NCBI RefSeq assembly: GCF_020164555.1
Contig: NZ_JAIQZB010000012.1
Coordinates: forward strand, 62,001 to 126,000
DNA: 64,000 nucleotides
From: Salegentibacter lacus
GTDB taxonomy: Bacteria; Bacteroidota; Bacteroidia; Flavobacteriales; Flavobacteriaceae
Direction: 5' to 3'
A program made the position numbers and the translations under genes. Below the pieces are notes generated by a model, which saw only the letters and a program-made list of their open reading frames with translations, did not search any database and was not told where the DNA came from. Shown one piece after another: positions 1 to 64,000 of this stretch; positions within the stretch are counted from its first letter, which is position 1, and every line of letters begins with the position of its first letter.

Positions 1-215
1 GCGGGCCAATCGTATCGGCTGTGTTGGAGAAAGACAATGCTGTAGAAGATTTTAGAGCTTTAATTGGGGCGACAAATCCAGAAGATGCGGCTGAAGGAAC
101 TATTAGAAAGAAATACGCAAAATCTGTTGGTGAAAACGCCGTTCACGGAAGTGACAGCGACGAAAATGCACAGATTGAAGCTGCTTTTCATTTCTCTGGT
201 AGAGAGATGTTCTAA
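1..215 (+). CDS. ndk: Nucleoside diphosphate kinase, C-terminal part (5' end outside window)
   Basis: The open frame enters from the left edge in phase 3 and ends at the TAA at 213-215. The visible 71 residues contain the GP-I-V-x-x-VLE-x-DNAV segment, followed by RxxxGATNPxxAxxGTIR and the active-site histidine segment ENAVHGSDS, all standard for NDK. The enzyme transfers the gamma phosphate between nucleoside triphosphates and diphosphates through a phosphohistidine, here the His in NAVHGSD. It ends in the usual REMF-like tail and is followed directly by a strong terminator. Only the start is missing; nothing looks broken. Confidence 0.95.
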
Positions 216-240
216 GCAGAAAATTTATTTTATATAAAAA

Positions 241-268
241 CCACCAGTGATTCGCTGGTGGTTTTTTT
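241..268 (+). terminator. Intrinsic terminator after ndk
   Basis: Perfect 7-bp stem CCACCAG / CTGGTGG with a 7-base loop, followed by a run of seven T. It lies 25 bp after the ndk stop codon. An A-run precedes the stem, so it may also work in the opposite direction. Confidence 0.9.
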
Positions 269-298
269 GTGTCTATTATATTGTCCTACAAACATTTA

Positions 299-306
299 TA
301 ATTTTG
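299..306 (+). promoter_or_regulatory. Bacteroidetes -7 box (TAATTTTG)
   Basis: Exact match to the Bacteroidetes TAnnTTTG -7 element, between the ndk terminator and the next plus-strand gene at 398. A TTG at 281-283 could serve as the -33 element, but the 15-bp spacing is short. Confidence 0.5.
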
Positions 307-397
307 CTGTTTGTCTTTTTAATGTGAATAGTATCGATTAAATATGGTTTTTAGCCAGCTTATTTTTAAATTATTGTTGAAATTTAAAGTATTCAGT

Positions 398-1000
398 ATG
401 AAGTTTATAGATAGTTATTTGGTCTTTTTTGTTTTATTATTTGGCACCTCAATTACTGCACAGGAATTGGAAGGTAAATGGATTGTATCCGGAAATAAAA
501 GTTTTGGAGCCTTTCCCGGAATACATTTAATGGAAGTAAGTGAAGACTCCTTATCCCATTATAATTTTGATCAATTTGTGACTAAAACTTCCTATGAAAC
601 TGAAGATAACAAGTTGAAAATTGATACGCTTGCCTTTGCTGAATTCAATTTTAAAAATCCCAACAGGCTAAGTATTACTTCCCCGAGATTAGAGAAGCCA
701 GTAGATTATATACGTTTGGTTCCTACCGAAACCAACCTGAGCCCTGAAGAAATTAGAAAAATAAAATATGATTTAGTTCGCGGAGGTAAAAACTTTATCA
801 TCGACTTTCAGGATCACGCTGATGGAAAAATAATGGAGTCTTACTTGAAGAAAGTTGATGACACCTTCTTTTTGGTAATTCATCGCCACGGTAATCCAAT
901 TACTGCTGTACCTATTGAAAAAATCACTCAGGAAAAAATGCATTTATATGGTTTTATGGCTGGTCCCAATAAATTGGTAGCTACCGCAATTGAGAAATAG
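398..1000 (+). CDS. Secreted hypothetical protein, lipocalin-like size
   Basis: 200 residues. I prefer the ATG at 398 to the in-frame ATG at 344, because 398 opens directly into a standard signal peptide: MK, a hydrophobic stretch, then TSITAQ with cleavage after SITA or TAQ. The mature part begins LEGKW and is rich in short beta-like stretches. The L-x-G-x-W start is common in lipocalin-like proteins of Flavobacteria, but I cannot assign a family. It is flanked by terminators on both sides, so it is probably monocistronic. Function unknown; likely periplasmic or surface located. Confidence 0.7.
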   Translation: MKFIDSYLVFFVLLFGTSITAQELEGKWIVSGNKSFGAFPGIHLMEVSEDSLSHYNFDQFVTKTSYETEDNKLKIDTLAFAEFNFKNPNRLSITSPRLEKPVDYIRLVPTETNLSPEEIRKIKYDLVRGGKNFIIDFQDHADGKIMESYLKKVDDTFFLVIHRHGNPITAVPIEKITQEKMHLYGFMAGPNKLVATAIEK

Positions 1001-1009
1001 TTAAATTAG

Positions 1010-1045
1010 AAAACCTGCCTAAAAGAAATTTTCCAGGCAGGTTTT
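1010..1045. terminator. Bidirectional terminator
   Basis: Inverted repeat AAAACCTGCCT / AGGCAGGTTTT with a 14-base spacer. It sits between the stop codons of the plus-strand secreted protein (1000) and the minus-strand peptidase (1068), and the A and T tracts let it serve both. Confidence 0.85.
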
Positions 1046-1067
1046 CTACAAAGTTTCATTTGATAGA

Positions 1068-3212
1068 TTATTTATCTTCAGGAACAGGGAAACCACGATC
1101 ACGCATTAACGCATCAATCTTGGCATCTCTACCTCTAAACTTTCGGTAAGCTTCAGCAGGATCCATAGCATTTCTTGGCGCAAAAAGATATTTCACCAGT
1201 TTTTCTGCCATATTCTCATCGTAGAATCCTCCGGGAGACTCGGCAAAAGCTTCTGCAGCATCAGAAGTTAACACATCTGCCCATAAATAACCGTAGTATC
1301 CGGTTGCATAACCTTCACCCGAAAATACGTGTCCAAAATGCGGAGAACGGTGACGCATCACAATTTCATCTGGCATCCCGAGTTCGTACAGGGTCTCTTT
1401 TTCAAACTCTCTAGGTTCAATTTTATCAGGATCTGTGGTATGGTATTTCATATCCATTAAAGCAGAAGCAAGAAACTCGGTGGTTTCAAATCCCTGATTA
1501 AAAGTAGAAGCTTTTTTAATTTTAGCTACTAATTCTTTAGGAATAATCTCGCCGGTTTCGTGGTGTTTTAAGTAACGGTTTATAACCTCGTCTGTAGATA
1601 ACCAACGCTCTAGTAGTTGTGACTGGAATTCGGTATAATCGCGAACTCCACTATTTAGGGTAGGATATTTAATATCGGCAGCCAGAAAGTGTAAAGCATG
1701 TCCAAATTCGTGGAAGAATGTTGTAGCATCGTCCCAGGAAACCAAAACGGGTTCTCCGGGAGCCGGTTTTATAAAATTAGAGTTGTTGGACGCTAAAACG
1801 GGTTTAGCACCCTCTAATTCAGAATAACTTCTATAGGTAGTTGCCCAGGCACCTGAACGTTTTCCCTGACGGGCAAAAGGATCTAAATACCAAAGCCCAA
1901 TAAGTTCTCCTGAATCTTTATCGGTTACTTCCCAGACATTTACATCTTCGTGAAAAACGGGAACGCTACCTTCTTCTACCGGTTGAAATTCGAAATTAAA
2001 AAGTTCGCCGGCGGTATAGAAAAGCGCATCGGTTAGGTTGCCAAGTTCCAGATATTCCTTTACTTCCTCACTATCAAGATCGTATTTTTCTTTTCTTACT
2101 TTTTCGGCATAATAGCGATAATCCCAGGGCTTAATTTCAATATTAGCTCCTTCACTATCGGCTACGGCCTGCATATCTTTTACTTCTTCTTCAACACGAG
2201 CGAGTGCGGCCGGCCACACCGCTTCCATAAGTTCCATGGCATTTTCAGGATTTTTTGCCATTCGGTTTTGTAGGCGCCATTGGGCAAAATTATCGTAACC
2301 CAGTAATTCTACACGTTCATCACGAAGTTTCAGGATCTTTTTAATCACTTCATTGTTATCAAACTCATCATCATTATCACCACGGGAATAGTAGTTGTTC
2401 CAAACTTTTTCGCGAAGTTCCCTTTCGTCAGAATAGGTCAAAAAAGGATCCATAGAAGATCGGGTGTTGGTCACTGCATATTTCCCGGCTTCTCCATTGG
2501 CTTCAGCGGTGCTGGCCGCAGCTTTTATATAAGATTCCGGTAGCCCGCTAAGTTGGTCTTCGGTTAAATAAACAATATAGTTTTCTTCTTCCGCCAGTAC
2601 ATTATTGGAGAATTTGGTATACAATTCAGAAAGTTCACTGTTTATTTCGGCGTAACGTTTTTTATCTTCTTCGTTTAGATTCGCCCCTTCCATCGCAAAT
2701 TCTTCATAAATAAGATCGATTACTCGCTGCTCTGGTGCAGGTAACGGATTTTCTTCTGAATTTTCAAAAACCGTTTTTATCCTTTCAAAAAGCTCAGAAT
2801 TCTGTGAAATTTTTGAGCTGTATTCTGAGATTTCAGGAGAAAGTTCCCGTTGCACGTCTCTAAATTCAGGGCTTGAAATATTGCTGCTAAAGATTCCGTA
2901 GTAGGTAAACACCCGATTTAGAAGATCGCCAGAGTCTTCGAAAGGTACAATAGTATTCTCAAAAGTTGCTGGTTCGGGATTGCTGGTAATTTCATCAATT
3001 TCGGCAAGATGCTTTTCCATTGCTTCAAGCATTGCCGGTTTTACAAGCTCTACTTTCATTTTATCAAAAGCGGGTACGCCGGCATAGGGTCCGGTCCATT
3101 CAGCAAGTAAAATGTTATCCATATTTTGTTCGTGATTTTGCTCCTGGGCATTCGCTTGAAATCCTGCGACCAGCGCAAAAATCCCCAGGCTTTTTATAAT
3201 TTCTTTTTTCAT
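1068..3212 (-). CDS. dcp: M3-family dipeptidyl carboxypeptidase / oligopeptidase, periplasmic
   Basis: 714 residues from the ATG at 3212; a TTG seven codons upstream is possible, but ATG gives a cleaner signal peptide (MKKEIIKSLGIFALVAGFQ ending ANAQ). The zinc site HEFGHALH, in context TTFFHEFGHALHFL, is the HExxH of M3 metallopeptidases. Downstream are the usual tail regions such as GYATGYYGYLWADVL and the DPAEAYRKFRGRD end, typical of Dcp and OpdA. Length matches the family (about 680-720). It removes C-terminal dipeptides from oligopeptides, here probably in the periplasm. It stands alone and ends at a shared terminator. Confidence 0.93.
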   Translation of the reverse strand: MKKEIIKSLGIFALVAGFQANAQEQNHEQNMDNILLAEWTGPYAGVPAFDKMKVELVKPAMLEAMEKHLAEIDEITSNPEPATFENTIVPFEDSGDLLNRVFTYYGIFSSNISSPEFRDVQRELSPEISEYSSKISQNSELFERIKTVFENSEENPLPAPEQRVIDLIYEEFAMEGANLNEEDKKRYAEINSELSELYTKFSNNVLAEEENYIVYLTEDQLSGLPESYIKAAASTAEANGEAGKYAVTNTRSSMDPFLTYSDERELREKVWNNYYSRGDNDDEFDNNEVIKKILKLRDERVELLGYDNFAQWRLQNRMAKNPENAMELMEAVWPAALARVEEEVKDMQAVADSEGANIEIKPWDYRYYAEKVRKEKYDLDSEEVKEYLELGNLTDALFYTAGELFNFEFQPVEEGSVPVFHEDVNVWEVTDKDSGELIGLWYLDPFARQGKRSGAWATTYRSYSELEGAKPVLASNNSNFIKPAPGEPVLVSWDDATTFFHEFGHALHFLAADIKYPTLNSGVRDYTEFQSQLLERWLSTDEVINRYLKHHETGEIIPKELVAKIKKASTFNQGFETTEFLASALMDMKYHTTDPDKIEPREFEKETLYELGMPDEIVMRHRSPHFGHVFSGEGYATGYYGYLWADVLTSDAAEAFAESPGGFYDENMAEKLVKYLFAPRNAMDPAEAYRKFRGRDAKIDALMRDRGFPVPEDK

Positions 3213-3337
3213 TTTGTGTGGTTTTATTTTCAATCTATGAAGGTAGTGTTTTTGGGAAAATTGGCTGCTATAGAACTTTTAGATTTTCTTTGAAATGAAA
3301 AATAGAAGCTGAAATACGTTAACAATTAAAATTAATT

Positions 3338-3345
3338 TATCTTTG
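3338..3345 (+). promoter_or_regulatory. -7 box (TATCTTTG) of azurin gene
   Basis: Exact TAnnTTTG match, 40 bp upstream of the azurin ATG. No clear -33 box. Confidence 0.6.
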
Positions 3346-3385
3346 ATAATGTATATAACTAATTACAAACTATAAATAAGTAAAT

Positions 3386-3934
3386 ATGAAATTTTTAAGC
3401 AAAACTGTTTTGATTTTAGGAGCCGTAGCAATGATTGCTTGCGGAGATAAAAAAGAAGAAAAAGAAGATAAAATTACTATTGGTGATGGTACCAGCCCGC
3501 AATCTCAAACTGAAGCCGCTACAGATAAATCTGCTTCAGAAATGAGTACTTCAGATGAAGATGTGGTTGAAGTTTCAATTGAAGGAAACGACCAAATGCG
3601 TTTTAATAAAGACGAGATTAGAGTGAAGGCCGGACAAACTGTTCGACTTACTTTAAAACACGTTGGTGAAATGGAAAAAAGCGTAATGGGCCACAACTGG
3701 GTATTGTTAACTCAAGGGACTGTGATCAATGAATTTGGACAAAAAGCTGTTCAGGCAAAGGACAATGATTACATTCCTGAAGGAACCGATGCGGTTATTG
3801 CTCACACTAAAATGATTGGTGGCGGAGAAGAAGTAACCATAGAATTTGAAGCTCCTGCAGCCGGAGAATATGACTTTATCTGTAGCTTCCCTGGTCATTA
3901 CTCAGTGATGAAAGGTAAATTTATCGTAGAGTAA
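3386..3934 (+). CDS. Azurin, lipoprotein-anchored blue copper protein
   Basis: 182 residues. An N-terminal lipoprotein signal ends at a lipobox-like AMIAC, Cys19, then a charged acidic linker to about residue 55. The cupredoxin domain follows. The type 1 copper ligands are visible as the His in GHNWVL and the Cys-His-Met set in CSFPGHYSVMKG, the last of these being typical of azurins. It carries single electrons between membrane-associated redox partners on the periplasmic side. The gene is single, with its own -7 box and terminator. Confidence 0.93.
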   Translation: MKFLSKTVLILGAVAMIACGDKKEEKEDKITIGDGTSPQSQTEAATDKSASEMSTSDEDVVEVSIEGNDQMRFNKDEIRVKAGQTVRLTLKHVGEMEKSVMGHNWVLLTQGTVINEFGQKAVQAKDNDYIPEGTDAVIAHTKMIGGGEEVTIEFEAPAAGEYDFICSFPGHYSVMKGKFIVE

Positions 3935-3956
3935 TTAAATAATTTTAAGATTTTGA

Positions 3957-3999
3957 AAATGCCTTTACTACGGAAGTTCCGTTTGGTAAAGGCATTTTT
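3957..3999 (+). terminator. Terminator after azurin; rest of the 3935-4257 gap
   Basis: Stem AAATGCCTTTAC / GTAAAGGCATTTTT enclosing an inner CGGAA/TTCCG stem, followed by T-rich sequence. The remaining 258 bp to the next gene at 4258 are AT-rich; I see no gene or RNA in them. Confidence 0.85.
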
Positions 4000-4257
4000 G
4001 TTTTATTGAAGCTTTCGGTTTTGGAAGACTGATTTTAGTTCTACTGAAAAGTTTTTTATTTTAAAAACCGAAGAAATTTCATTTTTAACTGCTATTTTCA
4101 AGGGGTTTTTGTGAGCTCCATATTTTATAGCGCCTCATTTTATGAAATATTGAAAATCTGCTATTAATACGATTTTAAGCCCTTTATTTTAATGAAATAA
4201 GTTAATTAAGATTGCTAAAAATAGTAGTTTTAGGCTTCATTTTAGAGTACCATAAAT

Positions 4258-6150
4258 ATGAGTGAGAACAAGCACTTTGTAATTGATTTTGACAGCACAT
4301 TTACCCAGGTAGAAGCCCTGGATGTTTTGGGAGAGATATCCCTGGCAAACGATCCCGATAAGCAAAAAAACCTTGATGAGGTAGAATCCTTGACCGATAA
4401 AGGGATGAAGGGTGAGATTTCTTTTAGAGAATCCCTGGTAGAGCGAATTCGGCTTTTAAAAGCTAATAAAAGTGATTTACCAAAACTGGTAGAAAATTTA
4501 GGTAAGAGGGTATCTTCATCGTTTGTTAGAAACCGGGAATTTTTTAATGACCATCACAAAAATATTTATATAGTTTCCAATGGTTTTAAGGAATTTATAG
4601 TTCCTATTGTAGAACCTTATGGAGTTAAACCCGAAAATGTTTTTGCCAATACTTTTGAATTTAATGAAGATGGTGATATAGTTGGTTTTGATAAAGACAA
4701 TGTGCTTTCTTCCAACAACGGAAAAGTAGAACAACTTAAAAGATTAAAATTAAAAGGCGATGTTTACGTAATTGGTGATGGTTATACCGATTATGAAATT
4801 AAAGCCGCCGGACTCGCTAATAAGTTTTATGCCTTTACCGAAAATGTAGAACGAGCAAATATTCTTGAAAAGGCAGACCATATTACTCCAAGTTTAGACG
4901 AATTTTTATTTGTACACAATATGAACAAAGCAATCTCTTACCCCAAAAATAGAATTAATGTACTTCTTCTTGAAAATGTGCACCAGGACGCGGTGGACAT
5001 TATGAAGAAAGAAGGTTATAATGTTACCGTGCATCCCGGCGCAATGGATGAAGATGAACTTTGTGAAAAAATAAAAGATGTATCGGTAATTGGAATTCGG
5101 TCTAAAACCCATTTAACCGAAAAAGTGCTGGAAAACGCCAACAGACTAATCGCGGTGGGAGCTTTTTGTATAGGAACCAACCAGATAGATCTTCAGGCTT
5201 GCTTAAAGAAAGGCGTTGCAGTTTTTAACGCGCCATACAGCAACACAAGATCTGTGGTTGAGTTGGCTATTGGTGAGATTATCTTACTAATGCGTAACCT
5301 GCCCGATAAAATGCGCTTAATGCATGAAGGGAAGTGGGAAAAATCGGCTAATAACAGTTTTGAAACCCGAGGTAAAAAACTTGGGATTATAGGCTACGGA
5401 AATATTGGCGCACAACTTTCTGTAATGGCAGAATCTGTTGGGTTTGATGTTTATTATTATGATCTTCAGGAAAAGTTACCAATGGGAAATGTAACCAAAT
5501 GTAATTCCCTTCAAGAACTTTTAGAAACCGTAGATATCGTTACCCTTCACGTAGATGGAAGGAAAGAAAACAAGAATATCATCGGTGAGAAGGAATTCGG
5601 TTATATGAAGGAAAACGTGATCTTCCTGAATTTAAGTCGGGGACACGTTGTAGATATAAAAGCCCTAAAAAAGAATTTAGAATCCGGTAAAATTATGGGA
5701 GCTGGGATAGATGTTTATCCGCAAGAACCTAAAACCAATAATGAAGAATTTGTTTCTGAATTAAGGAACCTACCAAATGTGATCTTAACTCCCCACATTG
5801 GAGGAAGCACCCTGGAAGCCCAGGAAAATATTGGGAATTTTGTTCCGGGAAAAATTATAGAATATATAAATACCGGAAGTACAACCAACTCGGTTAACTT
5901 CCCGAATTTGCAATTGCCGGTATTGCAAAATGCACACAGGCTTATTCATATTCACGAGAACAGGCCGGGAATTTTGGCAGAGATCAACAGGATTCTTGCC
6001 GGGCATGATATTAATATTGAAGGCCAGTATTTAAAAACCAACGAGACCATTGGTTATGTAATTACCGATATTGATAAGAAATACGATAAGAAGGTGATTA
6101 AAGATCTAAAAGGCTTAAAAGGAACGATACGTTTCAGGGTTTTGTATTAG
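4258..6150 (+). CDS. serA: Phosphoserine phosphatase / D-3-phosphoglycerate dehydrogenase fusion with ACT domain
   Basis: 630 residues with three modules. Residues 1 to about 215 are a SerB-like HAD phosphatase: DFDSTFT (DxDxT), the VSNGF motif II and the GDGYTDYE motif. From about 230 comes a D-isomer-specific dehydrogenase: NAD-binding GIIGYGNIG, the active-site Arg region VIGIRSKTHLT, and the His segment TPHIGGSTLEAQ. The last 75 residues are an ACT domain (HENRPGILAEIN), probably the serine sensor. The protein joins the first and last steps of serine synthesis; the middle enzyme SerC is not nearby. Start chosen at the only ATG before the HAD core. Confidence 0.93.
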   Translation: MSENKHFVIDFDSTFTQVEALDVLGEISLANDPDKQKNLDEVESLTDKGMKGEISFRESLVERIRLLKANKSDLPKLVENLGKRVSSSFVRNREFFNDHHKNIYIVSNGFKEFIVPIVEPYGVKPENVFANTFEFNEDGDIVGFDKDNVLSSNNGKVEQLKRLKLKGDVYVIGDGYTDYEIKAAGLANKFYAFTENVERANILEKADHITPSLDEFLFVHNMNKAISYPKNRINVLLLENVHQDAVDIMKKEGYNVTVHPGAMDEDELCEKIKDVSVIGIRSKTHLTEKVLENANRLIAVGAFCIGTNQIDLQACLKKGVAVFNAPYSNTRSVVELAIGEIILLMRNLPDKMRLMHEGKWEKSANNSFETRGKKLGIIGYGNIGAQLSVMAESVGFDVYYYDLQEKLPMGNVTKCNSLQELLETVDIVTLHVDGRKENKNIIGEKEFGYMKENVIFLNLSRGHVVDIKALKKNLESGKIMGAGIDVYPQEPKTNNEEFVSELRNLPNVILTPHIGGSTLEAQENIGNFVPGKIIEYINTGSTTNSVNFPNLQLPVLQNAHRLIHIHENRPGILAEINRILAGHDINIEGQYLKTNETIGYVITDIDKKYDKKVIKDLKGLKGTIRFRVLY

Positions 6151-6172
6151 AAGACTTTCTTTTGAAATTATA

Positions 6173-6220
6173 TCCCGGGAGTTATTTCTTTAAAATATAG
6201 GAAATAAGTCCCGGGATTTT
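6173..6220. terminator. Bidirectional terminator between serA and deoxyribonucleotidase gene
   Basis: Long inverted repeat TCCCGGGAGTTATTTC / GAAATAAGTCCCGGGA followed by T-rich sequence. It lies between two converging genes and can serve both. Confidence 0.88.
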
Positions 6221-6742
6221 TTATTTCAAAATTTCTAAAACTTCCTGCCAGTTATCGGCACGTTGGTGATTATTGAAATTCACGTTATGAAAAGCACTAA
6301 ACATAATGGTTTCCCCTTTAAAATAATCCAGGTTTTTTAAATGATCGTCTATCATAATATCTGTGCCTATTATGCTTTTATCTCCGCAAAAAACGATGTT
6401 TTTCCAATGAATAAATGGAAAGTGCTCGGCCAGCCAGGCTCTTTTTTCAACTAAACTCTGTGGAAATTCCATCGCAGCTGAAACAATATAAATCTCATAA
6501 TTTGCTTGAAGTTCTTTTACCGCGTCTACCGCACCTTGCATAACCGGAACGGTTTTAAAGAAATTCTCGGTTGAAGCGAATTTTTTTACCATTCCTTTTT
6601 CTGGAAATGCATTTTCTTCAGTTTTTCCTTCTAAATCTTTTTTACTGAATTTTTCGCCATAATCTCGTTCATACCAGCTAATAAAATGTGCTTCAACATC
6701 AGCTAAAACACCATCCATATCTATCGCGATAGATTTTTTCAT
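6221..6742 (-). CDS. 5'(3')-deoxyribonucleotidase (NT5C-type HAD)
   Basis: 173 residues, the usual size of this family. It opens with IAIDMDGVLADVEAHF, the HAD nucleophile motif DMDGV. Later come IVSAAM (motif II), then CGDKSIIGTDIMIDDH with the metal-binding acidic pair. It dephosphorylates deoxynucleoside monophosphates in the cytosol and helps balance dNTP pools. It is a stand-alone gene ending at the terminator shared with serA. Confidence 0.88.
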   Translation of the reverse strand: MKKSIAIDMDGVLADVEAHFISWYERDYGEKFSKKDLEGKTEENAFPEKGMVKKFASTENFFKTVPVMQGAVDAVKELQANYEIYIVSAAMEFPQSLVEKRAWLAEHFPFIHWKNIVFCGDKSIIGTDIMIDDHLKNLDYFKGETIMFSAFHNVNFNNHQRADNWQEVLEILK

Positions 6743-6928
6743 AGTTCAATTTTTAAGTCAGATAGCTAAAATAGGAAGTTTTAGAGTACAAAAATAAAAT
6801 ATACCCACATCTGGGTATTGTGGTCAGGTCGCCTTATGGATATATTTGGAGGGATATATCATTTTGATAAAAAGGGTTAGACTTTGATTTAAGGTAGGGG
6901 TTAAATCAGGTGTTTCCCTTTTTTTATT

Positions 6929-7600
6929 TTAAATCAAATCAAAAGCGTAAGCATATTTTGTAAATTCATAGGAATTTTTTACACCCAATTTTTGTTTAAT
7001 TTTTTTTCTATGAGTAGAAACTGTCTCTACCGAGATAAAAAGTTTCTCACCAATATTCACTGAACTTTCTCCCAGCGCAACCAGTTTCAGGACCTCCTTT
7101 TCTCGCTCTCCCAAACTTAAAAAATTTTCATGATTCTGGTTGAAAAACATATTTTCTGCCAGTAATCGTTCGGCTTTATTGGGAATGTGTTTCATTTGGT
7201 CTATGGGAATTGCAGTAGTGCTGGTGTGGGTTGGTGTACCGTCTTTTGCCTGATGAAAAATACGAACGGCACTGAGATGCCACACCCATTTTTGACGATC
7301 TTTAAATTTAACCTGCTGAAAAAAGCTAAAAGTTTCTTTTGGATCTTTTCGCGCTAAAAGAGCTTCCATTTTCGTAAGGAAATCGGTCATATCCTCATTG
7401 TTGAAGAATTGCTTATGGTAATCGGCTCCAATCTCCTTGAGTTCTTTTTGCTTAATTCCTAACTGCGATAAACCTTTTTTACTCATATAAATAGGAGTAA
7501 AGGGTTCTAGCTGATGCACTACAACTACACTCGGCAATAAATCAGCAGTTTCTTTCAATAAAGCAAGTTTCTCTTGCAGGCCTGGAGAAGTCTGATCCAT
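6929..7600 (-). CDS. PAS-LuxR type transcriptional regulator
   Basis: 223 residues. The N-terminal 130 residues look like a PAS-type sensor fold (VVVHQLEPFTPIYMSKKG, then the WVWHLSAVRIF strand). The C-terminal 65 residues are a LuxR/GerE HTH: LSLGEREKEVLKLVALGES, followed by the recognition helix region ISVETVSTHRKKIKQKLGV. No receiver domain and no kinase next to it, so the signal is probably sensed by the PAS domain itself. Target genes cannot be read from the context. Confidence 0.85.
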   Translation of the reverse strand: MDQTSPGLQEKLALLKETADLLPSVVVVHQLEPFTPIYMSKKGLSQLGIKQKELKEIGADYHKQFFNNEDMTDFLTKMEALLARKDPKETFSFFQQVKFKDRQKWVWHLSAVRIFHQAKDGTPTHTSTTAIPIDQMKHIPNKAERLLAENMFFNQNHENFLSLGEREKEVLKLVALGESSVNIGEKLFISVETVSTHRKKIKQKLGVKNSYEFTKYAYAFDLI

Positions 7601-7831
7601 TTTTTTCTCTATTTTGGTTAGCTAGTAACCTAAGATAGAGAATTCTTTTTATTCTTTCTCAATCAACTGGTTTGTAATAAATTGTAGCGAAGACCATTCT
7701 AAAAAAAAAATAAAAATTTGATTTAATAATACAATATTACGATATGCAGAATTTTATTCCAGAACAATTTCCTGAGGCCCTGCAATATGATAAAGATGGC
7801 AGCAATTTTTGCTGGCTTTCAGAGGTAATTA

Positions 7832-8515
7832 CTAATCTTTCAAAATAAATTCAGTAGCCATTTGCGCGTGTAGTCGTGTAGTATCTAAAAGCGGAATTTC
7901 GGTATCCTTTTCTTTTATTAGCATGGGCAATTCTGTACAACCTAAAATTATCGCTTCAGCGCCGCGATCTTTTAATAGTTGCATCTGTTCTAAATAAAAG
8001 TTTTTTGCGGCATCGGTAAATTTTCCCTGCGTAAGTTCTTCAGAAATAAACCGGTGAGTTTCATCGATATGTTCTTCAGCAGGAATTAAAGTTTCAATTT
8101 GGTGGTTTTCCTTCAGTCTTCCCTGAAGAAAATCTCCCTTCATCGTTGGTTTGGTTCCTAAAAGCCCTAGTTTTTTAAAACCTTTCTGTTTTGATTCTTT
8201 TGCTACTGCATCAGCGATATGAAGTATTGGAATATCGATTTTTGGTTGTACAAAATCGTAAACCAGGTGTGGCGTATTGGCGCAAATTATTATAGCCTTA
8301 GCACCGGCATTTTCAAGTTTCTGCGCAATTTCTAAGTATGAATTTTTAATTTTTTCGGAATCGTTTTTACGCATCAACTTTACATTGAGACTATACAAAA
8401 GCAGGGGCGGATTTTGCTGCCTCCCAATTTTATCGCCTACAAGCTCATTTAAAAGTCGGTAATATTCTATGGTAGAATGCCAAGAGGTGCCACCAATCAT
8501 TCCCAGTAAATTCAT
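7832..8515 (-). CDS. Aspartate/glutamate racemase family protein
   Basis: 227 residues. It opens MNLLGMIGGTSWHSTIEYY, the family start, and carries the two catalytic cysteine regions: CANTPH in the N-terminal half and GCTELPML in the C-terminal half. The first is usually NTMH; here it reads NTPH, which occurs in some members. It interconverts L- and D-aspartate or L- and D-glutamate without a cofactor; the substrate cannot be fixed from sequence. The small HMA-like gene upstream is 21 bp away and may be cotranscribed. Confidence 0.85.
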   Translation of the reverse strand: MNLLGMIGGTSWHSTIEYYRLLNELVGDKIGRQQNPPLLLYSLNVKLMRKNDSEKIKNSYLEIAQKLENAGAKAIIICANTPHLVYDFVQPKIDIPILHIADAVAKESKQKGFKKLGLLGTKPTMKGDFLQGRLKENHQIETLIPAEEHIDETHRFISEELTQGKFTDAAKNFYLEQMQLLKDRGAEAIILGCTELPMLIKEKDTEIPLLDTTRLHAQMATEFILKD

Positions 8516-8536
8516 AACTTTTTGTTTTTACCGAAA

Positions 8537-8770
8537 TTATGCAATTTTAAGGTTCTGATTAAATTCTTCTTCCTTTTCCTGATGACGGAATGAACTTAAA
8601 ATCTCCACTGCTTCCAAAGCCGCAACTTCAGAATTATAAGTAAAGCTGATTTTAGACGCTTCCGCATCTGGAGAAATATCGCAGATATCCTTAATTTTAG
8701 AAAGTTCTTTTGTGACGTATGTAATGCAGTTTCCAACATTAAGGTCTTCCAATAAAATAGTAGCTTTCAT
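8537..8770 (-). CDS. Small HMA-like domain protein without a metal CxxC
   Basis: 77 residues with a beta-alpha-beta-beta pattern like a heavy-metal-associated fold: VGNCITYVTKEL where CxxC would sit, then ISFTYNSEVAALEAVEIL. Only one cysteine remains in the metal-loop region, so copper binding of the usual kind is unlikely. Possibly an oligomerising or regulatory relic of a metal chaperone. It sits just upstream of the racemase gene in the same direction. Confidence 0.6.
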   Translation of the reverse strand: MKATILLEDLNVGNCITYVTKELSKIKDICDISPDAEASKISFTYNSEVAALEAVEILSSFRHQEKEEEFNQNLKIA

Positions 8771-8876
8771 ATATTTTTGATTTTTAATTACTACAAATTT
8801 AAAGTCAGGACTTGAGAGATTTTATGAGGAAAATCAGTTTAAGCTATTTTACTTAAGAAAAACAGGGCTCGTTTCT

Positions 8877-8884
8877 TACTTTTG
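8877..8884 (+). promoter_or_regulatory. -7 box (TACTTTTG) upstream of MATE gene
   Basis: Exact TAnnTTTG match. It leaves a long leader of about 90 bases before the TTG start at 8979; no known riboswitch is recognisable in it. Confidence 0.55.
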
Positions 8885-8978
8885 CAAATTACTTTTTTTA
8901 AAAACACTTAAAAATCGATGACTGAGTAAGGGAACAAGTTTTTTTCCTACCAAGAAGAGCTTTTAAAAATTTAAAAAA

Positions 8979-10361
8979 TTGCGAAAGAAAAGGCAGCCCA
9001 TAAAATATACTGAAGGCAGGATTTTTAGTTCCCTGGCCAACCTGGCCTGGCCTATAATCCTGGCTAATATTTTACAAACAGCCTATCAGTTAATCGATAC
9101 CTTCTGGCTAGGGAGACTCGGCGCCGATGCGGTAGCGGCGGTGAGTATTAGTTTTCCTATTCTTTTTCTTATTCTATCGTTAGGTGCCGGTTTAACGCTG
9201 GCAGGAACTGTAATCGTTTCACAATATAAAGGGGCAGAAAATCAGGATCAGGTTAATTACAGCTCTTCACAAACCGTTTTTGTGATATTTTTTATCTCGG
9301 TTTTGCTGGCTATTGTAGGATATTTTTCAGCAGCTCCATTAATGAAACTCATAGGAGCAGGTCCCGAAATACTGAGTGATTCGGTAAGCTATTTTAAAGT
9401 TTCTTCAGTTGGCTTTATTTTTCTGTTTATGTTCTACGTTTTCCAGTCGCTTATGCGGGGGATAGGGAATGTATTACTACCAATGTATATCGTTTTGGCT
9501 ACGGTTTTTCTAAATCTAATTTTAGACCCGCTTTTTATTTTCGGTTTTGGTCCTATTCCCGGGTTTGGAGTAGCGGGAGCAGCTGTAGCCAGTGTGATTA
9601 CTCAGGGCTTATCGGCATTAATAGGATTAATTATTCTTTTCCGCGGAAATAAGGGCATAAAAATTAGTTTTAGCAGAATGAAATTCGATTTTGCCTGGAC
9701 TCGAAGTATGTTTAATATCGGAATTCCTTCCAGTATAGAAATGTCTACCCGCGCCGGTGGAATGACGGTAATGGTAATGCTGGTAACTAGTTTTGGAAGT
9801 GAAGTTGTAGCAGCTTACGGAATTGGAAGTAGGGTTTTGAGTCTTATCGTAGTGCCTGCGCTTGGTTTTGCTATTGCCACCACTACTCTGGTAGGGCAGA
9901 ATATTGGAGCCGGAAAAATAAAGCGAGCTGAAAAAATTGGAAACCTAAGTGCTAAAATTGCCTTTTTTGGGCTAACTGGCGTAGGCATGCTCCTTTTCTT
10001 TTTGGCGGAACCAATAACCGCGTTCTTTGTACCCAACGATCCCGGAGTGATTCGAGATGGTTCGTTATTCATAAAGATTATGGCGCCAAGTTTCGGAGTT
10101 TTGGGAGTTCAACAGGTTTTAAACGGCGTTTTTAATGGAGCAGGATTTACCAAGGCGTCGCTGTTAATTTCAGTTTTCGCGCTTTGGATTGTTAGATTTC
10201 CCACGGCATTTGTTTTATCTAATAATACCGATCTTTCTTTTGAAGGTATTTGGTGGGCCTTTCCTATTTCTAACCTTATCGCGGCGATTGTAGCTTTTAC
10301 CTATTATAAAATGGGATATTGGAAGTTAAGGACTATTCGTTACAGGCATCGACAACTTTAG
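8979..10361 (+). CDS. MATE family multidrug/Na+ antiporter
   Basis: 460 residues with about twelve hydrophobic segments in two similar halves. The start PIKYTEGRIFSSLANLAWPI and the following LANILQTAYQLIDTFWLG are typical of the MATE N-terminal helix pair. No ATG is present before this conserved start, so the TTG at 8979 is used. The family exports cationic drugs and metabolites in exchange for Na+ or H+ across the inner membrane. Substrate unknown. Confidence 0.9.
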   Translation: MRKKRQPIKYTEGRIFSSLANLAWPIILANILQTAYQLIDTFWLGRLGADAVAAVSISFPILFLILSLGAGLTLAGTVIVSQYKGAENQDQVNYSSSQTVFVIFFISVLLAIVGYFSAAPLMKLIGAGPEILSDSVSYFKVSSVGFIFLFMFYVFQSLMRGIGNVLLPMYIVLATVFLNLILDPLFIFGFGPIPGFGVAGAAVASVITQGLSALIGLIILFRGNKGIKISFSRMKFDFAWTRSMFNIGIPSSIEMSTRAGGMTVMVMLVTSFGSEVVAAYGIGSRVLSLIVVPALGFAIATTTLVGQNIGAGKIKRAEKIGNLSAKIAFFGLTGVGMLLFFLAEPITAFFVPNDPGVIRDGSLFIKIMAPSFGVLGVQQVLNGVFNGAGFTKASLLISVFALWIVRFPTAFVLSNNTDLSFEGIWWAFPISNLIAAIVAFTYYKMGYWKLRTIRYRHRQL

Positions 10362-10444
10362 TTTCTTTAGCAAAGATTTAATTCACTAAATTATTTTTCT
10401 GAAGAAATAAATACCAATTTTATCTCCTTATAAGTTTTAAAAAA

Positions 10445-11593
10445 ATGAAAACCGAAAACCAGCAGCGAATTGCACTTAGCACCTACTTTTTCCTTTCAGG
10501 CTTTTGCTTTTCTACCTGGGCTTCACGTATTCCTAATATTAAAATGGCTTTCGATTTAAACGAAGCAGAATTGGGAAACCTGCTTATGGTTATGCCGGTA
10601 AGTTCTTTAATTGGGCTTCCGGTTTCAGGGTGGTTGGTGTCTCGCTTTGAAAGTAGATATCCACTTATTGTCTCCTTTGTTTTATTAGCAGCTTCCCTTA
10701 GTATAATTGGTATAGCCGATAGCCTCATTTTACTAATTATAGGAATTTTTTGTTTTGCCTTTTCTATGCGAATATTTAATATCGCTATGAATACACAATC
10801 TTTAACCCTACAGAAAGCTTTTAAAAGAAAGATTATTGGTTCTTTTCACGGCCTGTGGAGCACCGGCGGACTTTTAGGAGTAGCTTTTTCCACCTTACTT
10901 ATAAAAATTGATATTCCTATTTACCAGCATTTACCGGCGGTTGCCATCTTCACACTGATTCTTGCCTTAATTGCTTTTTCATCTTTGCTGAAAAAAGACA
11001 GGTCTACCCAGGGAAACAAACTGCGCTTTGGAAAACCTGATAAACCAACGATGTATCTTGGTTTCATTGTTTTTCTTGCTGCAATTACCGAAGGCGGAAT
11101 GTTCGATTGGAGCGGGGTGTATTTTAAAGAAGTGGTGAATGAAGATATTTTTACACTGGGCTATTTAATCTTTATGGTTTTTATGGCGTTATCGCGTTTC
11201 TTTTCAGATCGAATTGTGGAAAGAATAGGAATGGAAAAGAATTACATTATAAGTGCTTCCCTGGTATGTTTAGGCGTATTGCTTATGGTTGTATTCCCAT
11301 ATTTCTGGCCGGCATTAATCGGGTTTTGTTTAGTAGGAATTGGCGTGGCTGCAGTAATCCCAATGACCTTTCTTCTCGCCGGTTCTTCGGAAAAATACTC
11401 CCCGGGAATGGCCATATCCATTATTACAACCTATGCTATCGTGGGAATGCTTTTAGGTCCACCGCTTGTTGGGTACCTGGCGCATTTATTTAATTTGAAA
11501 GTGTCTTTTATCCTTTTCTTTATTTCAGCCTTAATGCTTATTCCCATTTCGCAGCTTTTCTTTAAGCAGAAGAAAGAGAATGTTCAGGAATAA
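10445..11593 (+). CDS. MFS transporter, YbjJ-like
   Basis: 382 residues with twelve predicted membrane segments. The N-terminal region (FFLSGFCFSTWASRIPNIK, later GLPVSGWLVSRFESR) resembles the YbjJ/DUF-type major facilitator group. The central loop is short and charged (LLKKDRSTQGNKLRFG). No substrate can be assigned. It follows the MATE gene by 83 bp in the same direction and may be cotranscribed. Confidence 0.85.
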   Translation: MKTENQQRIALSTYFFLSGFCFSTWASRIPNIKMAFDLNEAELGNLLMVMPVSSLIGLPVSGWLVSRFESRYPLIVSFVLLAASLSIIGIADSLILLIIGIFCFAFSMRIFNIAMNTQSLTLQKAFKRKIIGSFHGLWSTGGLLGVAFSTLLIKIDIPIYQHLPAVAIFTLILALIAFSSLLKKDRSTQGNKLRFGKPDKPTMYLGFIVFLAAITEGGMFDWSGVYFKEVVNEDIFTLGYLIFMVFMALSRFFSDRIVERIGMEKNYIISASLVCLGVLLMVVFPYFWPALIGFCLVGIGVAAVIPMTFLLAGSSEKYSPGMAISIITTYAIVGMLLGPPLVGYLAHLFNLKVSFILFFISALMLIPISQLFFKQKKENVQE

Positions 11594-11628
11594 AAGAGGT
11601 GCTTTTAAAGAATAAATGCTTTCAATTA

Positions 11629-12222
11629 TCAATCCTTATCAGCCGGGGTGATCATAATATGTGCGCGGTGTGTTCCAGGATCCATTAGCCAGGGCATTCC
11701 GGGAGTGTGAGGTTTATCTGGAAGTCCGGTTTCTTCAGTGGTCGCGTAAGGCATATAAATCACATAACGCAGTTTTGCATCTTTCAGCTCTCCAGTTTCA
11801 CGGTTTAAATTCGCTTCTTTTCCAGAAAGGATATAGGTCATACTTGGTGCATCGGGCATTTTTAGTTTTCCGCTTTCAACCTCCTGTTGGCGTAACGCCC
11901 GGGTTTCCATCATATCCTTGCCTTCAGCTTTTAATTCCCTTCCGCGAGCCATAAAATCGTCTAGCTTTTTATTATAGCAACTTACCGAAATCCCATTCAT
12001 ATTAGGATCGTCTGCAATACAAACCAGGTTGTTGGTGCCTTTTTTAAGTAAAACAGGTTTACCTTCACGATCATAACCGTAAACAGTTACTGCGTCCCTG
12101 TCTTCTTCAGGCGCGGCCATACTGGCCATATTAATCTGGATTTCTTCAGAAAGATATTCTTCCTGGGCTATTCCGTGAAAACCGAAAGCCAGGATTGCGA
12201 GAGAGAAAAGTAAATTTTTCAT
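11629..12222 (-). CDS. Exported hypothetical protein
   Basis: 197 residues with a clear signal peptide (MKNLLFSLAILAFGFHGIAQ). The mature part holds a short strand-rich segment (VTVYGYDREGKPVLLKKGTN), two cysteines (NLVCIADD and VSCYNKK) that may pair, and ends with HRAHIMITPADKD. I do not recognise a family. It is probably periplasmic. The gene is downstream of, and in line with, the ABC operon, after a 58-bp gap. Confidence 0.65.
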   Translation of the reverse strand: MKNLLFSLAILAFGFHGIAQEEYLSEEIQINMASMAAPEEDRDAVTVYGYDREGKPVLLKKGTNNLVCIADDPNMNGISVSCYNKKLDDFMARGRELKAEGKDMMETRALRQQEVESGKLKMPDAPSMTYILSGKEANLNRETGELKDAKLRYVIYMPYATTEETGLPDKPHTPGMPWLMDPGTHRAHIMITPADKD

Positions 12223-12280
12223 ATACGTCGATTTAAATTCAGGATCTATTTAGCTGAAGTTAATCAATAATTGAGAGATT

Positions 12281-14830
12281 TTAAGTCACTTCCTTCCTTA
12301 AAACTTCTAAAGGAGGTTTTCTTATTACGCTTAAACTATTGCTCAATCCAATAACTAAAACAAGCAAGACAATTCCAGGGAATAATATTAAAAATGGAAT
12401 TAGAGATGGCGTAAACGGGGATTCAAAAACCAACCAGGCCAATAACTGGCTACTGATTAAAGATAATAAAACACCTGATAAACCTCCAAGAACACCCAAA
12501 TAAATATATTCCAAAGCGGTAATATTTAAAATTTGCTTTCCCTTAGCTCCAAGGGTTCTCAGTAATACACTTTCCCGAATTCGCTGATATTTGCTGGTTC
12601 TTATCGCTCCTAAAAGCACAATAATTCCTGTGAGAATACTAAAGAATGCCATAAAATTAATGATCCATGAAATTCTGCCTAAAAGCATTTCTATAACATT
12701 TAAAACCTGCCGGAGGTCTATAATAGACACATTCGGAAACTTCTTAACCAGTTCCTGCTGTAATTCAGCCGATTTTTCTTCCCCCGGGACTTTGGTTGTT
12801 AACACGTGAAATTGAGGGGCTTCTTCTAAAACTCCTTTGGGAAATACCAGGGAGAAATTCAATTGCATCCTTGACCAGTCAACAGTTCTCACGCTGCCTA
12901 CTACGGCATCTAACAAAACACCCTGAACGTTAAAAACCAGCTTATCTCCCACAGCAACTTTAGCGTCTTCCGCAAAATTATCACTTATAGAAACTGGAAC
13001 AGGAGTAATATCAGCTCCTTCAGCGGTCCACGAACCACTTTGAAGATTTTCCGAAGCAATAAGGGAATCTCGATAAGTTGCACGGAATTCGTGATTTAAA
13101 ACCCAACCATTAATTTGTGAAGTGGTATCATTTCTTATCTCGTTAACCGATTTTCCAGCAATGCTTTGTACCCTCATGGTAACAATAGGAATATCGCTTA
13201 AAACCGGTAAATCGTTCGCTTTTATAGTTTGAGCTACGGCTTGCCGTTGTTCACTTTGCACATCTAGAAGAATCATATTTGGGCTATCGGCCTGGGATTC
13301 TATAGATGCTTGAGCAAGTAAAAGATCTTTACTGAAATAAAGCGTACTGATTAAAAAAGTTCCAACGCCAATTGAGAGTACGAGCGTTAAAGTTTGATTT
13401 TGTGGTCTAAAAAGGTTCAGTAAACTTTGCCTGGCGACAAACCCCCAGCTATGCGGGAAATATTTACGAATAGCCTGCATAAATAAATAAGCAACTCCGG
13501 CGAGAATAGAAAAGGTTACCAAAATCCCACCTACAAAAGCAAGGGAGTATTCCCAGTCTTCCAGGAGCCAAAGCGAAAACAAAAAGATGAATAAAAAGAT
13601 TCCCATAGAAACCATTATGATCGCCTTTCGTGATTTTTTGGATTCTTCTTTTACAACCCTTAATGCCTGTAAGGGAGAAATATAAAGTGTACCGATTAAA
13701 GGATATAAAGCGAATAAAACTGACATTAAAATCCCTAATAAAATTCCCATTACGATCACCTGTAAAGAAAAAGTGATTTGTACATCTACCGGGAGCAAAC
13801 CTTCCAGCAACAAGGGAAATAATTGCTGAAGCACAAGGCCAACAGCAGTCCCGATAATTCCGCCAATTAAGCCCATTGCCGCTACCTGGATTAGGAAAAT
13901 TAGAAAAGTTTGTTTTTTACTGGCGCCCAAACATTTTAAAACCGCTACCGCCCGTAATTTTTCTTTAATATAAATATGAATGGCACTTGCAATACCTACA
14001 CAGCCGAGTAAAAGCGCGATAAAGGCAACCAGGTTAAGGAATTTTCCGAAATTTTCATAACGCCTACCGAGTCGGTCGCTTGTAGAGGTGTGGGTGTCAA
14101 TATCGGCTTCTTCTGCATCCAGAATGGGATCCAATTCTTCATCCAGCTTTTCCATATCTGTTTTCGGATCGGCCGTGAAATAAAATTCATAATCTATCCG
14201 GCTCCCGGTTTGCACAAGGCCAGATTCTTCAATAAACCTATACGGAATAAGTACCGGCGGTGCTACAGAACTAAAAATAGCCGTACTTCCGGGAACACTG
14301 TTAAGTGCACCGGCAATAGGCAGGGTTACTTTTCCTATTTTAATGCTGTCACCCGGTTTTATTCCCAACTGAAGCATCACGGTAGCATCAACTAAAGCCC
14401 CACCATCTTTCTGATAGGTGTTTGCAGCGGTTACCGGTTGAGTTTCGAGTTCGCCGTAAAACGGGAACCCACCATCAATTCCCCTAACCTGCATCAGTTT
14501 GGTGGCTTCGTTTTTTGGAAATGCCGCCATAGAGGCAAATTTGATCTCCCTGGCCTCAGCGCCGCCCAGCGAATCCATAATTTGCATCACACGCTCATTG
14601 GGAGCATCGTCGCTGTCTATTTTAAAATCAGCGCCCATTAGCGCTTTGGATTGTAAAGAAATATTGTCTTTTAGATTTTCTCCAAAAGATTGTATAGAAA
14701 CAACTGCGGCAATTCCCAGGACGATAGAGGCCATAAAAAGTGTTAATTTTTTACCGCTGGCTTTTCCGTCGCGCCACGCCATTTTAAAAAGCCAGTTAAA
14801 GCCTGGTTTTGAGGTTTTATTATTACTCAT
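12281..14830 (-). CDS. ybbP: ABC transporter permease, YbbP/FtsX type
   Basis: 849 residues. One N-terminal membrane helix (LTLFMASIVLGIAAVVSIQ) is followed by a large periplasmic domain of about 200 residues. Next come three helices of the first FtsX domain (near residues 265-400), two linker helices, a second periplasmic domain and three final helices (near 720-840). This two-FtsX layout and length are those of YbbP. The start codon overlaps the stop of the ATPase gene by one base (TAATG). The pair is thought to work as a mechanotransmission or extraction ABC system at the inner membrane; its substrate is not established. Confidence 0.85.
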   Translation of the reverse strand: MSNNKTSKPGFNWLFKMAWRDGKASGKKLTLFMASIVLGIAAVVSIQSFGENLKDNISLQSKALMGADFKIDSDDAPNERVMQIMDSLGGAEAREIKFASMAAFPKNEATKLMQVRGIDGGFPFYGELETQPVTAANTYQKDGGALVDATVMLQLGIKPGDSIKIGKVTLPIAGALNSVPGSTAIFSSVAPPVLIPYRFIEESGLVQTGSRIDYEFYFTADPKTDMEKLDEELDPILDAEEADIDTHTSTSDRLGRRYENFGKFLNLVAFIALLLGCVGIASAIHIYIKEKLRAVAVLKCLGASKKQTFLIFLIQVAAMGLIGGIIGTAVGLVLQQLFPLLLEGLLPVDVQITFSLQVIVMGILLGILMSVLFALYPLIGTLYISPLQALRVVKEESKKSRKAIIMVSMGIFLFIFLFSLWLLEDWEYSLAFVGGILVTFSILAGVAYLFMQAIRKYFPHSWGFVARQSLLNLFRPQNQTLTLVLSIGVGTFLISTLYFSKDLLLAQASIESQADSPNMILLDVQSEQRQAVAQTIKANDLPVLSDIPIVTMRVQSIAGKSVNEIRNDTTSQINGWVLNHEFRATYRDSLIASENLQSGSWTAEGADITPVPVSISDNFAEDAKVAVGDKLVFNVQGVLLDAVVGSVRTVDWSRMQLNFSLVFPKGVLEEAPQFHVLTTKVPGEEKSAELQQELVKKFPNVSIIDLRQVLNVIEMLLGRISWIINFMAFFSILTGIIVLLGAIRTSKYQRIRESVLLRTLGAKGKQILNITALEYIYLGVLGGLSGVLLSLISSQLLAWLVFESPFTPSLIPFLILFPGIVLLVLVIGLSNSLSVIRKPPLEVLRKEVT

Positions 14831-15516
14831 TATACGTGCTTTTCCTGGTTTTCAACTATTCGTCCTCCTTTTAACCTAAGAATATGCTGGGTTTTTTCGG
14901 CTAATTCAATATCGTGGGTAACAATAATTAGCGTCGTGCCGGCCTCTTTATTAAGATCAAAAAGCAATGCTTCTACTTTTTCCCCGGTTTCGGCATCCAG
15001 GTTTCCGGTGGGTTCATCGGCAAATAGAATAGAAGGGCGGGTAGAAAAGGCACGGGCCAGAGCGACTCTTTGCTGTTCCCCTCCGGAAAGTTGTGAAGGA
15101 TAATGATTTACACGGTCTCCCAAGCCTACTTTCCCCAGTAATTCCTTACTTATTTTAGAAGCATCTTTATTTCCCTGCAGTTCTAATGGAACGGCCACGT
15201 TTTCTAAGGCCGTAAGGGTAGGTAGTAATTGAAAATCCTGGAAAACAAAACCAATATGTTGATTTCTAAGAAGCGCTCTTTCATCTTCACCTAGCGTACT
15301 CAGTTCACTTCCGCATAAATTTATAGAACCCGAATCTGGGCTATCTAATCCGGCGCAAAGTCCTAGCAGGGTTGTTTTTCCACTTCCCGAAGGGCCAACA
15401 ATAGCAAAGGTTTTTCTTTCTTCAACATCAAAATTAATATCCTGTAAAACTTTAAGTTTTTTGGATCCGCTGGAATAGCTTTTCTCCAGGTTGGTAACGT
15501 TTAATATCTTTGCCAT
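14830..15516 (-). CDS. ybbA: ABC transporter ATPase, YbbA/LolD type
   Basis: 228 residues. Walker A GPSGSGKTTLLG, Q-loop FVFQDFQLLP, signature LSGGEQQRVALARAF, Walker B ILFADEPTGNLD, and the H-loop VTHD are all intact. It is followed with a one-base overlap by the ybbP permease gene. A tesA-like gene lies divergently on the other side, the same neighbourhood seen in Escherichia coli (tesA, ybbA, ybbP), which supports this subgroup rather than LolD. Confidence 0.9.
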   Translation of the reverse strand: MAKILNVTNLEKSYSSGSKKLKVLQDINFDVEERKTFAIVGPSGSGKTTLLGLCAGLDSPDSGSINLCGSELSTLGEDERALLRNQHIGFVFQDFQLLPTLTALENVAVPLELQGNKDASKISKELLGKVGLGDRVNHYPSQLSGGEQQRVALARAFSTRPSILFADEPTGNLDAETGEKVEALLFDLNKEAGTTLIIVTHDIELAEKTQHILRLKGGRIVENQEKHV

Positions 15517-15589
15517 CTTGAAACTTGATTATTGTCTTTTTTGAATAAAGGCAAAATAAGGAAATGATTTGATTATAAACACCCTTGCT

Positions 15590-16282
15590 ATGAGAAACTT
15601 GATGCGTTATTGCACGATTCTTTCAATATTTTTAATGTTTTCCTGCGGAGAAAATGGCGAAAAAAAATCGGAGGAAACTCCAGCTGAAGAAGCCAAAACT
15701 AAAACTGAAGCTGAGATAACTGAAAAGAACGTGATTCTTTTCTTCGGAAACAGCTTAACAGCAGGAATGGGTTTAGAACCCTCTGAAGCTTTTCCGGCGC
15801 TTATTCAAGATAGACTGGATTCGCTTGGTTATGATTACGAAGTGGTAAATGCAGGCTTAAGCGGTGAAACCACTGCCAGCGGAAAAAACAGGATCAACTG
15901 GGTTTTAAATCAGGATGTAGATGTTTTTGTGTTAGAACTAGGAGCAAACGATGGTTTACGCGGAATTCCAATAGAGGAAACCAAAAGGAACCTTCAGTAT
16001 ATTATAGACACCGTGAAAGAGGAAAATCCCAATACTAAAATAGTTTTGGCCGGAATGCAGATTCCACCAAATATGGGAGAGGAATACACCACCGAATTCC
16101 GAAATATTTTCCCTGAACTTGCTAAAAAAAACCATGTTGAACTTATTCCATTTCTTTTGGAAGGAGTTGCGGGAGACCCGGAATTAAATCAGCAAGACGG
16201 CATTCACCCCACTGCCGATGGCTATAAAATTGTAACCAACAATGTTTGGGATGTACTGAAGGATGTGGTAGAGAAGGAGTAA
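15590..16282 (+). CDS. tesA: TesA-like SGNH/GDSL esterase, lipoprotein
   Basis: 230 residues from the ATG at 15590; an ATG at 15602 is also possible and a TTG at 15569 less likely. The signal ends in a lipobox MFSC followed by GENG and an acidic linker. Catalytic blocks: FFGNSLTAGMGL (nucleophile Ser), the Gly in GLSGETTASG, ELGANDGLRGI (Asn), and DGIHPTADGY (Asp-x-x-His). This is the layout of TesA, a periplasmic thioesterase/arylesterase. It is divergent from ybbA, with 73 bp between the two starts, so the promoters probably sit back to back. Confidence 0.9.
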   Translation: MRNLMRYCTILSIFLMFSCGENGEKKSEETPAEEAKTKTEAEITEKNVILFFGNSLTAGMGLEPSEAFPALIQDRLDSLGYDYEVVNAGLSGETTASGKNRINWVLNQDVDVFVLELGANDGLRGIPIEETKRNLQYIIDTVKEENPNTKIVLAGMQIPPNMGEEYTTEFRNIFPELAKKNHVELIPFLLEGVAGDPELNQQDGIHPTADGYKIVTNNVWDVLKDVVEKE

Positions 16283-16300
16283 AATTCTTATTTCTTTAAT

Positions 16301-16714
16301 TTAGTGTTTAGACTTCCGCCGCCGCAGTAATTTCTTTTTAGAAACCACTGCCAAACTCAAAGAAACCAATACGGAAATAGCCGCTGTGGTTCCCAGGGCT
16401 CCGCCATAACCTTTAAAAAACGGACTCGCATTTAGGTAGATAATAGAAAAGATGAACCCCGAAAAGCCTACCAATAAATAGCTGGGAAGTATTTTTGAAG
16501 AAACCATTCCTATAAAAGTAGCTCCAATAAAAACGATAGGAATATTTTTGGTTAAATATGGGGTGAAAATATCGGGAAAGAAATAGAAAAATAAACCTAC
16601 CAGAAGCGATAATCCTGCTGAAGCGCGAACTGCGCCCTGTTCGTATTTGTTGTTCACCACGTAAGTGAGTAGGGCAGAGGTAATACCGGTGATGAAAAGG
16701 AGGCTTAATTCCAT
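16301..16714 (-). CDS. Small polytopic membrane protein, paralogue of the upstream gene
   Basis: 137 residues with about five hydrophobic segments and a basic C-terminus. It shares with the gene just upstream (16715-17266) an ordered pattern: G-A-x-F-x-GM-x-S, then GFSGFI / AGFIAG, then F-x-GYGGALGT versus F-x-GFGGKLGT. The two are therefore diverged duplicates or halves of one heteromeric channel or carrier. No family recognised. The genes abut with no spacer. Confidence 0.7.
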   Translation of the reverse strand: MELSLLFITGITSALLTYVVNNKYEQGAVRASAGLSLLVGLFFYFFPDIFTPYLTKNIPIVFIGATFIGMVSSKILPSYLLVGFSGFIFSIIYLNASPFFKGYGGALGTTAAISVLVSLSLAVVSKKKLLRRRKSKH

Positions 16715-17266
16715 TTAGGTCAGCGTATATAAAATTATGGAAGAAATCGCAATACTGCTAAAAGCAATGGTCCCGAGCTTACCGCCAAATCCGTTAAAAA
16801 TATTTTTAGATAGAATAAGAATACTACCCGCGATAAAGCCTGCAAATAAAATAAATTTTAAATCGGGAGCAACACTGGCAGAAGTCATCCCTACAAAAGC
16901 ACCACAATAAACAGCTGGTGGCACTTCCTTTAAAAGCTTGGATTTCCTATTCATGGAGGGCACAAAAGAAGCCAGGGTACCTATAAAACCGGCGGCGATC
17001 ACCGGGCCGAATTGAAGTTCAATATTTATAAAAAATGTGCTGACCGCACCGGTTACCGCAAATAAAATGAGATAGAGATCTTTTATAAAGTAGCGTTCTT
17101 CCTCCCGGGGCGCTTTAAAATAAGCAAGACTTATCAATACCGAAATTATCCCCAGAAATAATAGCACCAGTGGCGCGTTCATCTTATCGAAAAATATAGC
17201 AAGGAGAAATGCAAACTGCATCAGAATTAAAATAAAGAAAGACAATCTTCTTAATATTTTCGTCAT
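16715..17266 (-). CDS. Small polytopic membrane protein, first of a paralogous pair
   Basis: 183 residues with six or seven hydrophobic segments. The shared motifs with the following gene are YCGAFVGMTSASVAP near residue 120 and FNGFGGKLGTIAFSS near residue 157. The stop codon lies directly against the ATG of the second gene, so the two are translationally coupled. Function unknown; the conserved glycine-rich GFGGxLGT near the C-terminus may line a pore. It is divergent from dinB. Confidence 0.7.
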   Translation of the reverse strand: MTKILRRLSFFILILMQFAFLLAIFFDKMNAPLVLLFLGIISVLISLAYFKAPREEERYFIKDLYLILFAVTGAVSTFFINIELQFGPVIAAGFIGTLASFVPSMNRKSKLLKEVPPAVYCGAFVGMTSASVAPDLKFILFAGFIAGSILILSKNIFNGFGGKLGTIAFSSIAISSIILYTLT

Positions 17267-17440
17267 ATCTCAAGCTTGAAGCTTAATTTTTAAGTCGCCA
17301 AAATTACTAAAACGATAAGGTTTAGACTGTTGAATTTTAAAAATAAAATGAGCATTTATTTCATTTTTCCGGAATTACCAGGGCTAAAAATTCTTTTTAA
17401 ACTTTAACGGGGTGAAATTATTTTGAATTCAGATAATTCA

Positions 17441-17448
17441 TAAATTTG
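17441..17448 (+). promoter_or_regulatory. -7 box (TAAATTTG) of the dinB-dnaE operon
   Basis: Exact TAnnTTTG match, 33 bp before the dinB ATG. TTTTG at 17421-17425 could be the upstream element. No LexA-like palindrome is obvious. Confidence 0.6.
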
Positions 17449-17481
17449 GAAAAAATCCTATAAAAAGGAAATAATCCAAAT

Positions 17482-18699
17482 ATGAAAAACAAGTCTATTT
17501 TACATCTGGATCTCGATGCATTTTTTGTTTCGGTAGAGCGTAAGCAAAATTCCGAATTAGAAAATAAACCGCTTATCGTAGGCGGAATGGGCGATCGTGG
17601 AGTAGTAGCAGCCTGTAGTTATGAGACGAGAAAATTTGGAGTACACTCGGGAATGGCAATGAAAGTTGCCCGGCAGCTTTGTCCGCAAGCCACCGTAATT
17701 AAGGGTAATGCGAGTACTTACACCAAACATTCTCACGAGGTTACCGAAATTATTAAAAGTCAGGTGCCCAGTTTTGAAAAAGCCAGTGTAGACGAGTTTT
17801 ATGCCGATTTGAGTGGAATGGATAAGTTTTTTGGGATCAACCAATTTGCCCGGGAGTTAAGGCAAACTATTATAAAGGAAAGCGGCTTACCAATCTCTTT
17901 CGGACTTTCGCAAAATAAGGTGGTTTCCAAAATTGCTACGGGAGAAGCCAAACCCAATGCCGAGATCGTTATTCCGCAGGGAAATGAGAAAATTTTCTTG
18001 GCGCCTTTAAGCGTGAATAAGATCCCGATGGTTGGGAATAAAACGTTTCAAAAACTACTGAATTTAGGCGTTAGGGAAATAAAAACCATACAGGAAATGC
18101 CGGTGGAAATGCTGGAAAGCGTTTTGGGAAAAAGCGGAAGAACTATCTGGAAACGCGCCAACGGCCTGGATGATTCGCCAATTATCCCGTACCACGAAAG
18201 AAAATCTATTTCTACCGAGCGTACTTTTGGCCGCGATACCATAGATATGGTACGCCTGCACGCCACGCTGGTAGCTATGGCCGAGAGCCTGGCATACCAG
18301 CTTCGCCGGGGCAGTAAACTTACCAGTGTGGTAAGCGTGAAAATCAGGTATTCAGATTATCAGACGCATTCCAAACAGGTGAAAATCTCCTATACCAGCG
18401 CCGATCATATCCTTATCCCTAAAGTTGAAATGCTTTTTAAACAACTTTATTCCCGCCGTTTATTGATTAGGTTGATCGGTGTGAAATTTAGCGGACTCGT
18501 AGGTGGAAATTATCAGATCAACCTGTTCGATGATTCTGAAGAAATGCTGAATTTATACAATTCTATAGATAAGATTAAGGAACGTTACGGGGAACATAGT
18601 GTGATGCGCGCAGTAACGCTGGGCACCAAAACCATTGGTCGTATGGCGAATCCGTTTAACGGCGAACCGCCCATCGTACTCGCCCATAGAAAGCAGTAA
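17482..18699 (+). CDS. dinB: Y-family DNA polymerase (DinB/Pol IV-like)
   Basis: 405 residues. It opens with ILHLDLDAFFVSVERKQN, the first metal-binding Asp block, then ASVDEFYADLSG with the Asp-Glu pair. The little-finger region contains ISTERTFGRD. Members usually read SIDExxLD; here the second block is VDEFYAD, a modest variation with the acidic residues kept. It makes error-prone synthesis across damaged bases. The stop overlaps the dnaE start (TAATG), so the two polymerases are made together. Confidence 0.9.
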   Translation: MKNKSILHLDLDAFFVSVERKQNSELENKPLIVGGMGDRGVVAACSYETRKFGVHSGMAMKVARQLCPQATVIKGNASTYTKHSHEVTEIIKSQVPSFEKASVDEFYADLSGMDKFFGINQFARELRQTIIKESGLPISFGLSQNKVVSKIATGEAKPNAEIVIPQGNEKIFLAPLSVNKIPMVGNKTFQKLLNLGVREIKTIQEMPVEMLESVLGKSGRTIWKRANGLDDSPIIPYHERKSISTERTFGRDTIDMVRLHATLVAMAESLAYQLRRGSKLTSVVSVKIRYSDYQTHSKQVKISYTSADHILIPKVEMLFKQLYSRRLLIRLIGVKFSGLVGGNYQINLFDDSEEMLNLYNSIDKIKERYGEHSVMRAVTLGTKTIGRMANPFNGEPPIVLAHRKQ

Positions 18700-21671
18700 T
18701 GATCTATTTAAACTGTCATACCTGGTATTCGTTGCGCTACGGTACCTTTTCGGTAGAAAAGCTCTGTGAACTTGCTCGCAAATTTAACGTTGAATCTTTA
18801 GCGCTTACCGATATTAATAATACATCGGGCTGCCTGAATTTTATAAAAATCGCTTCGGAATATGGTGTAAATCCAATTACAGGAATTGATTTTAGAAATG
18901 GGGCAGAACAGCAATATATAGGACTTGCAAAGAATAATGAAGGTTTCAGGCAGTTGAACGAACATTTATCAGGGCAACTTCATTTAAAAAAAGAATTTAA
19001 ACCTGAAGCCCCTGAATTGCCTGATTGTTTTATTATTTATCCTTTTGAAAAAGTGGTAGCAAATAATAAATTCAGTTTTAAAGAAAATGAATTCATTGGG
19101 GTTTCGGTAGAAAGTCTGCGGAAACTTAAATTTTCTAAATACCTGGAATTTGAAGACAGACTAGTGTTGCTGCAAAGTGTGAGTTTCAGAAATAAGCGCG
19201 ATTATAACGCGCATCGTTTGCTACGTGCGATAGACAACAATACGCTGCTTAGCAAGCTTCCTGAAAACGAACAGGGTTCTTTCGCCCACCAAATGATACC
19301 TTCAGAAATTATTGCTGCGGAATTTGAAGATTTTCCCCATATTTTGGAGAATACCCGGGAACTGGTAAAAGCCTGCAGGGTCGATTTTGAATTTGGAAAA
19401 GAACAGAACCGAAATTTATTGGTTTCAGGTCACAGCGCCGAAGATGATGTGGCGCGTTTAAGGAAATTATGTAATGAAAACCTTCCAAAACGTTATCCCA
19501 AGGCTAAAGCAAAGGTTTTAGAACGGATGGAAAAAGAACTAAGTGCTATTATAAAACTCGGTTTTGTCTCTTATTTTTTGATCAATTACGATATTGTAAG
19601 TTATGCACGTTCCCGAAATTTCCCATTTATAGGTCGGGGGAGTGGTGCCAATTCCATTATTGCTTATATCATTGGAATTACCAATGTAGATCCCGTAGAA
19701 CTAGATTTATATTTTGAACGTTTTATTAATGAAAGTCGAAGCTCACCACCAGATTTTGATATCGATTTTTCCTGGAAAGATCGAAACGAAGTAACCGATT
19801 TTATTTTCAAAAAATACGAGTTCACCGCTTTAATGGGAACTTATGTAACTTTTAAACGTCGGGCTGTAGCCCGGGAACTGGGAAAGGTATTTGGCTTGCC
19901 TAAAGAGAATATCGATAAACTTTCAGCAGGATTTTTCAGTATAAATGAGCTGGATCAATTAGAGAAACTGGTATTGCGATATAGTGCATTAATTGAGGGT
20001 TTTCCTAATTATTTAAGCGTGCATTCCGGCGGAATTTTAATCCTGAATGAAAGCGTTTATAACTATGCCGCCACTTTTTTACCGCCCAAGGGTTTCGAGA
20101 CCATTCAGATAGATATGAATATCGCTGAAGATGTGGGAATCCATAAATTTGATATCCTCGCCCAACGCGGACTTTCGAAAATAACTGATGCTATTGAGAT
20201 TATAAAAAAAAATCAGCCAGGTGTTGAAATTGAGGATATAGAAAACATCGCGGTTTTTAAGGAAGATCCTGAAATTAATGAGTTGCTAAAAACCGGGGAT
20301 TGTATGGGGGTTTTTTATGTAGAATCCCCGGCAATGCGTGGCCTTCTCACCAAACTGCAAACCGATAATTATTTGAACCTGGTGGCGGCGAGCTCTATAA
20401 TTAGACCCGGAATTTCCAGCGGGGGAATGAAAGAAGAATATATAAAACGCCATCGCGATCCTTCGCGAAGAAAAATGGCTCATCCCGTGATGCTGGAAAT
20501 TATGGAAGACACCTACGGAGTTATGGTGTACCAGGAAGATGTGATGAAAGTGGCCCATAAATTCGCCGGACTTAGTTTTGAAGATGCCGATGTATTACGC
20601 CGCGGAATGAGTGGTAAGAAAACCTCTAAAGGCCAGATGGAACGGATTGAAGCTAAATTCCGAGCTAATTGCAGAGAGAAGAATTATAATGAGAAGATTA
20701 TTGATGAGGTTTGGGAGCAAATCTCCTCCTTTGCCGGTTATGCATTCCCCAAGGGGCATTCGGCTTCCTATGCGGTAGAGAGCTACCAGAGTTTGTATTT
20801 AAAGAAATATTTTCCGCTGGAGTTTATGGTGGCCGCGCTTAACAATGGCGGCGGATTTTACGATGTGGAAACTTATATCCAGGAGATTAGAAAGTGCGGA
20901 GGGAAAGTGCATCCACCCTGTATTAATAAAAGTGATCATCCTAATAGGATTTTTGGGAAAGATATCTACCTGGGCCTGGGCTATATCAAACAACTTGAAA
21001 CTAAAACCGTGCAGCAGATCCTGGAAAATCGTCAGTTTTTTGGTGTTTTTAAGTCCTTTGACGATTTTATAGACCGGGTGCATATTTCTATAGAGCAACT
21101 GAGTATTTTGCTGAAAATAGATGCTTTTAGGTTTACCAAAACAGATAAGCACCATTTGCTCTGGAAAGCCCATTTTAAGCTGAATGCCACCAAACCATCG
21201 GTTAAACAGGAAAAATTGTTTGCCACGCCGCACCGGGATTTTGAACTTCCGCAGTTTGAATATTCAGCATTGATAGAAGCTTTTGACCAATTAGAGTTGC
21301 TGGGTTTTCCACTTTGCTCGCATTTTAAATTGCTTAAAAATCCTATAGAAAAATCGGTAAAGGCAAAAGATTTAAAAGATTATGTGGGGAAGGAAATATT
21401 GATTTATGGTGCGCTAATTACTGCCAAAAAAACCGGAACTTCTAACGGGAAATATATGTATTTCGGGACTTTTTTTGATAAGGAAGGCGATGTATTCGAT
21501 ACGGTTCAATTCCCCGCTTCCGCAGAAAAATATCCACTGCGCAACAAAGGAATCTATAAATGCTACGGCACCGTGAATAACGATCTGGATTATATCTCTA
21601 TAAGTATAAAATGGCTGCAACGCCAGGACACGTTAACTGACCCCAGGTTGGTGGGGTACCAGTTTTCTTAG
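18699..21671 (+). CDS. DNA polymerase III alpha-type (DnaE), short form, coupled to dinB
   Basis: 990 residues, shorter than replicative DnaE (about 1100 to 1500). It has an N-terminal PHP domain with an altered start (NCHTWYSLRYGTFSVE), then the palm: GRGSGANSIIAYIIGI and PPDFDIDFSW with the two catalytic Asp, and FDILAQRGLSKI with the third. Then comes the fingers region and an OB domain near the end (LIYGALITAKKTGTSNGKY). Short length and coupling to a Y-family polymerase point to a damage-tolerance role like DnaE2 with ImuB, rather than genome replication. The assignment as a mutagenesis polymerase is inference. Confidence 0.88.
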   Translation: MIYLNCHTWYSLRYGTFSVEKLCELARKFNVESLALTDINNTSGCLNFIKIASEYGVNPITGIDFRNGAEQQYIGLAKNNEGFRQLNEHLSGQLHLKKEFKPEAPELPDCFIIYPFEKVVANNKFSFKENEFIGVSVESLRKLKFSKYLEFEDRLVLLQSVSFRNKRDYNAHRLLRAIDNNTLLSKLPENEQGSFAHQMIPSEIIAAEFEDFPHILENTRELVKACRVDFEFGKEQNRNLLVSGHSAEDDVARLRKLCNENLPKRYPKAKAKVLERMEKELSAIIKLGFVSYFLINYDIVSYARSRNFPFIGRGSGANSIIAYIIGITNVDPVELDLYFERFINESRSSPPDFDIDFSWKDRNEVTDFIFKKYEFTALMGTYVTFKRRAVARELGKVFGLPKENIDKLSAGFFSINELDQLEKLVLRYSALIEGFPNYLSVHSGGILILNESVYNYAATFLPPKGFETIQIDMNIAEDVGIHKFDILAQRGLSKITDAIEIIKKNQPGVEIEDIENIAVFKEDPEINELLKTGDCMGVFYVESPAMRGLLTKLQTDNYLNLVAASSIIRPGISSGGMKEEYIKRHRDPSRRKMAHPVMLEIMEDTYGVMVYQEDVMKVAHKFAGLSFEDADVLRRGMSGKKTSKGQMERIEAKFRANCREKNYNEKIIDEVWEQISSFAGYAFPKGHSASYAVESYQSLYLKKYFPLEFMVAALNNGGGFYDVETYIQEIRKCGGKVHPPCINKSDHPNRIFGKDIYLGLGYIKQLETKTVQQILENRQFFGVFKSFDDFIDRVHISIEQLSILLKIDAFRFTKTDKHHLLWKAHFKLNATKPSVKQEKLFATPHRDFELPQFEYSALIEAFDQLELLGFPLCSHFKLLKNPIEKSVKAKDLKDYVGKEILIYGALITAKKTGTSNGKYMYFGTFFDKEGDVFDTVQFPASAEKYPLRNKGIYKCYGTVNNDLDYISISIKWLQRQDTLTDPRLVGYQFS

Positions 21672-21740
21672 GCATTATTGTCACTCTGAATTTATTTCAG
21701 GTTCAAGGGTTTTAGAAATAAAAATCTCATTTTTCATATG

Positions 21741-21826
21741 CGTCATACCGAACCTGTTTCAGAACCTGCTCCGAAATTTATTCGGAGATCTAACATATTA
21801 GAATCTGAAACAAGTTCAGATTGACG
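21741..21826. repeat. Intergenic palindromic repeat element
   Basis: Outer inverted repeat: 21741-21762 against 21805-21826 (GTTTCAG / CTGAAAC core, with CGTCA at the left end and TGACG at the right). A nested perfect stem CTCCGAA / TTCGGAG lies at 21769-21787. It sits between the converging dnaE and purC genes. The form resembles REP-type elements that occur in many copies in Flavobacteria, and it can also serve as a bidirectional terminator. Confidence 0.65.
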
Positions 21827-21847
21827 TAAACAAGAATTATAAAACCT

Positions 21848-22795
21848 TTATTTCAAATACTGCAACACATTATTCTCAATACGGGTTTCAATATTGCTGA
21901 TGTCACCTTTAATAAAAGTTTCGCCGGTAATTTTTTCGTATAATTCTATATAGCGTTCAGAAACCGATTCGATATATTCATCGCTCATTTCGGGCAGGAT
22001 CTGGCCTTCCAGACCTTGAAATTTATTTTCAATAAGCCATTGCCTTACAAATTCTTTCGATAATTGTTTTTGCGGCTCGTCTTTGTCCTGTCTTTCCCGG
22101 TAGCCATCGGCATAAAAATAGCGGGAAGAATCGGGGGTGTGGATCTCGTCGATTAAAAGAATTTCCCCATCGGCATTTTTACCAAATTCGTATTTAGTAT
22201 CTACTAAAATTAAACCTCTTTTTGCGGCGATTTCGGTTCCGCGTTTAAAAAGATTTCGGGTATATCTTTCAAGAATTTCGTAATCTTCTTTAGAAACAAT
22301 AGCACGCGTTAAGATTTCCTCTTTAGAAATATCTTCATCGTGATCCCCCTGTTCGGCTTTGGTAGCGGGAGTGATAATTGGCTCCGGGAATTTGTCATTC
22401 TCCTTCATTCCATTAGGCATTTCTACCCCGCAAAGCATACGTTTTCCGGCTTTATATTCCCTCGCGGCGTGGCCGGCAAGATATCCACGAATAACCATTT
22501 CAATTTTAAAAGGCTCGCAAGCCTGGCCCACAGCAACATTTGGATCTGGAGTTGCTTCCAGCCAATTGGGGACAAGGTCACGAGTTGCTTCCATCATTTT
22601 TGTGGCAATCTGATTAAGGATCTGACCTTTGTAGGGAATACCCTTTGGCATCACCACATCAAAAGCCGAAAGCCTATCGGTGGCCACAATTACAAGTTTG
22701 TTGTTTTCTAAAGTATATACGTCCCGCACTTTGCCTTTGTAAATATCGGTTTGGCCGGGAAAATTGAATTCGGTTTTTATAATGGTATTCTTCAT
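21848..22795 (-). CDS. purC: Phosphoribosylaminoimidazole-succinocarboxamide synthase
   Basis: 315 residues, the eukaryote/Bacteroidetes length form. Motifs: [10 protein letters not shown] near the start, [25 protein letters not shown], and LVDTKYEFG with [11 protein letters not shown] near 210-230. It joins aspartate to CAIR with ATP, step eight of purine synthesis. It follows phoH on the same strand after 58 bp and is probably cotranscribed. Confidence 0.95.
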
Positions 22796-22853
22796 TAGGA
22801 TTTATTCTAAAATTTGGAAACTAGAAAATTTGAAATTGAGAAGTGAATTTAAA

Positions 22854-23807
22854 TTAGTCGGTATGTTCAATTTCTTTGTAGGCAGAAATAATCTTTTTTA
22901 CCAGTCGGTGTCTAATTACATCTTTATCGTCCAGGTAAATTATTCCCACACCTTTTACTTCTTTTAGAACCAGTAAAGCTTCTTTTAAACCTGAAATAAC
23001 CCTGCGTGGCAAATCTATTTGCCCCGGGTCTCCGGTAATCATAAATTTGGCGCTCTTCCCCATTCGGGTAAGAAACATTTTCATTTGCGCGTGGGTGGTA
23101 TTTTGGGCTTCATCTAAAATCACAAAAGCGTTATCCAATGTACGGCCACGCATAAAAGCAAGGGGTGCAATTTGTATCACTCCTTTTTCAATAAAAGAAT
23201 CCAGTCTTTCCTGCGGAATCATATCGCGTAACGCATCATAAAGTGGCTGCATATATGGATCGAGTTTCTCTTTAAGGTCGCCGGGAAGAAAACCAAGGTT
23301 TTCACCAGCTTCAACCGCGGGACGGGTAAGGATAATTCTGCGAACCTGTTTGTCTTTTAAAGCTTTAACGGCAAGTGCAACACCGGTGTAGGTTTTACCC
23401 GTACCGGCAGGGCCAATGGCAAAAACCATATCGTTTTTACGCATCAGTTCTACCAGTTTTCTTTGGTTTGCAGTTTGGGCTTTTACCAGTCGGCCGCCAA
23501 CACCGTGAACCAGAACTTCTCCGCTTTCGTCTGAAGTTTGATAATCTGAACTTTTATCGCTGGTAAGCACTCTTTCAATTACATTTTCGTCCAGTTTATT
23601 ATACTTTCCGAAGTGCTCCATAAGCATCGTGATGCGTTCATCAAATTCTTCCAGCATTTCTTCGTCCCCAAAAACCTTAATTTTATTTCCGCGGGCTACA
23701 ATCTTCAGTTTGGGAAAGTATTTTTTAAGAAGTTCAATATTCTCGTTGTTCTGCCCAAAAAATTCGCGGGGATTAATTTCCGAAAGTTCAATTACAATTT
23801 CGTTCAA
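22854..23807 (-). CDS. phoH: PhoH family ATPase
   Basis: 317 residues. A short N-terminal KH-like part is followed by the ATPase core: AIGPAGTGKTYTGVALAV (Walker A), LTRPAVEAGENLGFLPGDL, AFVILDEAQNTTHAQMKMF (Walker B) and ITGDPGQIDLP. No ATG precedes the conserved start MNEIVIELSE; an in-frame stop lies five codons upstream, so the TTG at 23807 must be used. PhoH proteins are cytosolic ATPases linked to RNA metabolism and often neighbour ybeY. Confidence 0.93.
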   Translation of the reverse strand: MNEIVIELSEINPREFFGQNNENIELLKKYFPKLKIVARGNKIKVFGDEEMLEEFDERITMLMEHFGKYNKLDENVIERVLTSDKSSDYQTSDESGEVLVHGVGGRLVKAQTANQRKLVELMRKNDMVFAIGPAGTGKTYTGVALAVKALKDKQVRRIILTRPAVEAGENLGFLPGDLKEKLDPYMQPLYDALRDMIPQERLDSFIEKGVIQIAPLAFMRGRTLDNAFVILDEAQNTTHAQMKMFLTRMGKSAKFMITGDPGQIDLPRRVISGLKEALLVLKEVKGVGIIYLDDKDVIRHRLVKKIISAYKEIEHTD

Positions 23808-24026
23808 AGGCTTATGGTTTTAGTTGAAAAGTGATGTTCAAAACATTTTTATTTATAGCGGTTCTTTATTTGTAGCTACTAAGTTTTAATGCTAATTTTG
23901 GCAGGCAGAAGTTAAAATGACTGCATTGAATTTTTAATTGAAAATCCAAATAATTTTATCTTCGCTTACTATACAAACTTACATAAAATAAGTGCTTACA
24001 AGTTAAAAAAATATTAACAATCACCT

Positions 24027-24866
24027 ATGGCTATCATTACTTTAACCACCGATTTTGGAGAGAAAGATTACTTTGTGGGAGCGGTTAAGGGAGCTATTTA
24101 TAGCGAATTGAAAGATGTTAGAATTGTTGATATTTCACATTCGGTTTCTCCGTTTCATATTAGTGAGGCCGCTTACATTATTAAAAACGCTTATAATAGT
24201 TTTCCAAAAGGAAGTATTCATATAATCGGGATCGATTCAGAATTTACCCCGGAGAATAAGCATTTGGCTGTTTTGCTCGACGATCATTATTTTATTTGTG
24301 CCAATAACGGAATTTTATCTTTGCTGGCTTCAGAAATAAAGCCAGAGAAAATTGTAGAAATTAATATTCACGATACTATAGAAACCAATTTTCCTGTTTT
24401 GGATGTTTTTGTTAAAGTAGCCTGTCATTTAGCACGAGGAGGAACTCTTGATGTTATTGGGAAGAATATTAGTGAAATAAAATACCTGAAACAGTTTGAA
24501 CCCACTATTAATTCGGAAAAAAACCAGATCGTTGGCCACGTTTTATATATCGATAACTATGGAAATGTGGTGACAAATATTAGCCGTAAACTTTTTGAAA
24601 ATGTGGGAAAAGGAAGAGATTATATATTGAGCGCGAGAATGGTTACTTTTCCGCAGATTTATGAAGCTTATTCCGACTGGATCAATTTTGATGTAGAAAA
24701 AGAGAACAGAGGAGAGGAAGATGGCAAGAGACTTGCGTTGTTTAATTCGGCCGGGTATATAGAACTTGCAATTTATAAAAGTAACCCTTCTACAGTAGGC
24801 AGCGCGTCTACACTTTTTGGCCTGGAACACCGGGATACGGTAACTATTAAATTTAATGAAAAATGA
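24027..24866 (+). CDS. SAM hydroxide adenosyltransferase (SAM hydrolase, DUF62)
   Basis: 279 residues. The N-terminal domain carries ITLTTDFGEKDYFVGAVKG and DISHSVSPFHISEAAYII, the signature of the SAM-dependent chlorinase/fluorinase/hydrolase family. The C-terminal beta-barrel holds YIDNYGNVVTNIS. Chromosomal members with this sequence split S-adenosylmethionine to adenosine and methionine. First gene of a packed run: SAM hydrolase, monooxygenase, gldF, gldG. The next start overlaps its stop (ATGA). Confidence 0.9.
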   Translation: MAIITLTTDFGEKDYFVGAVKGAIYSELKDVRIVDISHSVSPFHISEAAYIIKNAYNSFPKGSIHIIGIDSEFTPENKHLAVLLDDHYFICANNGILSLLASEIKPEKIVEINIHDTIETNFPVLDVFVKVACHLARGGTLDVIGKNISEIKYLKQFEPTINSEKNQIVGHVLYIDNYGNVVTNISRKLFENVGKGRDYILSARMVTFPQIYEAYSDWINFDVEKENRGEEDGKRLALFNSAGYIELAIYKSNPSTVGSASTLFGLEHRDTVTIKFNEK

Positions 24867-25156
24867 TACACAGAATTGTGAAAATGGAATTTGATCCTAA
24901 TAAAATTGAAGTGTTCCTTTCTAATTTTGAGGAAAATAAAAGCAAGATAAGAGCCTCCGATGGGTGTTTTAAACTGGAATTATTGCGAGATCAGCACAAT
25001 ACAAATATCTTTTTTACGTATAGTTATTGGACAGATGAAGCCTCTTTGGAAAAATACCGAAATTCGGAATTATTTAAAAATGTATGGGCAAAGACCAAAG
25101 TGCTTTTTAATGCCAAACCGGTTGCCTGGAGTACCAATGTTATAAGTAGCGAATAA
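24863..25156 (+). CDS. Antibiotic biosynthesis monooxygenase-like (ABM) protein
   Basis: 97 residues, one ferredoxin-like alpha-beta barrel. It opens MIHRIVKMEFDPNKIEVF and holds the ABM pattern CFKLELLRD, then FTYSYWTDEASLEKYRNSELF. Such proteins are cofactor-free quinol monooxygenases or heme-degrading-like dimers; no substrate can be inferred. It overlaps the SAM hydrolase gene by four bases and precedes gldF by 24 bp. Confidence 0.8.
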   Translation: MIHRIVKMEFDPNKIEVFLSNFEENKSKIRASDGCFKLELLRDQHNTNIFFTYSYWTDEASLEKYRNSELFKNVWAKTKVLFNAKPVAWSTNVISSE

Positions 25157-25180
25157 TAAAATTTAGAATCATTTTTGCCA

Positions 25181-25918
25181 ATGTTGGCTATTTTAAACAA
25201 AGAAATAAATTCATTTTTTTCGTCACCAATCGGTTACCTGGTGATTGGGATCTTTTTGGTGGTCTGCGGCTTGTTTTTATTTGTTTTTACCGGAGATTAC
25301 AACATTCTGGATAATGGTTTTGCCGATGTAAAACCTTTCTTTAACCTCGCGCCCTGGATCTTTATTTTTCTTATCCCAGCCATTACCATGAAAAGTTTTT
25401 CCGAAGAAAAACGCCAGGGAACTATGGAGCTGCTACTTACCCGCCCCATTGGTTTTACACAACTTGTTTTAGGAAAATATTTTGGCGCTTTAATTTTGGT
25501 GCTTTTAGCTATTTTGCCCAGTATTTTATATGTAGTTACTATTCATCAACTGGGAAGTCCTGTGGGAAATTTTGATTTAGGTGCCACCCTGGGTTCTTAT
25601 TTAGGTTTAATTTTTCTTGGAGGCTGTTATACGGCAATCGGCATTTTTGCCTCTTCATTTTCCGAAAATCAGATCATATCCTTTATCATCGCGGTTTTTT
25701 TATGTTTTCTGAGCTTTTTCGCTTTTGAAGGATTGGGAAATCTGGATCTTTTTGGAAGCATAAATTATGGGGTAGAATATCTAGGGATTAGTTTTCATTA
25801 CCAGAGTATTAGCAGGGGTGTGATAGACACTCGAGATATTATTTATTTTTTAAGTTTTATCGTGCTGTTTCTGAAACTAACGCAGATAAGGTTAATCTCA
25901 ATTCAGAAAAAATCTTAG
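25181..25918 (+). CDS. gldF: Gliding motility ABC transporter permease GldF
   Basis: 245 residues with six membrane segments. It begins MLAILNKEINSFFSSPIGYL, the typical GldF start, so the ATG at 25181 is chosen over the TTG two codons earlier. PAITMKSFSEEKRQGTMELLLTRPI is the cytoplasmic coupling segment common to ABC-2 permeases. Together with GldG, and GldA encoded elsewhere, it forms an ABC transporter needed for gliding in some Flavobacteria. Confidence 0.93.
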   Translation: MLAILNKEINSFFSSPIGYLVIGIFLVVCGLFLFVFTGDYNILDNGFADVKPFFNLAPWIFIFLIPAITMKSFSEEKRQGTMELLLTRPIGFTQLVLGKYFGALILVLLAILPSILYVVTIHQLGSPVGNFDLGATLGSYLGLIFLGGCYTAIGIFASSFSENQIISFIIAVFLCFLSFFAFEGLGNLDLFGSINYGVEYLGISFHYQSISRGVIDTRDIIYFLSFIVLFLKLTQIRLISIQKKS

Positions 25919-25921
25919 GCT

Positions 25922-27592
25922 GTGAAATATCAAAACACCTATAAAGCTGTTTTTCTGTTGCTCCTTGCTGTAGTTGCGATAAACCTGCTGGCGGCGAATT
26001 TTTTTGAGCGAATAGACCTAACCCGTGACGGGCGTTATACGTTATCTCCGGCTGCAAGGGGAATTGTTTCAGATGCTGATTCGCCTATTGTTATTGAGGT
26101 TTTTTTAGAAGGAAATTTCCCTGCGGAATTTAGAAGGCTTCGGAATGAAACCCGTCAAATGCTGGAAGAATTTTCAGCATATAACAGTAATATTAAGTTC
26201 ACTTTCACCAATCCGTTAGAAGAAACCAATGATGCTGAAGCTACCGCGCAGGATTTTTACCAGAGAGGAATGCCGCCTGCAAGGGTAAGCGTTCAGGAAA
26301 GCGGGAAAAGCTCTGAAGCTTTGGTTTTCCCCTGGGCAGTTGCCAAGCTTGGCGAAAAAAAAGTGCAAATTCCTTTATTAAAAAATAAACTTGGTGCTAC
26401 CGATGAGGAACGTGTTTCCAGCTCGGTGCAGCAACTAGAATACGCTATCGCCAATGCCCTGAATAAACTGATATATCCTCGGGAAAAGAAGATTGCGGTT
26501 ATGCGCGGGAATGGGGAATTGCCTGATGCACAAATAGCCGATTTTATTAAAACCCTGCAGGAATATTATTTTATGGCGCCGTTTACTTTAGATTCGGTCG
26601 CGGTAAATCCTCAAAAAACGCTTCAGCAGTTAAAGGAATACGATTTAATTATCGAGGCTAAACCCACCCAGGCTTTTACCGAAAATGAAAAATTTGTTTT
26701 AGACCAATATACTATGAGTGGTGGAAAATCGCTTTGGCTTACTGAAGTCGTAGCAATGGAAACCGATAGCTTACTTAATCCGTCTGGCCGTGCTTTTGCT
26801 TTACCGCGCGATCTTAATTTGGGTGATTTTTTCTTTTCCTATGGTATTCGTATTAACCCGGTTTTGATCAACGATATTTATTCGGCACCGATTATTTTGG
26901 CTTCGGGACAGGGAAATAACACGCGATTTAATCCGTATCCCTGGTTTTATAGTCCGTTGACCACTTCACCGAACGATCACCCGATAATCAATAATATTGA
27001 AGCGGTAAAATTTGAGTATGCGAATCAAATTGATACGCTTCAGAATAATATTGACAAAACTATTTTATTAAGCAGTTCGCCCCAAACCAGGCTGGAAGGT
27101 ACGCCCCGTGAAATCAGCCTTGAAATGGTAAGCAGGGAGCCCGATTTAGCTACCTATACAGATGGGGAACAACCGCTGGCTGTTTTACTGGAAGGAGAAT
27201 TTACTTCGGTTTATAAAAACAGGATTAAACCTTTTGAAATTGAAAATCCATTGGATGAAAGCCGGGAAACTAAAATGCTGGTTATTTCAGATGGGGATGT
27301 GATAAAAAACGATGTGCAACGCGGAGAACCGCTAGAGCTTGGTTTTGAGCGTTATACCGGGAATACTTACGGGAACAAAGAATTTTTGCTAAACGCCGTA
27401 AATTATATGCTGGACGACAGCGGACTTATAGATATACGCAGCAAGGAAATAAATATCGCTTTTCTAGACGATCAAAAAGCTGCTGATGAGCGGGAAAAAT
27501 GGCAGGTAATTAACCTGGTTTTGCCTTTAATCCTTTTAGGAGTTTTTGCTTTCGGATTTAATTATATCAGAAAAAGGAAATACCTCAAATAG
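25922..27592 (+). CDS. gldG: Gliding motility-associated ABC component GldG
   Basis: 556 residues starting at GTG. An N-terminal helix (YKAVFLLLLAVVAINLLA) is followed by FFERIDLTRDGRYTLSPAA, the GldG/ABC_transp_aux signature. A large extracytoplasmic domain follows, then a C-terminal helix (WQVINLVLPLILLGVFAFGF) and a short basic tail. It sits three bases after gldF. It is the membrane-anchored auxiliary subunit of the gliding ABC transporter. Confidence 0.93.
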   Translation: MKYQNTYKAVFLLLLAVVAINLLAANFFERIDLTRDGRYTLSPAARGIVSDADSPIVIEVFLEGNFPAEFRRLRNETRQMLEEFSAYNSNIKFTFTNPLEETNDAEATAQDFYQRGMPPARVSVQESGKSSEALVFPWAVAKLGEKKVQIPLLKNKLGATDEERVSSSVQQLEYAIANALNKLIYPREKKIAVMRGNGELPDAQIADFIKTLQEYYFMAPFTLDSVAVNPQKTLQQLKEYDLIIEAKPTQAFTENEKFVLDQYTMSGGKSLWLTEVVAMETDSLLNPSGRAFALPRDLNLGDFFFSYGIRINPVLINDIYSAPIILASGQGNNTRFNPYPWFYSPLTTSPNDHPIINNIEAVKFEYANQIDTLQNNIDKTILLSSSPQTRLEGTPREISLEMVSREPDLATYTDGEQPLAVLLEGEFTSVYKNRIKPFEIENPLDESRETKMLVISDGDVIKNDVQRGEPLELGFERYTGNTYGNKEFLLNAVNYMLDDSGLIDIRSKEINIAFLDDQKAADEREKWQVINLVLPLILLGVFAFGFNYIRKRKYLK

Positions 27593-27755
27593 CTTTCCCG
27601 TACTTCTATTTTTAGGAAATAAATTCAACATATTAACAATCTTAAAAATATTATTCATTTTAAGACACTGAAAAACAGTTTTTTAAATAGAATATTAATG
27701 TTTTTGATGTTAATAAAAACTCGCCGCCACAAGCTCAATTTTTAATAGATTAAAA

Positions 27756-27763
27756 TATATTTG
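27756..27763 (+). promoter_or_regulatory. -7 box (TATATTTG) of dnaN
   Basis: Exact TAnnTTTG match, 28 bp before the dnaN ATG. The gap from gldG (199 bp) shows no other signal beyond AT-rich sequence. Confidence 0.65.
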
Positions 27764-27791
27764 TATTGATTTCTAATTAATCACAAAGCCG

Positions 27792-28910
27792 ATGAAATTT
27801 ATTGTATCCAGCAGTTATTTGCTGAAACAGCTTCAGATACTGGGTGGTGTTATTAACAACACCAACACCCTTCCAATTTTAGACAATTTTTTATTCGATC
27901 TTAAGCAGGACGAGCTTACGGTTTCTGCCTCAGACCTTGAAACTACAATGTCTGCCAAACTTAAGGTGGAATCAGATTCCGAAGGAAAAATAGCAGTGCC
28001 AGCAAAGTTACTTTTAGACACGCTAAAGACCTTTCCGGAGCAGCCATTAACTTTTGTTGCTGAAGATAATAACACGATAGAATTAAGCTCTAACCACGGT
28101 AAATACGCGCTTGCGTATGCTGATGGTGAAGAATTTCCGAATCCGGTTGAATTGGAAGATCCAAGCAGCACGGTTATAGAAGGAGATATTTTGGCAACTG
28201 CGATTAGCAAAACCATTTTCGCTTCAGGAAACGACGATCTTCGCCCAGTAATGAGCGGGGTTTTCTTTCAGTTTACTACAGAAGGATTGACTTTTGTGGC
28301 AACTGATGCACATAAATTAGTGAAGTATCAGCGGGAAGATGTTTCTGCTTCGCAGGCTTCAGATTTTATTATGCCGAAAAAGCCGTTAAACCTTTTAAAA
28401 GGAATTTTGGCCGGTAGTGAAAGTGAAGTGCTTATTGAATACAACGATTCCAACGCAAAATTCACTTTTGATGATACGCAGTTGGTTTGCCGTTTAATTG
28501 ACGGAAAATATCCAAATTACGAAGCGGTAATTCCGAAGGAAAACCCGAATAAATTAACCATAGAGCGCAACCAGTTTTTGAGTTCAGTACGCAGGGTTTC
28601 TATTTTCTCTAATAAAACTACGCACCAGGTAAGATTAAAAATTGCTGGAGCTGAATTAAATATTTCTGCAGAAGATGTCGATTACAGCAATAAGGCCGAA
28701 GAGCGTTTAACCTGTTCTTACCAGGGAGACGATATGCAAATTGGTTTCAACTCGCGTTTCCTGACTGAAATGCTTAATAATTTAACTTCCGATGAAGTTC
28801 AACTGGAAATGAGTTTACCAAACCGTGCGGGAATTTTAACTCCAGTTGACGGACTCGACCCAGGAGAAAAAATTACTATGTTGGTAATGCCAGTGATGCT
28901 TAATAATTAG
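27792..28910 (+). CDS. dnaN: DNA polymerase III beta sliding clamp
   Basis: 372 residues, normal length. It begins MKFIVSSSYLLKQLQILGGV and shows the clamp pattern NTLPILDNFLFDL, then GRF-type PVMSGVFFQFTTEGLTFVATDAHKL at the second-domain start, and ends with the conserved ITMLVMPVMLNN. It forms the ring that tethers DNA polymerases. A terminator follows directly. Confidence 0.96.
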   Translation: MKFIVSSSYLLKQLQILGGVINNTNTLPILDNFLFDLKQDELTVSASDLETTMSAKLKVESDSEGKIAVPAKLLLDTLKTFPEQPLTFVAEDNNTIELSSNHGKYALAYADGEEFPNPVELEDPSSTVIEGDILATAISKTIFASGNDDLRPVMSGVFFQFTTEGLTFVATDAHKLVKYQREDVSASQASDFIMPKKPLNLLKGILAGSESEVLIEYNDSNAKFTFDDTQLVCRLIDGKYPNYEAVIPKENPNKLTIERNQFLSSVRRVSIFSNKTTHQVRLKIAGAELNISAEDVDYSNKAEERLTCSYQGDDMQIGFNSRFLTEMLNNLTSDEVQLEMSLPNRAGILTPVDGLDPGEKITMLVMPVMLNN

Positions 28911-28931
28911 TATAAAGAATTGAATATATAG

Positions 28932-28960
28932 AAAAAGGCAGCCAATCGGCTGCCTTTTTG
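28932..28960 (+). terminator. Terminator after dnaN
   Basis: Perfect stem AAAAAGGCAGCC / GGCTGCCTTTTT with a four-base loop. Confidence 0.9.
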
Positions 28961-29005
28961 GTTTTCGAAAATTATTTGAAGCTAAAATTTTAAATAATTA
29001 TTTTT

Positions 29006-29398
29006 CTATTTTATAATCTCGATGCTTAAGGGGTAATGCGGGATTTCACCGTTGCTTACTTTAATTGCATTTACTATGGGAAGGATCAACATAATAATTG
29101 CAATTCCGATTAGGGCGATAATTCCGAGGCCGAATAAAAAGATTAGTGGAATACAAATGAGGCTATAAATAAACATACTTATTTGAAAATTCAAGATCAT
29201 TTTTCCGTGGAAATCCATTCCGGCAACTTTATCTTTTTGGGTAAGCCATAGGATTAACGGAACTATAAAGCCGCCAATTCCTGTAACTAAATCCAGTAAC
29301 TGACTTAAGTGGGTAAGAACGAGCATTTGGTTGTCTTCTCTCATTTTTTCTTTGGTTGATGTGATGTCTTCTTTATTAATAGACGATTCTTTTCGCAC
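29006..29398 (-). CDS. DUF4870 membrane protein
   Basis: 130 residues from a GTG at 29398; an ATG at 29344 would give 112. Three or four membrane segments. The motif MLVLTHLSQLLDLVTGIGGFIVPLILWL followed by K-D-K is that of DUF4870 (Tic20-like) proteins. I prefer the longer form because the charged N-terminal REDNQ stretch is common in relatives. Function unknown; inner membrane. Confidence 0.75.
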   Translation of the reverse strand: MRKESSINKEDITSTKEKMREDNQMLVLTHLSQLLDLVTGIGGFIVPLILWLTQKDKVAGMDFHGKMILNFQISMFIYSLICIPLIFLFGLGIIALIGIAIIMLILPIVNAIKVSNGEIPHYPLSIEIIK

Positions 29399-29460
29399 TT
29401 TGTTACAAAATCATTCTGTTCTTAAAATTAAAAACTTCTTACGAACTACTGAATTTTTTA

Positions 29461-29584
29461 CTCGATAATCGATATTTATCCCGATAAATATCGCGAGCTC
29501 CGAGGCCTGCCCGAATCATTCAGGCGACGGGCTTGCTTGGAAATCAAGATATATTTTCCAATAATGCCTCTTGGGGCTTGCCCC
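29461..29584. repeat. Cluster of palindromes upstream of mnmE
   Basis: Three nested hairpins in a row. The first has CGATATTTATC at 29470-29480 facing GATAAATATCG at 29483-29493. The second has GCCCG at 29509-29513 facing CGGGC at 29528-29532. The third has GGGGC at 29573-29577 facing GCCCC at 29580-29584. It looks like a compound REP-type element and reaches to within 22 bases of the mnmE start. Confidence 0.6.
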
Positions 29585-29593
29585 GAGGTTGTT

Positions 29594-29601
29594 TACCTTT
29601 G
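29594..29601 (+). promoter_or_regulatory. -7 box (TACCTTTG) of mnmE, probably leaderless
   Basis: Exact TAnnTTTG match with a TTG at 29571-29573 as -33 box (20-bp spacer). Only four bases separate the box from the ATG at 29606, so transcription should start at or near the start codon itself. This also settles the start: the in-frame upstream ATG at 29537 would be outside the transcript. Confidence 0.7.
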
Positions 29602-29605
29602 CGAT

Positions 29606-31009
29606 ATGAAATTAAACGACACTATTGTAGCACTTGCCACGCCATCTGGAGCCGGTGCTATTGCGATTATCAGGGTTTCCGGGCCTGAAGCCCTTGCTAT
29701 TGTTTCCCTGCTTTTTAGAGCAAAAAGTAAAAAGGAACTGGAAGCGCAACCAAGCCACACCCTGCATTTGGGAAGTTTAATGGATGGGGATCGCACCTTA
29801 GATGAAGTTTTAGTTTCAGTATTTAGGGCTCCAAGATCTTATACGGGAGAGGAAACCATTGAAATTTCCTGCCACGGAAGTCCGTATATTCAGCAGGAGA
29901 TTATACAGTTAATGATTAGAAAAGGTTGTCGTTCAGCCGAAGCCGGGGAATTTACAATGCGTGCTTTCCTAAACGGAAAAATGGATCTTAGTCAGGCAGA
30001 AGCCGTAGCCGATTTGATTTCTTCTGAAAATCAGGCTTCACACCAAATGGCGATGCAACAAATGCGTGGCGGATTTTCTAATGAAATTCATAGGTTACGC
30101 CAGGAATTACTGGATTTTGCGTCTTTAATTGAACTGGAGCTGGACTTTTCGGAAGAAGATGTAGAATTTGCCAATCGAGATCAGTTTAAAGAATTGGTGG
30201 CCAGGATCCAGCAGGTTTTAAAACGACTTATAGATTCTTTTGCTACCGGAAATGTACTTAAAAACGGAATTCCCGTTGCGATTGTAGGTGAGCCAAACGT
30301 AGGGAAATCTACTTTGTTAAATTGCCTTTTAAACGAAGAACGTGCCATTGTTTCTGAAGTGGCCGGAACCACGCGGGATTCTATTGAAGACGAAATGAGT
30401 ATTGGTGGTGTTGGATTTCGGTTTATTGATACCGCGGGAATAAGGGAGACGGAAGATGTGGTGGAAAGCATTGGTATAAAACGAACATTTGAAAAAATTA
30501 GTCAGGCGCAGGTGGTGGTTTATCTGTTAAACGCAGAAAAGTTTAAAACTCAAAGTTCAATGTTTAAGGTTGAGATTAAAAAAATTCACAACCAGTTTCC
30601 ACAAAAACCACTGGTTGTGATCGCCAATAAAGTAGATCAACTAACGGAACAGGAGAAAGATAGTTTATCTGAAAATCTAAACGAACTTGAAGGTGCAAGT
30701 TTGCAGTTAATTTCGGCAAAAACTGGAGAAGGAGTAGAGGAACTAAAAAGTAAACTTCTTGAATTCGTAAATACCGGCGCGCTTAGAAATAATAATACCA
30801 TAGTTACTAACAGTCGTCATTATAACGCCCTTTTAAAAGCCCTGGAAGAAATAAATAAAGTTGAAGAAGGACTAAACAACGATCTCTCAGGCGATCTTTT
30901 AGCAATAGACATTAGAGAAGCCTTGGAATATTTTGGCGAAATAACTGGCCAGGTCACTAATGACGAATTATTGGGGAATATTTTTTCTAATTTCTGCATC
31001 GGCAAATAA
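29606..31009 (+). CDS. mnmE: tRNA modification GTPase MnmE (TrmE)
   Basis: 467 residues from the ATG at 29606. N-terminal formyl-THF domain (DTIVALATPSGAGAIAIIR), a helical domain, and an inserted G domain: GEPNVGKSTLLN, TTRDSIED, DTAGIRET, NKVD. The C-terminus is the conserved FCIGK, with the Cys needed for function. With MnmG it makes the 5-carboxymethylaminomethyl group at uridine 34 of tRNA. The 3' end of the gene is directly followed by an integrase module; the reading frame is intact, so insertion restored the end. Confidence 0.95.
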   Translation: MKLNDTIVALATPSGAGAIAIIRVSGPEALAIVSLLFRAKSKKELEAQPSHTLHLGSLMDGDRTLDEVLVSVFRAPRSYTGEETIEISCHGSPYIQQEIIQLMIRKGCRSAEAGEFTMRAFLNGKMDLSQAEAVADLISSENQASHQMAMQQMRGGFSNEIHRLRQELLDFASLIELELDFSEEDVEFANRDQFKELVARIQQVLKRLIDSFATGNVLKNGIPVAIVGEPNVGKSTLLNCLLNEERAIVSEVAGTTRDSIEDEMSIGGVGFRFIDTAGIRETEDVVESIGIKRTFEKISQAQVVVYLLNAEKFKTQSSMFKVEIKKIHNQFPQKPLVVIANKVDQLTEQEKDSLSENLNELEGASLQLISAKTGEGVEELKSKLLEFVNTGALRNNNTIVTNSRHYNALLKALEEINKVEEGLNNDLSGDLLAIDIREALEYFGEITGQVTNDELLGNIFSNFCIGK

Positions 31010-31060
31010 ACAGCTAATTTTATTTGATGTCAAATGATATCAAATGACATCAAAACGTAA
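30980..31060 (+). other. Probable attL at the 3' end of mnmE
   Basis: The last codons of mnmE (TGCATCGGCAAATAA near 30994-31008) are followed at once by element DNA with an integrase pointing away from the gene. Just after the stop, 31027-31053 holds a palindrome-like set, GATGTCA ... TGACATC, around two ATCAAATGA-type copies. The core that would be duplicated at the right end is not visible in the window, so the exact junction is unproven. Confidence 0.45.
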
Positions 31061-31065
31061 CAATA

Positions 31066-31091
31066 GAGAGGCTTTTGAGCCTCTTTATTGT
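31066..31091 (+). terminator. Terminator after mnmE
   Basis: Stem AGAGGCT / AGCCTCT with loop TTTG, followed by a T-rich tail. It sits on the element side of the junction and may shield the element from mnmE transcription. Confidence 0.7.
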
Positions 31092-31141
31092 TTCTTGGTT
31101 TTTCTTTTAAACTTATAAAATTATACCTGTTTTGTTTCTTT

Positions 31142-31192
31142 TTTGTACCCCGATGTTAAAATTTGATTTCGGGGTACAAATTTTGTACCTCG
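31142..31192. repeat. Three copies of TTTGTACCyCG before the integrase, probable arm-type sites
   Basis: TTTGTACCCCGA at 31142-31153 faces its perfect inverse TCGGGGTACAAA at 31169-31180, and a third copy, TTTGTACCTCG, follows in direct orientation at 31182-31192. Such clustered short repeats between the attachment site and an integrase gene usually bind the integrase or the excisionase; here they also overlap the likely integrase promoter. Confidence 0.6.
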
Positions 31193-31231
31193 TATTGGAT
31201 TTTATTCTATCTTTATGGAAACAAGCTAGTT

Positions 31232-32374
31232 ATGAAGATAAAACTCAGAAAGAAAAAATTAGCATCCGGAAAGTACAGTCTATATATTGATTACTATAAA
31301 GGAAGTGTCATAGATGAAAACGGAAAAACTAAGGGGAATAGGGAATTTGAATATCTTAAAGAGTACCTATATATAAACCCTAAGACAGCCTTTGAGAAAA
31401 AGGAAAATGAAGAAACTCTTTTAAGAGCTGAACAAATACTTTCGATCCGAAGAGCAGAATATGCCCAGGGTAAATATGGTATAAAAGATAGAAGTAAGGA
31501 CCGACTTCTATTCCTCACATATTATGATAAACTTAAAGAAGAGCGTTACGAAAGCAAAGGTAATTACGATAACTGGGATGCCGCTCAAAATCATATTGAG
31601 GCTTACATTGGTAGGAAAAAAATAACCTTTGAAGACATTGATGAAGACTTCGTAATAGGATTCAAAAAGTTTTTAAATCATAAATCCAGAACAAAATCTA
31701 ATATTCCCTTATCTCAAAATTCAAAATATACTTATTACAATAAATTTAAAGCCACATTGCGGCAAGCTTTTGAAGATGGATATACTCGTAGAAACTTTGC
31801 TTCCACAGTTAAAGGTTTTGCCCAGGGAGAAACATCCAGAGAACATCTTACCCATGAGGAGCTTCAGGCAGTGGCAAAAGCACATTGCAAACACCCAGTT
31901 TTGAAATCAGCTTTTTTGTTCAGTTGCCTGACAGGATTAAGGTGGAGCGATATTAACAAACTCGTCTGGTCTGAAGTACGCGATGAAAAAGATGAAACCC
32001 GGCTAGTTTTTAAGCAGAAAAAAACTGCGGGCCAGGAGTATCAATTCATCTCTAACCAGGCAAGACAGCTTTTAGGTAAGAGAAAGCTAGAAAATGACAA
32101 AGTATTTCAGGGTCTCAAATATGGTGCTCATTTTAATGCTGAAATTCTGAGGTGGTGTATGCGTGCAGGTATTACCAAACATATTACCTTTCATAGCGGC
32201 CGCCATACTCATGCTGTTCTCCTACTTGAAAATGGTGCTGATATATATACTGTTTCTAAGATCTTGGGCCATAAAGAAATAAGAACTACCCAGGTCTATG
32301 CTAAAATAGTAGATAAGAAGAAAAAGGAAGCTGCTTATCTTATTCCCGAACTCGAAATGGATTATAAACTTTAA
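31232..32374 (+). CDS. Tyrosine recombinase / integrase of the mobile element
   Basis: 380 residues from ATG 31232; an upstream in-frame ATG at 31163 would run through the arm-site repeats and is rejected. Order: N-terminal arm-DNA-binding beta-sheet (KIKLRKKKLASGKYSLYIDY), SAM-like core-binding domain (about 95-200), then the catalytic domain. The active residues are visible: Arg in TGLRWSDI, His-x-x-Arg in HSGRH, the GH in ILGHKEIRTTQ, and the nucleophile Tyr in QVYAKI. This is the Bacteroidetes conjugative-transposon type. It integrates and excises the element at the mnmE 3' end. Confidence 0.92.
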   Translation: MKIKLRKKKLASGKYSLYIDYYKGSVIDENGKTKGNREFEYLKEYLYINPKTAFEKKENEETLLRAEQILSIRRAEYAQGKYGIKDRSKDRLLFLTYYDKLKEERYESKGNYDNWDAAQNHIEAYIGRKKITFEDIDEDFVIGFKKFLNHKSRTKSNIPLSQNSKYTYYNKFKATLRQAFEDGYTRRNFASTVKGFAQGETSREHLTHEELQAVAKAHCKHPVLKSAFLFSCLTGLRWSDINKLVWSEVRDEKDETRLVFKQKKTAGQEYQFISNQARQLLGKRKLENDKVFQGLKYGAHFNAEILRWCMRAGITKHITFHSGRHTHAVLLLENGADIYTVSKILGHKEIRTTQVYAKIVDKKKKEAAYLIPELEMDYKL

Positions 32375-32385
32375 ATTTTAATACA

Positions 32386-32673
32386 ATGGATTTATCAGTA
32401 ATTATGGAAAGACTGGATCATATTGAAAAAATGATTCGTACCAACAAAAATGTTTTAAATATGGAGGAGGCAGTTGAATATACGGGGCTTTCTCGAAGTT
32501 TTTTGTATAAGCTAACAGCCAAAGGAGAAATACCTTTTTCAAAACCTCGAGGTAAGCTTATATTTTTTTCTAAGGAGAAGTTAGATCAGTGGTTACTTTC
32601 AAACGAGCATAAATCTAGCAGGGAATTAAATAGCGAAGCTGTAGAATATAGTTTTCGTCGAAAAAGGTTTTAG
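32386..32673 (+). CDS. Excisionase-like HTH protein, copy 1
   Basis: 95 residues. MerR/Xis-like winged helix: YTGLSRSFLYKLTAKGEIPF followed by PRGKLIFFSKEKLDQWLL. An N-terminal amphipathic helix (LDHIEKMIRTNKN) may dimerise. It starts 11 bp after the integrase stop. A close paralogue is encoded at 35740-36027, with more than half of the residues the same. Such proteins direct excision or regulate element genes. Confidence 0.85.
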   Translation: MDLSVIMERLDHIEKMIRTNKNVLNMEEAVEYTGLSRSFLYKLTAKGEIPFSKPRGKLIFFSKEKLDQWLLSNEHKSSRELNSEAVEYSFRRKRF

Positions 32674-32709
32674 TTATGTGGCAGGGTTTCGATTTGTATT
32701 CTTACAGCT

Positions 32710-33465
32710 ATGAATTTTGATCTGTTTAAATATCTCACAACTTTAGGTTTCATATATATTTATGGAAGGTTAGTTTTGCATTATGGCTCCTTTTTTTTAA
32801 GTTTTATGCTGGATAATGAAATGGACTGGATTTCAAAAATTGAAAAGCCAAGAATTCTTTTCCTAGTACTGGGGCTGGGACTAATGCATCTTTCTGTATT
32901 CTCCAGCTATGCTATTGAATCAGATAATTTTTTAGTTGTTGCAATTAGTTTTCTTGTTTTTTTAGCCGGCTTTTTTCTTTCCGTTCTTCCCTGGACCGAT
33001 AAATTTAAAAATAGTATGCAGAGCCAAAAGCCAGCTGGCTCCCTAAAAAAGGACAAAAATTTTAATTTGGTTATTTCAGAAGGTCAAATTCAAAAGTTAT
33101 ATCATAATCTAATGAGGTATGATCTTTTGAATTCTGAGAAGACAAGCCTCCTTGATTTCCAAAAGGTGCTTACTGAAAATTGGGAAACTCATAATTCGAA
33201 AATCCATTTCAATATGGATGGTGCAAGCTGCAGGGAGTTCTATGATTATTTCACCCAGACTTTTCCCGAAAATTCTTTAACGATGAAAAATTTTTTTGAA
33301 ACTTCTAAGCTGGTAATAAGATCCGATGGGAAACCTTATAAGTATAATACCATTAAAAGTGCCCCGTTAAAAACTGTCTCCTCGAAGGAGAACGATAGGT
33401 TGAATAAAATTTTTCAAGAGCTGACTTTAAACCAGGCACGATCTAAAGTGGATAAATCTTTTTAA
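32710..33465 (+). CDS. Element-associated membrane protein of unknown function
   Basis: 251 residues. Three hydrophobic segments in the first 100 residues, then a soluble domain of about 140 residues containing ISEGQIQKLYHNLMRYDLL and the strand MKNFFETSKLVIRSDGKPY. Proteins of this type are found next to integrases and excisionases in Bacteroidetes mobile elements, but no activity is known to me. Its last 23 bases overlap the end of the ASCH gene on the opposite strand. Confidence 0.6.
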   Translation: MNFDLFKYLTTLGFIYIYGRLVLHYGSFFLSFMLDNEMDWISKIEKPRILFLVLGLGLMHLSVFSSYAIESDNFLVVAISFLVFLAGFFLSVLPWTDKFKNSMQSQKPAGSLKKDKNFNLVISEGQIQKLYHNLMRYDLLNSEKTSLLDFQKVLTENWETHNSKIHFNMDGASCREFYDYFTQTFPENSLTMKNFFETSKLVIRSDGKPYKYNTIKSAPLKTVSSKENDRLNKIFQELTLNQARSKVDKSF

Positions 33466-33922
33466 AATATTCGCAAACTATGATCATATCTTCACTGAAT
33501 TTTTCAGGATAATAGGCCATCTCTCTTTCGTAATATGCCTGGTGAACTTTTTTCCAGTATTTTAAAGATTTATCACCTTCGCCTTCAGTTGCTGCAAATT
33601 CTTCTGTGATTTTATTAAATGGAACCTGCTCTATCTTCAGCGTTTCAATTATAGCTTTTGCATTTCCATTCCAATCCGTCACAATTTGTTGGTCCCCAGC
33701 TCTTGGCAGAGGTTCATTATTTTTTTTAAACCACAATAATGAAGTAGCAGTTGCTTGCTTTATTCCCTTTAAGACTAACTCTACACATTCATTCGCATCT
33801 TTTTCATTGTCACAGAAATAGAAAGAAACTGGAACTTCTCCTAATTTATTCTGAGGGTTTTGAGTAAGAAAGTCTTCCCATAGGGTTATTACAGATTTAA
33901 AATTTTCTCTTCCATTATTCAT
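33443..33922 (-). CDS. ASCH domain protein
   Basis: 159 residues. The ASCH core is visible: FYFCDNEKDANECVELVLKG, then KQATATSLLWFKKNNEPLPRAG, followed by WNGNAKAIIETLKIEQVPF and ending at AYYEREMAYYP. ASCH is a beta-barrel related to PUA and binds RNA or modified nucleosides; some members hydrolyse N4-acetylcytidine. Probably cargo of the element. It sits 61 bp downstream of the HipT gene on the same strand. Confidence 0.82.
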   Translation of the reverse strand: MNNGRENFKSVITLWEDFLTQNPQNKLGEVPVSFYFCDNEKDANECVELVLKGIKQATATSLLWFKKNNEPLPRAGDQQIVTDWNGNAKAIIETLKIEQVPFNKITEEFAATEGEGDKSLKYWKKVHQAYYEREMAYYPEKFSEDMIIVCEYFKKIYPL

Positions 33923-33982
33923 AGTTTTCCTATCTCGAAATTTTTTGAGTGCTTTTTAAATTTGTTTTATTCCGCTACCTGC

Positions 33983-34927
33983 CTACTCCAATTTTGAATA
34001 ACGCTGCTCTAATAGATCCGAGTATTTTTGCTTGTATTCGCTTGATAAGAAAGAGCTTTCTAAAAGAGAAAGAGCGTTCTTTTTATTTTTAATGAATCTT
34101 TTAAATACTCCATCAATTTGCTTTTTGTTCAATTCCAGTTTCTCTCCCAGACTCACAAAATGTTTTCTTGCCAACTTTTTCCGCTTTCCTTCAAGAGTTA
34201 GCGCCAGTTCTTCATCATCTTCTGGGTTAACTATAGCTACATTTAAAAGATCATAGGCAGGGGACAAGACCCATTCTCTGCTTCGCTTTATTAAAGAAAA
34301 GTTTTTCAGGTGCATATCGTTATTCCCCGTGAGAAAACTAAATACAGCTATTTCAAAAAAATAAAGTTTATCGAGTAAGGTGTTAGAAGAATAAGTCCCT
34401 ATTGCCTTTCCTACTTTCTCCATCGAACCTTTGTATTTATCAAACGCCTCCAGAATCTGAAACATATCGAGCATATGAATCTTTTCATTATTAAGTGTCC
34501 GATCTATTCTCTTTGTGATATAAGCTAACTCTCCAGATTTTAATCTTATTAAACTTGAAGAAACCGTTCTTATTCCAAAGCCTCCTGCCATTCGCATTGT
34601 AACATGTTCGTTTTCCGGCATTTCAGCAAAAGCTGCAGAGGGTGGTTTTAAAATATAATTTCCTCCGAGCGCTCCTACCACTGTTAACCTGTTATTTTCC
34701 GATGCTAGTGCGTTATCGATGAAGGATAAGGAAAGTTTAGGTTGTACCCCAGGAACTGCTATTCTTCTTTCCACCACATTTTTTGCCAGATCTACCATTT
34801 GATCCAGGGAATAATCTAGCTGAGGCGGAATTTCAGTACCAAAGAAATTTACACTGCAATTGGTGTGAAAATCTTTCGGATCTGTATCTGCCAGTTCCTT
34901 GTAACAATATAGACATCTATTCTGCAT
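33983..34927 (-). CDS. HipT-like kinase toxin of a split HipBST system (locus 1)
   Basis: 314 residues, only the kinase part of HipA. It begins with a cysteine-rich knuckle (CLYCYKELADTDPKDFHTNC). Then the Gly-rich loop region RIAVPGVQPKLSLSF, the catalytic loop NNDMHLKNFSLI (Asp in NDMH, Asn in KN) and the metal loop SPAYDLLNV. The loop reads AVPG, without the SxS phosphorylation pair seen in HipT of E. coli and in locus 2 of this window. It overlaps the HipS-like gene by 11 bp. Targets of the family are aminoacyl-tRNA synthetases; the target here is unknown. Confidence 0.85.
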   Translation of the reverse strand: MQNRCLYCYKELADTDPKDFHTNCSVNFFGTEIPPQLDYSLDQMVDLAKNVVERRIAVPGVQPKLSLSFIDNALASENNRLTVVGALGGNYILKPPSAAFAEMPENEHVTMRMAGGFGIRTVSSSLIRLKSGELAYITKRIDRTLNNEKIHMLDMFQILEAFDKYKGSMEKVGKAIGTYSSNTLLDKLYFFEIAVFSFLTGNNDMHLKNFSLIKRSREWVLSPAYDLLNVAIVNPEDDEELALTLEGKRKKLARKHFVSLGEKLELNKKQIDGVFKRFIKNKKNALSLLESSFLSSEYKQKYSDLLEQRYSKLE

Positions 34928-35252
34928 TTTCTGTAACTATTGGGTGAACACTGACCGCACCTATACAATTTTTGCAACAAGCTAAAAGTAGTCCCATTCG
35001 GTCATTACGGTTAATTTTCCAGTTTTTTGAGGCTATATCAAGAAGCCAACCTTCCGGGATAAGGCCTTCAAAAAAAGGAAAAAGCCGTTTTTCTACATAA
35101 AGTTCTTTTCTAACCGGCATGGTAAACGTGATAAATTGATCGGGATATTTATTAACGTAATCAATTTCATATTGAAATTGATACTCACCGTCATCGGTTT
35201 CGGTTAAAATACCTGCCAGAAGCTCCTGGTAATAAATTTTTGCCTGTCTCAT
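34917..35252 (-). CDS. HipS-like protein (HipA N-terminal subdomain, separate gene), locus 1
   Basis: 111 residues corresponding to HipA N-subdomain 1: KIYYQELLAGILTETDDGEY, FTMPVRKELY, then LFPFFEGLIPEGWLLD. In HipBST this small protein, not HipB, neutralises the kinase. It starts four bases after the HipB-like stop and overlaps the kinase start, so the three genes are one coupled operon. Confidence 0.85.
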   Translation of the reverse strand: MRQAKIYYQELLAGILTETDDGEYQFQYEIDYVNKYPDQFITFTMPVRKELYVEKRLFPFFEGLIPEGWLLDIASKNWKINRNDRMGLLLACCKNCIGAVSVHPIVTENAE

Positions 35253-35255
35253 AAA

Positions 35256-35468
35256 TTAAGTTTGCGAAATATCATTTTGGTCTACCGGAGCAAGCACATG
35301 TCCAAACATCTTTAGCACCTGATTTACCTTTTCCATATTCAGGTTTTCTTTTCCCTGTTCTATTTTTCTCACAACGGTTAATGCCACGCCAGCTCTATCG
35401 GCAAATTCTTCCTGAGTGAGTTGGTTTTCTTTTCGCTTTTGTTTTAAAAACTCTGAGAGGTTTTTCAT
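35256..35468 (-). CDS. HipB-like Xre antitoxin/regulator, locus 1
   Basis: 70 residues, a single HTH_3 domain: LKQKRKENQLTQEEFADRAG then VRKIEQGKENLNMEKVNQVL. The short tail after the HTH is typical of HipB. It probably represses its own operon by binding the AT-rich palindromic region just upstream. Confidence 0.88.
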   Translation of the reverse strand: MKNLSEFLKQKRKENQLTQEEFADRAGVALTVVRKIEQGKENLNMEKVNQVLKMFGHVLAPVDQNDISQT

Positions 35469-35493
35469 TATATGTAATTAAATATAATTATTG

Positions 35494-35501
35494 CAAATAT
35501 A
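35494..35501 (-). promoter_or_regulatory. -7 box (TATATTTG) of HipBST locus 1
   Basis: Exact TAnnTTTG on the minus strand, 25 bp before the HipB ATG. It is flanked by ATATAATTA-type repeats between 35470 and 35515 that could be the HipB operators. Confidence 0.55.
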
Positions 35502-35671
35502 TATTAATTATATGTTTAAACGTATATTTTTGGTTTTATTTCTTTATTTATATGCATTTGCATATAAATTTGTTGGGGAGGTAATTAAATTGATTAGAGC
35601 TGATTTTTCATACTTTAAAAAAGAAGTCATACAAGGTATGAATAGTATGACTTTCTTACTATTTCCCTTCT

Positions 35672-35679
35672 TAGTTTTG
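35672..35679 (+). promoter_or_regulatory. -7 box (TAGTTTTG) for HTH copy 2 / vapE
   Basis: Exact TAnnTTTG match, 60 bp before the ATG at 35740, with a perfect palindrome lying just downstream of it. Confidence 0.5.
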
Positions 35680-35695
35680 GTCTCAGAATTCAAAT

Positions 35696-35713
35696 AACAA
35701 AAGCGCTTTTGTT
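35696..35713. promoter_or_regulatory. 18-bp perfect palindrome, probable operator
   Basis: AACAAAAGCGCTTTTGTT, perfectly symmetrical, between the -7 box (35672) and the start of the HTH gene (35740). The position fits repression by the HTH protein itself or by another element regulator. Confidence 0.6.
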
Positions 35714-35739
35714 CATTTTCAAACTTAAAAATTTTAAAA

Positions 35740-36027
35740 ATGAACGAACTAAAAATGTTAGAGCAACTGGACCGTATAGAGAAATTGGTCCGCGCTCAGA
35801 AAGCCGTATTGACTTTTGACCAGGCCTGTGATTATACAGGAATTTCAAGAAGTTACATGTATAAACTTACCGCAAGGGGGGAAATTCCTTTCTCTAAACC
35901 CAAAGGTAAATTAATCTTTTTCTCACGTGAGAAACTGGATAGCTGGCTACTTAATAATAGTCATTCTTCTAAAGATGAAATCAAGAGGGGAGCAGTAGAA
36001 TATACCTTTAGAAATAAAAGGTTTTAA
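35740..36027 (+). CDS. Excisionase-like HTH protein, copy 2
   Basis: 95 residues, the same length as the copy at 32386. Shared blocks include YTGxSRSxxYKLTAxGEIPF, KGKLIFFSxEKLDxWLL and the end VEYxFRxKRF. It stands 11 bp before the VapE-like gene, the place where a single such gene normally occurs in these elements. Copy 1, next to the integrase, is therefore either a duplicate or the trace of a second element. Confidence 0.85.
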   Translation: MNELKMLEQLDRIEKLVRAQKAVLTFDQACDYTGISRSYMYKLTARGEIPFSKPKGKLIFFSREKLDSWLLNNSHSSKDEIKRGAVEYTFRNKRF

Positions 36028-36038
36028 AGCTTTGGGTT

Positions 36039-37223
36039 ATGAAGAAATTTGAATCCAAACTCTATCAGGTTTCTGAGCAGAAGAAAAAAACGATCTACGA
36101 CGCTGTGGATGAGTATGTATCTGATAAATATGATATCAGGTTTAATGAAATATCTCACGAGTTTCAGATTCGGATTAAGGAATCAAATATCTGGGAAGAT
36201 TTTGAAGTGAATTCCCTGCTTATAGAATTAGCGAAGTCTAACATAGAGATTAATCCGGGTAAACTGGACATCTATTTACGGTCTAACCTGATTCCCAGAT
36301 TTAACCCGATTGCGGAATACTTTGATAAGCTTCCAAAATGGGTGGGTGGAGATCATATAAGAACACTCGCTTCCTATCTTCCCGCCAAAGAACCTGAGCA
36401 ATTTCTTTATCATTTTAGGAAATGGCTGGTGAGAACAGTTAAAGGTGCATTGGATGAAAATTACTTCAATAAGCAATGTTTGGTTTTAGTGCATTCAGAA
36501 CAAAACTCTGGAAAATCTACCTGGTGTAGGTTTCTCTGTCCACCGGCTTTATCAAAGTATTTTGCTGAAGACATGACCACGGATAAAGACGCCAGGATTC
36601 AACTTACCAGGAATTTCATCATCAATTTAGATGAATTATCTGTGCTGGCCAGAAAAGAAATAAATGCCCTTAAAGCTTATTTCTCTAAAACGATGATCAA
36701 TGAAAGGCTGCCTTATGACCGTAAAAACTCAAACCTGCGAAGGACCTGCAGTTTTATAGGATCTACAAACAGGGCAACTTTTCTTAATGATGAAACCGGT
36801 TCTGTGCGCTGGTTATGTTTTGAGCTTATTGGTAAAATTGATTTTGCTTACTCCCGGGAAGTTGATATAGATAAAGTATGGGCTCAGGCTTATTACCTGG
36901 CCTATGTGGATGAACAATTTAACCCAGAATTGACCCTGGAGGATATTGTTGCAAATGAAGAAAGGAACAAGACTTACCGGGAAGCCAGTATGGAAGAAGA
37001 ACTGCTCTGTAAATACTATCTCAAGAGTTCAGATCCAGCCGACTTTAAAACGGCATCAGATGTAGTATTGCAACTGAATTGTATTAATCCGAGACTGAAT
37101 ATTTACAATATGGGTAGAGCAATGAGGGCCCTGAACTTTGAAAGGGTAAAATCTACCCAAAATGGAAGATATGGCTACCTGGTCAAACAGAGGTTCAAGA
37201 CCTCTCCTTTAGAAGTTTTATAA
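36039..37223 (+). CDS. VapE-like (virulence-associated E) ATPase/helicase
   Basis: 394 residues. Walker A VHSEQNSGKSTWCRFL near residue 150; Walker B region NFIINLDELSVLARKEINALK; a sensor segment SFIGSTNRATFLNDETGS and arginine-rich YDRKNSNLRRTC. This is the VapE family, P-loop ATPases near superfamily 3 helicases, found in phage satellites and Bacteroidetes mobile elements. It presumably unwinds the element's origin with the primase encoded downstream. Confidence 0.88.
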   Translation: MKKFESKLYQVSEQKKKTIYDAVDEYVSDKYDIRFNEISHEFQIRIKESNIWEDFEVNSLLIELAKSNIEINPGKLDIYLRSNLIPRFNPIAEYFDKLPKWVGGDHIRTLASYLPAKEPEQFLYHFRKWLVRTVKGALDENYFNKQCLVLVHSEQNSGKSTWCRFLCPPALSKYFAEDMTTDKDARIQLTRNFIINLDELSVLARKEINALKAYFSKTMINERLPYDRKNSNLRRTCSFIGSTNRATFLNDETGSVRWLCFELIGKIDFAYSREVDIDKVWAQAYYLAYVDEQFNPELTLEDIVANEERNKTYREASMEEELLCKYYLKSSDPADFKTASDVVLQLNCINPRLNIYNMGRAMRALNFERVKSTQNGRYGYLVKQRFKTSPLEVL

Positions 37224-37417
37224 AATCTATTTACCCTAATTACCCAAACCCTGGAAAGGGCTGTTAACAAAGGGGGTTTCACTGGGTAAATAGAATTTAA
37301 AACTATCTACCCTAATTACCTTTTTAGGTAGATAGGGTAGATAGGAAAAACAGCCAAAATAGAAAAAAACCCCTGGTTTTACTGGCCTGGATAAATAGGT
37401 AATTAAAAATTGAAAAA
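37224..37417. repeat. Repeat-rich spacer between vapE and primase
   Basis: The motif ACCCTAATTACC occurs twice in direct orientation (near 37231 and 37309), and the inverse GGTAGATAGGGTAGATAGG follows the second copy so that the two can pair. A perfect short repeat CCCTGG and CCTGG also occurs. The layout suggests a regulatory hairpin or a replication origin for the VapE/primase pair. Confidence 0.4.
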
Positions 37418-38287
37418 ATGAACTTAAATAACTTATCGTGTAAAAGTGCCCGTAATATTTGCATCGTAAAAACGCTGGCAAAATTAGGGCACTTTCCCAC
37501 CAGAACATCGGAAAAAGAAGCTTGGTTTCTGAGTCCCCTGCGGTCAGAAACCCAAGCCTCTTTTAGCGTCTCTTTAATTAAAAACTTATGGTTTGACTTC
37601 GGATCGGGAATAGGAGGGAATACCATCGATCTAATTATGCTTATTAAATCCTGGTCTGTAAGGGAAACCCTGGAATATTTAAAGCACGATATGGGATCTC
37701 TTTCTTTTAGCCCGCCGGATATTGAACATCTTACTAAGGAGCCAGAAATTAGTATCCTGGACGTTCAAATTATTCACCTGAAAGCATTAGTTGATTATCT
37801 AAGCTCACGGAATATACCTTATGAGATTGGTAGAAAATACTGCAGACAGGTTTGGTATCGCTGTAAAGGAAAACGATTTTTTGCTCTTGGCCTTGAAAAT
37901 TATAAAAGAGGCTGGGAACTTAGAAATAAATACTTTAAAACTTCCAGTAGCCCTAAAACCTTTTCTTTTTTTGAAAGAGAGTCCAGACAACTACTTATCA
38001 CAGAAGGGATGTTTGATTTTCTTTCCCTGGCCACTATTGATGAAGACTTAGTACAAAACTCAGACTGTATCATTTTAAATTCCCTGGCTTTTTTGGAAAG
38101 GATTAAAATACTCATCCCTAAATATGAAAAGGTACTGATCTATCTGGACAATGATGCGGCTGGTAAAAAAGCAGCCAGTTCACTTCTAAACCAATTTGAT
38201 AATGTTAAAGATTGTAGCGATTCCTACTCTGGCTATGTAGATCTGAATGAAAAATTAAAAGCTGAAAAATCCTTGACTTTAAAATAA
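37418..38287 (+). CDS. CHC2-like/toprim primase of the element
   Basis: 289 residues. The N-terminal part (HFPTRTSEKEAWFLSPLRSE, then WFDFGSGIGGNTIDLIML) matches the CHC2 zinc-finger fold but has lost the zinc cysteines. The C-terminal toprim domain shows the Glu in LLITEGMFDFLSL and the Asp pair in IYLDNDAAGKKA. It probably primes replication of the element after excision or transfer. Confidence 0.82.
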   Translation: MNLNNLSCKSARNICIVKTLAKLGHFPTRTSEKEAWFLSPLRSETQASFSVSLIKNLWFDFGSGIGGNTIDLIMLIKSWSVRETLEYLKHDMGSLSFSPPDIEHLTKEPEISILDVQIIHLKALVDYLSSRNIPYEIGRKYCRQVWYRCKGKRFFALGLENYKRGWELRNKYFKTSSSPKTFSFFERESRQLLITEGMFDFLSLATIDEDLVQNSDCIILNSLAFLERIKILIPKYEKVLIYLDNDAAGKKAASSLLNQFDNVKDCSDSYSGYVDLNEKLKAEKSLTLK

Positions 38288-38338
38288 TAATGAGTTGTAA
38301 ACGGTAAATGCCTATCGGAGAATTTCAGTTGAAAGGCA

Positions 38339-38375
38339 AAAGCAAGATGTGTCATTGTAATGACAATCTTGCTTT
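38339..38375. other. Candidate origin of transfer (oriT) hairpin
   Basis: Arms AAAGCAAGAT (38339-38348) and ATCTTGCTTT (38366-38375) are perfect inverses. Inside them TGTCATT (38350-38356) faces AATGACA (38359-38365) with a two-base loop; only G38349 is unpaired. It lies in the 124-bp gap directly upstream of mobC and the relaxase gene, where oriT is expected. Confidence 0.65.
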
Positions 38376-38411
38376 GCGCCCGATGGTTGCAAAGATTTTA
38401 AAAAGAAAAAA

Positions 38412-38708
38412 ATGAAAAGGGAATACATACAAGTCCGCTGCTCGATCTACGAGAAGAAGCTGCTCAAAAGAAGAGCGGCCAGGGCAGGAATTTCCCTTTC
38501 AGAATATATCCGAGCAACGGCCTTTGATAAAAATATTGTAGAACGGATAACCCCGGAACAACTGGAGACTTACAAAATGCTGGTACAGTACAAGAACAAC
38601 TTCAGCCGCATTGGGAATATGTTTAAAAAAAGGGATCCAAAGCTGGCCAGAGAAGTGGAAGACCTGGCGAAAGAAATTAGGACACATTTAAAAAACTTTA
38701 AAAAATGA
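38412..38708 (+). CDS. mobC: MobC-like relaxosome accessory protein
   Basis: 98 residues. N-terminal ribbon-helix-helix: EYIQVRCSIYEKKLLKRRAA then GISLSEYIRATAF, followed by a helical tail. This matches Bacteroidetes MobC/MbpA-type proteins that bind oriT and help the relaxase. Its stop overlaps the relaxase ATG by four bases. Confidence 0.87.
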   Translation: MKREYIQVRCSIYEKKLLKRRAARAGISLSEYIRATAFDKNIVERITPEQLETYKMLVQYKNNFSRIGNMFKKRDPKLAREVEDLAKEIRTHLKNFKK

Positions 38709-39571
38709 TAGGGAAAGGACATAGCATTTCAGGCGCCAGAGTTTCCATATCCTATGGTTGGAACCAGGAGAAAGAAGCTGAAGTCGTGTTAAGAGAACAC
38801 GTGGCCGGGGATACTCCCGCGGAGATTGCTGAAGAGTTTAGGATTATCCAGTCGCAAAACTTACGATGTACCAATAATACCTTAAGCTTCATCGTAAGCC
38901 CAACAATTGAGGACGGCAAGGATCTAAGCAAAAAGGAACTGGAAGACCTCGCTAAAAAGTTTTTAAAGGAAATGAACCTGCAAAACAATCAATCCATTGG
39001 ATTTGTACACCGGGATAAAGCGCATACCCACGTTCATATTTATACCAACAGGATTGGTTTTGATGGCAAAGCCTACAATGACAGCTTTATCGGAAAACGA
39101 AGCCAGATAGCTGCCGATAATGTGGCAAAAGAATTAGGACTGACCAGGGTTCGGGAAGTTCAGCAGGAAAGACTTAATGAGTTGAAGGGCCTCAGACAGG
39201 AAATCAAAAATATACATGACCGGGTACTTCAGTCGAGGCCAAAATCCGTGGATGAATATATAAATAAAATGAAAGCCCAGAAGGTGGAAGTGATTCCCAC
39301 CATCAATAAAGCGAATCAACTGCAGGGGTTTCGGGTGGAATACAAAGGAGTGAATCTTAAAGCAAGTGAAGTGGACCGATCAATGAGCGGTAATCGGTTA
39401 ATTCCCGCGATCTCGCAAAACAGAAGTTTAACAAGAGGAATGGAAGCACCAAAAAACCTTCAGGTTTTAAATAAAACGGTACAGTTAAGCAGTAATCTGT
39501 CAACCAAAATAGCTAAAGAGCTTATAAAAGGAGCTGTAAAAATAGTAAGGGATACCGGAATCGGATATTAA
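38705..39571 (+). CDS. Relaxase (MobA/VirD2-like)
   Basis: 288 residues. The candidate nucleophile Tyr lies near the start (SISYGWN, residue 17), a variant spacing. The metal-binding histidine motif is HRDKAHTHVHIYTNRI near residue 105. The domain continues to about residue 160, followed by helical sequence. The relaxase nicks one strand at oriT and carries it to the recipient; no coupling protein or mating-pair genes are in the window, so the element would need a helper. Confidence 0.9.
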   Translation: MIGKGHSISGARVSISYGWNQEKEAEVVLREHVAGDTPAEIAEEFRIIQSQNLRCTNNTLSFIVSPTIEDGKDLSKKELEDLAKKFLKEMNLQNNQSIGFVHRDKAHTHVHIYTNRIGFDGKAYNDSFIGKRSQIAADNVAKELGLTRVREVQQERLNELKGLRQEIKNIHDRVLQSRPKSVDEYINKMKAQKVEVIPTINKANQLQGFRVEYKGVNLKASEVDRSMSGNRLIPAISQNRSLTRGMEAPKNLQVLNKTVQLSSNLSTKIAKELIKGAVKIVRDTGIGY

Positions 39572-39582
39572 ACAATTGAATT

Positions 39583-40041
39583 ATGAAAAAACTAGATGAA
39601 ATTATGGAACTGATGGCCGATGAGATGGATGATTTCAAAACTGCTGTGCTGGAACTTCAAAAGCTTTCAGAACAATTAGTTAAGATGAGCATCCCCATTA
39701 GCACGGAAGCTTTGGAAAAGAACCTGAACACATTCCTGCTAAAGCAGCAAGCGGAAAAAGAAAAAACAGATGAAATCCTGCAGGGTATAGACAGAAAATT
39801 AAAACACGCCAGGATCATACCAAATTATCTGCTCATCCTTTTAGGAATATTTGGGATTCTTGCTGTGGGATCTGTGGGGTATTTTGGTTACACCGATAAA
39901 GAAAATGTAGAAGAGAATTTTGAAGTCTACCAAATGATTATGGAATCACAGATTAAGTCATACGAAGATTATTTTGCAGCATATCCTGAAATCCACGATG
40001 CATACTGCAAGTGGCTAGAGAGTGGATACCAGGGTTTGTAA
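39583..40041 (+). CDS. Coiled-coil membrane protein at the end of the mobilisation operon
   Basis: 152 residues. The first 90 residues are predicted coiled coil (KKLDEIMELMADEMDDF, EKEKTDEILQGIDRKL). One membrane helix follows (LLILLGIFGILAVGSVGYFG) and a short exposed C-terminus. It starts 11 bp after the relaxase stop. Similar small proteins end Bacteroidetes mob operons; the role is unknown. Confidence 0.65.
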   Translation: MKKLDEIMELMADEMDDFKTAVLELQKLSEQLVKMSIPISTEALEKNLNTFLLKQQAEKEKTDEILQGIDRKLKHARIIPNYLLILLGIFGILAVGSVGYFGYTDKENVEENFEVYQMIMESQIKSYEDYFAAYPEIHDAYCKWLESGYQGL

Positions 40042-40461
40042 TGACAAATGGCTATGGTTAAAATTCCGTGAAATTTGCGTCAAATGCCCTTAAACCCCCA
40101 GAAAACCCGTTGAAATTTGCGTCAAAAATTTAGTAAAAAATTACAGCAATTTTTTAGATCAGTGGATAATGAGTGGGTATTCCAGTAAATGGGCTCAAAG
40201 GCCCCGATAACAGGTTGAAATTTACTGGTAATGTAAAACAGAAGGTGGCGCCCCTATGCTGTTTTTACTTTACGCTTAACTTCCCGTACGCTATAAAAAC
40301 AGCATAGGATCCGGCGCAAGTTTTGGTAGATATTAGGGGACAGTAGTAGTACAAGAATCCAATGATTAGTAAGTTTAGAAAACTTCTGATCCACGGGAAG
40401 TTGTCCGCAGATTGAATTATAATTTTTTATAGGTTTAAATAAAATGGATAAGCAAATAAAA
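40042..40461. repeat. Noncoding 420 bp with iteron-like repeats and a long hairpin
   Basis: TGAAATTTGCGTCAAA occurs at 40069-40084 and again at 40111-40126 (42 bp apart, four helical turns), with a partial third copy TGAAATTTA at 40215. CCTATGCTGTTTTTA at 40253-40267 has a perfect 15-bp inverse at 40294-40308. I see no gene here. The repeats could be a replication origin, a regulatory region or the former right border of the mobilisable element. Confidence 0.5.
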
Positions 40462-41403
40462 TCAAAAGTTTCTTGTGATATAAGTAATCTCACAAGGTTT
40501 ACACTTTCTCCATCTTTGATCTACATCTCCAATTGAAAAACGCCCTTCTCTTTTTTCAAAAATATCCAATCCTCGGCCAAGGATAATCTTACATCTATTA
40601 TTGGTCTCAATATATCTGTCATGATGCTTTTCAAGGGAATAGGTTAGATTAATTCCCATTTCTTTTACATTCGCAGCTATTTCTTCAAAGCAATCTTTAC
40701 TCTGGTTTAGAAACTCTTTCAAGTTCCACGAAATTACTTTAAGATTAATTATCTTTCCCGGATTATTCAAGTTTCCGAGCATCACACAAAACTCCAGCAG
40801 ATTATTAAACTGATATGGTAATCTTATCCAAGGATCCTGAAGTATTATATTATTAGCTTCCTTTAGATGACTTGCAAATAATTTTTCAAAAGTGATATTG
40901 GTTTGATCCTGTTTAATAATTTCTTGTTCCTGTGACTTTGTCTTTAGTTCTGGAACTGAAGTAGAGGAGGTATACTCTTTTTTTAGATGGGAAGGTTTAA
41001 GAACAGACTTTTTTGAATTACTCTTTAATTCTTCAGAAATTGGAAATTTTTCTACAATAAAAGATTTAAAATCCACGTCGCTACCTCCTGATGAAAGATC
41101 GTGAAGATACCTGTCCTGAGGGTCGCTTGAGATCACCAGATTTACAGCATTTTTAGCTTCCCATATTCTAAAGTGTTTTTCAAGATTAATAAATGTATTT
41201 GCAGGAATTTTCAACCATATTAGTTCATGTGCTCCTACTAAAACTATATTCCAATCCTTCTTGAAATTCTCAAGTTTTATATTCATCCACCAAGCAGCAC
41301 GGTTACCGCTTATGCTTATACTTGCAAAGGTGGTATTTTTTGTTTTTAAATTATCCGAACCTTTTTGGGAATTGATGTAATGAATTGCCTTGGTTTTTAC
41401 CAT
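40462..41403 (-). CDS. Protein with a MITD1-like C-terminal (PLD-fold) domain
   Basis: 313 residues, no signal peptide. The C-terminal part (from about 165) reads like the MIT C-terminal domain of eukaryotic MITD1: DPWIRLPYQFNNLLEFCVML, later EKHHDRYIETNN followed by IILGRGLDIFEKREGRFSIG and the CKPCEITYI end. The domain has a phospholipase-D-like fold without the HKD pair. The N-terminal part (about 30-130) is a separate globular domain I do not recognise, joined by a low-complexity Ser/Lys linker. Divergent from the Xre-dptFGH operon, with 278 bp between the starts. Low GC, like the Dnd genes. A role in defence is inference. Confidence 0.7.
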   Translation of the reverse strand: MVKTKAIHYINSQKGSDNLKTKNTTFASISISGNRAAWWMNIKLENFKKDWNIVLVGAHELIWLKIPANTFINLEKHFRIWEAKNAVNLVISSDPQDRYLHDLSSGGSDVDFKSFIVEKFPISEELKSNSKKSVLKPSHLKKEYTSSTSVPELKTKSQEQEIIKQDQTNITFEKLFASHLKEANNIILQDPWIRLPYQFNNLLEFCVMLGNLNNPGKIINLKVISWNLKEFLNQSKDCFEEIAANVKEMGINLTYSLEKHHDRYIETNNRCKIILGRGLDIFEKREGRFSIGDVDQRWRKCKPCEITYITRNF

Positions 41404-41622
41404 ACTTGGAAGAAATAGGATTAAAGGGTAGAGCTTTGTAAATATATAACATATGATTTTAAAATACCAAGTGCCATTATTTATAGTTTCTTTCTTAAAT
41501 ATATCAAATAATTTATTTTAGGTTTTACGGTTTTCCACATCTGCAAAAGTTTAAAACCTTCTAAATTTGAACTTCTATAACAACCATCAATTTTATTTTA
41601 ATTATTTCAAAACTTAAATTAT

Positions 41623-41642
41623 GTTAAAAACCATAGTTTAAC
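41623..41642. promoter_or_regulatory. Inverted repeat upstream of the Xre gene
   Basis: GTTAAA and TTTAAC eight bases apart, 40 bp before the Xre ATG. Possible self-operator of the regulator; the AT-rich surroundings make chance likely. Confidence 0.35.
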
Positions 41643-41681
41643 AGGTACTCGTTTTCATCCTAAAAGCTCAACTTTGAAGTC

Positions 41682-41912
41682 ATGGATTCTTCAGAAGAGA
41701 AAAGACTTCAAAATTTAGGCAACCGTTTAAAGTATTTTCGAAAACTTAAGGGATATACAAATTATGAGCATTTAGCTTATGACGTAGGTATTTCTCGATC
41801 TCAATATGGAAAATATGAAAATGGAGGAAACATAAAGTTTACCACCCTTTGTAAGATTTTGGAACATTTAGATATTTCTTTGAAGGATTTTTTTAGTAAA
41901 GGATTTGAATAA
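41682..41912 (+). CDS. Xre-family regulator heading the restriction operon
   Basis: 76 residues, a single HTH: NRLKYFRKLKGYTNYEHLAY then GISRSQYGKYENGGNIKFTT. It ends eight bases before the dptF start chosen here, so it is the first gene of the dptFGH operon. No dndB repressor is present, so this protein is the obvious candidate for its control. Confidence 0.85.
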   Translation: MDSSEEKRLQNLGNRLKYFRKLKGYTNYEHLAYDVGISRSQYGKYENGGNIKFTTLCKILEHLDISLKDFFSKGFE

Positions 41913-41919
41913 AAAATTT

Positions 41920-43656
41920 ATGCAAGCACACCCGCTGGCTGAAGCACTTCAGAATCTTCGTGAATCATCGAAGCATGCAATAGCAGAAGGCAATTCTTAT
42001 AATTTCGATGAATTTAGTGAGTATTTTCATGTCGAAAGAGAGATTGAACAAAAACTAGTTGATAGGATTAGATTTTGTTCTCAAAGATATGAACCAAGTT
42101 TGCTACTCGTTTGCGGGAATGTAGGTGACGGTAAATCTCATATTCTTTCCTATTTAAATAAGGTGGTGCCTGAGGAAATAAAAAGATTTAAAATTCATAA
42201 TGACGCAACTGAGGCCCATGATCCAAATGGAAATTCAAACGATACTTTAAATAGAGTTCTTGAATCTTTTCAAGACCAAAATATTGAAAACTCTAAAGAC
42301 AGGTTAATTCTTGCAATTAATTTAGGAACCCTGAATAATTTTATTGACACTCATGGGGATAAATATTCTAAGCTCATAGAATATGTAAACAAGAAAAAAA
42401 TTCTGGATACTGATTTAATTGATGAAGATTCTATAGATGAAGAAAGTATTTTTCAGCATGTAAATTTCACCGATTATCATATGTACTCATTGTCTGAGTA
42501 TGGTGCGGAATCCAAAATTATATCTACATTATTAGAGCGATTAACAAAAGAAGATGAGCAAAACCCTGTTTACAGAGCTTATATTGAATTTCAAAATATG
42601 AGTTTTTCAGTTGATTGCCCAATCAGCTTCAATTATCAATTTATCTCAAAAAAGAAATATCGTGATGTAATTTCAGATTTTATAATACAATCAATAATTA
42701 AGAATAAGGAAATCGTTTCTATAAGATCTCTTATGAACTTTTTTTATGATCTCATAGTCCCTATTGGCCTTAAATGGGAGAATTTGAAGGATTATGAGGT
42801 TCAATTAAATAAAATGAGTGTAACTGATTATCTTTCTAATACTACACCGAATTATTTATTTGAGCACTCTGAATTATCGAGTTTGTTTGAAAAATTCCAA
42901 GAATTGGATCCGTGTGCTTATAGGTACTCTGAATTAGATCAAAACCTGATACAACTAATTAATTCTAATCGCCCTGAATCGATTTTTACAAGGTTTATAA
43001 ACGGAGATTCAACTGAAGGCTTGATAGGATACATCAACCATGATAAGCTTAACAAAAATAATTTAACGAAACTATTTATTAGGCTGAACTACTTCAATAA
43101 AAGCTCTGAAGTACTTGAGAGAAGTAATCCTTATTTTATGAAGTTTATGCAGCTCTTATATCTTTTTAATTGTAACGATGAATCGGCGAAGAAAAAGGTG
43201 TATAACCTTGTTTATAATTCCGCTAGGCTCTGGTATGGTGATCCAAAAAAATCTGGAAAAGCTATCGTGAAACTTGGAAGAAATCAATCAAAATACAGAA
43301 TTTTTAAGGATTTTAAACCTTCGCCTATCCTAGGAAATGGCACAAAAAAAAATGATCCAATTTTAACCCGTTTTGTTCAAGAATTCACTCTCTTCTTCGA
43401 AAACGGAAATTCCGAAAAATTAAAAATTCATGTTGACTATAGCCTTTTTGAATTATTAAATAAGATAGTAAAAGGCTACCGGCCAAATAGAAAGGACAAC
43501 AATAATTATATCACCTTTATTACCTTTATAAATAGATTAATTAATCATGAAAATGATAAATCAGCACTTGAAATTGATGAAATAAATATAGGAAAAGCAG
43601 CGGATTATAAATTAAGCTTAAACTATTTAGGCGAGTATACCTTCGATACTATATGA
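41920..43656 (+). CDS. dptF: DNA phosphorothioation-dependent restriction protein DptF
   Basis: 578 residues from ATG 41920; a TTG at 41905 would overlap the Xre stop. Walker A CGNVGDGKSHILS near residue 70, then a long helical ATPase body. Length and P-loop context match DptF (DndF), the NTPase part of the DptFGH complex that attacks DNA lacking phosphorothioate. Its stop overlaps the dptG start (ATGA). Confidence 0.88.
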   Translation: MQAHPLAEALQNLRESSKHAIAEGNSYNFDEFSEYFHVEREIEQKLVDRIRFCSQRYEPSLLLVCGNVGDGKSHILSYLNKVVPEEIKRFKIHNDATEAHDPNGNSNDTLNRVLESFQDQNIENSKDRLILAINLGTLNNFIDTHGDKYSKLIEYVNKKKILDTDLIDEDSIDEESIFQHVNFTDYHMYSLSEYGAESKIISTLLERLTKEDEQNPVYRAYIEFQNMSFSVDCPISFNYQFISKKKYRDVISDFIIQSIIKNKEIVSIRSLMNFFYDLIVPIGLKWENLKDYEVQLNKMSVTDYLSNTTPNYLFEHSELSSLFEKFQELDPCAYRYSELDQNLIQLINSNRPESIFTRFINGDSTEGLIGYINHDKLNKNNLTKLFIRLNYFNKSSEVLERSNPYFMKFMQLLYLFNCNDESAKKKVYNLVYNSARLWYGDPKKSGKAIVKLGRNQSKYRIFKDFKPSPILGNGTKKNDPILTRFVQEFTLFFENGNSEKLKIHVDYSLFELLNKIVKGYRPNRKDNNNYITFITFINRLINHENDKSALEIDEINIGKAADYKLSLNYLGEYTFDTI

Positions 43657-45131
43657 AAGAAGTAACAATAGAAATGGAAGGCATAGATGGCCTCATCTCA
43701 ACTTATATCAATAAAGATAAATGGAGAGGGCACTTAACTGGAAATAAATTTAAAATCTTACCATTTAAAACAAAATTCTCCCAGAATTGTATGCCTGATC
43801 TTAGGTCTTTTCATGGTGTAGTGGGTGAATGCTTTAGAATTTCAAGAGATGAAAAATTCAGTAAAGAATTAAATGGAAATAAGAAAGAATCCTTTAATCA
43901 TAATTTAAGAGATTTTATTATAGATAATGTTCAGAAGGAGGTTAATACTAAACATTTTGATAGACTAAAAGATGTTATAATAAATCTGTTTTTTGAAGAT
44001 GATCATAGTCTTATCAAATTTAGTAAAGACACACTTCCTTACCTTAACTTTTTCATTCAAAGTAACCATCTTGAAGAAATCTCTTATTTCGTCTATAGTA
44101 TATTTTTGAAGGGTGATATCCTCAAGGACGAGGATTTAACAAAGAGCACCAATGACAATTTGTTATATAAATTGGTTTTAGAAAGTTTGCCTGATTTGGA
44201 AATAAAAACAGGTTCTAATGATAGGAAAGAATACAAAAATATATTTCCTCAAATAAAGGACTTATTCCAAAAAGATTTCAAGTTTATAGCTTCAAGTGAA
44301 GAATTGTATTTAAATCATATTCAAGATTTATATAAATATTATTTTTTCTTTTATCTATCGCAATTGGCTCGTTTTTTTAACTCTTTTGGAGCGGATAAAG
44401 AGATTAAGCCAATTTACTTTTCCATGGACTGGGAAACACTTTCAGCTTCCAGGCTAGCTTATCTGTCTGGCTGGGTAATTTTAAAGAGAGATTCAAATGG
44501 TCTTTTTTCTCACATATTTACACTAGAGTTATTAAATTATATTTTAGTTGCCAATGATTCTATTGGTGACTATTTTGAAATTCAAGAAACTTCTAAAAGT
44601 TTGGCTACTGAAGAGAAAACTAAACTTATTGAATCCATAAGGCTGATTTCAGAGTTCTATAAGGGTAATATATCTAAGTTTTATGCCGGATATAACTGGG
44701 AAAAATGTGAAAATGAGGTTGCGGGTTATTTTCTTAGAAATCCTAAAAAATATAATTGTGAAGTACAGAAAGAAATTATTAGACTGTACAAACTAATTAA
44801 ATATCAATTTGATCATTCCGAGAGAGGGGCTGCTCATGAAAGATATGGAAAATGGTTTGAACATTTTTGCAAAATTAACTTTGTTAAAAATAGAGGTCGT
44901 TTAGGAGGAACAACAGTCCTAAACCAGGAATACCTATTATTTCTAACAAAATTATGTATTGGTAAAAAAGATAAAATTCGTTTGAATGAATTATGGCACC
45001 AACTAAGATTAAGAGGTTTAGTTTTTGACGAAACCTCGAAAGGGGAAATAATCAAATTATTTGAAAAAATTAATTTACTAGAGAAAAAAAGTGATAGTGG
45101 AGATGCTCAATACGTCAAGTCAACTATATAG
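43653..45131 (+). CDS. dptG: DNA phosphorothioation-dependent restriction protein DptG
   Basis: 492 residues, no clear enzymatic motif; the family is recognised by position and by stretches such as FSKDTLPYLNFFIQSNHLEE and YFSMDWETLSASRLAYLSGW near the middle. DptG is an obligatory partner of DptF and DptH. It overlaps dptF by four bases and dptH by 29 bases, so translation is coupled. Confidence 0.85.
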   Translation: MKEVTIEMEGIDGLISTYINKDKWRGHLTGNKFKILPFKTKFSQNCMPDLRSFHGVVGECFRISRDEKFSKELNGNKKESFNHNLRDFIIDNVQKEVNTKHFDRLKDVIINLFFEDDHSLIKFSKDTLPYLNFFIQSNHLEEISYFVYSIFLKGDILKDEDLTKSTNDNLLYKLVLESLPDLEIKTGSNDRKEYKNIFPQIKDLFQKDFKFIASSEELYLNHIQDLYKYYFFFYLSQLARFFNSFGADKEIKPIYFSMDWETLSASRLAYLSGWVILKRDSNGLFSHIFTLELLNYILVANDSIGDYFEIQETSKSLATEEKTKLIESIRLISEFYKGNISKFYAGYNWEKCENEVAGYFLRNPKKYNCEVQKEIIRLYKLIKYQFDHSERGAAHERYGKWFEHFCKINFVKNRGRLGGTTVLNQEYLLFLTKLCIGKKDKIRLNELWHQLRLRGLVFDETSKGEIIKLFEKINLLEKKSDSGDAQYVKSTI

Positions 45132-48100
45132 TTATATATCCAAATTAATAGTTGAAAACTTTTCAACTCAGAATATTTCTCCAGGAGATCGTTATAATTT
45201 CTACCTAGAGGAAGAAGATCATGTCAAAGGTATCTATGAAGAACTTCGAAAAATCAATCTTCCAACACAAAATTTCACATATACTCACCCTGAATCTGAG
45301 GGTAAACCCTATTCCACTTTTAGTATAACTATTAATACAACTAAAGTTATAATAGCTTCAAGTCAAAATGCAACAGAAGATTATTTTACGACCCTAAGGA
45401 ACCTGGTAGCTCTCCAAAAAAATCAATTTGAGAATACTGCCCTTTTAATTTTATTTAGTGGTAAGCTGGACAGTCTATTAGGGGGAAGTGGCAGTTTGAA
45501 CAAGGAAGGTATGCCCTTACATCATAGTGTTTTTCGAAAAAAGCTGGCGGCCGACATAGAAAAATCTTCTTTCAAACGGCACGAAAAAATGTTATTAAAT
45601 GAAGTAATTACGCGTAAAACGAAAAGTGTTGTTGAAGATAACAATTCCATATTTGATTTTTCTCAAGTAATAGATTCTTTAGTTAAAGAAAAAATTGAAT
45701 CTAAAGATTTTAAAAATTTAGGGTTCTTTCCGGATGAGGAATTAAAAACTAAAACGGATCCAAATGTTATAAGATCAACTTTAAATGAAAATTTTGAACT
45801 TTTTGAAAGAATTGAAAATATTCATTCTCATGGCGACCCAGAAATAGATTTAGAAAAATTAGTTTCAGAAGCCGGTAGAAAGAGATTAATTCAAGCTAAT
45901 TGGGCAGAATATGATTTTTCAGATGTTCAAAAATGGAGGGATCAAAAAAATAATAGAGTTGCTCCGGTTTTTCAAGGTGTGAATGGTAATGACGCATTCA
46001 GAAAGATTTGGTGTAGATCAGATAGCGATACTATAGCTGGTAGAAGAAACAATAATTTAATTATTTTCAACCCGGAAAAAGACATTCCTTATTCAATTGA
46101 ATTAAGATTCGATCAACCAACAAGTATTGAAGGAGTATCAATAAAAAAGGGGAAGGATCGTTTTAAGGCTTCTACTAGCGGTCACAGTCTTAAAATTGAT
46201 GTTCATTCATTTAATCCAGAAGAACTTTTTGGTCTTATTAATTATCAGGATAAGTCAACAAGAAAACTTTACAAATTCAAAATCCTTCAACTTCCCGTAG
46301 AAGAAGATTTATTAAAAGCCTTTGAAACAAAATTTTTAATAGGTAAGGAGGAAAGTTTATTAATTGAAGAAACTGATGAACTTGTATTCAATGAAAATAA
46401 TAAAAACAAGGTCATTGAGAAATTAAAGCCAGATGCAAATTACACTCTAGGTAAAGATGTTTCGCTTAAAATTAAGATCGATTACGATACAATACCTGAT
46501 GACTTTATAGCCTTCAACATTGAGTATAATGAAATAACAATTCCACTCGGAATAAAACCGGATGTAGAGCCTCCAAGGCCTATAACTGGGTTAGATGTAT
46601 GGAAAGAAAAAAGGGAAAATTTTAAAGATTTTCAATATTCATACGAAGAAAGCATTTTAAAATTAACCTTCAAGAATAATGAAAGAACTGTACGGGGAGA
46701 GTTTAGAAAAAATTTACTTTTAGAAAGGGAAATAATTAACTCTGGAGCTTTTTCATGGAATGAACATGCCGACAATGAATTAAAAGATAGGCCAATAAAT
46801 TTACCCCAGGATCTTAAAGAGGCATTTAACGAATTAAGGAACTACTATATTAGAAATGATAGTCTTCCCAGCTTGACTTTACTAAATGGGGAGGCTTATG
46901 ATCTTTCTAAAAATTTAGTTGATTTATACTTTAGTAAATTAAATTCTTTACGGGAGAATAAAGTTTTAGACCCTCAAGAACGGGATTTATCTCAATTAGG
47001 GGTGGTACTTGAAAAATTTGGTGAGCAACTTGTTAAATATTCTCCTCTTCACCCATTAAACATCGCTTATCAACTTCATATAATTAATGAATTAAAACAA
47101 GAAGAAATATACAATGCTGTCTTAGAAAGATTAAGCCCGATGAACCTTGTTCCGTATCTTGAAAAAGGCGGAAAAGTATATACTCCAATAGATACATTAG
47201 ATTCTCCCGAATGGCTTTATTATACTGAATACCTACATTCTGAACAATCAATTCCTAAAAATTATGTAGTTAAATTAGTCCGTGAGAAGTTAGAAGATTT
47301 TACATATAATTTTGACTTTCTATTTTCACAATCTAGTAAATCACCAATAATTCTAAATGCTATAAACCTTGGTGATTGTAAGGAGATCATGCAAGGTATA
47401 TTCGAATACTATCGAACTTTTTTAAATAAGAAAACTTCCAAACGTCCAACTGATTTATTACCTATCGATATTAACATATATGGAGCAGACCAAATTGTCT
47501 CAAAATTTGAGGAACTTACATATTACACCAATGTTGAAGATGTTGAAGAAAAACTCGATGTAAATCTAAAAACATCTAATTTTGAAAAGGAGGACCTCTT
47601 AAACATCTTTCTTGAAAAAATTAATTTTTATAGTAAATCCATCCCTAGTAGTGATGAGAGTTATGAATATGCGCATATAACATTCTATCAATTTGATCGC
47701 AATCAAATTAAAAGAAACTCAAATCATACTTCTGATATAAAGAGCGGAATTTCCTTAAATGGTCTTATTTCAGATGTTCCTTCTGTTCCTGTAAACGCTC
47801 AAACTTACCGCTCTGGCTTTGGAGTAAAACATTCACCTGAAAAGAGTAATTTAATAACTCAATTTTCTAGTCTTTACAATTCATTGGTTAACGTAGTTGA
47901 TAATGGCAACGATTTCGAATCTAATAAAGCAATTTGCACTACAATCGATCTAAAAATAAAAGATCAACTTCAAAATCTATACACCAATTCCCAGTGGGTT
48001 ACTTATATAGACCCGAAAGTTGATTTAGACTTCTTTAAACAAGAAGATGACCTAGTGATTATTCATTATAGTGATCAATATAATAATTCAAGCGGTTACG

Positions 48101-50295
48101 ATGCTATAACCGTTACGGACAAGACACATCAGTACTCTTCAATTGTTAGTGAATTTTTAACCAAAAATAAAGTAACCCATGAGCCCAAAAAAGACACCCT
48201 AAAGGTCATAAATTTCTTTAATGCTATAAATGGTGATTGGTTGCTAAAGCTTATTCGTCAGGACAATCAGTTCCCACGAGAAAAGATAAGTTTATTATCT
48301 GGCATAAAAACCTCTCTAAGTTTTCTATATCATCCAGACATTATATGGATTCCGATTTCTCTTGAGGAAATCCTAAGAGTTTCCGGTAGCGCTGGTCTAA
48401 AAATGTCGGACGGTCTCTTTTCTGCAAAAAATCTTGGTTCCAAAGAGTTTTCCTTCAGCGATGATCTATTGTTGATTGGTCTGGAAAAATGCAATGAATC
48501 ACTCAAAATGCACCTCTACCCAATGGAACTTAAAATTGGTGGAAGTAATCTCAAAAAGAAAGGCATTGAGCAAGGTAGAAAAACAGCTATTTTGTTGAAA
48601 GAACATCTTTCTAAAAAATGCTTTCTAGGGGAATTTTATAAAAATTTCTTTGCAAAGCTGGCCATTACCAATGCTGAAAAGATGCAGTTATACAAAATTT
48701 GGGATACTCAGACTTGGAGTCAAGTTTTTGAAAATTACCGGTCGGATTTAATGAATAATAACTTTGAAATATCAAATTCAATAGAGGAATCATATGGAAA
48801 TTTTGGTCTAATCCATTTCGGAAAAGAAACTATTCAACGGCAACTACAAAAAAAAGAGGATTACATAATAGCTGAATTATTAGAAGAAGATGGCTACAAT
48901 TTTTTGGTGAAATCAATTGATGAGTTAATTCACCTTTTCCACGAAACACCTACAGGGATAGAAAAGCAGAATTTATTACTCCAAAAATTACCCGTTGGAA
49001 CATGTGAGGTAAAGGAAATAGGAACTTTCAATTTAGAGGTTCAGAAAAAAGAAGTGCTATACAGCATACCATTAGAAAATAAGAGGCTGGAAGCTGCAGA
49101 ACCTGAAGAAATTGAAAAAAGGGGAGAGAGTGAAGGTTTGGAGCCTGCTAATGACAGTGATGGAATAGAAATTTTATTCGGGAATGATTTAAAAGACGGT
49201 AAAAAAATTATTTGGGAACCCAATAATACCAATAAAGTAATGCACACTAATACAGGCATTATTGGCACTATGGGGACAGGAAAAACTCAGTTTACTAAAT
49301 CATTAATTGCTCAAACTGCATGGAATCAAAATAGGAATATTGGAAGCAAAAAATTAGGCATTCTAATATTCGATTATAAAGGAGATTATATTAAGGATGA
49401 TTTTGTTAAAGCTACGGATGCTAAGGTTTTTCATCCATATCATTTGCCTTATAATCCTCTTGCATTAGATGTAACTTCTACTTCTAAACCAATGCTTCCC
49501 TTGCATACCTCTAACGACATTAAAGAAACTATTTCCAATGCATTTAACTTAGGAAATGTACAAAAGCAAAAATTGCGTGATGTTATTATAGAAGCATACG
49601 AACATAAGGGTATTTATAAAGCAAAACGAGAGACCTGGAGTAAAGAAGCTCCCACTTTGGGCGATGTTTGTAATATATATATGTCTGATGAAAAAGTGGC
49701 TCACGATAGTTTATATGCAGCAATTTCCAATCTTCAAGATTTTGAGATTTTTGAACCGGATGCTTCAAAAACCAAATCTCTATATTCTTTGGTAGAAGGA
49801 GTAACGGTTATCAATCTTTCTGGATATGATGAATCTATTCAGAACTTAATTGTAGCTATAACCTTAGATGCATTTTATACTCAAATGCAAACTAATGGCC
49901 ATAGTAAAATTGATGGCCATAAACGGCAGTTACGCAAAATGATTTTAGTTGATGAAGCTGATAATTTTCTGAGTAAAAACTTTAATTCAATTAGAAAAAT
50001 TTTGAAAGAAGGCCGTGAATTTGGTGTTGGTACTGTTCTGTCGACTCAGTTTTTAAATCACTTTTCTACTGCAGAAAATGACTATTCAAACTATATTCTT
50101 ACCTGGGTGATTCATCGAGTAAACGAAATCAAAACAAAGGAAGTAGAGTCTCTTTTTACTATTGAATCAAAAGATCAAAGGGATAATTTGATCAAAACTA
50201 TTAAAGGTCTAGAAAAGCATCATAGTATAGTGAATCTTGCGGGTTCTGAACCTATTCTGATGAAAGACAAAGCTTTTTGGGAATTAAATAGTTAA
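45103..50295 (+). CDS. dptH: DNA phosphorothioation-dependent restriction protein DptH, HerA-type ATPase
   Basis: 1730 residues from ATG 45103; a GTG at 45091 is also possible. The long N-terminal 1380 residues carry no motif I can name. The C-terminal 330 residues are a HerA/FtsK-like ATPase: GTMGTGKTQFTKSL (Walker A), the segment GILIFDYKGDYIKDDF and Walker B KMILVDEADNFLS. It is the likely DNA-translocating or cleaving engine of the restriction complex. Its stop overlaps that of the opposite-strand methyltransferase gene. Confidence 0.9.
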   Translation: MLNTSSQLYSYISKLIVENFSTQNISPGDRYNFYLEEEDHVKGIYEELRKINLPTQNFTYTHPESEGKPYSTFSITINTTKVIIASSQNATEDYFTTLRNLVALQKNQFENTALLILFSGKLDSLLGGSGSLNKEGMPLHHSVFRKKLAADIEKSSFKRHEKMLLNEVITRKTKSVVEDNNSIFDFSQVIDSLVKEKIESKDFKNLGFFPDEELKTKTDPNVIRSTLNENFELFERIENIHSHGDPEIDLEKLVSEAGRKRLIQANWAEYDFSDVQKWRDQKNNRVAPVFQGVNGNDAFRKIWCRSDSDTIAGRRNNNLIIFNPEKDIPYSIELRFDQPTSIEGVSIKKGKDRFKASTSGHSLKIDVHSFNPEELFGLINYQDKSTRKLYKFKILQLPVEEDLLKAFETKFLIGKEESLLIEETDELVFNENNKNKVIEKLKPDANYTLGKDVSLKIKIDYDTIPDDFIAFNIEYNEITIPLGIKPDVEPPRPITGLDVWKEKRENFKDFQYSYEESILKLTFKNNERTVRGEFRKNLLLEREIINSGAFSWNEHADNELKDRPINLPQDLKEAFNELRNYYIRNDSLPSLTLLNGEAYDLSKNLVDLYFSKLNSLRENKVLDPQERDLSQLGVVLEKFGEQLVKYSPLHPLNIAYQLHIINELKQEEIYNAVLERLSPMNLVPYLEKGGKVYTPIDTLDSPEWLYYTEYLHSEQSIPKNYVVKLVREKLEDFTYNFDFLFSQSSKSPIILNAINLGDCKEIMQGIFEYYRTFLNKKTSKRPTDLLPIDINIYGADQIVSKFEELTYYTNVEDVEEKLDVNLKTSNFEKEDLLNIFLEKINFYSKSIPSSDESYEYAHITFYQFDRNQIKRNSNHTSDIKSGISLNGLISDVPSVPVNAQTYRSGFGVKHSPEKSNLITQFSSLYNSLVNVVDNGNDFESNKAICTTIDLKIKDQLQNLYTNSQWVTYIDPKVDLDFFKQEDDLVIIHYSDQYNNSSGYDAITVTDKTHQYSSIVSEFLTKNKVTHEPKKDTLKVINFFNAINGDWLLKLIRQDNQFPREKISLLSGIKTSLSFLYHPDIIWIPISLEEILRVSGSAGLKMSDGLFSAKNLGSKEFSFSDDLLLIGLEKCNESLKMHLYPMELKIGGSNLKKKGIEQGRKTAILLKEHLSKKCFLGEFYKNFFAKLAITNAEKMQLYKIWDTQTWSQVFENYRSDLMNNNFEISNSIEESYGNFGLIHFGKETIQRQLQKKEDYIIAELLEEDGYNFLVKSIDELIHLFHETPTGIEKQNLLLQKLPVGTCEVKEIGTFNLEVQKKEVLYSIPLENKRLEAAEPEEIEKRGESEGLEPANDSDGIEILFGNDLKDGKKIIWEPNNTNKVMHTNTGIIGTMGTGKTQFTKSLIAQTAWNQNRNIGSKKLGILIFDYKGDYIKDDFVKATDAKVFHPYHLPYNPLALDVTSTSKPMLPLHTSNDIKETISNAFNLGNVQKQKLRDVIIEAYEHKGIYKAKRETWSKEAPTLGDVCNIYMSDEKVAHDSLYAAISNLQDFEIFEPDASKTKSLYSLVEGVTVINLSGYDESIQNLIVAITLDAFYTQMQTNGHSKIDGHKRQLRKMILVDEADNFLSKNFNSIRKILKEGREFGVGTVLSTQFLNHFSTAENDYSNYILTWVIHRVNEIKTKEVESLFTIESKDQRDNLIKTIKGLEKHHSIVNLAGSEPILMKDKAFWELNS

Positions 50296-50921
50296 AGATC
50301 TTTTTTGCAAAAAATGTGAATCCAGGAATTAGTATCGTACATAACTCTTCTATCTCTTGTTTCAATTTGGATAATTTTAAATCCAGCTATTTTTAGGATT
50401 TTTTCTAATTCTAAGACAGAATAAAATGCATAGAATTTATTTACTCCTCCGTAACGGTCATCAGAAATATTTTTTTCACCTATGCCTTTTTTCATAGATA
50501 GATAAAAAACTCCGTCTGCTTTTAAGTAATTCAATATTTGACCCAAAACCTTCAATAAATTTCGTTTTCTTATATGCAATAAACTAGCAGAGGCCCAAAT
50601 TCCATCAAAGCTATCTGGGAAATTTAATTTCTCAATATCCATCACTTTAAAATCTATTCCAGCGTTTTCTTGATTAGCGATATTGATCATTTCTTCTGAT
50701 AAATCTACACCTGTGGTTTTAAAACCAAACTTTTTGAAATATTTAGAATGCTGCCCAGGCCCACAACCTAAATCTAAAATTTTTCCGCCAGGCTTCACCA
50801 TTTTGACAAATGAGAACATCTCAGGTAAGATATCAAAACTACTAACTACTAAATAATATTCTTTCGCAGTTCTATTGTAACTATCTATAGTTTTATTTCG
50901 CTTTGCCATTTCCATTATCAC
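50292..50921 (-). CDS. Class I SAM-dependent methyltransferase at the end of the dnd operon
   Basis: 209 residues. Motif I KILDLGCGPGQHSKYF, motif II TTGVDLSEEMINIANQ, then FKVMDIEKLNFPDSFDGIWA. It is a small methyltransferase of the UbiE/Methyltransf_11 type with no DNA-recognition domain, so it probably modifies a small molecule or protein. The start overlaps the preceding gene. Not a usual Dnd component; linked only by operon position. Confidence 0.8.
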   Translation of the reverse strand: MIMEMAKRNKTIDSYNRTAKEYYLVVSSFDILPEMFSFVKMVKPGGKILDLGCGPGQHSKYFKKFGFKTTGVDLSEEMINIANQENAGIDFKVMDIEKLNFPDSFDGIWASASLLHIRKRNLLKVLGQILNYLKADGVFYLSMKKGIGEKNISDDRYGGVNKFYAFYSVLELEKILKIAGFKIIQIETRDRRVMYDTNSWIHIFCKKDL

Positions 50922-51583
50922 ATCATATTTCTTTGAATAGAGGCATTACAATTCCTAATGTTCTTATTTAAATCTTCAATCTTTTCGTCAACCCTTACAT
51001 TTATTTCATTAGGAAATACAAAGCTTTCAAAATTTTCTTGATTACCAATTAGCTTCTGATCGTACGCCAATCTAATAACCACAATATGCGAGATCAAAAG
51101 ACTCAAAATTGTCATATCCTTTTCATAAGGTAAGTCTTTATATTTTTCTCGAGGTTCATATGACTTAACAAATTCGTCATCATCTCCTACTAAATAACTT
51201 TTTGTATAAATTAAATCCTCTATTTTTTCTCCAATTTCAAAAATTTTAGATAAAATTGAACGGTCGTTTTTGTCTAAAGTAACTTGAACTTGCCCTTCAT
51301 ATTTCTGATTAGGATTTAATAAGTATGTTAGAGTTCTAAATTTTTCAGGTTTTCCTTTTTTGAAAATTTTGAATAACGTTTTACTATTTTCTAGGTAATG
51401 CCTAAGTGGAATATAAAATTCACTTAGCTTTATTTGATGTATAACTTTGGCTTCCTCTAACTTTTTCCTTTTCTGCTCTTTTTTCGATTCTTCCCTGATT
51501 TTATAGTTATTCCATAGAGTAAATCCAGCTACTATTAAAGTACCTAGAAATGCTACAAAAGATGCAACTATTTTTGAATCCAT
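50918..51583 (-). CDS. Membrane-anchored coiled-coil protein in the dnd operon
   Basis: 221 residues. One N-terminal helix (SKIVASFVAFLGTLIVAGFT), then a basic coiled coil (RKKLEEAKVIHQIKLSEF) and a mostly helical cytoplasmic part. No family recognised. It lies between the exonuclease (three bases downstream of its stop) and the methyltransferase (overlap). Could tether the modification or a defence effector to the membrane; this is a guess. Confidence 0.6.
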   Translation of the reverse strand: MDSKIVASFVAFLGTLIVAGFTLWNNYKIREESKKEQKRKKLEEAKVIHQIKLSEFYIPLRHYLENSKTLFKIFKKGKPEKFRTLTYLLNPNQKYEGQVQVTLDKNDRSILSKIFEIGEKIEDLIYTKSYLVGDDDEFVKSYEPREKYKDLPYEKDMTILSLLISHIVVIRLAYDQKLIGNQENFESFVFPNEINVRVDEKIEDLNKNIRNCNASIQRNMM

Positions 51584-51586
51584 ATT

Positions 51587-52174
51587 TCAGAGAAATGAGA
51601 GTTTATAATCTTGAAATTCCTTAAGTAAATTTTGTTTGTAAATCAACCTCGAAAATGCTTCTGCTTCATATTTCACTCCATTCAACGCATCATGAGGTCT
51701 CGGCTCCTTTGGTAATCCAACGTATTCCATAATACGGTCACCACTTAAGTTTGAGAATCCATCTTTCAAAGGTGGATTTAGACCTAGTACCTTAAACTGA
51801 GAATAGGTTAATGAGTGTAAATCAATTTTTCTTTTCCCTAAAGCAAAATTAATATTATATCTGTTGAATGAAACATTTAAAAAGCTGATATCAAAATCTA
51901 CATTCTGCCCTGCTATTGTTTTATCATCAATACACTCCAACCACTCTTTGAAGTTTAAAATTAATTCTTTTAAACTCATCTTTCTAGTATCAGTCAGATT
52001 GGAATAATTATAACCATTGATTTCTAAAGCTGCTGGATCAACTTCAGCAGTATCATCAATTTTACAGGTTTGATAAAATTGATTAGATGGATTTTCAAAG
52101 TCAAGAGCACCTATTTCTATAATTTGGTTTTTTAATGGGTCCAACCCTGTAGTTTCGAGATCTAAAATTACCAT
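51587..52174 (-). CDS. DEDDh-type exonuclease-fold protein in the dnd operon, last Asp missing
   Basis: 195 residues. ExoI motif VILDLETTGLDP near residue 3 with Asp5 and Glu7; ExoII AGQNVDFDISFL with its Asp; ExoIII reads PHDALNGVKYEAEAF. In normal DEDDh enzymes the residue five after the His is Asp (HxALxD); here it is Gly, with Asn before it. The nucleotides confirm this. The protein may be inactive or use another residue. It follows dndE by 12 bp and is not a usual Dnd gene. Confidence 0.8.
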   Translation of the reverse strand: MVILDLETTGLDPLKNQIIEIGALDFENPSNQFYQTCKIDDTAEVDPAALEINGYNYSNLTDTRKMSLKELILNFKEWLECIDDKTIAGQNVDFDISFLNVSFNRYNINFALGKRKIDLHSLTYSQFKVLGLNPPLKDGFSNLSGDRIMEYVGLPKEPRPHDALNGVKYEAEAFSRLIYKQNLLKEFQDYKLSFL

Positions 52175-52186
52175 AATTAAAAATAA

Positions 52187-52576
52187 TTATTTTATAGATA
52201 CTCCTTGTTCAATCTTTCCGGCTAAAAAGTCAAAACCATCAACTCCACTTGCTTCTAATTCATTAATCAATAAGTTCAAACCTACATCAATATGCATTTT
52301 TATAAATTTAGGAAGATCTGAATGTGAGGCATGAACATTATAGTGAACGGCAGTAAGACCAATATAATAGTCTATATACTCCCCAAATAAAACAGCTTTT
52401 GAATAACTTTTCCCTCCTGAATCTTTCATCTTTGTAAGATCCATTTGTTCTCCTAAAGATAAAGAATAGGTCAAAGCAATTCTGGCAATTATATTTTCAG
52501 TCCCTAAATTAAGTTTATTAGTTAATCTAGTTACGACTTCTTTATTTTCCTTAGAGGTTCTAATGTGCGAGAACAT
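52187..52576 (-). CDS. dndE: DNA sulfur modification protein DndE
   Basis: 129 residues. It begins MFSHIRTSKENKEVVTRLTN and continues with GTENIIARIALTYSLS, the usual DndE start, and has the G-K-S-Y-S / LFGEY segment. DndE binds nicked DNA and is required for phosphorothioate addition. Its start lies inside the end of dndD (17-bp overlap). Confidence 0.9.
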   Translation of the reverse strand: MFSHIRTSKENKEVVTRLTNKLNLGTENIIARIALTYSLSLGEQMDLTKMKDSGGKSYSKAVLFGEYIDYYIGLTAVHYNVHASHSDLPKFIKMHIDVGLNLLINELEASGVDGFDFLAGKIEQGVSIK

Positions 52577-54659
52577 GCTGTTGATTAAATTTGTTATACA
52601 ATTCAGAGATCTTACACTCTTCTATTGAAGAACCTTCTTCATTGTTATTAATTAAATAAACTCCATTTAAATTGGGCTTAAGCAGTGCATATTCTGCTTT
52701 AGAGAGCTCCTTCTCTAATAAAGGGAATAACACTACTTGTTCAGAAATAGTAGGATAAAATTGCTCTATAACGTTGCTAGAATGTTCTTTATCAAATTTC
52801 TGTAAAGGACTATCAATAAAAATTGGAAAATTTATTCCGGATTCATCCACTAAGGCTTTCAATAATGCGGTTGCATATAGCTGTTGCTCCCCTTTAGACA
52901 AACCGTCTTTATCAATAACATTACCATTTTGATTAATTAGATCTATATCCATTACATCTTCATCTATCCTCACATTTACATCTCTTACAAAATCATTTTT
53001 ATGCATCAACTTTCCTAATCCAAGTTGAATAGATTTTTGTAGGGAATATTTCTTCTCCTCTTTGATTCTAGCAGTAAGCCTATCTAATTTCTCTAAAAGA
53101 TCTAATGTAACTTCATACTTCTTTTTATCCGTTTTTAAAAGATTTGATTTTTTCAATAGTTCAGAAAGCACTTTGTGATTAGAGGCTTCCCGGTGTTTTA
53201 AGCTACCTATTTCTTCAATTAGTCCCTGCTTTTTTATTTCTATTGTTTTAATTTTTGAAATCCATTCCTCTTTTTCCTCACGAAGTTTTTTAGCTAAAGG
53301 ATTACCCTTTCTAACCTCGCCTTGTTTTATCTTCTTTAATACACGATTTAATTCCTGGCGAATTTCTTTTTCTCTCTTTACGATTCCGTTAAATTGAACT
53401 TTGAATGAATTCTGAATATATTCATATGTAGCAATAATTTTTCGGGATGTCTCATCATCAAAATCTAATAGAATTTCACTTTCTGAACTTGGATCCTCTA
53501 TATTTTCTAAACGGGCAGATGACAACTTACGAATGTATTCTTTCATCTGATGTGCTAATTGATCATCTTTAATAATATCAGATAAACCAGAATGAAATTC
53601 CGCTTCAAATTGACCAAATTCTTCAGCTAGCAAACCTTTATCTATTGATGAATTTTTAATTTTTAGCTCAACCTTAATCTGATCAACCAAGCTTTTTAAT
53701 TGGTTTTGAGAGATGGCTAAAGGAATTAAATCTATCAGGGTTCTTAATTCGTTTTTTAAATTTAAATGAGACTTTTTAAGTTGGTCACGCTTAGATTTTA
53801 ACTCATTAAGTTTTTCAAGAGTCATCTCATTTCCTTCCCTAATTAATTGCTCCTGATGTTGATCAATCTTATGTCTATAATTCTCAATCTCCTCAATATA
53901 ATCCGATAACTTTGAATCGTTGTGACGAACTAAATCAGATAGTTCATCTCTCTGTTTTTCGAGGTTTGCTATTTTTAATTCATCTTTTTCCGAAACTCCA
54001 GAGCGTCTCATTTTGGTAAGAAGTGTATTAAGATTTAATTTTAAATCCTCATATTTTTTAATTCCTAAAACTTCGGAATAGGCTTTGCTTAACGCCCGAA
54101 GTTCACTTTTGCTTTTAGCCTCCGCCAGGGTAACGATTTTTTCCGCATCAAAGAAAAAGAACTTTGCTATTTCTCTCGGAAGAATAAAATCATTAATAAA
54201 GACATCATAACCTACTTTCTTAGTTAGTTCGTTTTCGTGACCATCTATCAGAATTTTTAAACTCTCCTTTTTCGATTTATAGTGATACGTTCTTCTAATT
54301 ACAACTTTCTTACAGGGAATGGAAGGGATCATCACATCAACAAGATGAATCTCAACAAAAAACTCTAACGTTTCATTTTGTTTAGACTCGCTTTGTTTTA
54401 AAACATTATGATTTAATAAAGTTTTCCGATAAGACTCATATCCTCCAGCGCTTTGGATATCCTTTTTGTATTTACTTTCAACTTGAGTCATCAAATTGCC
54501 ATACAATCCCCAGATCATAGAAGTTAGGAAAGAGGTTTTTCCAAAACCATTTTTACCAGCGATAAGAGAAATATTCTTATCCTTTAAATGATTAAAATCT
54601 ATCTCATTTAGACCTGAGTAGATTCGAAAGTTATTTAGAAGTATCTTTTCTATGCGCAT
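52560..54659 (-). CDS. dndD: DNA sulfur modification protein DndD, SMC-like ATPase
   Basis: 699 residues. N-terminal MRIEKILLNNFRIYSGLNEI and Walker A AGKNGFGKTSFLTS, then about 330 residues of coiled coil, then the signature LSKGEQQLYATALLKAL and Walker B FPIFIDSPLQKFD. DndD acts on DNA together with DndC and DndE in sulfur insertion. It is one base after dndC. Confidence 0.93.
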   Translation of the reverse strand: MRIEKILLNNFRIYSGLNEIDFNHLKDKNISLIAGKNGFGKTSFLTSMIWGLYGNLMTQVESKYKKDIQSAGGYESYRKTLLNHNVLKQSESKQNETLEFFVEIHLVDVMIPSIPCKKVVIRRTYHYKSKKESLKILIDGHENELTKKVGYDVFINDFILPREIAKFFFFDAEKIVTLAEAKSKSELRALSKAYSEVLGIKKYEDLKLNLNTLLTKMRRSGVSEKDELKIANLEKQRDELSDLVRHNDSKLSDYIEEIENYRHKIDQHQEQLIREGNEMTLEKLNELKSKRDQLKKSHLNLKNELRTLIDLIPLAISQNQLKSLVDQIKVELKIKNSSIDKGLLAEEFGQFEAEFHSGLSDIIKDDQLAHQMKEYIRKLSSARLENIEDPSSESEILLDFDDETSRKIIATYEYIQNSFKVQFNGIVKREKEIRQELNRVLKKIKQGEVRKGNPLAKKLREEKEEWISKIKTIEIKKQGLIEEIGSLKHREASNHKVLSELLKKSNLLKTDKKKYEVTLDLLEKLDRLTARIKEEKKYSLQKSIQLGLGKLMHKNDFVRDVNVRIDEDVMDIDLINQNGNVIDKDGLSKGEQQLYATALLKALVDESGINFPIFIDSPLQKFDKEHSSNVIEQFYPTISEQVVLFPLLEKELSKAEYALLKPNLNGVYLINNNEEGSSIEECKISELYNKFNQQHVLAH

Positions 54660-54660
54660 A

Positions 54661-56028
54661 TTATTCTCTCATTACAAATCTTTCAATTTGCTTCTCTACA
54701 TCGTTATGAAGACCATATTTTGAAATTAACAGTGTTTTTGATTCCTGAATTTCCAGTAAATTATCAATAAGGTGATAATACTCAGGGCGGTCATCACAAA
54801 CTTCCTGCATAATTCTTCGCTCGGTTTGCCCTAAAGATTTAATATTGTTTGTCATGAAGTCCTTGTTATAAACTTCCCGATATATTTCACCTACGTGTTT
54901 ATCAAAGTAACCATCTCTATTCCAGGTAACTTGAATAGCTATTAACTCCTGATTATTTATTAAAACAACCTCTGGATGATCTTTTTGAACTTCTTTTTGA
55001 GTTTTAAGTAAACGCTTCAAAAGCATAGCTCTGTATGATTCTTTGTAACTCCCCCTACTATTTCCTTCATCATCTATAGCTGAGGCTCCATTTCTTCTGG
55101 TGTCTTTTCGGAACTCAGGATTATTTCGCTCTTCGACTAACTTATTTCGGTATTCAACTAAAGGAGCCATCCAACTTTGTCCTTTATCCACAAGGGCAGA
55201 CATAGATTTATCTTCTTTTACAACAGTACATGTCCAGCATCCAAATCTACTTTGACCGCAAGATTTGTGTTCTTTATTAGTTACGACAGTTGGGCATTCG
55301 TAATCATCTGCACTGGCATCTGAATAGATTTGAAACAAAATATTGTTGTCAAATCCCCAGGGCGACTCCACTACGTTAATTATATACCATATTTCCTCCA
55401 ACATTAACTCCTTAATTGGAGCAAAAACATAAGTATTAACGTCTGTTGCATGTTTGGAGAGTCTTTCGCCTTTTCTTTCATGTTTTTTCATAGAACGCTC
55501 TCGCGTGCTACTTTCTTCATACCGTGTTCCTAGTAGCACGATTGCTTCTCCTTTTTCATCAATTTGTTCATGAAGAAAAGATGAAGTAGGTCTAATTTTT
55601 AATTTATCCGTACACCAACGAAATGTATTATTAGGAACAGGATAGCCTTTACCTAAAACATTAACCCAATACGATTCATCCAATTTCGGTGTAGTCTTTT
55701 TTACAAAAATTGGCAAATCTTGATTTCTTGCTTCAATTTCAATTTTAGCCAGTACCTTTTCCACATATGCTGAAATTATTGGGTTCTCTACCATAGTATC
55801 ATTACAAACAACATATACTGGCCTTCTCAATTGAAAGGGATTTGGAAGCGACTTAATTCTTTGAAGGGCAATCCAGACTAAAGTTAGGAGTACAGTAGAA
55901 TCTTTACCTCCACTAAAACCTATTATCCAAGGTCTTTGAGTATTGTCAGCGTAGGCATATTGATCAATAATTTCATCAATTATCCCTTCAACTTTAGAAC
56001 TTTTTATTTTTTGCGTATAACTTTTCAT
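54661..56028 (-). CDS. dndC: DNA sulfur modification protein DndC, PAPS-reductase-like
   Basis: 455 residues. PP-loop GFSGGKDSTVLL at 37-48; the four iron-sulfur cysteines are visible in ECPTVV, KSCGQS and FGCWTCTV. DndC is an iron-sulfur ATP pyrophosphatase that activates the DNA backbone for sulfur. First gene of the operon. No dndA lies nearby, so sulfur must come from another cysteine desulfurase such as a chromosomal IscS or SufS. Confidence 0.93.
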   Translation of the reverse strand: MKSYTQKIKSSKVEGIIDEIIDQYAYADNTQRPWIIGFSGGKDSTVLLTLVWIALQRIKSLPNPFQLRRPVYVVCNDTMVENPIISAYVEKVLAKIEIEARNQDLPIFVKKTTPKLDESYWVNVLGKGYPVPNNTFRWCTDKLKIRPTSSFLHEQIDEKGEAIVLLGTRYEESSTRERSMKKHERKGERLSKHATDVNTYVFAPIKELMLEEIWYIINVVESPWGFDNNILFQIYSDASADDYECPTVVTNKEHKSCGQSRFGCWTCTVVKEDKSMSALVDKGQSWMAPLVEYRNKLVEERNNPEFRKDTRRNGASAIDDEGNSRGSYKESYRAMLLKRLLKTQKEVQKDHPEVVLINNQELIAIQVTWNRDGYFDKHVGEIYREVYNKDFMTNNIKSLGQTERRIMQEVCDDRPEYYHLIDNLLEIQESKTLLISKYGLHNDVEKQIERFVMRE

Positions 56029-56265
56029 AACAGCTATAAAAGTAATTAAAAGCGGGCTTTTTAGCGCTTATTTTTTAATAGAATAATGACTTCTTTTCAA
56101 CAGCTTGTTATAACTACTCATAGCAAAACCATATACTTTAGCACCAATTGTTATAAGACTTTTCATTCGCTATCTTTAGTTGCTTTTAGGAGTCAGGCAT
56201 TCTCCTTCTGGTTTATCTGAACGAATAATTCGTCAGCTTTTAGTGAATTGAATAAAAATGAACTA
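56029..56265. promoter_or_regulatory. Upstream region of the dnd operon
   Basis: TTGTTATAA occurs twice in direct orientation (56105-56113 and 56148-56156, 43 bp apart), and a 13-bp palindrome ACGAATAATTCGT lies at 56221-56233. These may be operators for the dnd promoter. No exact TAnnTTTG box was found on the minus strand here. Confidence 0.35.
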
Positions 56266-56700
56266 ATGAGTTATCGAACAAAACTTAGGTGCTAGATTCA
56301 TTGAACTAGGCACATATGAACAATAGCAAGAAATTAATACCTTTTCATTTTAAAAAAAAAGGTGATCGCAGTTGAATATCAGGGAGAAATCCAAATGTTT
56401 AATTGGGGGTTGATTCCTTATTGAGATAAGAATGAAAAAGGCTAAAAAAGATTCTTAACGCGAAAACTGAAACCATAGCTGTGAAACCTTCCTTTTAAAA
56501 TTCGGATAAGAAAAGTTGTTTAATTGTCGCAGATGTTTATTACGAAGGGCAATGGGGCAAAAAACAGAAATATTTAATTACACTTACAAATCTGGAGATA
56601 TTTGCTTTTTCGGGTATTTATTCATTCGGGACAATCCAGAGAATAACAAAACCTTAAATGCCTATTCAATAAAGAATAATTAATTTACCCTTTAAGATGT
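56266..56700 (+). pseudogene. Decayed SRAP (YedK/HMCES) gene
   Basis: Pieces in shifting frames match the SRAP family in order: start MSYRTKL (56266), GARFIEL, then VEYQGEIQMFNWGLIPY, KTETIAVKPSFKNSDK, LIVADGYYEGQWGKKQKYLI and FAFSGIYSFGT. Several in-frame stops and frameshifts separate them. The catalytic Cys2 of the family is Ser here (AGT instead of TGT). SRAP proteins cap abasic sites in single-stranded DNA. The 250 bp that follow to 56948 hold no gene I can support. Confidence 0.75.
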
Positions 56701-56948
56701 CTAAATTCTAACAATATGAATTAAGAAAGCCTCGATTGAAAAAGCTTTTAATAGTTCTGTAAACTTCATATTTTTTTCTATTTTTAACACCTCGTTAAGA
56801 GAATCGGCAAATCCATCTCCCTACAGTTTTTTGCCTAATCACTAAGCCCCACATCTGCATGCAGACGGAACAGTTAATTATTTCAAACAAACCGCTCAAT
56901 AAAGCTTTTTTAAAGGTTAAACTTAACCGATTCATATAATTAAAAACT

Positions 56949-57452
56949 ATGATCTTATTTAACATTAAAGAACTAGAGAAACTTATCATTACAGAAAAGG
57001 TTTCCGATGGGCTTGCCTTCAAATATCTTTTTACTCATCTTATTCTTTTCACTCTTGCCGATTATATACCCGTAGATGGAGATAACCCCTGGTGGCGTAC
57101 GTGGGTTCATTTATTGATCAGCTTGATGGCACTAATATGGGGAATCAGAAAAACTTTCGAAATAAATCAGCAAGGAGATAATATAGAATACTTTAAGCGA
57201 CTTATTTCTCTCTCTTTTGTAACCGGAATCCGAACTATTGTATTTGGATTTCTAATTATTTTCTGCGTACTCGTCAGTACTCTTATAGCAGATCAAATTT
57301 TTACGTTTTCAATTCGAAATTCTATATGGATGACGGTGATAGAGCTCATAGCCTATGCCTTGTTAAATGTAGTCTTCTATTATATTTTAATAAATTCCTT
57401 TAAACGGATTAATTCTATAGATTCCAGAGCTTACCAAATGAAAACTAACTAG
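56949..57452 (+). CDS. Four-helix inner-membrane protein, unknown
   Basis: 167 residues with four hydrophobic segments (FTHLILFTLADYI, WVHLLISLMALIWGI, TIVFGFLIIFCVLVSTLI, LIAYALLNVVFYYILI). No family recognised. First of a row of plus-strand genes of unknown role. Confidence 0.6.
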   Translation: MILFNIKELEKLIITEKVSDGLAFKYLFTHLILFTLADYIPVDGDNPWWRTWVHLLISLMALIWGIRKTFEINQQGDNIEYFKRLISLSFVTGIRTIVFGFLIIFCVLVSTLIADQIFTFSIRNSIWMTVIELIAYALLNVVFYYILINSFKRINSIDSRAYQMKTN

Positions 57453-57557
57453 GTACAGGGCAAGACAAGGGGTGGAGAAATTCCGTTTACCCCTGAGAAA
57501 TTAAGAATAAAATTTATAGAATAGATTATAAAACGATTTGTAAACCACACAAACAAT

Positions 57558-58529
57558 ATGAAAAACATCAATTTAAATTACTTATTTCTACTTCTAGTTT
57601 TTTTTACTTTTTCCTGTGAGGAATCTAACAATGAAGCTACAGAGGAGCCAAACAATGAAATTACCGATGACTATAAATTATTAGCTGTATCTGACCTTGG
57701 TGAGGTATTTGAAATTGGAAATAATACTGGGGATATAGAAAACGTTGGACAAATAGATAAAGAAAATAATGACAGTTTTCTTGCAACAAACTCTTTATTA
57801 TCATCAGAAGAAAAAATTTATTCCATTGAATATGTTTACAATCCATCACCAACAAATAATCTTTTAATATTTGATAGACAAGATGGAACAAGTCAAAGAA
57901 TACCGTTAATACTTCCTTCAACAATAAACGGTGATGAAAGAGGAATTTTAGCCCTTGCCTGGGACAACAACAAAATGATAGGAATTTTAGCGGAGAACGT
58001 TTTAGCAAATAATTCTACAAAGCACCTCATACATATCGACCCTCAAAATAACTCAATTACTGAATTAGGTATTACTTTCAATGAAAATAGAATTAGCTCA
58101 ATGAAGAAAATTGACTCTACGTTATATATCTCAACTTGGGGTGAAGGTTTCCTGGAAGTTGACCTGGTAAATAACACAGTAAACAATTTGAGTTCTATTA
58201 ATGGTAGTAGGATAGCCCAAATAAATAATTCTGAATTAGCAATAATGCAAGCAGTTTCTGGCTCTATAGGTGGAGCTAAGCCGGGAATAATTGATTTAAC
58301 AAACCATAGTATTACTGACTACTCAAATGGAGAAACATTTGGACTTGTTACAGCTTTTGGTAATACGATCATTGAAAATGAAATTTACCTGAACTTAGTG
58401 AGTTCAAATACTCTGAATTTATATTTAGGTATTTTGAAGACAAATTTTGAAACAAATCAAAATTCTATCGTGGAAATTAACTCGAATACTGTGAATAGAA
58501 ATTTGATCATTTTAGATACAACTAACTAA
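57558..58529 (+). CDS. Lipoprotein with beta-propeller-like repeats
   Basis: 323 residues. Lipoprotein signal ending FFTFSC, then an acidic linker. The rest contains repeated strand patterns such as YKLLAVSDLGEVFEIGNN and IAQINNSELAIMQAVSG, like a six- or seven-bladed propeller. Surface or periplasmic protein of unknown function. Confidence 0.65.
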   Translation: MKNINLNYLFLLLVFFTFSCEESNNEATEEPNNEITDDYKLLAVSDLGEVFEIGNNTGDIENVGQIDKENNDSFLATNSLLSSEEKIYSIEYVYNPSPTNNLLIFDRQDGTSQRIPLILPSTINGDERGILALAWDNNKMIGILAENVLANNSTKHLIHIDPQNNSITELGITFNENRISSMKKIDSTLYISTWGEGFLEVDLVNNTVNNLSSINGSRIAQINNSELAIMQAVSGSIGGAKPGIIDLTNHSITDYSNGETFGLVTAFGNTIIENEIYLNLVSSNTLNLYLGILKTNFETNQNSIVEINSNTVNRNLIILDTTN

Positions 58530-58773
58530 AAATTAAAGTTTGCAATTGTGGCTATAATAATCGCTTATTCTAGCTAAATTCTGGAAATCTTTTAGAAAAC
58601 ACTGAGATCTTGGAACTCTGCCATGATGCAAACTATTTGGGAATTTTTATGATCACTAATCAAAGCGGAAAAGATACAGCTCCAAAAATGAAGAAAGCGA
58701 TTGATGAAATTATTGATGGCATAGTAAATCATAATGAGCAAAACCTAAAATCCTAATTGTTTAAAAACCCCCA

Positions 58774-59421
58774 ATGAAAAAAACTTTACTTATTCTATTC
58801 ATTTTTAATTGCTTAAACGCCTATTCACAAACCCCTTCTGACTTATTTAATGCCGGAAGAAATATAGCAAGTGCTTCCAGTCAGGATAAATTATCAAAAA
58901 GATGGTTCTCCAATGTGGAACTGGAATTTGGAGTAAACAATGAGGTAGAATATCGTTATTCACTTTACGACAACAATGACCATTTAATTTCGGGAAGAAG
59001 TGCCGAACTTGAAAATAAAGTATCATACGGGATCCTATACAGTATTAATTACCCTCTATTTAATAAATTGACTATTGGAGCAGTAGGAGGTTTTCAGCAC
59101 CAAAGCCAACAAAAAATTTCAGCATTAAAGTTTGGAGGAATTCTTAGGTACCATTTTATCAATTATGAAAGCGTCAATATAAATTTAATGACAGCTTATA
59201 ACTTAGCTTTAAGTGATAACATTAGTAGTGATATGGCGAATGTTCGACTCGGTCTTCAGTTTCCAATATCAAAAACAGATGATTTCAATTTAAATTTAAA
59301 TGTTTTTTGGGACTACAATTATTACGTAGCCAGCAAACCAATACTATTAGAGGAAAACAACGAAAAACCCAGCCATATCATCTTCAGGTCATATGGTGTT
59401 AGTTTAGGGATGCAGTTTTAA
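58774..59421 (+). CDS. Predicted outer-membrane beta-barrel protein
   Basis: 215 residues with a signal peptide (KTLLILFIFNCLNAYSQ). Alternating strands such as VEYRYSLYDNNDHLI and LTIGAVGGFQHQSQ, and a C-terminal Phe (SLGMQF), typical of barrels inserted by BamA. Family not recognised. The 244-bp gap before it has only a 35-codon open frame that I do not trust. Confidence 0.65.
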   Translation: MKKTLLILFIFNCLNAYSQTPSDLFNAGRNIASASSQDKLSKRWFSNVELEFGVNNEVEYRYSLYDNNDHLISGRSAELENKVSYGILYSINYPLFNKLTIGAVGGFQHQSQQKISALKFGGILRYHFINYESVNINLMTAYNLALSDNISSDMANVRLGLQFPISKTDDFNLNLNVFWDYNYYVASKPILLEENNEKPSHIIFRSYGVSLGMQF

Positions 59422-59453
59422 AAACTACATTGTGAAAAAATCGAAAAGTGTAA

Positions 59454-59963
59454 ATGAAATATAAAACCAAATTCAGCTTTCTCTCTATTTTTGTTTGTTT
59501 TACTCTAACCGGTTCTGCAATAGGCCTTTTATTTATTACTTCAAGTTCAACAGAAGCAGATATTGTTCTTCCTATACTTTTCTTATTATTTGTAATTTAT
59601 TTTTGGCTCACAGAGTTTAGGACAAGAGCGCATAAAATTGAGATTTCTAAAGAGAAAATTTCCAAAAAGATATATTTTGGATTAGGACAAGGAAAAGAAT
59701 ACTTATATAAAGAGTTGGATGGGTTTATTATAACCAAACAGCCAAATAACGGAAGTACTTCAGAGTATATTTTTTTAATTAAAAACAATAGAAGAATAAT
59801 CTGCTTATCAGAATTCTATCATCTTAACTATACCCAGATTAAATTGGAGATAGAAAACAAATTAAAATTTCTGGAAGAAAAAAATATAACTTCAAGAGTG
59901 AGTATCAAGAAATGTTCAGGTAAAATCAAATTATTCGATAGTTCTGAGAATAAAATTCTTTAA
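59454..59963 (+). CDS. Small membrane protein with a PH-like cytoplasmic domain
   Basis: 169 residues. Two membrane helices near the N-terminus (FSFLSIFVCFTLTGSAIGLL and IVLPILFLLFVIYFWL), then strands such as KIEISKEKISKKIYFG and IFLIKNNRRIICLSEF, like bacterial PH domains. Function unknown. Confidence 0.55.
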   Translation: MKYKTKFSFLSIFVCFTLTGSAIGLLFITSSSTEADIVLPILFLLFVIYFWLTEFRTRAHKIEISKEKISKKIYFGLGQGKEYLYKELDGFIITKQPNNGSTSEYIFLIKNNRRIICLSEFYHLNYTQIKLEIENKLKFLEEKNITSRVSIKKCSGKIKLFDSSENKIL

Positions 59964-59995
59964 ACCAATGCCAGTGGCAAAATTTAAATTAAAAA

Positions 59996-60427
59996 ATGAG
60001 ATATATATTACTAATCCTGATTGGCTTTATGTTTATTCCAGTTTCAGCTCAGGAACTCAAGCAAAGGGAATTAAAAAAGATTTCAAAACTTGGGATAGAA
60101 ACCGTTCATATAAATAATTATGGTGAACAGTTTACCAATGATTTCAGAGATATTTTACGGGCAGATAGAAAAAGAAAAACCAATAAAACGGTAGGGATTA
60201 TTTTCACTTCTTTATCTGCAATAAGTTTAGGCCTGGGAACTGCTGTGTTTGCAACACCGGTTGAATCTGAAGGGCACGGAAAAGCGTATAGGGATGTAAT
60301 AGGAGGCTTTTTGATTGGTACGGGAGCGATTGAGGGAGGGATAGGAATTCCTCTCCTCTTTGTGTCGAAAAAGAGAAAACGAGAACGGGATAGATTAATC
60401 GAAGAGTATTATACTCAAATAAAATAA
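59996..60427 (+). CDS. Exported hypothetical protein with two helices
   Basis: 143 residues. Signal peptide (YILLILIGFMFIPVSAQ), short soluble part, then two hydrophobic segments (VGIIFTSLSAISLGLGTAV and VIGGFLIGTGAIEGGIGIPL) and a basic end. Unknown. Confidence 0.55.
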   Translation: MRYILLILIGFMFIPVSAQELKQRELKKISKLGIETVHINNYGEQFTNDFRDILRADRKRKTNKTVGIIFTSLSAISLGLGTAVFATPVESEGHGKAYRDVIGGFLIGTGAIEGGIGIPLLFVSKKRKRERDRLIEEYYTQIK

Positions 60428-60438
60428 GCTCCAAAAAT

Positions 60439-61029
60439 ATGAAGAACACTCTCCTTCTACTTACGATTATGATGCTTCTTTTTCTTTCATGTAACAATAA
60501 CGAAGATCAAATTCATGCTGAAGAGAAAAGTAATGGTTTTTTTTTCAACTCAAATTTTTATAAAGTTAATAAAGCTTACTTTATTCCAGATTTATCAACT
60601 GAAGAAATAGATGATTTTTACATAGTTATTACTGATGGAGAAATTATTTCACCATTTACAGATTCAAATGAGCTCGAGTTTAGTGAGGCAACAAAAAATT
60701 CTGTTGTCTTTAGAGGAATCCCAGATCGGAGTGGACCTGTAACTACAGTAGGTTTTGCTCCAAATGGATCCTATGAGTTTAATTCAAATAATAGCAGTTT
60801 TAGTTTTGCTCAATTTAATTTCAATTGCGAAGCTTCAAATGGAATTTTACAAATGTGCCAACAGTCGCTGGTAATTGAAGAACGTATAGTTCCGGATGTG
60901 GCCATAATTGATATTGAAATTGAAGAACTTACAGCAATTAATGATATAAATTTTGAAATTGAATTAACAGAATCTCGCATTATTCAAGGACATTTTAGAG
61001 GTGTTTTAGATAGAATTCAATCTGAATAA
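60439..61029 (+). CDS. Small lipoprotein
   Basis: 196 residues. Lipobox MLLFLSCNNN, then a strand-rich acidic domain with two cysteines (FNCEASNGILQMCQQ) that may pair. It follows the previous gene by 11 bp. Unknown. Confidence 0.6.
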   Translation: MKNTLLLLTIMMLLFLSCNNNEDQIHAEEKSNGFFFNSNFYKVNKAYFIPDLSTEEIDDFYIVITDGEIISPFTDSNELEFSEATKNSVVFRGIPDRSGPVTTVGFAPNGSYEFNSNNSSFSFAQFNFNCEASNGILQMCQQSLVIEERIVPDVAIIDIEIEELTAINDINFEIELTESRIIQGHFRGVLDRIQSE

Positions 61030-61086
61030 CCAGTTGAGATACAATATAGTTCTCGAATCATAATTAATTCATCTACTTCGAAACAC

Positions 61087-61674
61087 ATGAATCAATATTA
61101 TATTTTTATCCTTTTCCTATTTTTATCTTTAAATCAGAACCTATATTCTCAAGAAAAATCTCATCCTCAATCAATAAGGACTGGAATCGGATTAAGTTTT
61201 AATAATGGCCGGGAAGAGAGGGGTATGGGATTAATCTATTCTATCGGTTATCAGAAAAGCTTTGGCAACAATAACAGAATAAGGCTTAATCCAAATTTAA
61301 TATTTGGCGGCTTTCTGCCTATAGGAATAACAGATACCAGAGATCAATTTTATAGAATATCATCTTTTGGCTTCAATTTACATTACGATTTGGTAAAATT
61401 TAAATCTATTTCTGTAGTTACCTCCCCTGGAATTTTCTTGAATTATTCAAGAGGTTTATTGGGAACTGGAGGAATGCCAGAAGCAGACAATTACACTTCA
61501 GAATTTTTCAATTCTATTTATTTTGGCGGTAAGTTTTCTTTAGGTTTAAGAATTACACCAAGTGGAAAACGATTAGCGTATGAAATTCGACCATTAAATA
61601 TTCAATTTGGTAATAAAGGATTTATTTTGGGTTATCTAATGTTTGGAATCGATATTAAGCTAGGAGAAAACTGA
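61087..61674 (+). CDS. Predicted outer-membrane beta-barrel protein
   Basis: 195 residues. Signal peptide (YIFILFLFLSLNQNLYSQ). Strands such as GIGLSFNNGREERGMG and YLMFGIDIKLGEN fit a small eight-stranded barrel. Unknown ligand. Confidence 0.6.
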   Translation: MNQYYIFILFLFLSLNQNLYSQEKSHPQSIRTGIGLSFNNGREERGMGLIYSIGYQKSFGNNNRIRLNPNLIFGGFLPIGITDTRDQFYRISSFGFNLHYDLVKFKSISVVTSPGIFLNYSRGLLGTGGMPEADNYTSEFFNSIYFGGKFSLGLRITPSGKRLAYEIRPLNIQFGNKGFILGYLMFGIDIKLGEN

Positions 61675-61750
61675 GAAAAATTTATGTATTAGCTTACACT
61701 ATGTATACTTACTTCAACCATAACTGTTATTTAGTATTAAATCTATCTAA

Positions 61751-62254
61751 ATGAGAAAAATCGAATTGATTTTCGGAGCTGTTGCCGCAACTTCGATAGC
61801 TTATAAATTTGTTCTTGGAAATGCCATAAATCCCATTTTTATAATGTCGATAACAGGTTTGAGTTTATTCTATACCTATTTTAGTTTCGCTTATTTTAAT
61901 CATATTCCTTTCAAAAAAATATTAAAAAAGGAGTCTTACAGCGGTATTTCGAAATGGAGAATACTTGGAACTGTCGGACTTGGGTTTGGATTAGGCATCA
62001 TTATTTTGGGTGTTCTATTTTCTCTTATGGATTGGCCTTTTAATACATATTACTCTTTAGGAATTCCAATTTTAGGGATAATTGGTATAATTTCATTTGT
62101 TAAATATTTATCAGGCAGATCAGATGTTTATTCACGAATTTTAAAAAGGATACTGGTAATTGGTGGTGTTGCAGTAATATTTTGGTTAACTCCTCAGGAA
62201 AATTTAAATGAAATGCTTGGCATAAAAACTAATCAAACAGAAAAAACTGATTAG
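61751..62254 (+). CDS. Five-helix membrane protein, unknown
   Basis: 167 residues with about five hydrophobic segments, among them IFIMSITGLSLFYTYFSF and VGLGFGLGIIILGVLFSL. GldL-like in overall look but no motif. Last of the hypothetical run. Confidence 0.55.
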   Translation: MRKIELIFGAVAATSIAYKFVLGNAINPIFIMSITGLSLFYTYFSFAYFNHIPFKKILKKESYSGISKWRILGTVGLGFGLGIIILGVLFSLMDWPFNTYYSLGIPILGIIGIISFVKYLSGRSDVYSRILKRILVIGGVAVIFWLTPQENLNEMLGIKTNQTEKTD

Positions 62255-62386
62255 ATACCAATTGCTTAGTATTAGTCATCAGAAAATTCGAAATTAAACA
62301 TACCTAAACCAGTGATTCTCAATTTGCGAATTGAGTCATTACCTCAATACAAAGTGCTCGTTAGTTTCTAAAAACGACGTTCATTA

Positions 62387-62524
62387 TCACATTATAATGT
62401 GGTTATTCGCATATTTTTAGATGCCAATGACATAAATGATTTGATTTCCACCTTAAAGTGTGGATTTTAATGTAATTTTGGTTCTAACCATATTTATGAT
62501 GTCTGATTCCACAGTATAATGTGG
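62387..62524. promoter_or_regulatory. Three evenly spaced HipB operators (16-bp palindromes)
   Basis: TCACATTATAATGTGG at 62387-62402, CCACCTTAAAGTGTGG at 62448-62463 and CCACAGTATAATGTGG at 62509-62524. Start-to-start distances are 61 and 61 bp. The -7 box at 62473 lies between the second and third. They are the likely binding sites of the HipB encoded next. Confidence 0.8.
62473..62480 (+). promoter_or_regulatory. -7 box (TAATTTTG) of HipBST locus 2
   Basis: Exact TAnnTTTG match, between operator 2 and operator 3. It places the transcript start near 62487 and the third operator in the leader, so repression by bound HipB is expected. Confidence 0.65.
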
Positions 62525-62553
62525 GTTTAGCGGTTAGAAAAATAAAAGAACCT

Positions 62554-62763
62554 ATGGCAGCGATACAAAAGATTGGTCAGCTGATTCAGCAACGCCGAGA
62601 TAATATGCGGATTACCCAGAAACAATTGGCAGAGATGGCTGATATCGGGATTAATACGTTATATAAGATTGAGACCGGTCAGGCTAACCCTACCCTAGAA
62701 TCTTTACAAAGAATCACAGACGTCCTTGGTATGGAAATCACACTGCAGGTCAAAAAAGTCTAG
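62554..62763 (+). CDS. HipB-like Xre antitoxin/regulator, locus 2
   Basis: 69 residues. HTH: QRRDNMRITQKQLAEMADIG then TLYKIETGQANPTLESLQRI. The ATG at 62554 is preferred to the in-frame GTG at 62521, which lies inside an operator. Ends seven bases before the HipS-like start. Confidence 0.88.
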   Translation: MAAIQKIGQLIQQRRDNMRITQKQLAEMADIGINTLYKIETGQANPTLESLQRITDVLGMEITLQVKKV

Positions 62764-62769
62764 GTGTAA

Positions 62770-63102
62770 ATGAGGCAAGCGACTATATATTATAAAGAAA
62801 AAGAAGCTGGCATTTTGAAACAGCACGATGACGGGAGTTTTACTTTCCGGTATCTGGAAGCCTGGTTGGCCGATCCGGAGAATCCATCTATTAGTCTAAC
62901 CCTGCCAAGATCCCAACCGGAATATAATGCTAATTACTTATTTCCTTTTTTCTATAATATGCTTCCGGAAGGAACTAATAGACAAACGGTGTGTAAGGCT
63001 AACCGGCTGGATTCTGATGATTATTTTGGAATTCTTATGACTACCGCTCGTTATGATACTGTAGGTGCAATTACTGTCAAAAAAAATAAAGAGGTTAAAT
63101 GA
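62770..63102 (+). CDS. HipS-like protein, locus 2
   Basis: 110 residues, HipA N-subdomain 1: TIYYKEKEAGILKQHDDGSF, SLTLPRSQPEY, then LFPFFYNMLPEG. Overlaps the kinase gene by four bases (ATGA). In HipBST this piece inhibits the kinase. Confidence 0.87.
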   Translation: MRQATIYYKEKEAGILKQHDDGSFTFRYLEAWLADPENPSISLTLPRSQPEYNANYLFPFFYNMLPEGTNRQTVCKANRLDSDDYFGILMTTARYDTVGAITVKKNKEVK

Positions 63103-64000
63103 AAATAGATCACTGCCCAGGAACTTTAGCAGAAGGATTTAGCACTTATAGCAGAACATGTTTAAAGCGTGTTTTTGATGGACGTAAAGTTTCACACGTA
63201 TTGCCTTATGATGCGCCCAACTCGAACCTGCAAACCGATAAACTCTTTGAGGACAATCAAAAACGAATTTCTATTTCAGGGGTGCAGGAAAAATTCTCTT
63301 TACTTCTGGAAAAAAATAAGTTACGTCTCATCAAAGAAGGGGAGCAAGGGACCCATATATTGAAACCGGTTCCCAATGCTGGCAAGAAGAATTATGAAAT
63401 GCCGGCCAATGAGCATTTAACCATGCAGATCGCGCGCCAGGTCTACAATATTGAAACTGCCGAAAATGCGCTTATTTTTTTTGAAAATGAAGCTCCCGCC
63501 TATATAACGAAACGTTTTGATGTAAACCCAGATGGTTCGAAGAAATCAAAAGAAGATTTTGCCACCCTTGCCGGTAAAACTCCCCAGACACACGGCGAAC
63601 ATTATAAATACGAAGGGAATTATCTGGAATTATTTCATTTGATGAAAAAATTCCTACCGGCTTATCGTGTGGAAATTCCTAAATTATTTAAACTGCTGCT
63701 ATTCAATTATTTGTTCTCTAACGGTGATGCCCACCTAAAAAACTTTGCCATTTTGGAAACCCCTATGGGAGATCACCGGTTAAGCCCGGCTTATGATTTA
63801 CTCAATACTCGCATCCATGTAGATGATAGCGATTTTGCACTGGATGATGGCTTAATGCCAAAAAGTTTGGGGCAAACCACGACTGCAGGTCAGTTTAAAA
63901 TTTTGGCAGAACAGGTAGATCTAAAACCAAAGCGATTTGATCAAATAATGGCAGACATGATGGAGCATTCAGAGAAAATTATCCAATTAACCCAGGCATC
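63099..64000 (+). CDS. HipT-like kinase toxin, locus 2 (runs off the window)
   Basis: Open frame of 300 codons still open at 64000. The Gly-rich loop RISISGVQEKFSLLL has the two serines Ser58 and Ser60 in an SxS pair, almost the same positions as the Ser57/Ser59 autophosphorylation pair of E. coli HipT. Catalytic loop SNGDAHLKNFAIL, metal loop SPAYDLLNT. The E. coli toxin phosphorylates TrpS; the target here is not known. Last codons are missing. Confidence 0.88.
   Translation, partial: MKIDHCPGTLAEGFSTYSRTCLKRVFDGRKVSHVLPYDAPNSNLQTDKLFEDNQKRISISGVQEKFSLLLEKNKLRLIKEGEQGTHILKPVPNAGKKNYEMPANEHLTMQIARQVYNIETAENALIFFENEAPAYITKRFDVNPDGSKKSKEDFATLAGKTPQTHGEHYKYEGNYLELFHLMKKFLPAYRVEIPKLFKLLLFNYLFSNGDAHLKNFAILETPMGDHRLSPAYDLLNTRIHVDDSDFALDDGLMPKSLGQTTTAGQFKILAEQVDLKPKRFDQIMADMMEHSEKIIQLTQA

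Follow-up and report, generated by a model that had tools for sequence, protein, structure and literature searches.

A BrxL-type MIT_C domain fused to a restriction-associated domain in a mobile island of Salegentibacter lacus

In a window of 64,000 nucleotides of Salegentibacter lacus DNA (the window being the whole stretch that was analysed), we found that a 313-amino-acid open reading frame on the minus strand, at positions 40462-41403, joins two domains of separate descent. Its C-terminal half is an MIT_C domain with a PLD-like fold, most likely taken from the BrxL proteins of Bacteroidota, as its profile match, fold and position in a tree indicate. Its N-terminal half comes from a family whose members are usually encoded on their own, next to type I restriction genes. 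In a second genus, Salinimicrobium catena carries this fusion too, joined at the same place.

Domain layout and fold of the fusion protein

The AlphaFold2 model of the protein contains two confident domains, and the linker that separates them has a pLDDT under 50 at residues 132-155. The features of the gene, all on the minus strand, are as follows.

40462 to 41403, minus: whole gene, N-domain plus linker plus MIT_C (open reading frame, translation, AlphaFold2 model)
41038 to 41403, minus: N-domain, residues 1-122 (no Pfam match; usually encoded on its own next to type I restriction genes)
40936 to 41037, minus: linker, residues 123-156, mostly of low confidence in the model
40465 to 40935, minus: MIT_C / PLD-fold domain, residues 157-313, BrxL type (profile, fold, tree)
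40810 to 40836, minus: DPWIRLPYQ, residues 190-198 (alignment of 15 domains)
40600 to 40623, minus: HxRx4N motif (H261, R263, N268), a variant of HxKx4D
40564 to 40578, minus: GRGLD, residues 276-280 (alignment of 15 domains)

A preliminary description of this DNA had listed a series of sequence blocks for the open reading frame, and all of them were found in the translation: the block DPWIRLPYQFNNLLEFC, which begins at residue 190, and the further blocks HDRYI (261-265), GRGLDIFEK (276-284), RFSIGDVD and CKPCEIT. Seven positions within these blocks (D190, P191, R194, Q198, G278, L279 and D280) are invariant across 15 aligned domains. The description had also proposed that this is a bacterial MIT_C protein of MITD1 fold lying in a defence island, and here it was right. 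Pfam MIT_C (PF16565), whose cut-off is 25 bits, matched residues 170-309 with a score of 115.4 bits (E 2.5e-33), covering positions 2-141 of the 142 in the profile, and phmmer against PDB sequences retrieved MITD1 (4a5z, E 2.1e-17; 2ymb, E 3.2e-17). Fold comparison likewise gave a PLD-like fold as in MITD1, which came first in Foldseek, ahead of human phospholipases D; the comparison with MIT_C and MITD1 that had been proposed thus returned a match by both profile and fold. Since nucleases and lipases appear together in the Foldseek and VIA results (the VIA structure list sets SauUSI at 9.3, phosphatidylserine synthase at 9.2 and PLD3 at 8.9), fold comparison cannot tell the two activities apart.

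Relatives and origin of the MIT_C domain

Human MITD1 has been described as an ESCRT cofactor in abscission (PMC6015221, PMC9477494) with a PLD-like domain that binds membranes (PMC6015221). The special tie to MITD1 or to membranes drawn in the preliminary description was not supported, the nearest bacterial relatives found being the C-termini of BrxL proteins. PADLOC matched its BrxL profile only at positions 501-694 of 698. Matches to the protein were found in 25 of 395 Bacteroidota genomes, the window's own among them, and the other 24 genomes yielded 26 places: 24 open frames of 673-709 codons, one frame of 1070 codons and one stop-bearing frame of 99 codons. When six of these 26 places were scanned with NCBIfam, all five relatives of BrxL size passed the cut-off of TIGR02688 (BrxL). 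The 1070-codon frame (L013:823-3429) is not a BrxL; in it, MIT_C precedes an extended series of repeats that were named Sel1-like by eye.

Viral and plasmid sequences gave a similar picture. On viral contigs the BrxL core was present in the same frame in 15 of 16 relatives, the remaining one being a fragment at a contig end, and neither the full-length protein nor the N-domain had a relative there. Among plasmids there were 24 records at E <= 0.01, none spanning more than 80% of the query. The annotation is brxL for 17 of the 24 and an IF-2 N-terminal protein for one. A separate "MIT C-terminal" gene on one plasmid (L092) was considered as an independent architecture and rejected as a brxL in pieces. 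Phage records contained no whole-protein match at E <= 0.01, and the N-domain query returned from them only rows of E 6 or more.

In a tree of 44 MIT_C domains the two fusions grouped together (support 100/100) and adjoined a BrxL encoded on a plasmid of Tenacibaculum finnmarkense (support 99/88), which sits with brxC, pglX and pglZ. This tree was midpoint-rooted for drawing and carries a long-branch warning, the fusions and the T. finnmarkense row not being among the long branches. The C-terminal domain shares 37-47% identity with many BrxL proteins from Bacteroidota and 56% with the one from T. finnmarkense. TIGR02688 had no match in the S. lacus genome, and the 313-residue protein, which is without the BrxL N-terminal part and AAA+ core, gave no NCBIfam hit.

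The motif of HKD/PLD-type nucleases has been given as HxKx4D (PMC12839542). At the corresponding positions the 26 Bacteroidota places read HRD in 20, HRN in four and QRD in one, the last place being the fragment, and the 16 viral loci read HRD in 15 and HRN in one; HRN is therefore found at five of these 42 loci, and H and R are retained at 40 of the 41 that are readable. Both fusions are HRN, and MITD1 aligns with the same letters. Each of the two departures from HxKx4D, R for K and N for D, thus recurs among relatives. Three plasmid proteins were examined, reading HRD, HCD and HRS, the HRS form being the brxL in pieces. The BrxL in the BREX operon of the T. finnmarkense plasmid (L093:6645-8651, CP116296.1) has HDC in place of HDR within the motif and thereby provides a natural test of the motif's necessity. 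On a Thiodictyon plasmid, a 947-amino-acid protein (L091:3640-6483; NZ_CP020372.1, 172660-175503) combines a GTPase of dynamin type (Dynamin_N, E 2.8e-20) with an MIT_C domain at its C-terminus (E 2.7e-21), which has the motif HRD.

Neither MIT_C nor its connection with BREX is new, and PF16565 has been associated with BREX in print (PMC12715929). The C-terminus of the solved BrxL is reported as Lon-like, not PLD-like (PMC10164562). According to a comparative study of 2026, an HKD-endoDNase domain with HRD replaces the Lon-like domain in 1030 of 2913 type-1 BREX taxa with BrxL, and DNA cutting is proposed for this form of the BrxL C-terminus (PMC12839542). From its motif and its place at the end of BrxL, we identify that domain as a putative MIT_C; the words "MIT" and "MITD1" do not occur in the study's main text.

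The N-domain family and the islands that carry the fusion

The preliminary description could name no family for the N-terminal domain, yet relatives exist and share a repeated type I restriction neighbourhood. With residues 1-122 as the query, and a three-row alignment for the genus and family counts, relatives were found in 4 of 15 genus genomes and 7 of 349 family genomes, and 18 loci came from one pattern-based scan covering the genomes of 84,980 species; the merged set comprises 19 genomes, the window's included, all of them Bacteroidota. The domain is a stand-alone gene of 117-121 amino acids in 17 of the 19 (one truncated at a contig end) and is fused to MIT_C in the other two, those of the window and S. 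catena. BLAST of the surrounding stretches revealed Hsd-like genes with all 17 stand-alone copies; the usual complement is two HsdM, one HsdS and one HsdR, interspersed with other genes. In seven of these 17 loci a GIY-YIG-like gene lies within 100 bp of the N-domain gene, a label with strong support in one group (GIY_YIG_2, E 2.4e-34) but weak support in the second (E 0.09 and 0.0012). Pfam searches for N6_Mtase and HSDR_N covered seven genomes (six stand-alone loci plus S. catena), and at each of the six stand-alone loci two genes passed the N6_Mtase cut-off and one passed that of HSDR_N; in one genome (G888) both methylase frames contain a stop. Between hsdM, hsdS and hsdR, the stand-alone operons (L057-L073) carry McrBC-like, RecQ/UvrD-like, GIY-YIG-like, AAA and sacsin-like cargo, named mostly by eye.

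The N-domain has no Pfam match. Its model (pLDDT 87.4, pTM 0.82) is mainly beta and found no clear counterpart among PDB structures; in BFVD, a phage GIY-YIG protein has a domain of similar fold (E 1.7e-5, TMq 0.63), which fits the N-domain as a partner of nucleases. A distant relative (E 3e-9, 30-35% identity), counted outside the 19 genomes, is a 124-amino-acid hypothetical protein near yfiR-tpbB on a P. aeruginosa plasmid (L095:8995-9369, NZ_CP131792.1); because its neighbours are non-defence genes, the N-domain is not confined to restriction operons. Nine weak matches (E 7.6e-4 to 0.01) were left uncounted, seven appearing unrelated by eye and two having no real open reading frame, as was one further weak match (E 2.5e-4).

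The S. catena fusion is an open frame 70% identical to the window protein, with 81 of 122 residues identical in the N-domain, 15 of 32 aligned residues in the linker and 122 of 157 in the MIT_C half; 160 of the 275 nucleotide differences between the two genes fall at third codon positions. Both halves are conserved between the two genera. Its locus reads, in order, HsdR-like, AAA, methylase, HsdS-like, McrB, McrC, PLD, NUDIX, helicase-like, HNH, fusion, exonuclease/GIY-YIG. The methylase is over the N6_Mtase cut-off, and the HsdS-like and HsdR-like labels rest on weak BLAST matches (E 2e-8 and E 1e-11); as no HSDR_N match at this locus was over the cut-off, "hsdR" was downgraded to HsdR-like. 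The names McrB, McrC, NUDIX, DUF2075 and AAA are provisional here, several of them having been given by eye. The preliminary description had considered that the gene might be found elsewhere away from defence genes: the S. catena copy does lack dptFGH, but it still lies among defence-type genes.

The fusion gene of the window is placed between mobilisation genes and XRE-dptFGH, with these plus-strand neighbours.

29537 to 40041, plus: mnmE, integrase, HTH, VapE-like, primase-like, NikA-like and MobA-type relaxase genes of a mobile element
41682 to 41912, plus: XRE-type HTH gene (HTH_3, E 1.6e-10) that diverges from the fusion and overlaps the start of dptF
41905 to 50295, plus: dptF, dptG, dptH

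The divergence from dptFGH noted in the preliminary description was borne out, with the addition of the XRE-type HTH gene in between, a likely regulator of the dpt operon that the description had missed. Within the mobile element, a HipA-type kinase is encoded as two genes on the minus strand (33983-35252; Couple_hipA of 111 and HipA_C of 314 amino acids). The integrase comes after mnmE in the window and adjoins mnmE in S. catena; the two integrases are 37% identical and the mnmE genes 77%, which confirms the mnmE label in S. catena. The fusion is thus carried at one and the same site by different elements. Around the S. catena island, the mnmE end recurs as a 17-nt direct repeat at a distance of about 29 kb (L049:15548 and L074:4181; G758:C5), which is no more than suggestive of an att site, and downstream of the mnmE end in the window there is only a 13-nt repeat at chance level. 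BLAST against Hsd references found no hsd gene in the window; HsdS genes lie on other contigs of the S. lacus genome.

Possible functions and relation to known systems

We tentatively favour, at a little under even chances, the interpretation that the fusion is a defence effector of two domains that arose through domain capture, with its PLD-fold half a predicted nuclease. The MIT_C domain was most likely captured from a Bacteroidota BrxL, and the N-domain of about 120 residues stands in place of the AAA+ motor. The N-domain may recognise DNA or dock on a restriction complex, the flexible linker would tether the PLD-fold domain, two copies might pair so that their two HxRx4N motifs form one active site, and this paired site would cut invading DNA. 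The fusion would travel in mobile islands inserted at mnmE, next to any restriction system that happens to ride there. Besides the profile, fold and tree evidence for the MIT_C half, this interpretation draws on the retention of H and R by almost every relative, the DNase proposed for the HRD form of the BrxL C-terminus (PMC12839542), the Hsd-like genes found with every stand-alone N-domain copy, the phage GIY-YIG protein with a similar domain and the conservation of both halves in S. catena. Against it count N in place of the usual D, relatives with Q for H or C for R, fold matches that mix nucleases with lipases, the same letters in MITD1, which is reported as a membrane binder, the lack of an hsd gene in the window by BLAST, and the P. 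aeruginosa relative.

Some of the same observations would suit the main rival account, which we consider less likely. In it, the PLD fold of MIT_C has lost catalysis and serves in dimerisation, docking or membrane binding, and the protein is an adaptor or membrane-acting effector. Fold and HRN letters common to MITD1, whose PLD-like domain is described as membrane-binding (PMC6015221), the Thiodictyon protein with its dynamin-type GTPase, and relatives with a broken motif (HCD, QRD) agree with it; H and R are nevertheless kept beyond a scaffold's need, the MIT_C family is usually housed in a DNA-binding restriction factor, and the N-domain accompanies restriction and GIY-YIG-like genes. That the gene is a dedicated Dnd/Dpt phosphorothioate component (sensor, regulator or extra effector), as its divergent position next to XRE-dptFGH could suggest, seems improbable. 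The S. catena genome has no dptF match, the only dptF among the 349 family genomes is the window's own, so that the pairing is not obligatory as judged from two fusions, and the N-domain family resides with type I restriction genes; the tie to dptFGH proposed in the preliminary description is therefore not upheld. We give very little credence to a decaying BrxL remnant joined by chance to another open reading frame: the S. lacus genome has no BrxL core, as such a remnant would predict, but the open fusion in another genus largely refutes this origin, and the 160 of 275 differences at third codon positions and the confident models of both domains also speak against it.

Under the favoured effector interpretation, the MIT_C tail resembles a part borrowed for attacking DNA more than it does a tool for membranes. 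It is also conceivable, though we regard it as doubtful, that MIT_C originated in prokaryotes as an antiviral effector domain of PLD fold which moved from one defence system to another (BrxL in BREX, this type I accessory, a dynamin-type GTPase), and that MITD1 is a domesticated descendant which kept HxRx4N and turned to membrane use. If true, no case would show MIT_C switching systems more clearly than this gene. The 313-residue protein keeps a BrxL tail domain apart from the BrxL motor, so tail function can be tested on it; it also brings to light a domain family, as yet unnamed, with ties to the genes of type I restriction, and connects the PLD-fold domain of a human ESCRT cofactor with an antiviral domain family, where simple assays could decide between nuclease and membrane binder. 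A literature search found no publication on the fusion, the N-domain family or its type I context.

Among known systems, the BrxL proteins of type 1 BREX with an HKD-type/MIT_C C-terminus (TIGR02688 core plus PF16565) share with the fusion the same C-terminal domain and motif spacing, but the fusion lacks their N-terminal DNA-binding part, AAA+ core and BREX genes and has a different N-domain instead. Compared with human MITD1 (4a5z, 2ymb), it has no MIT domain (whole-protein Pfam search), its N-domain is mainly beta and from another family, and its sequence is closer to BrxL; ESCRT partners are not expected. The stand-alone N-domain genes are 32-42% identical to its N-domain, with WW, GG and F positions in common, but they carry no MIT_C and are separate genes among hsd genes. 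To Nuc and the HKD/PLD-type nucleases SauUSI, NgoAVII R and BfiI the fusion is 8-12% identical, with HxRx4N where they have HxKx4D.
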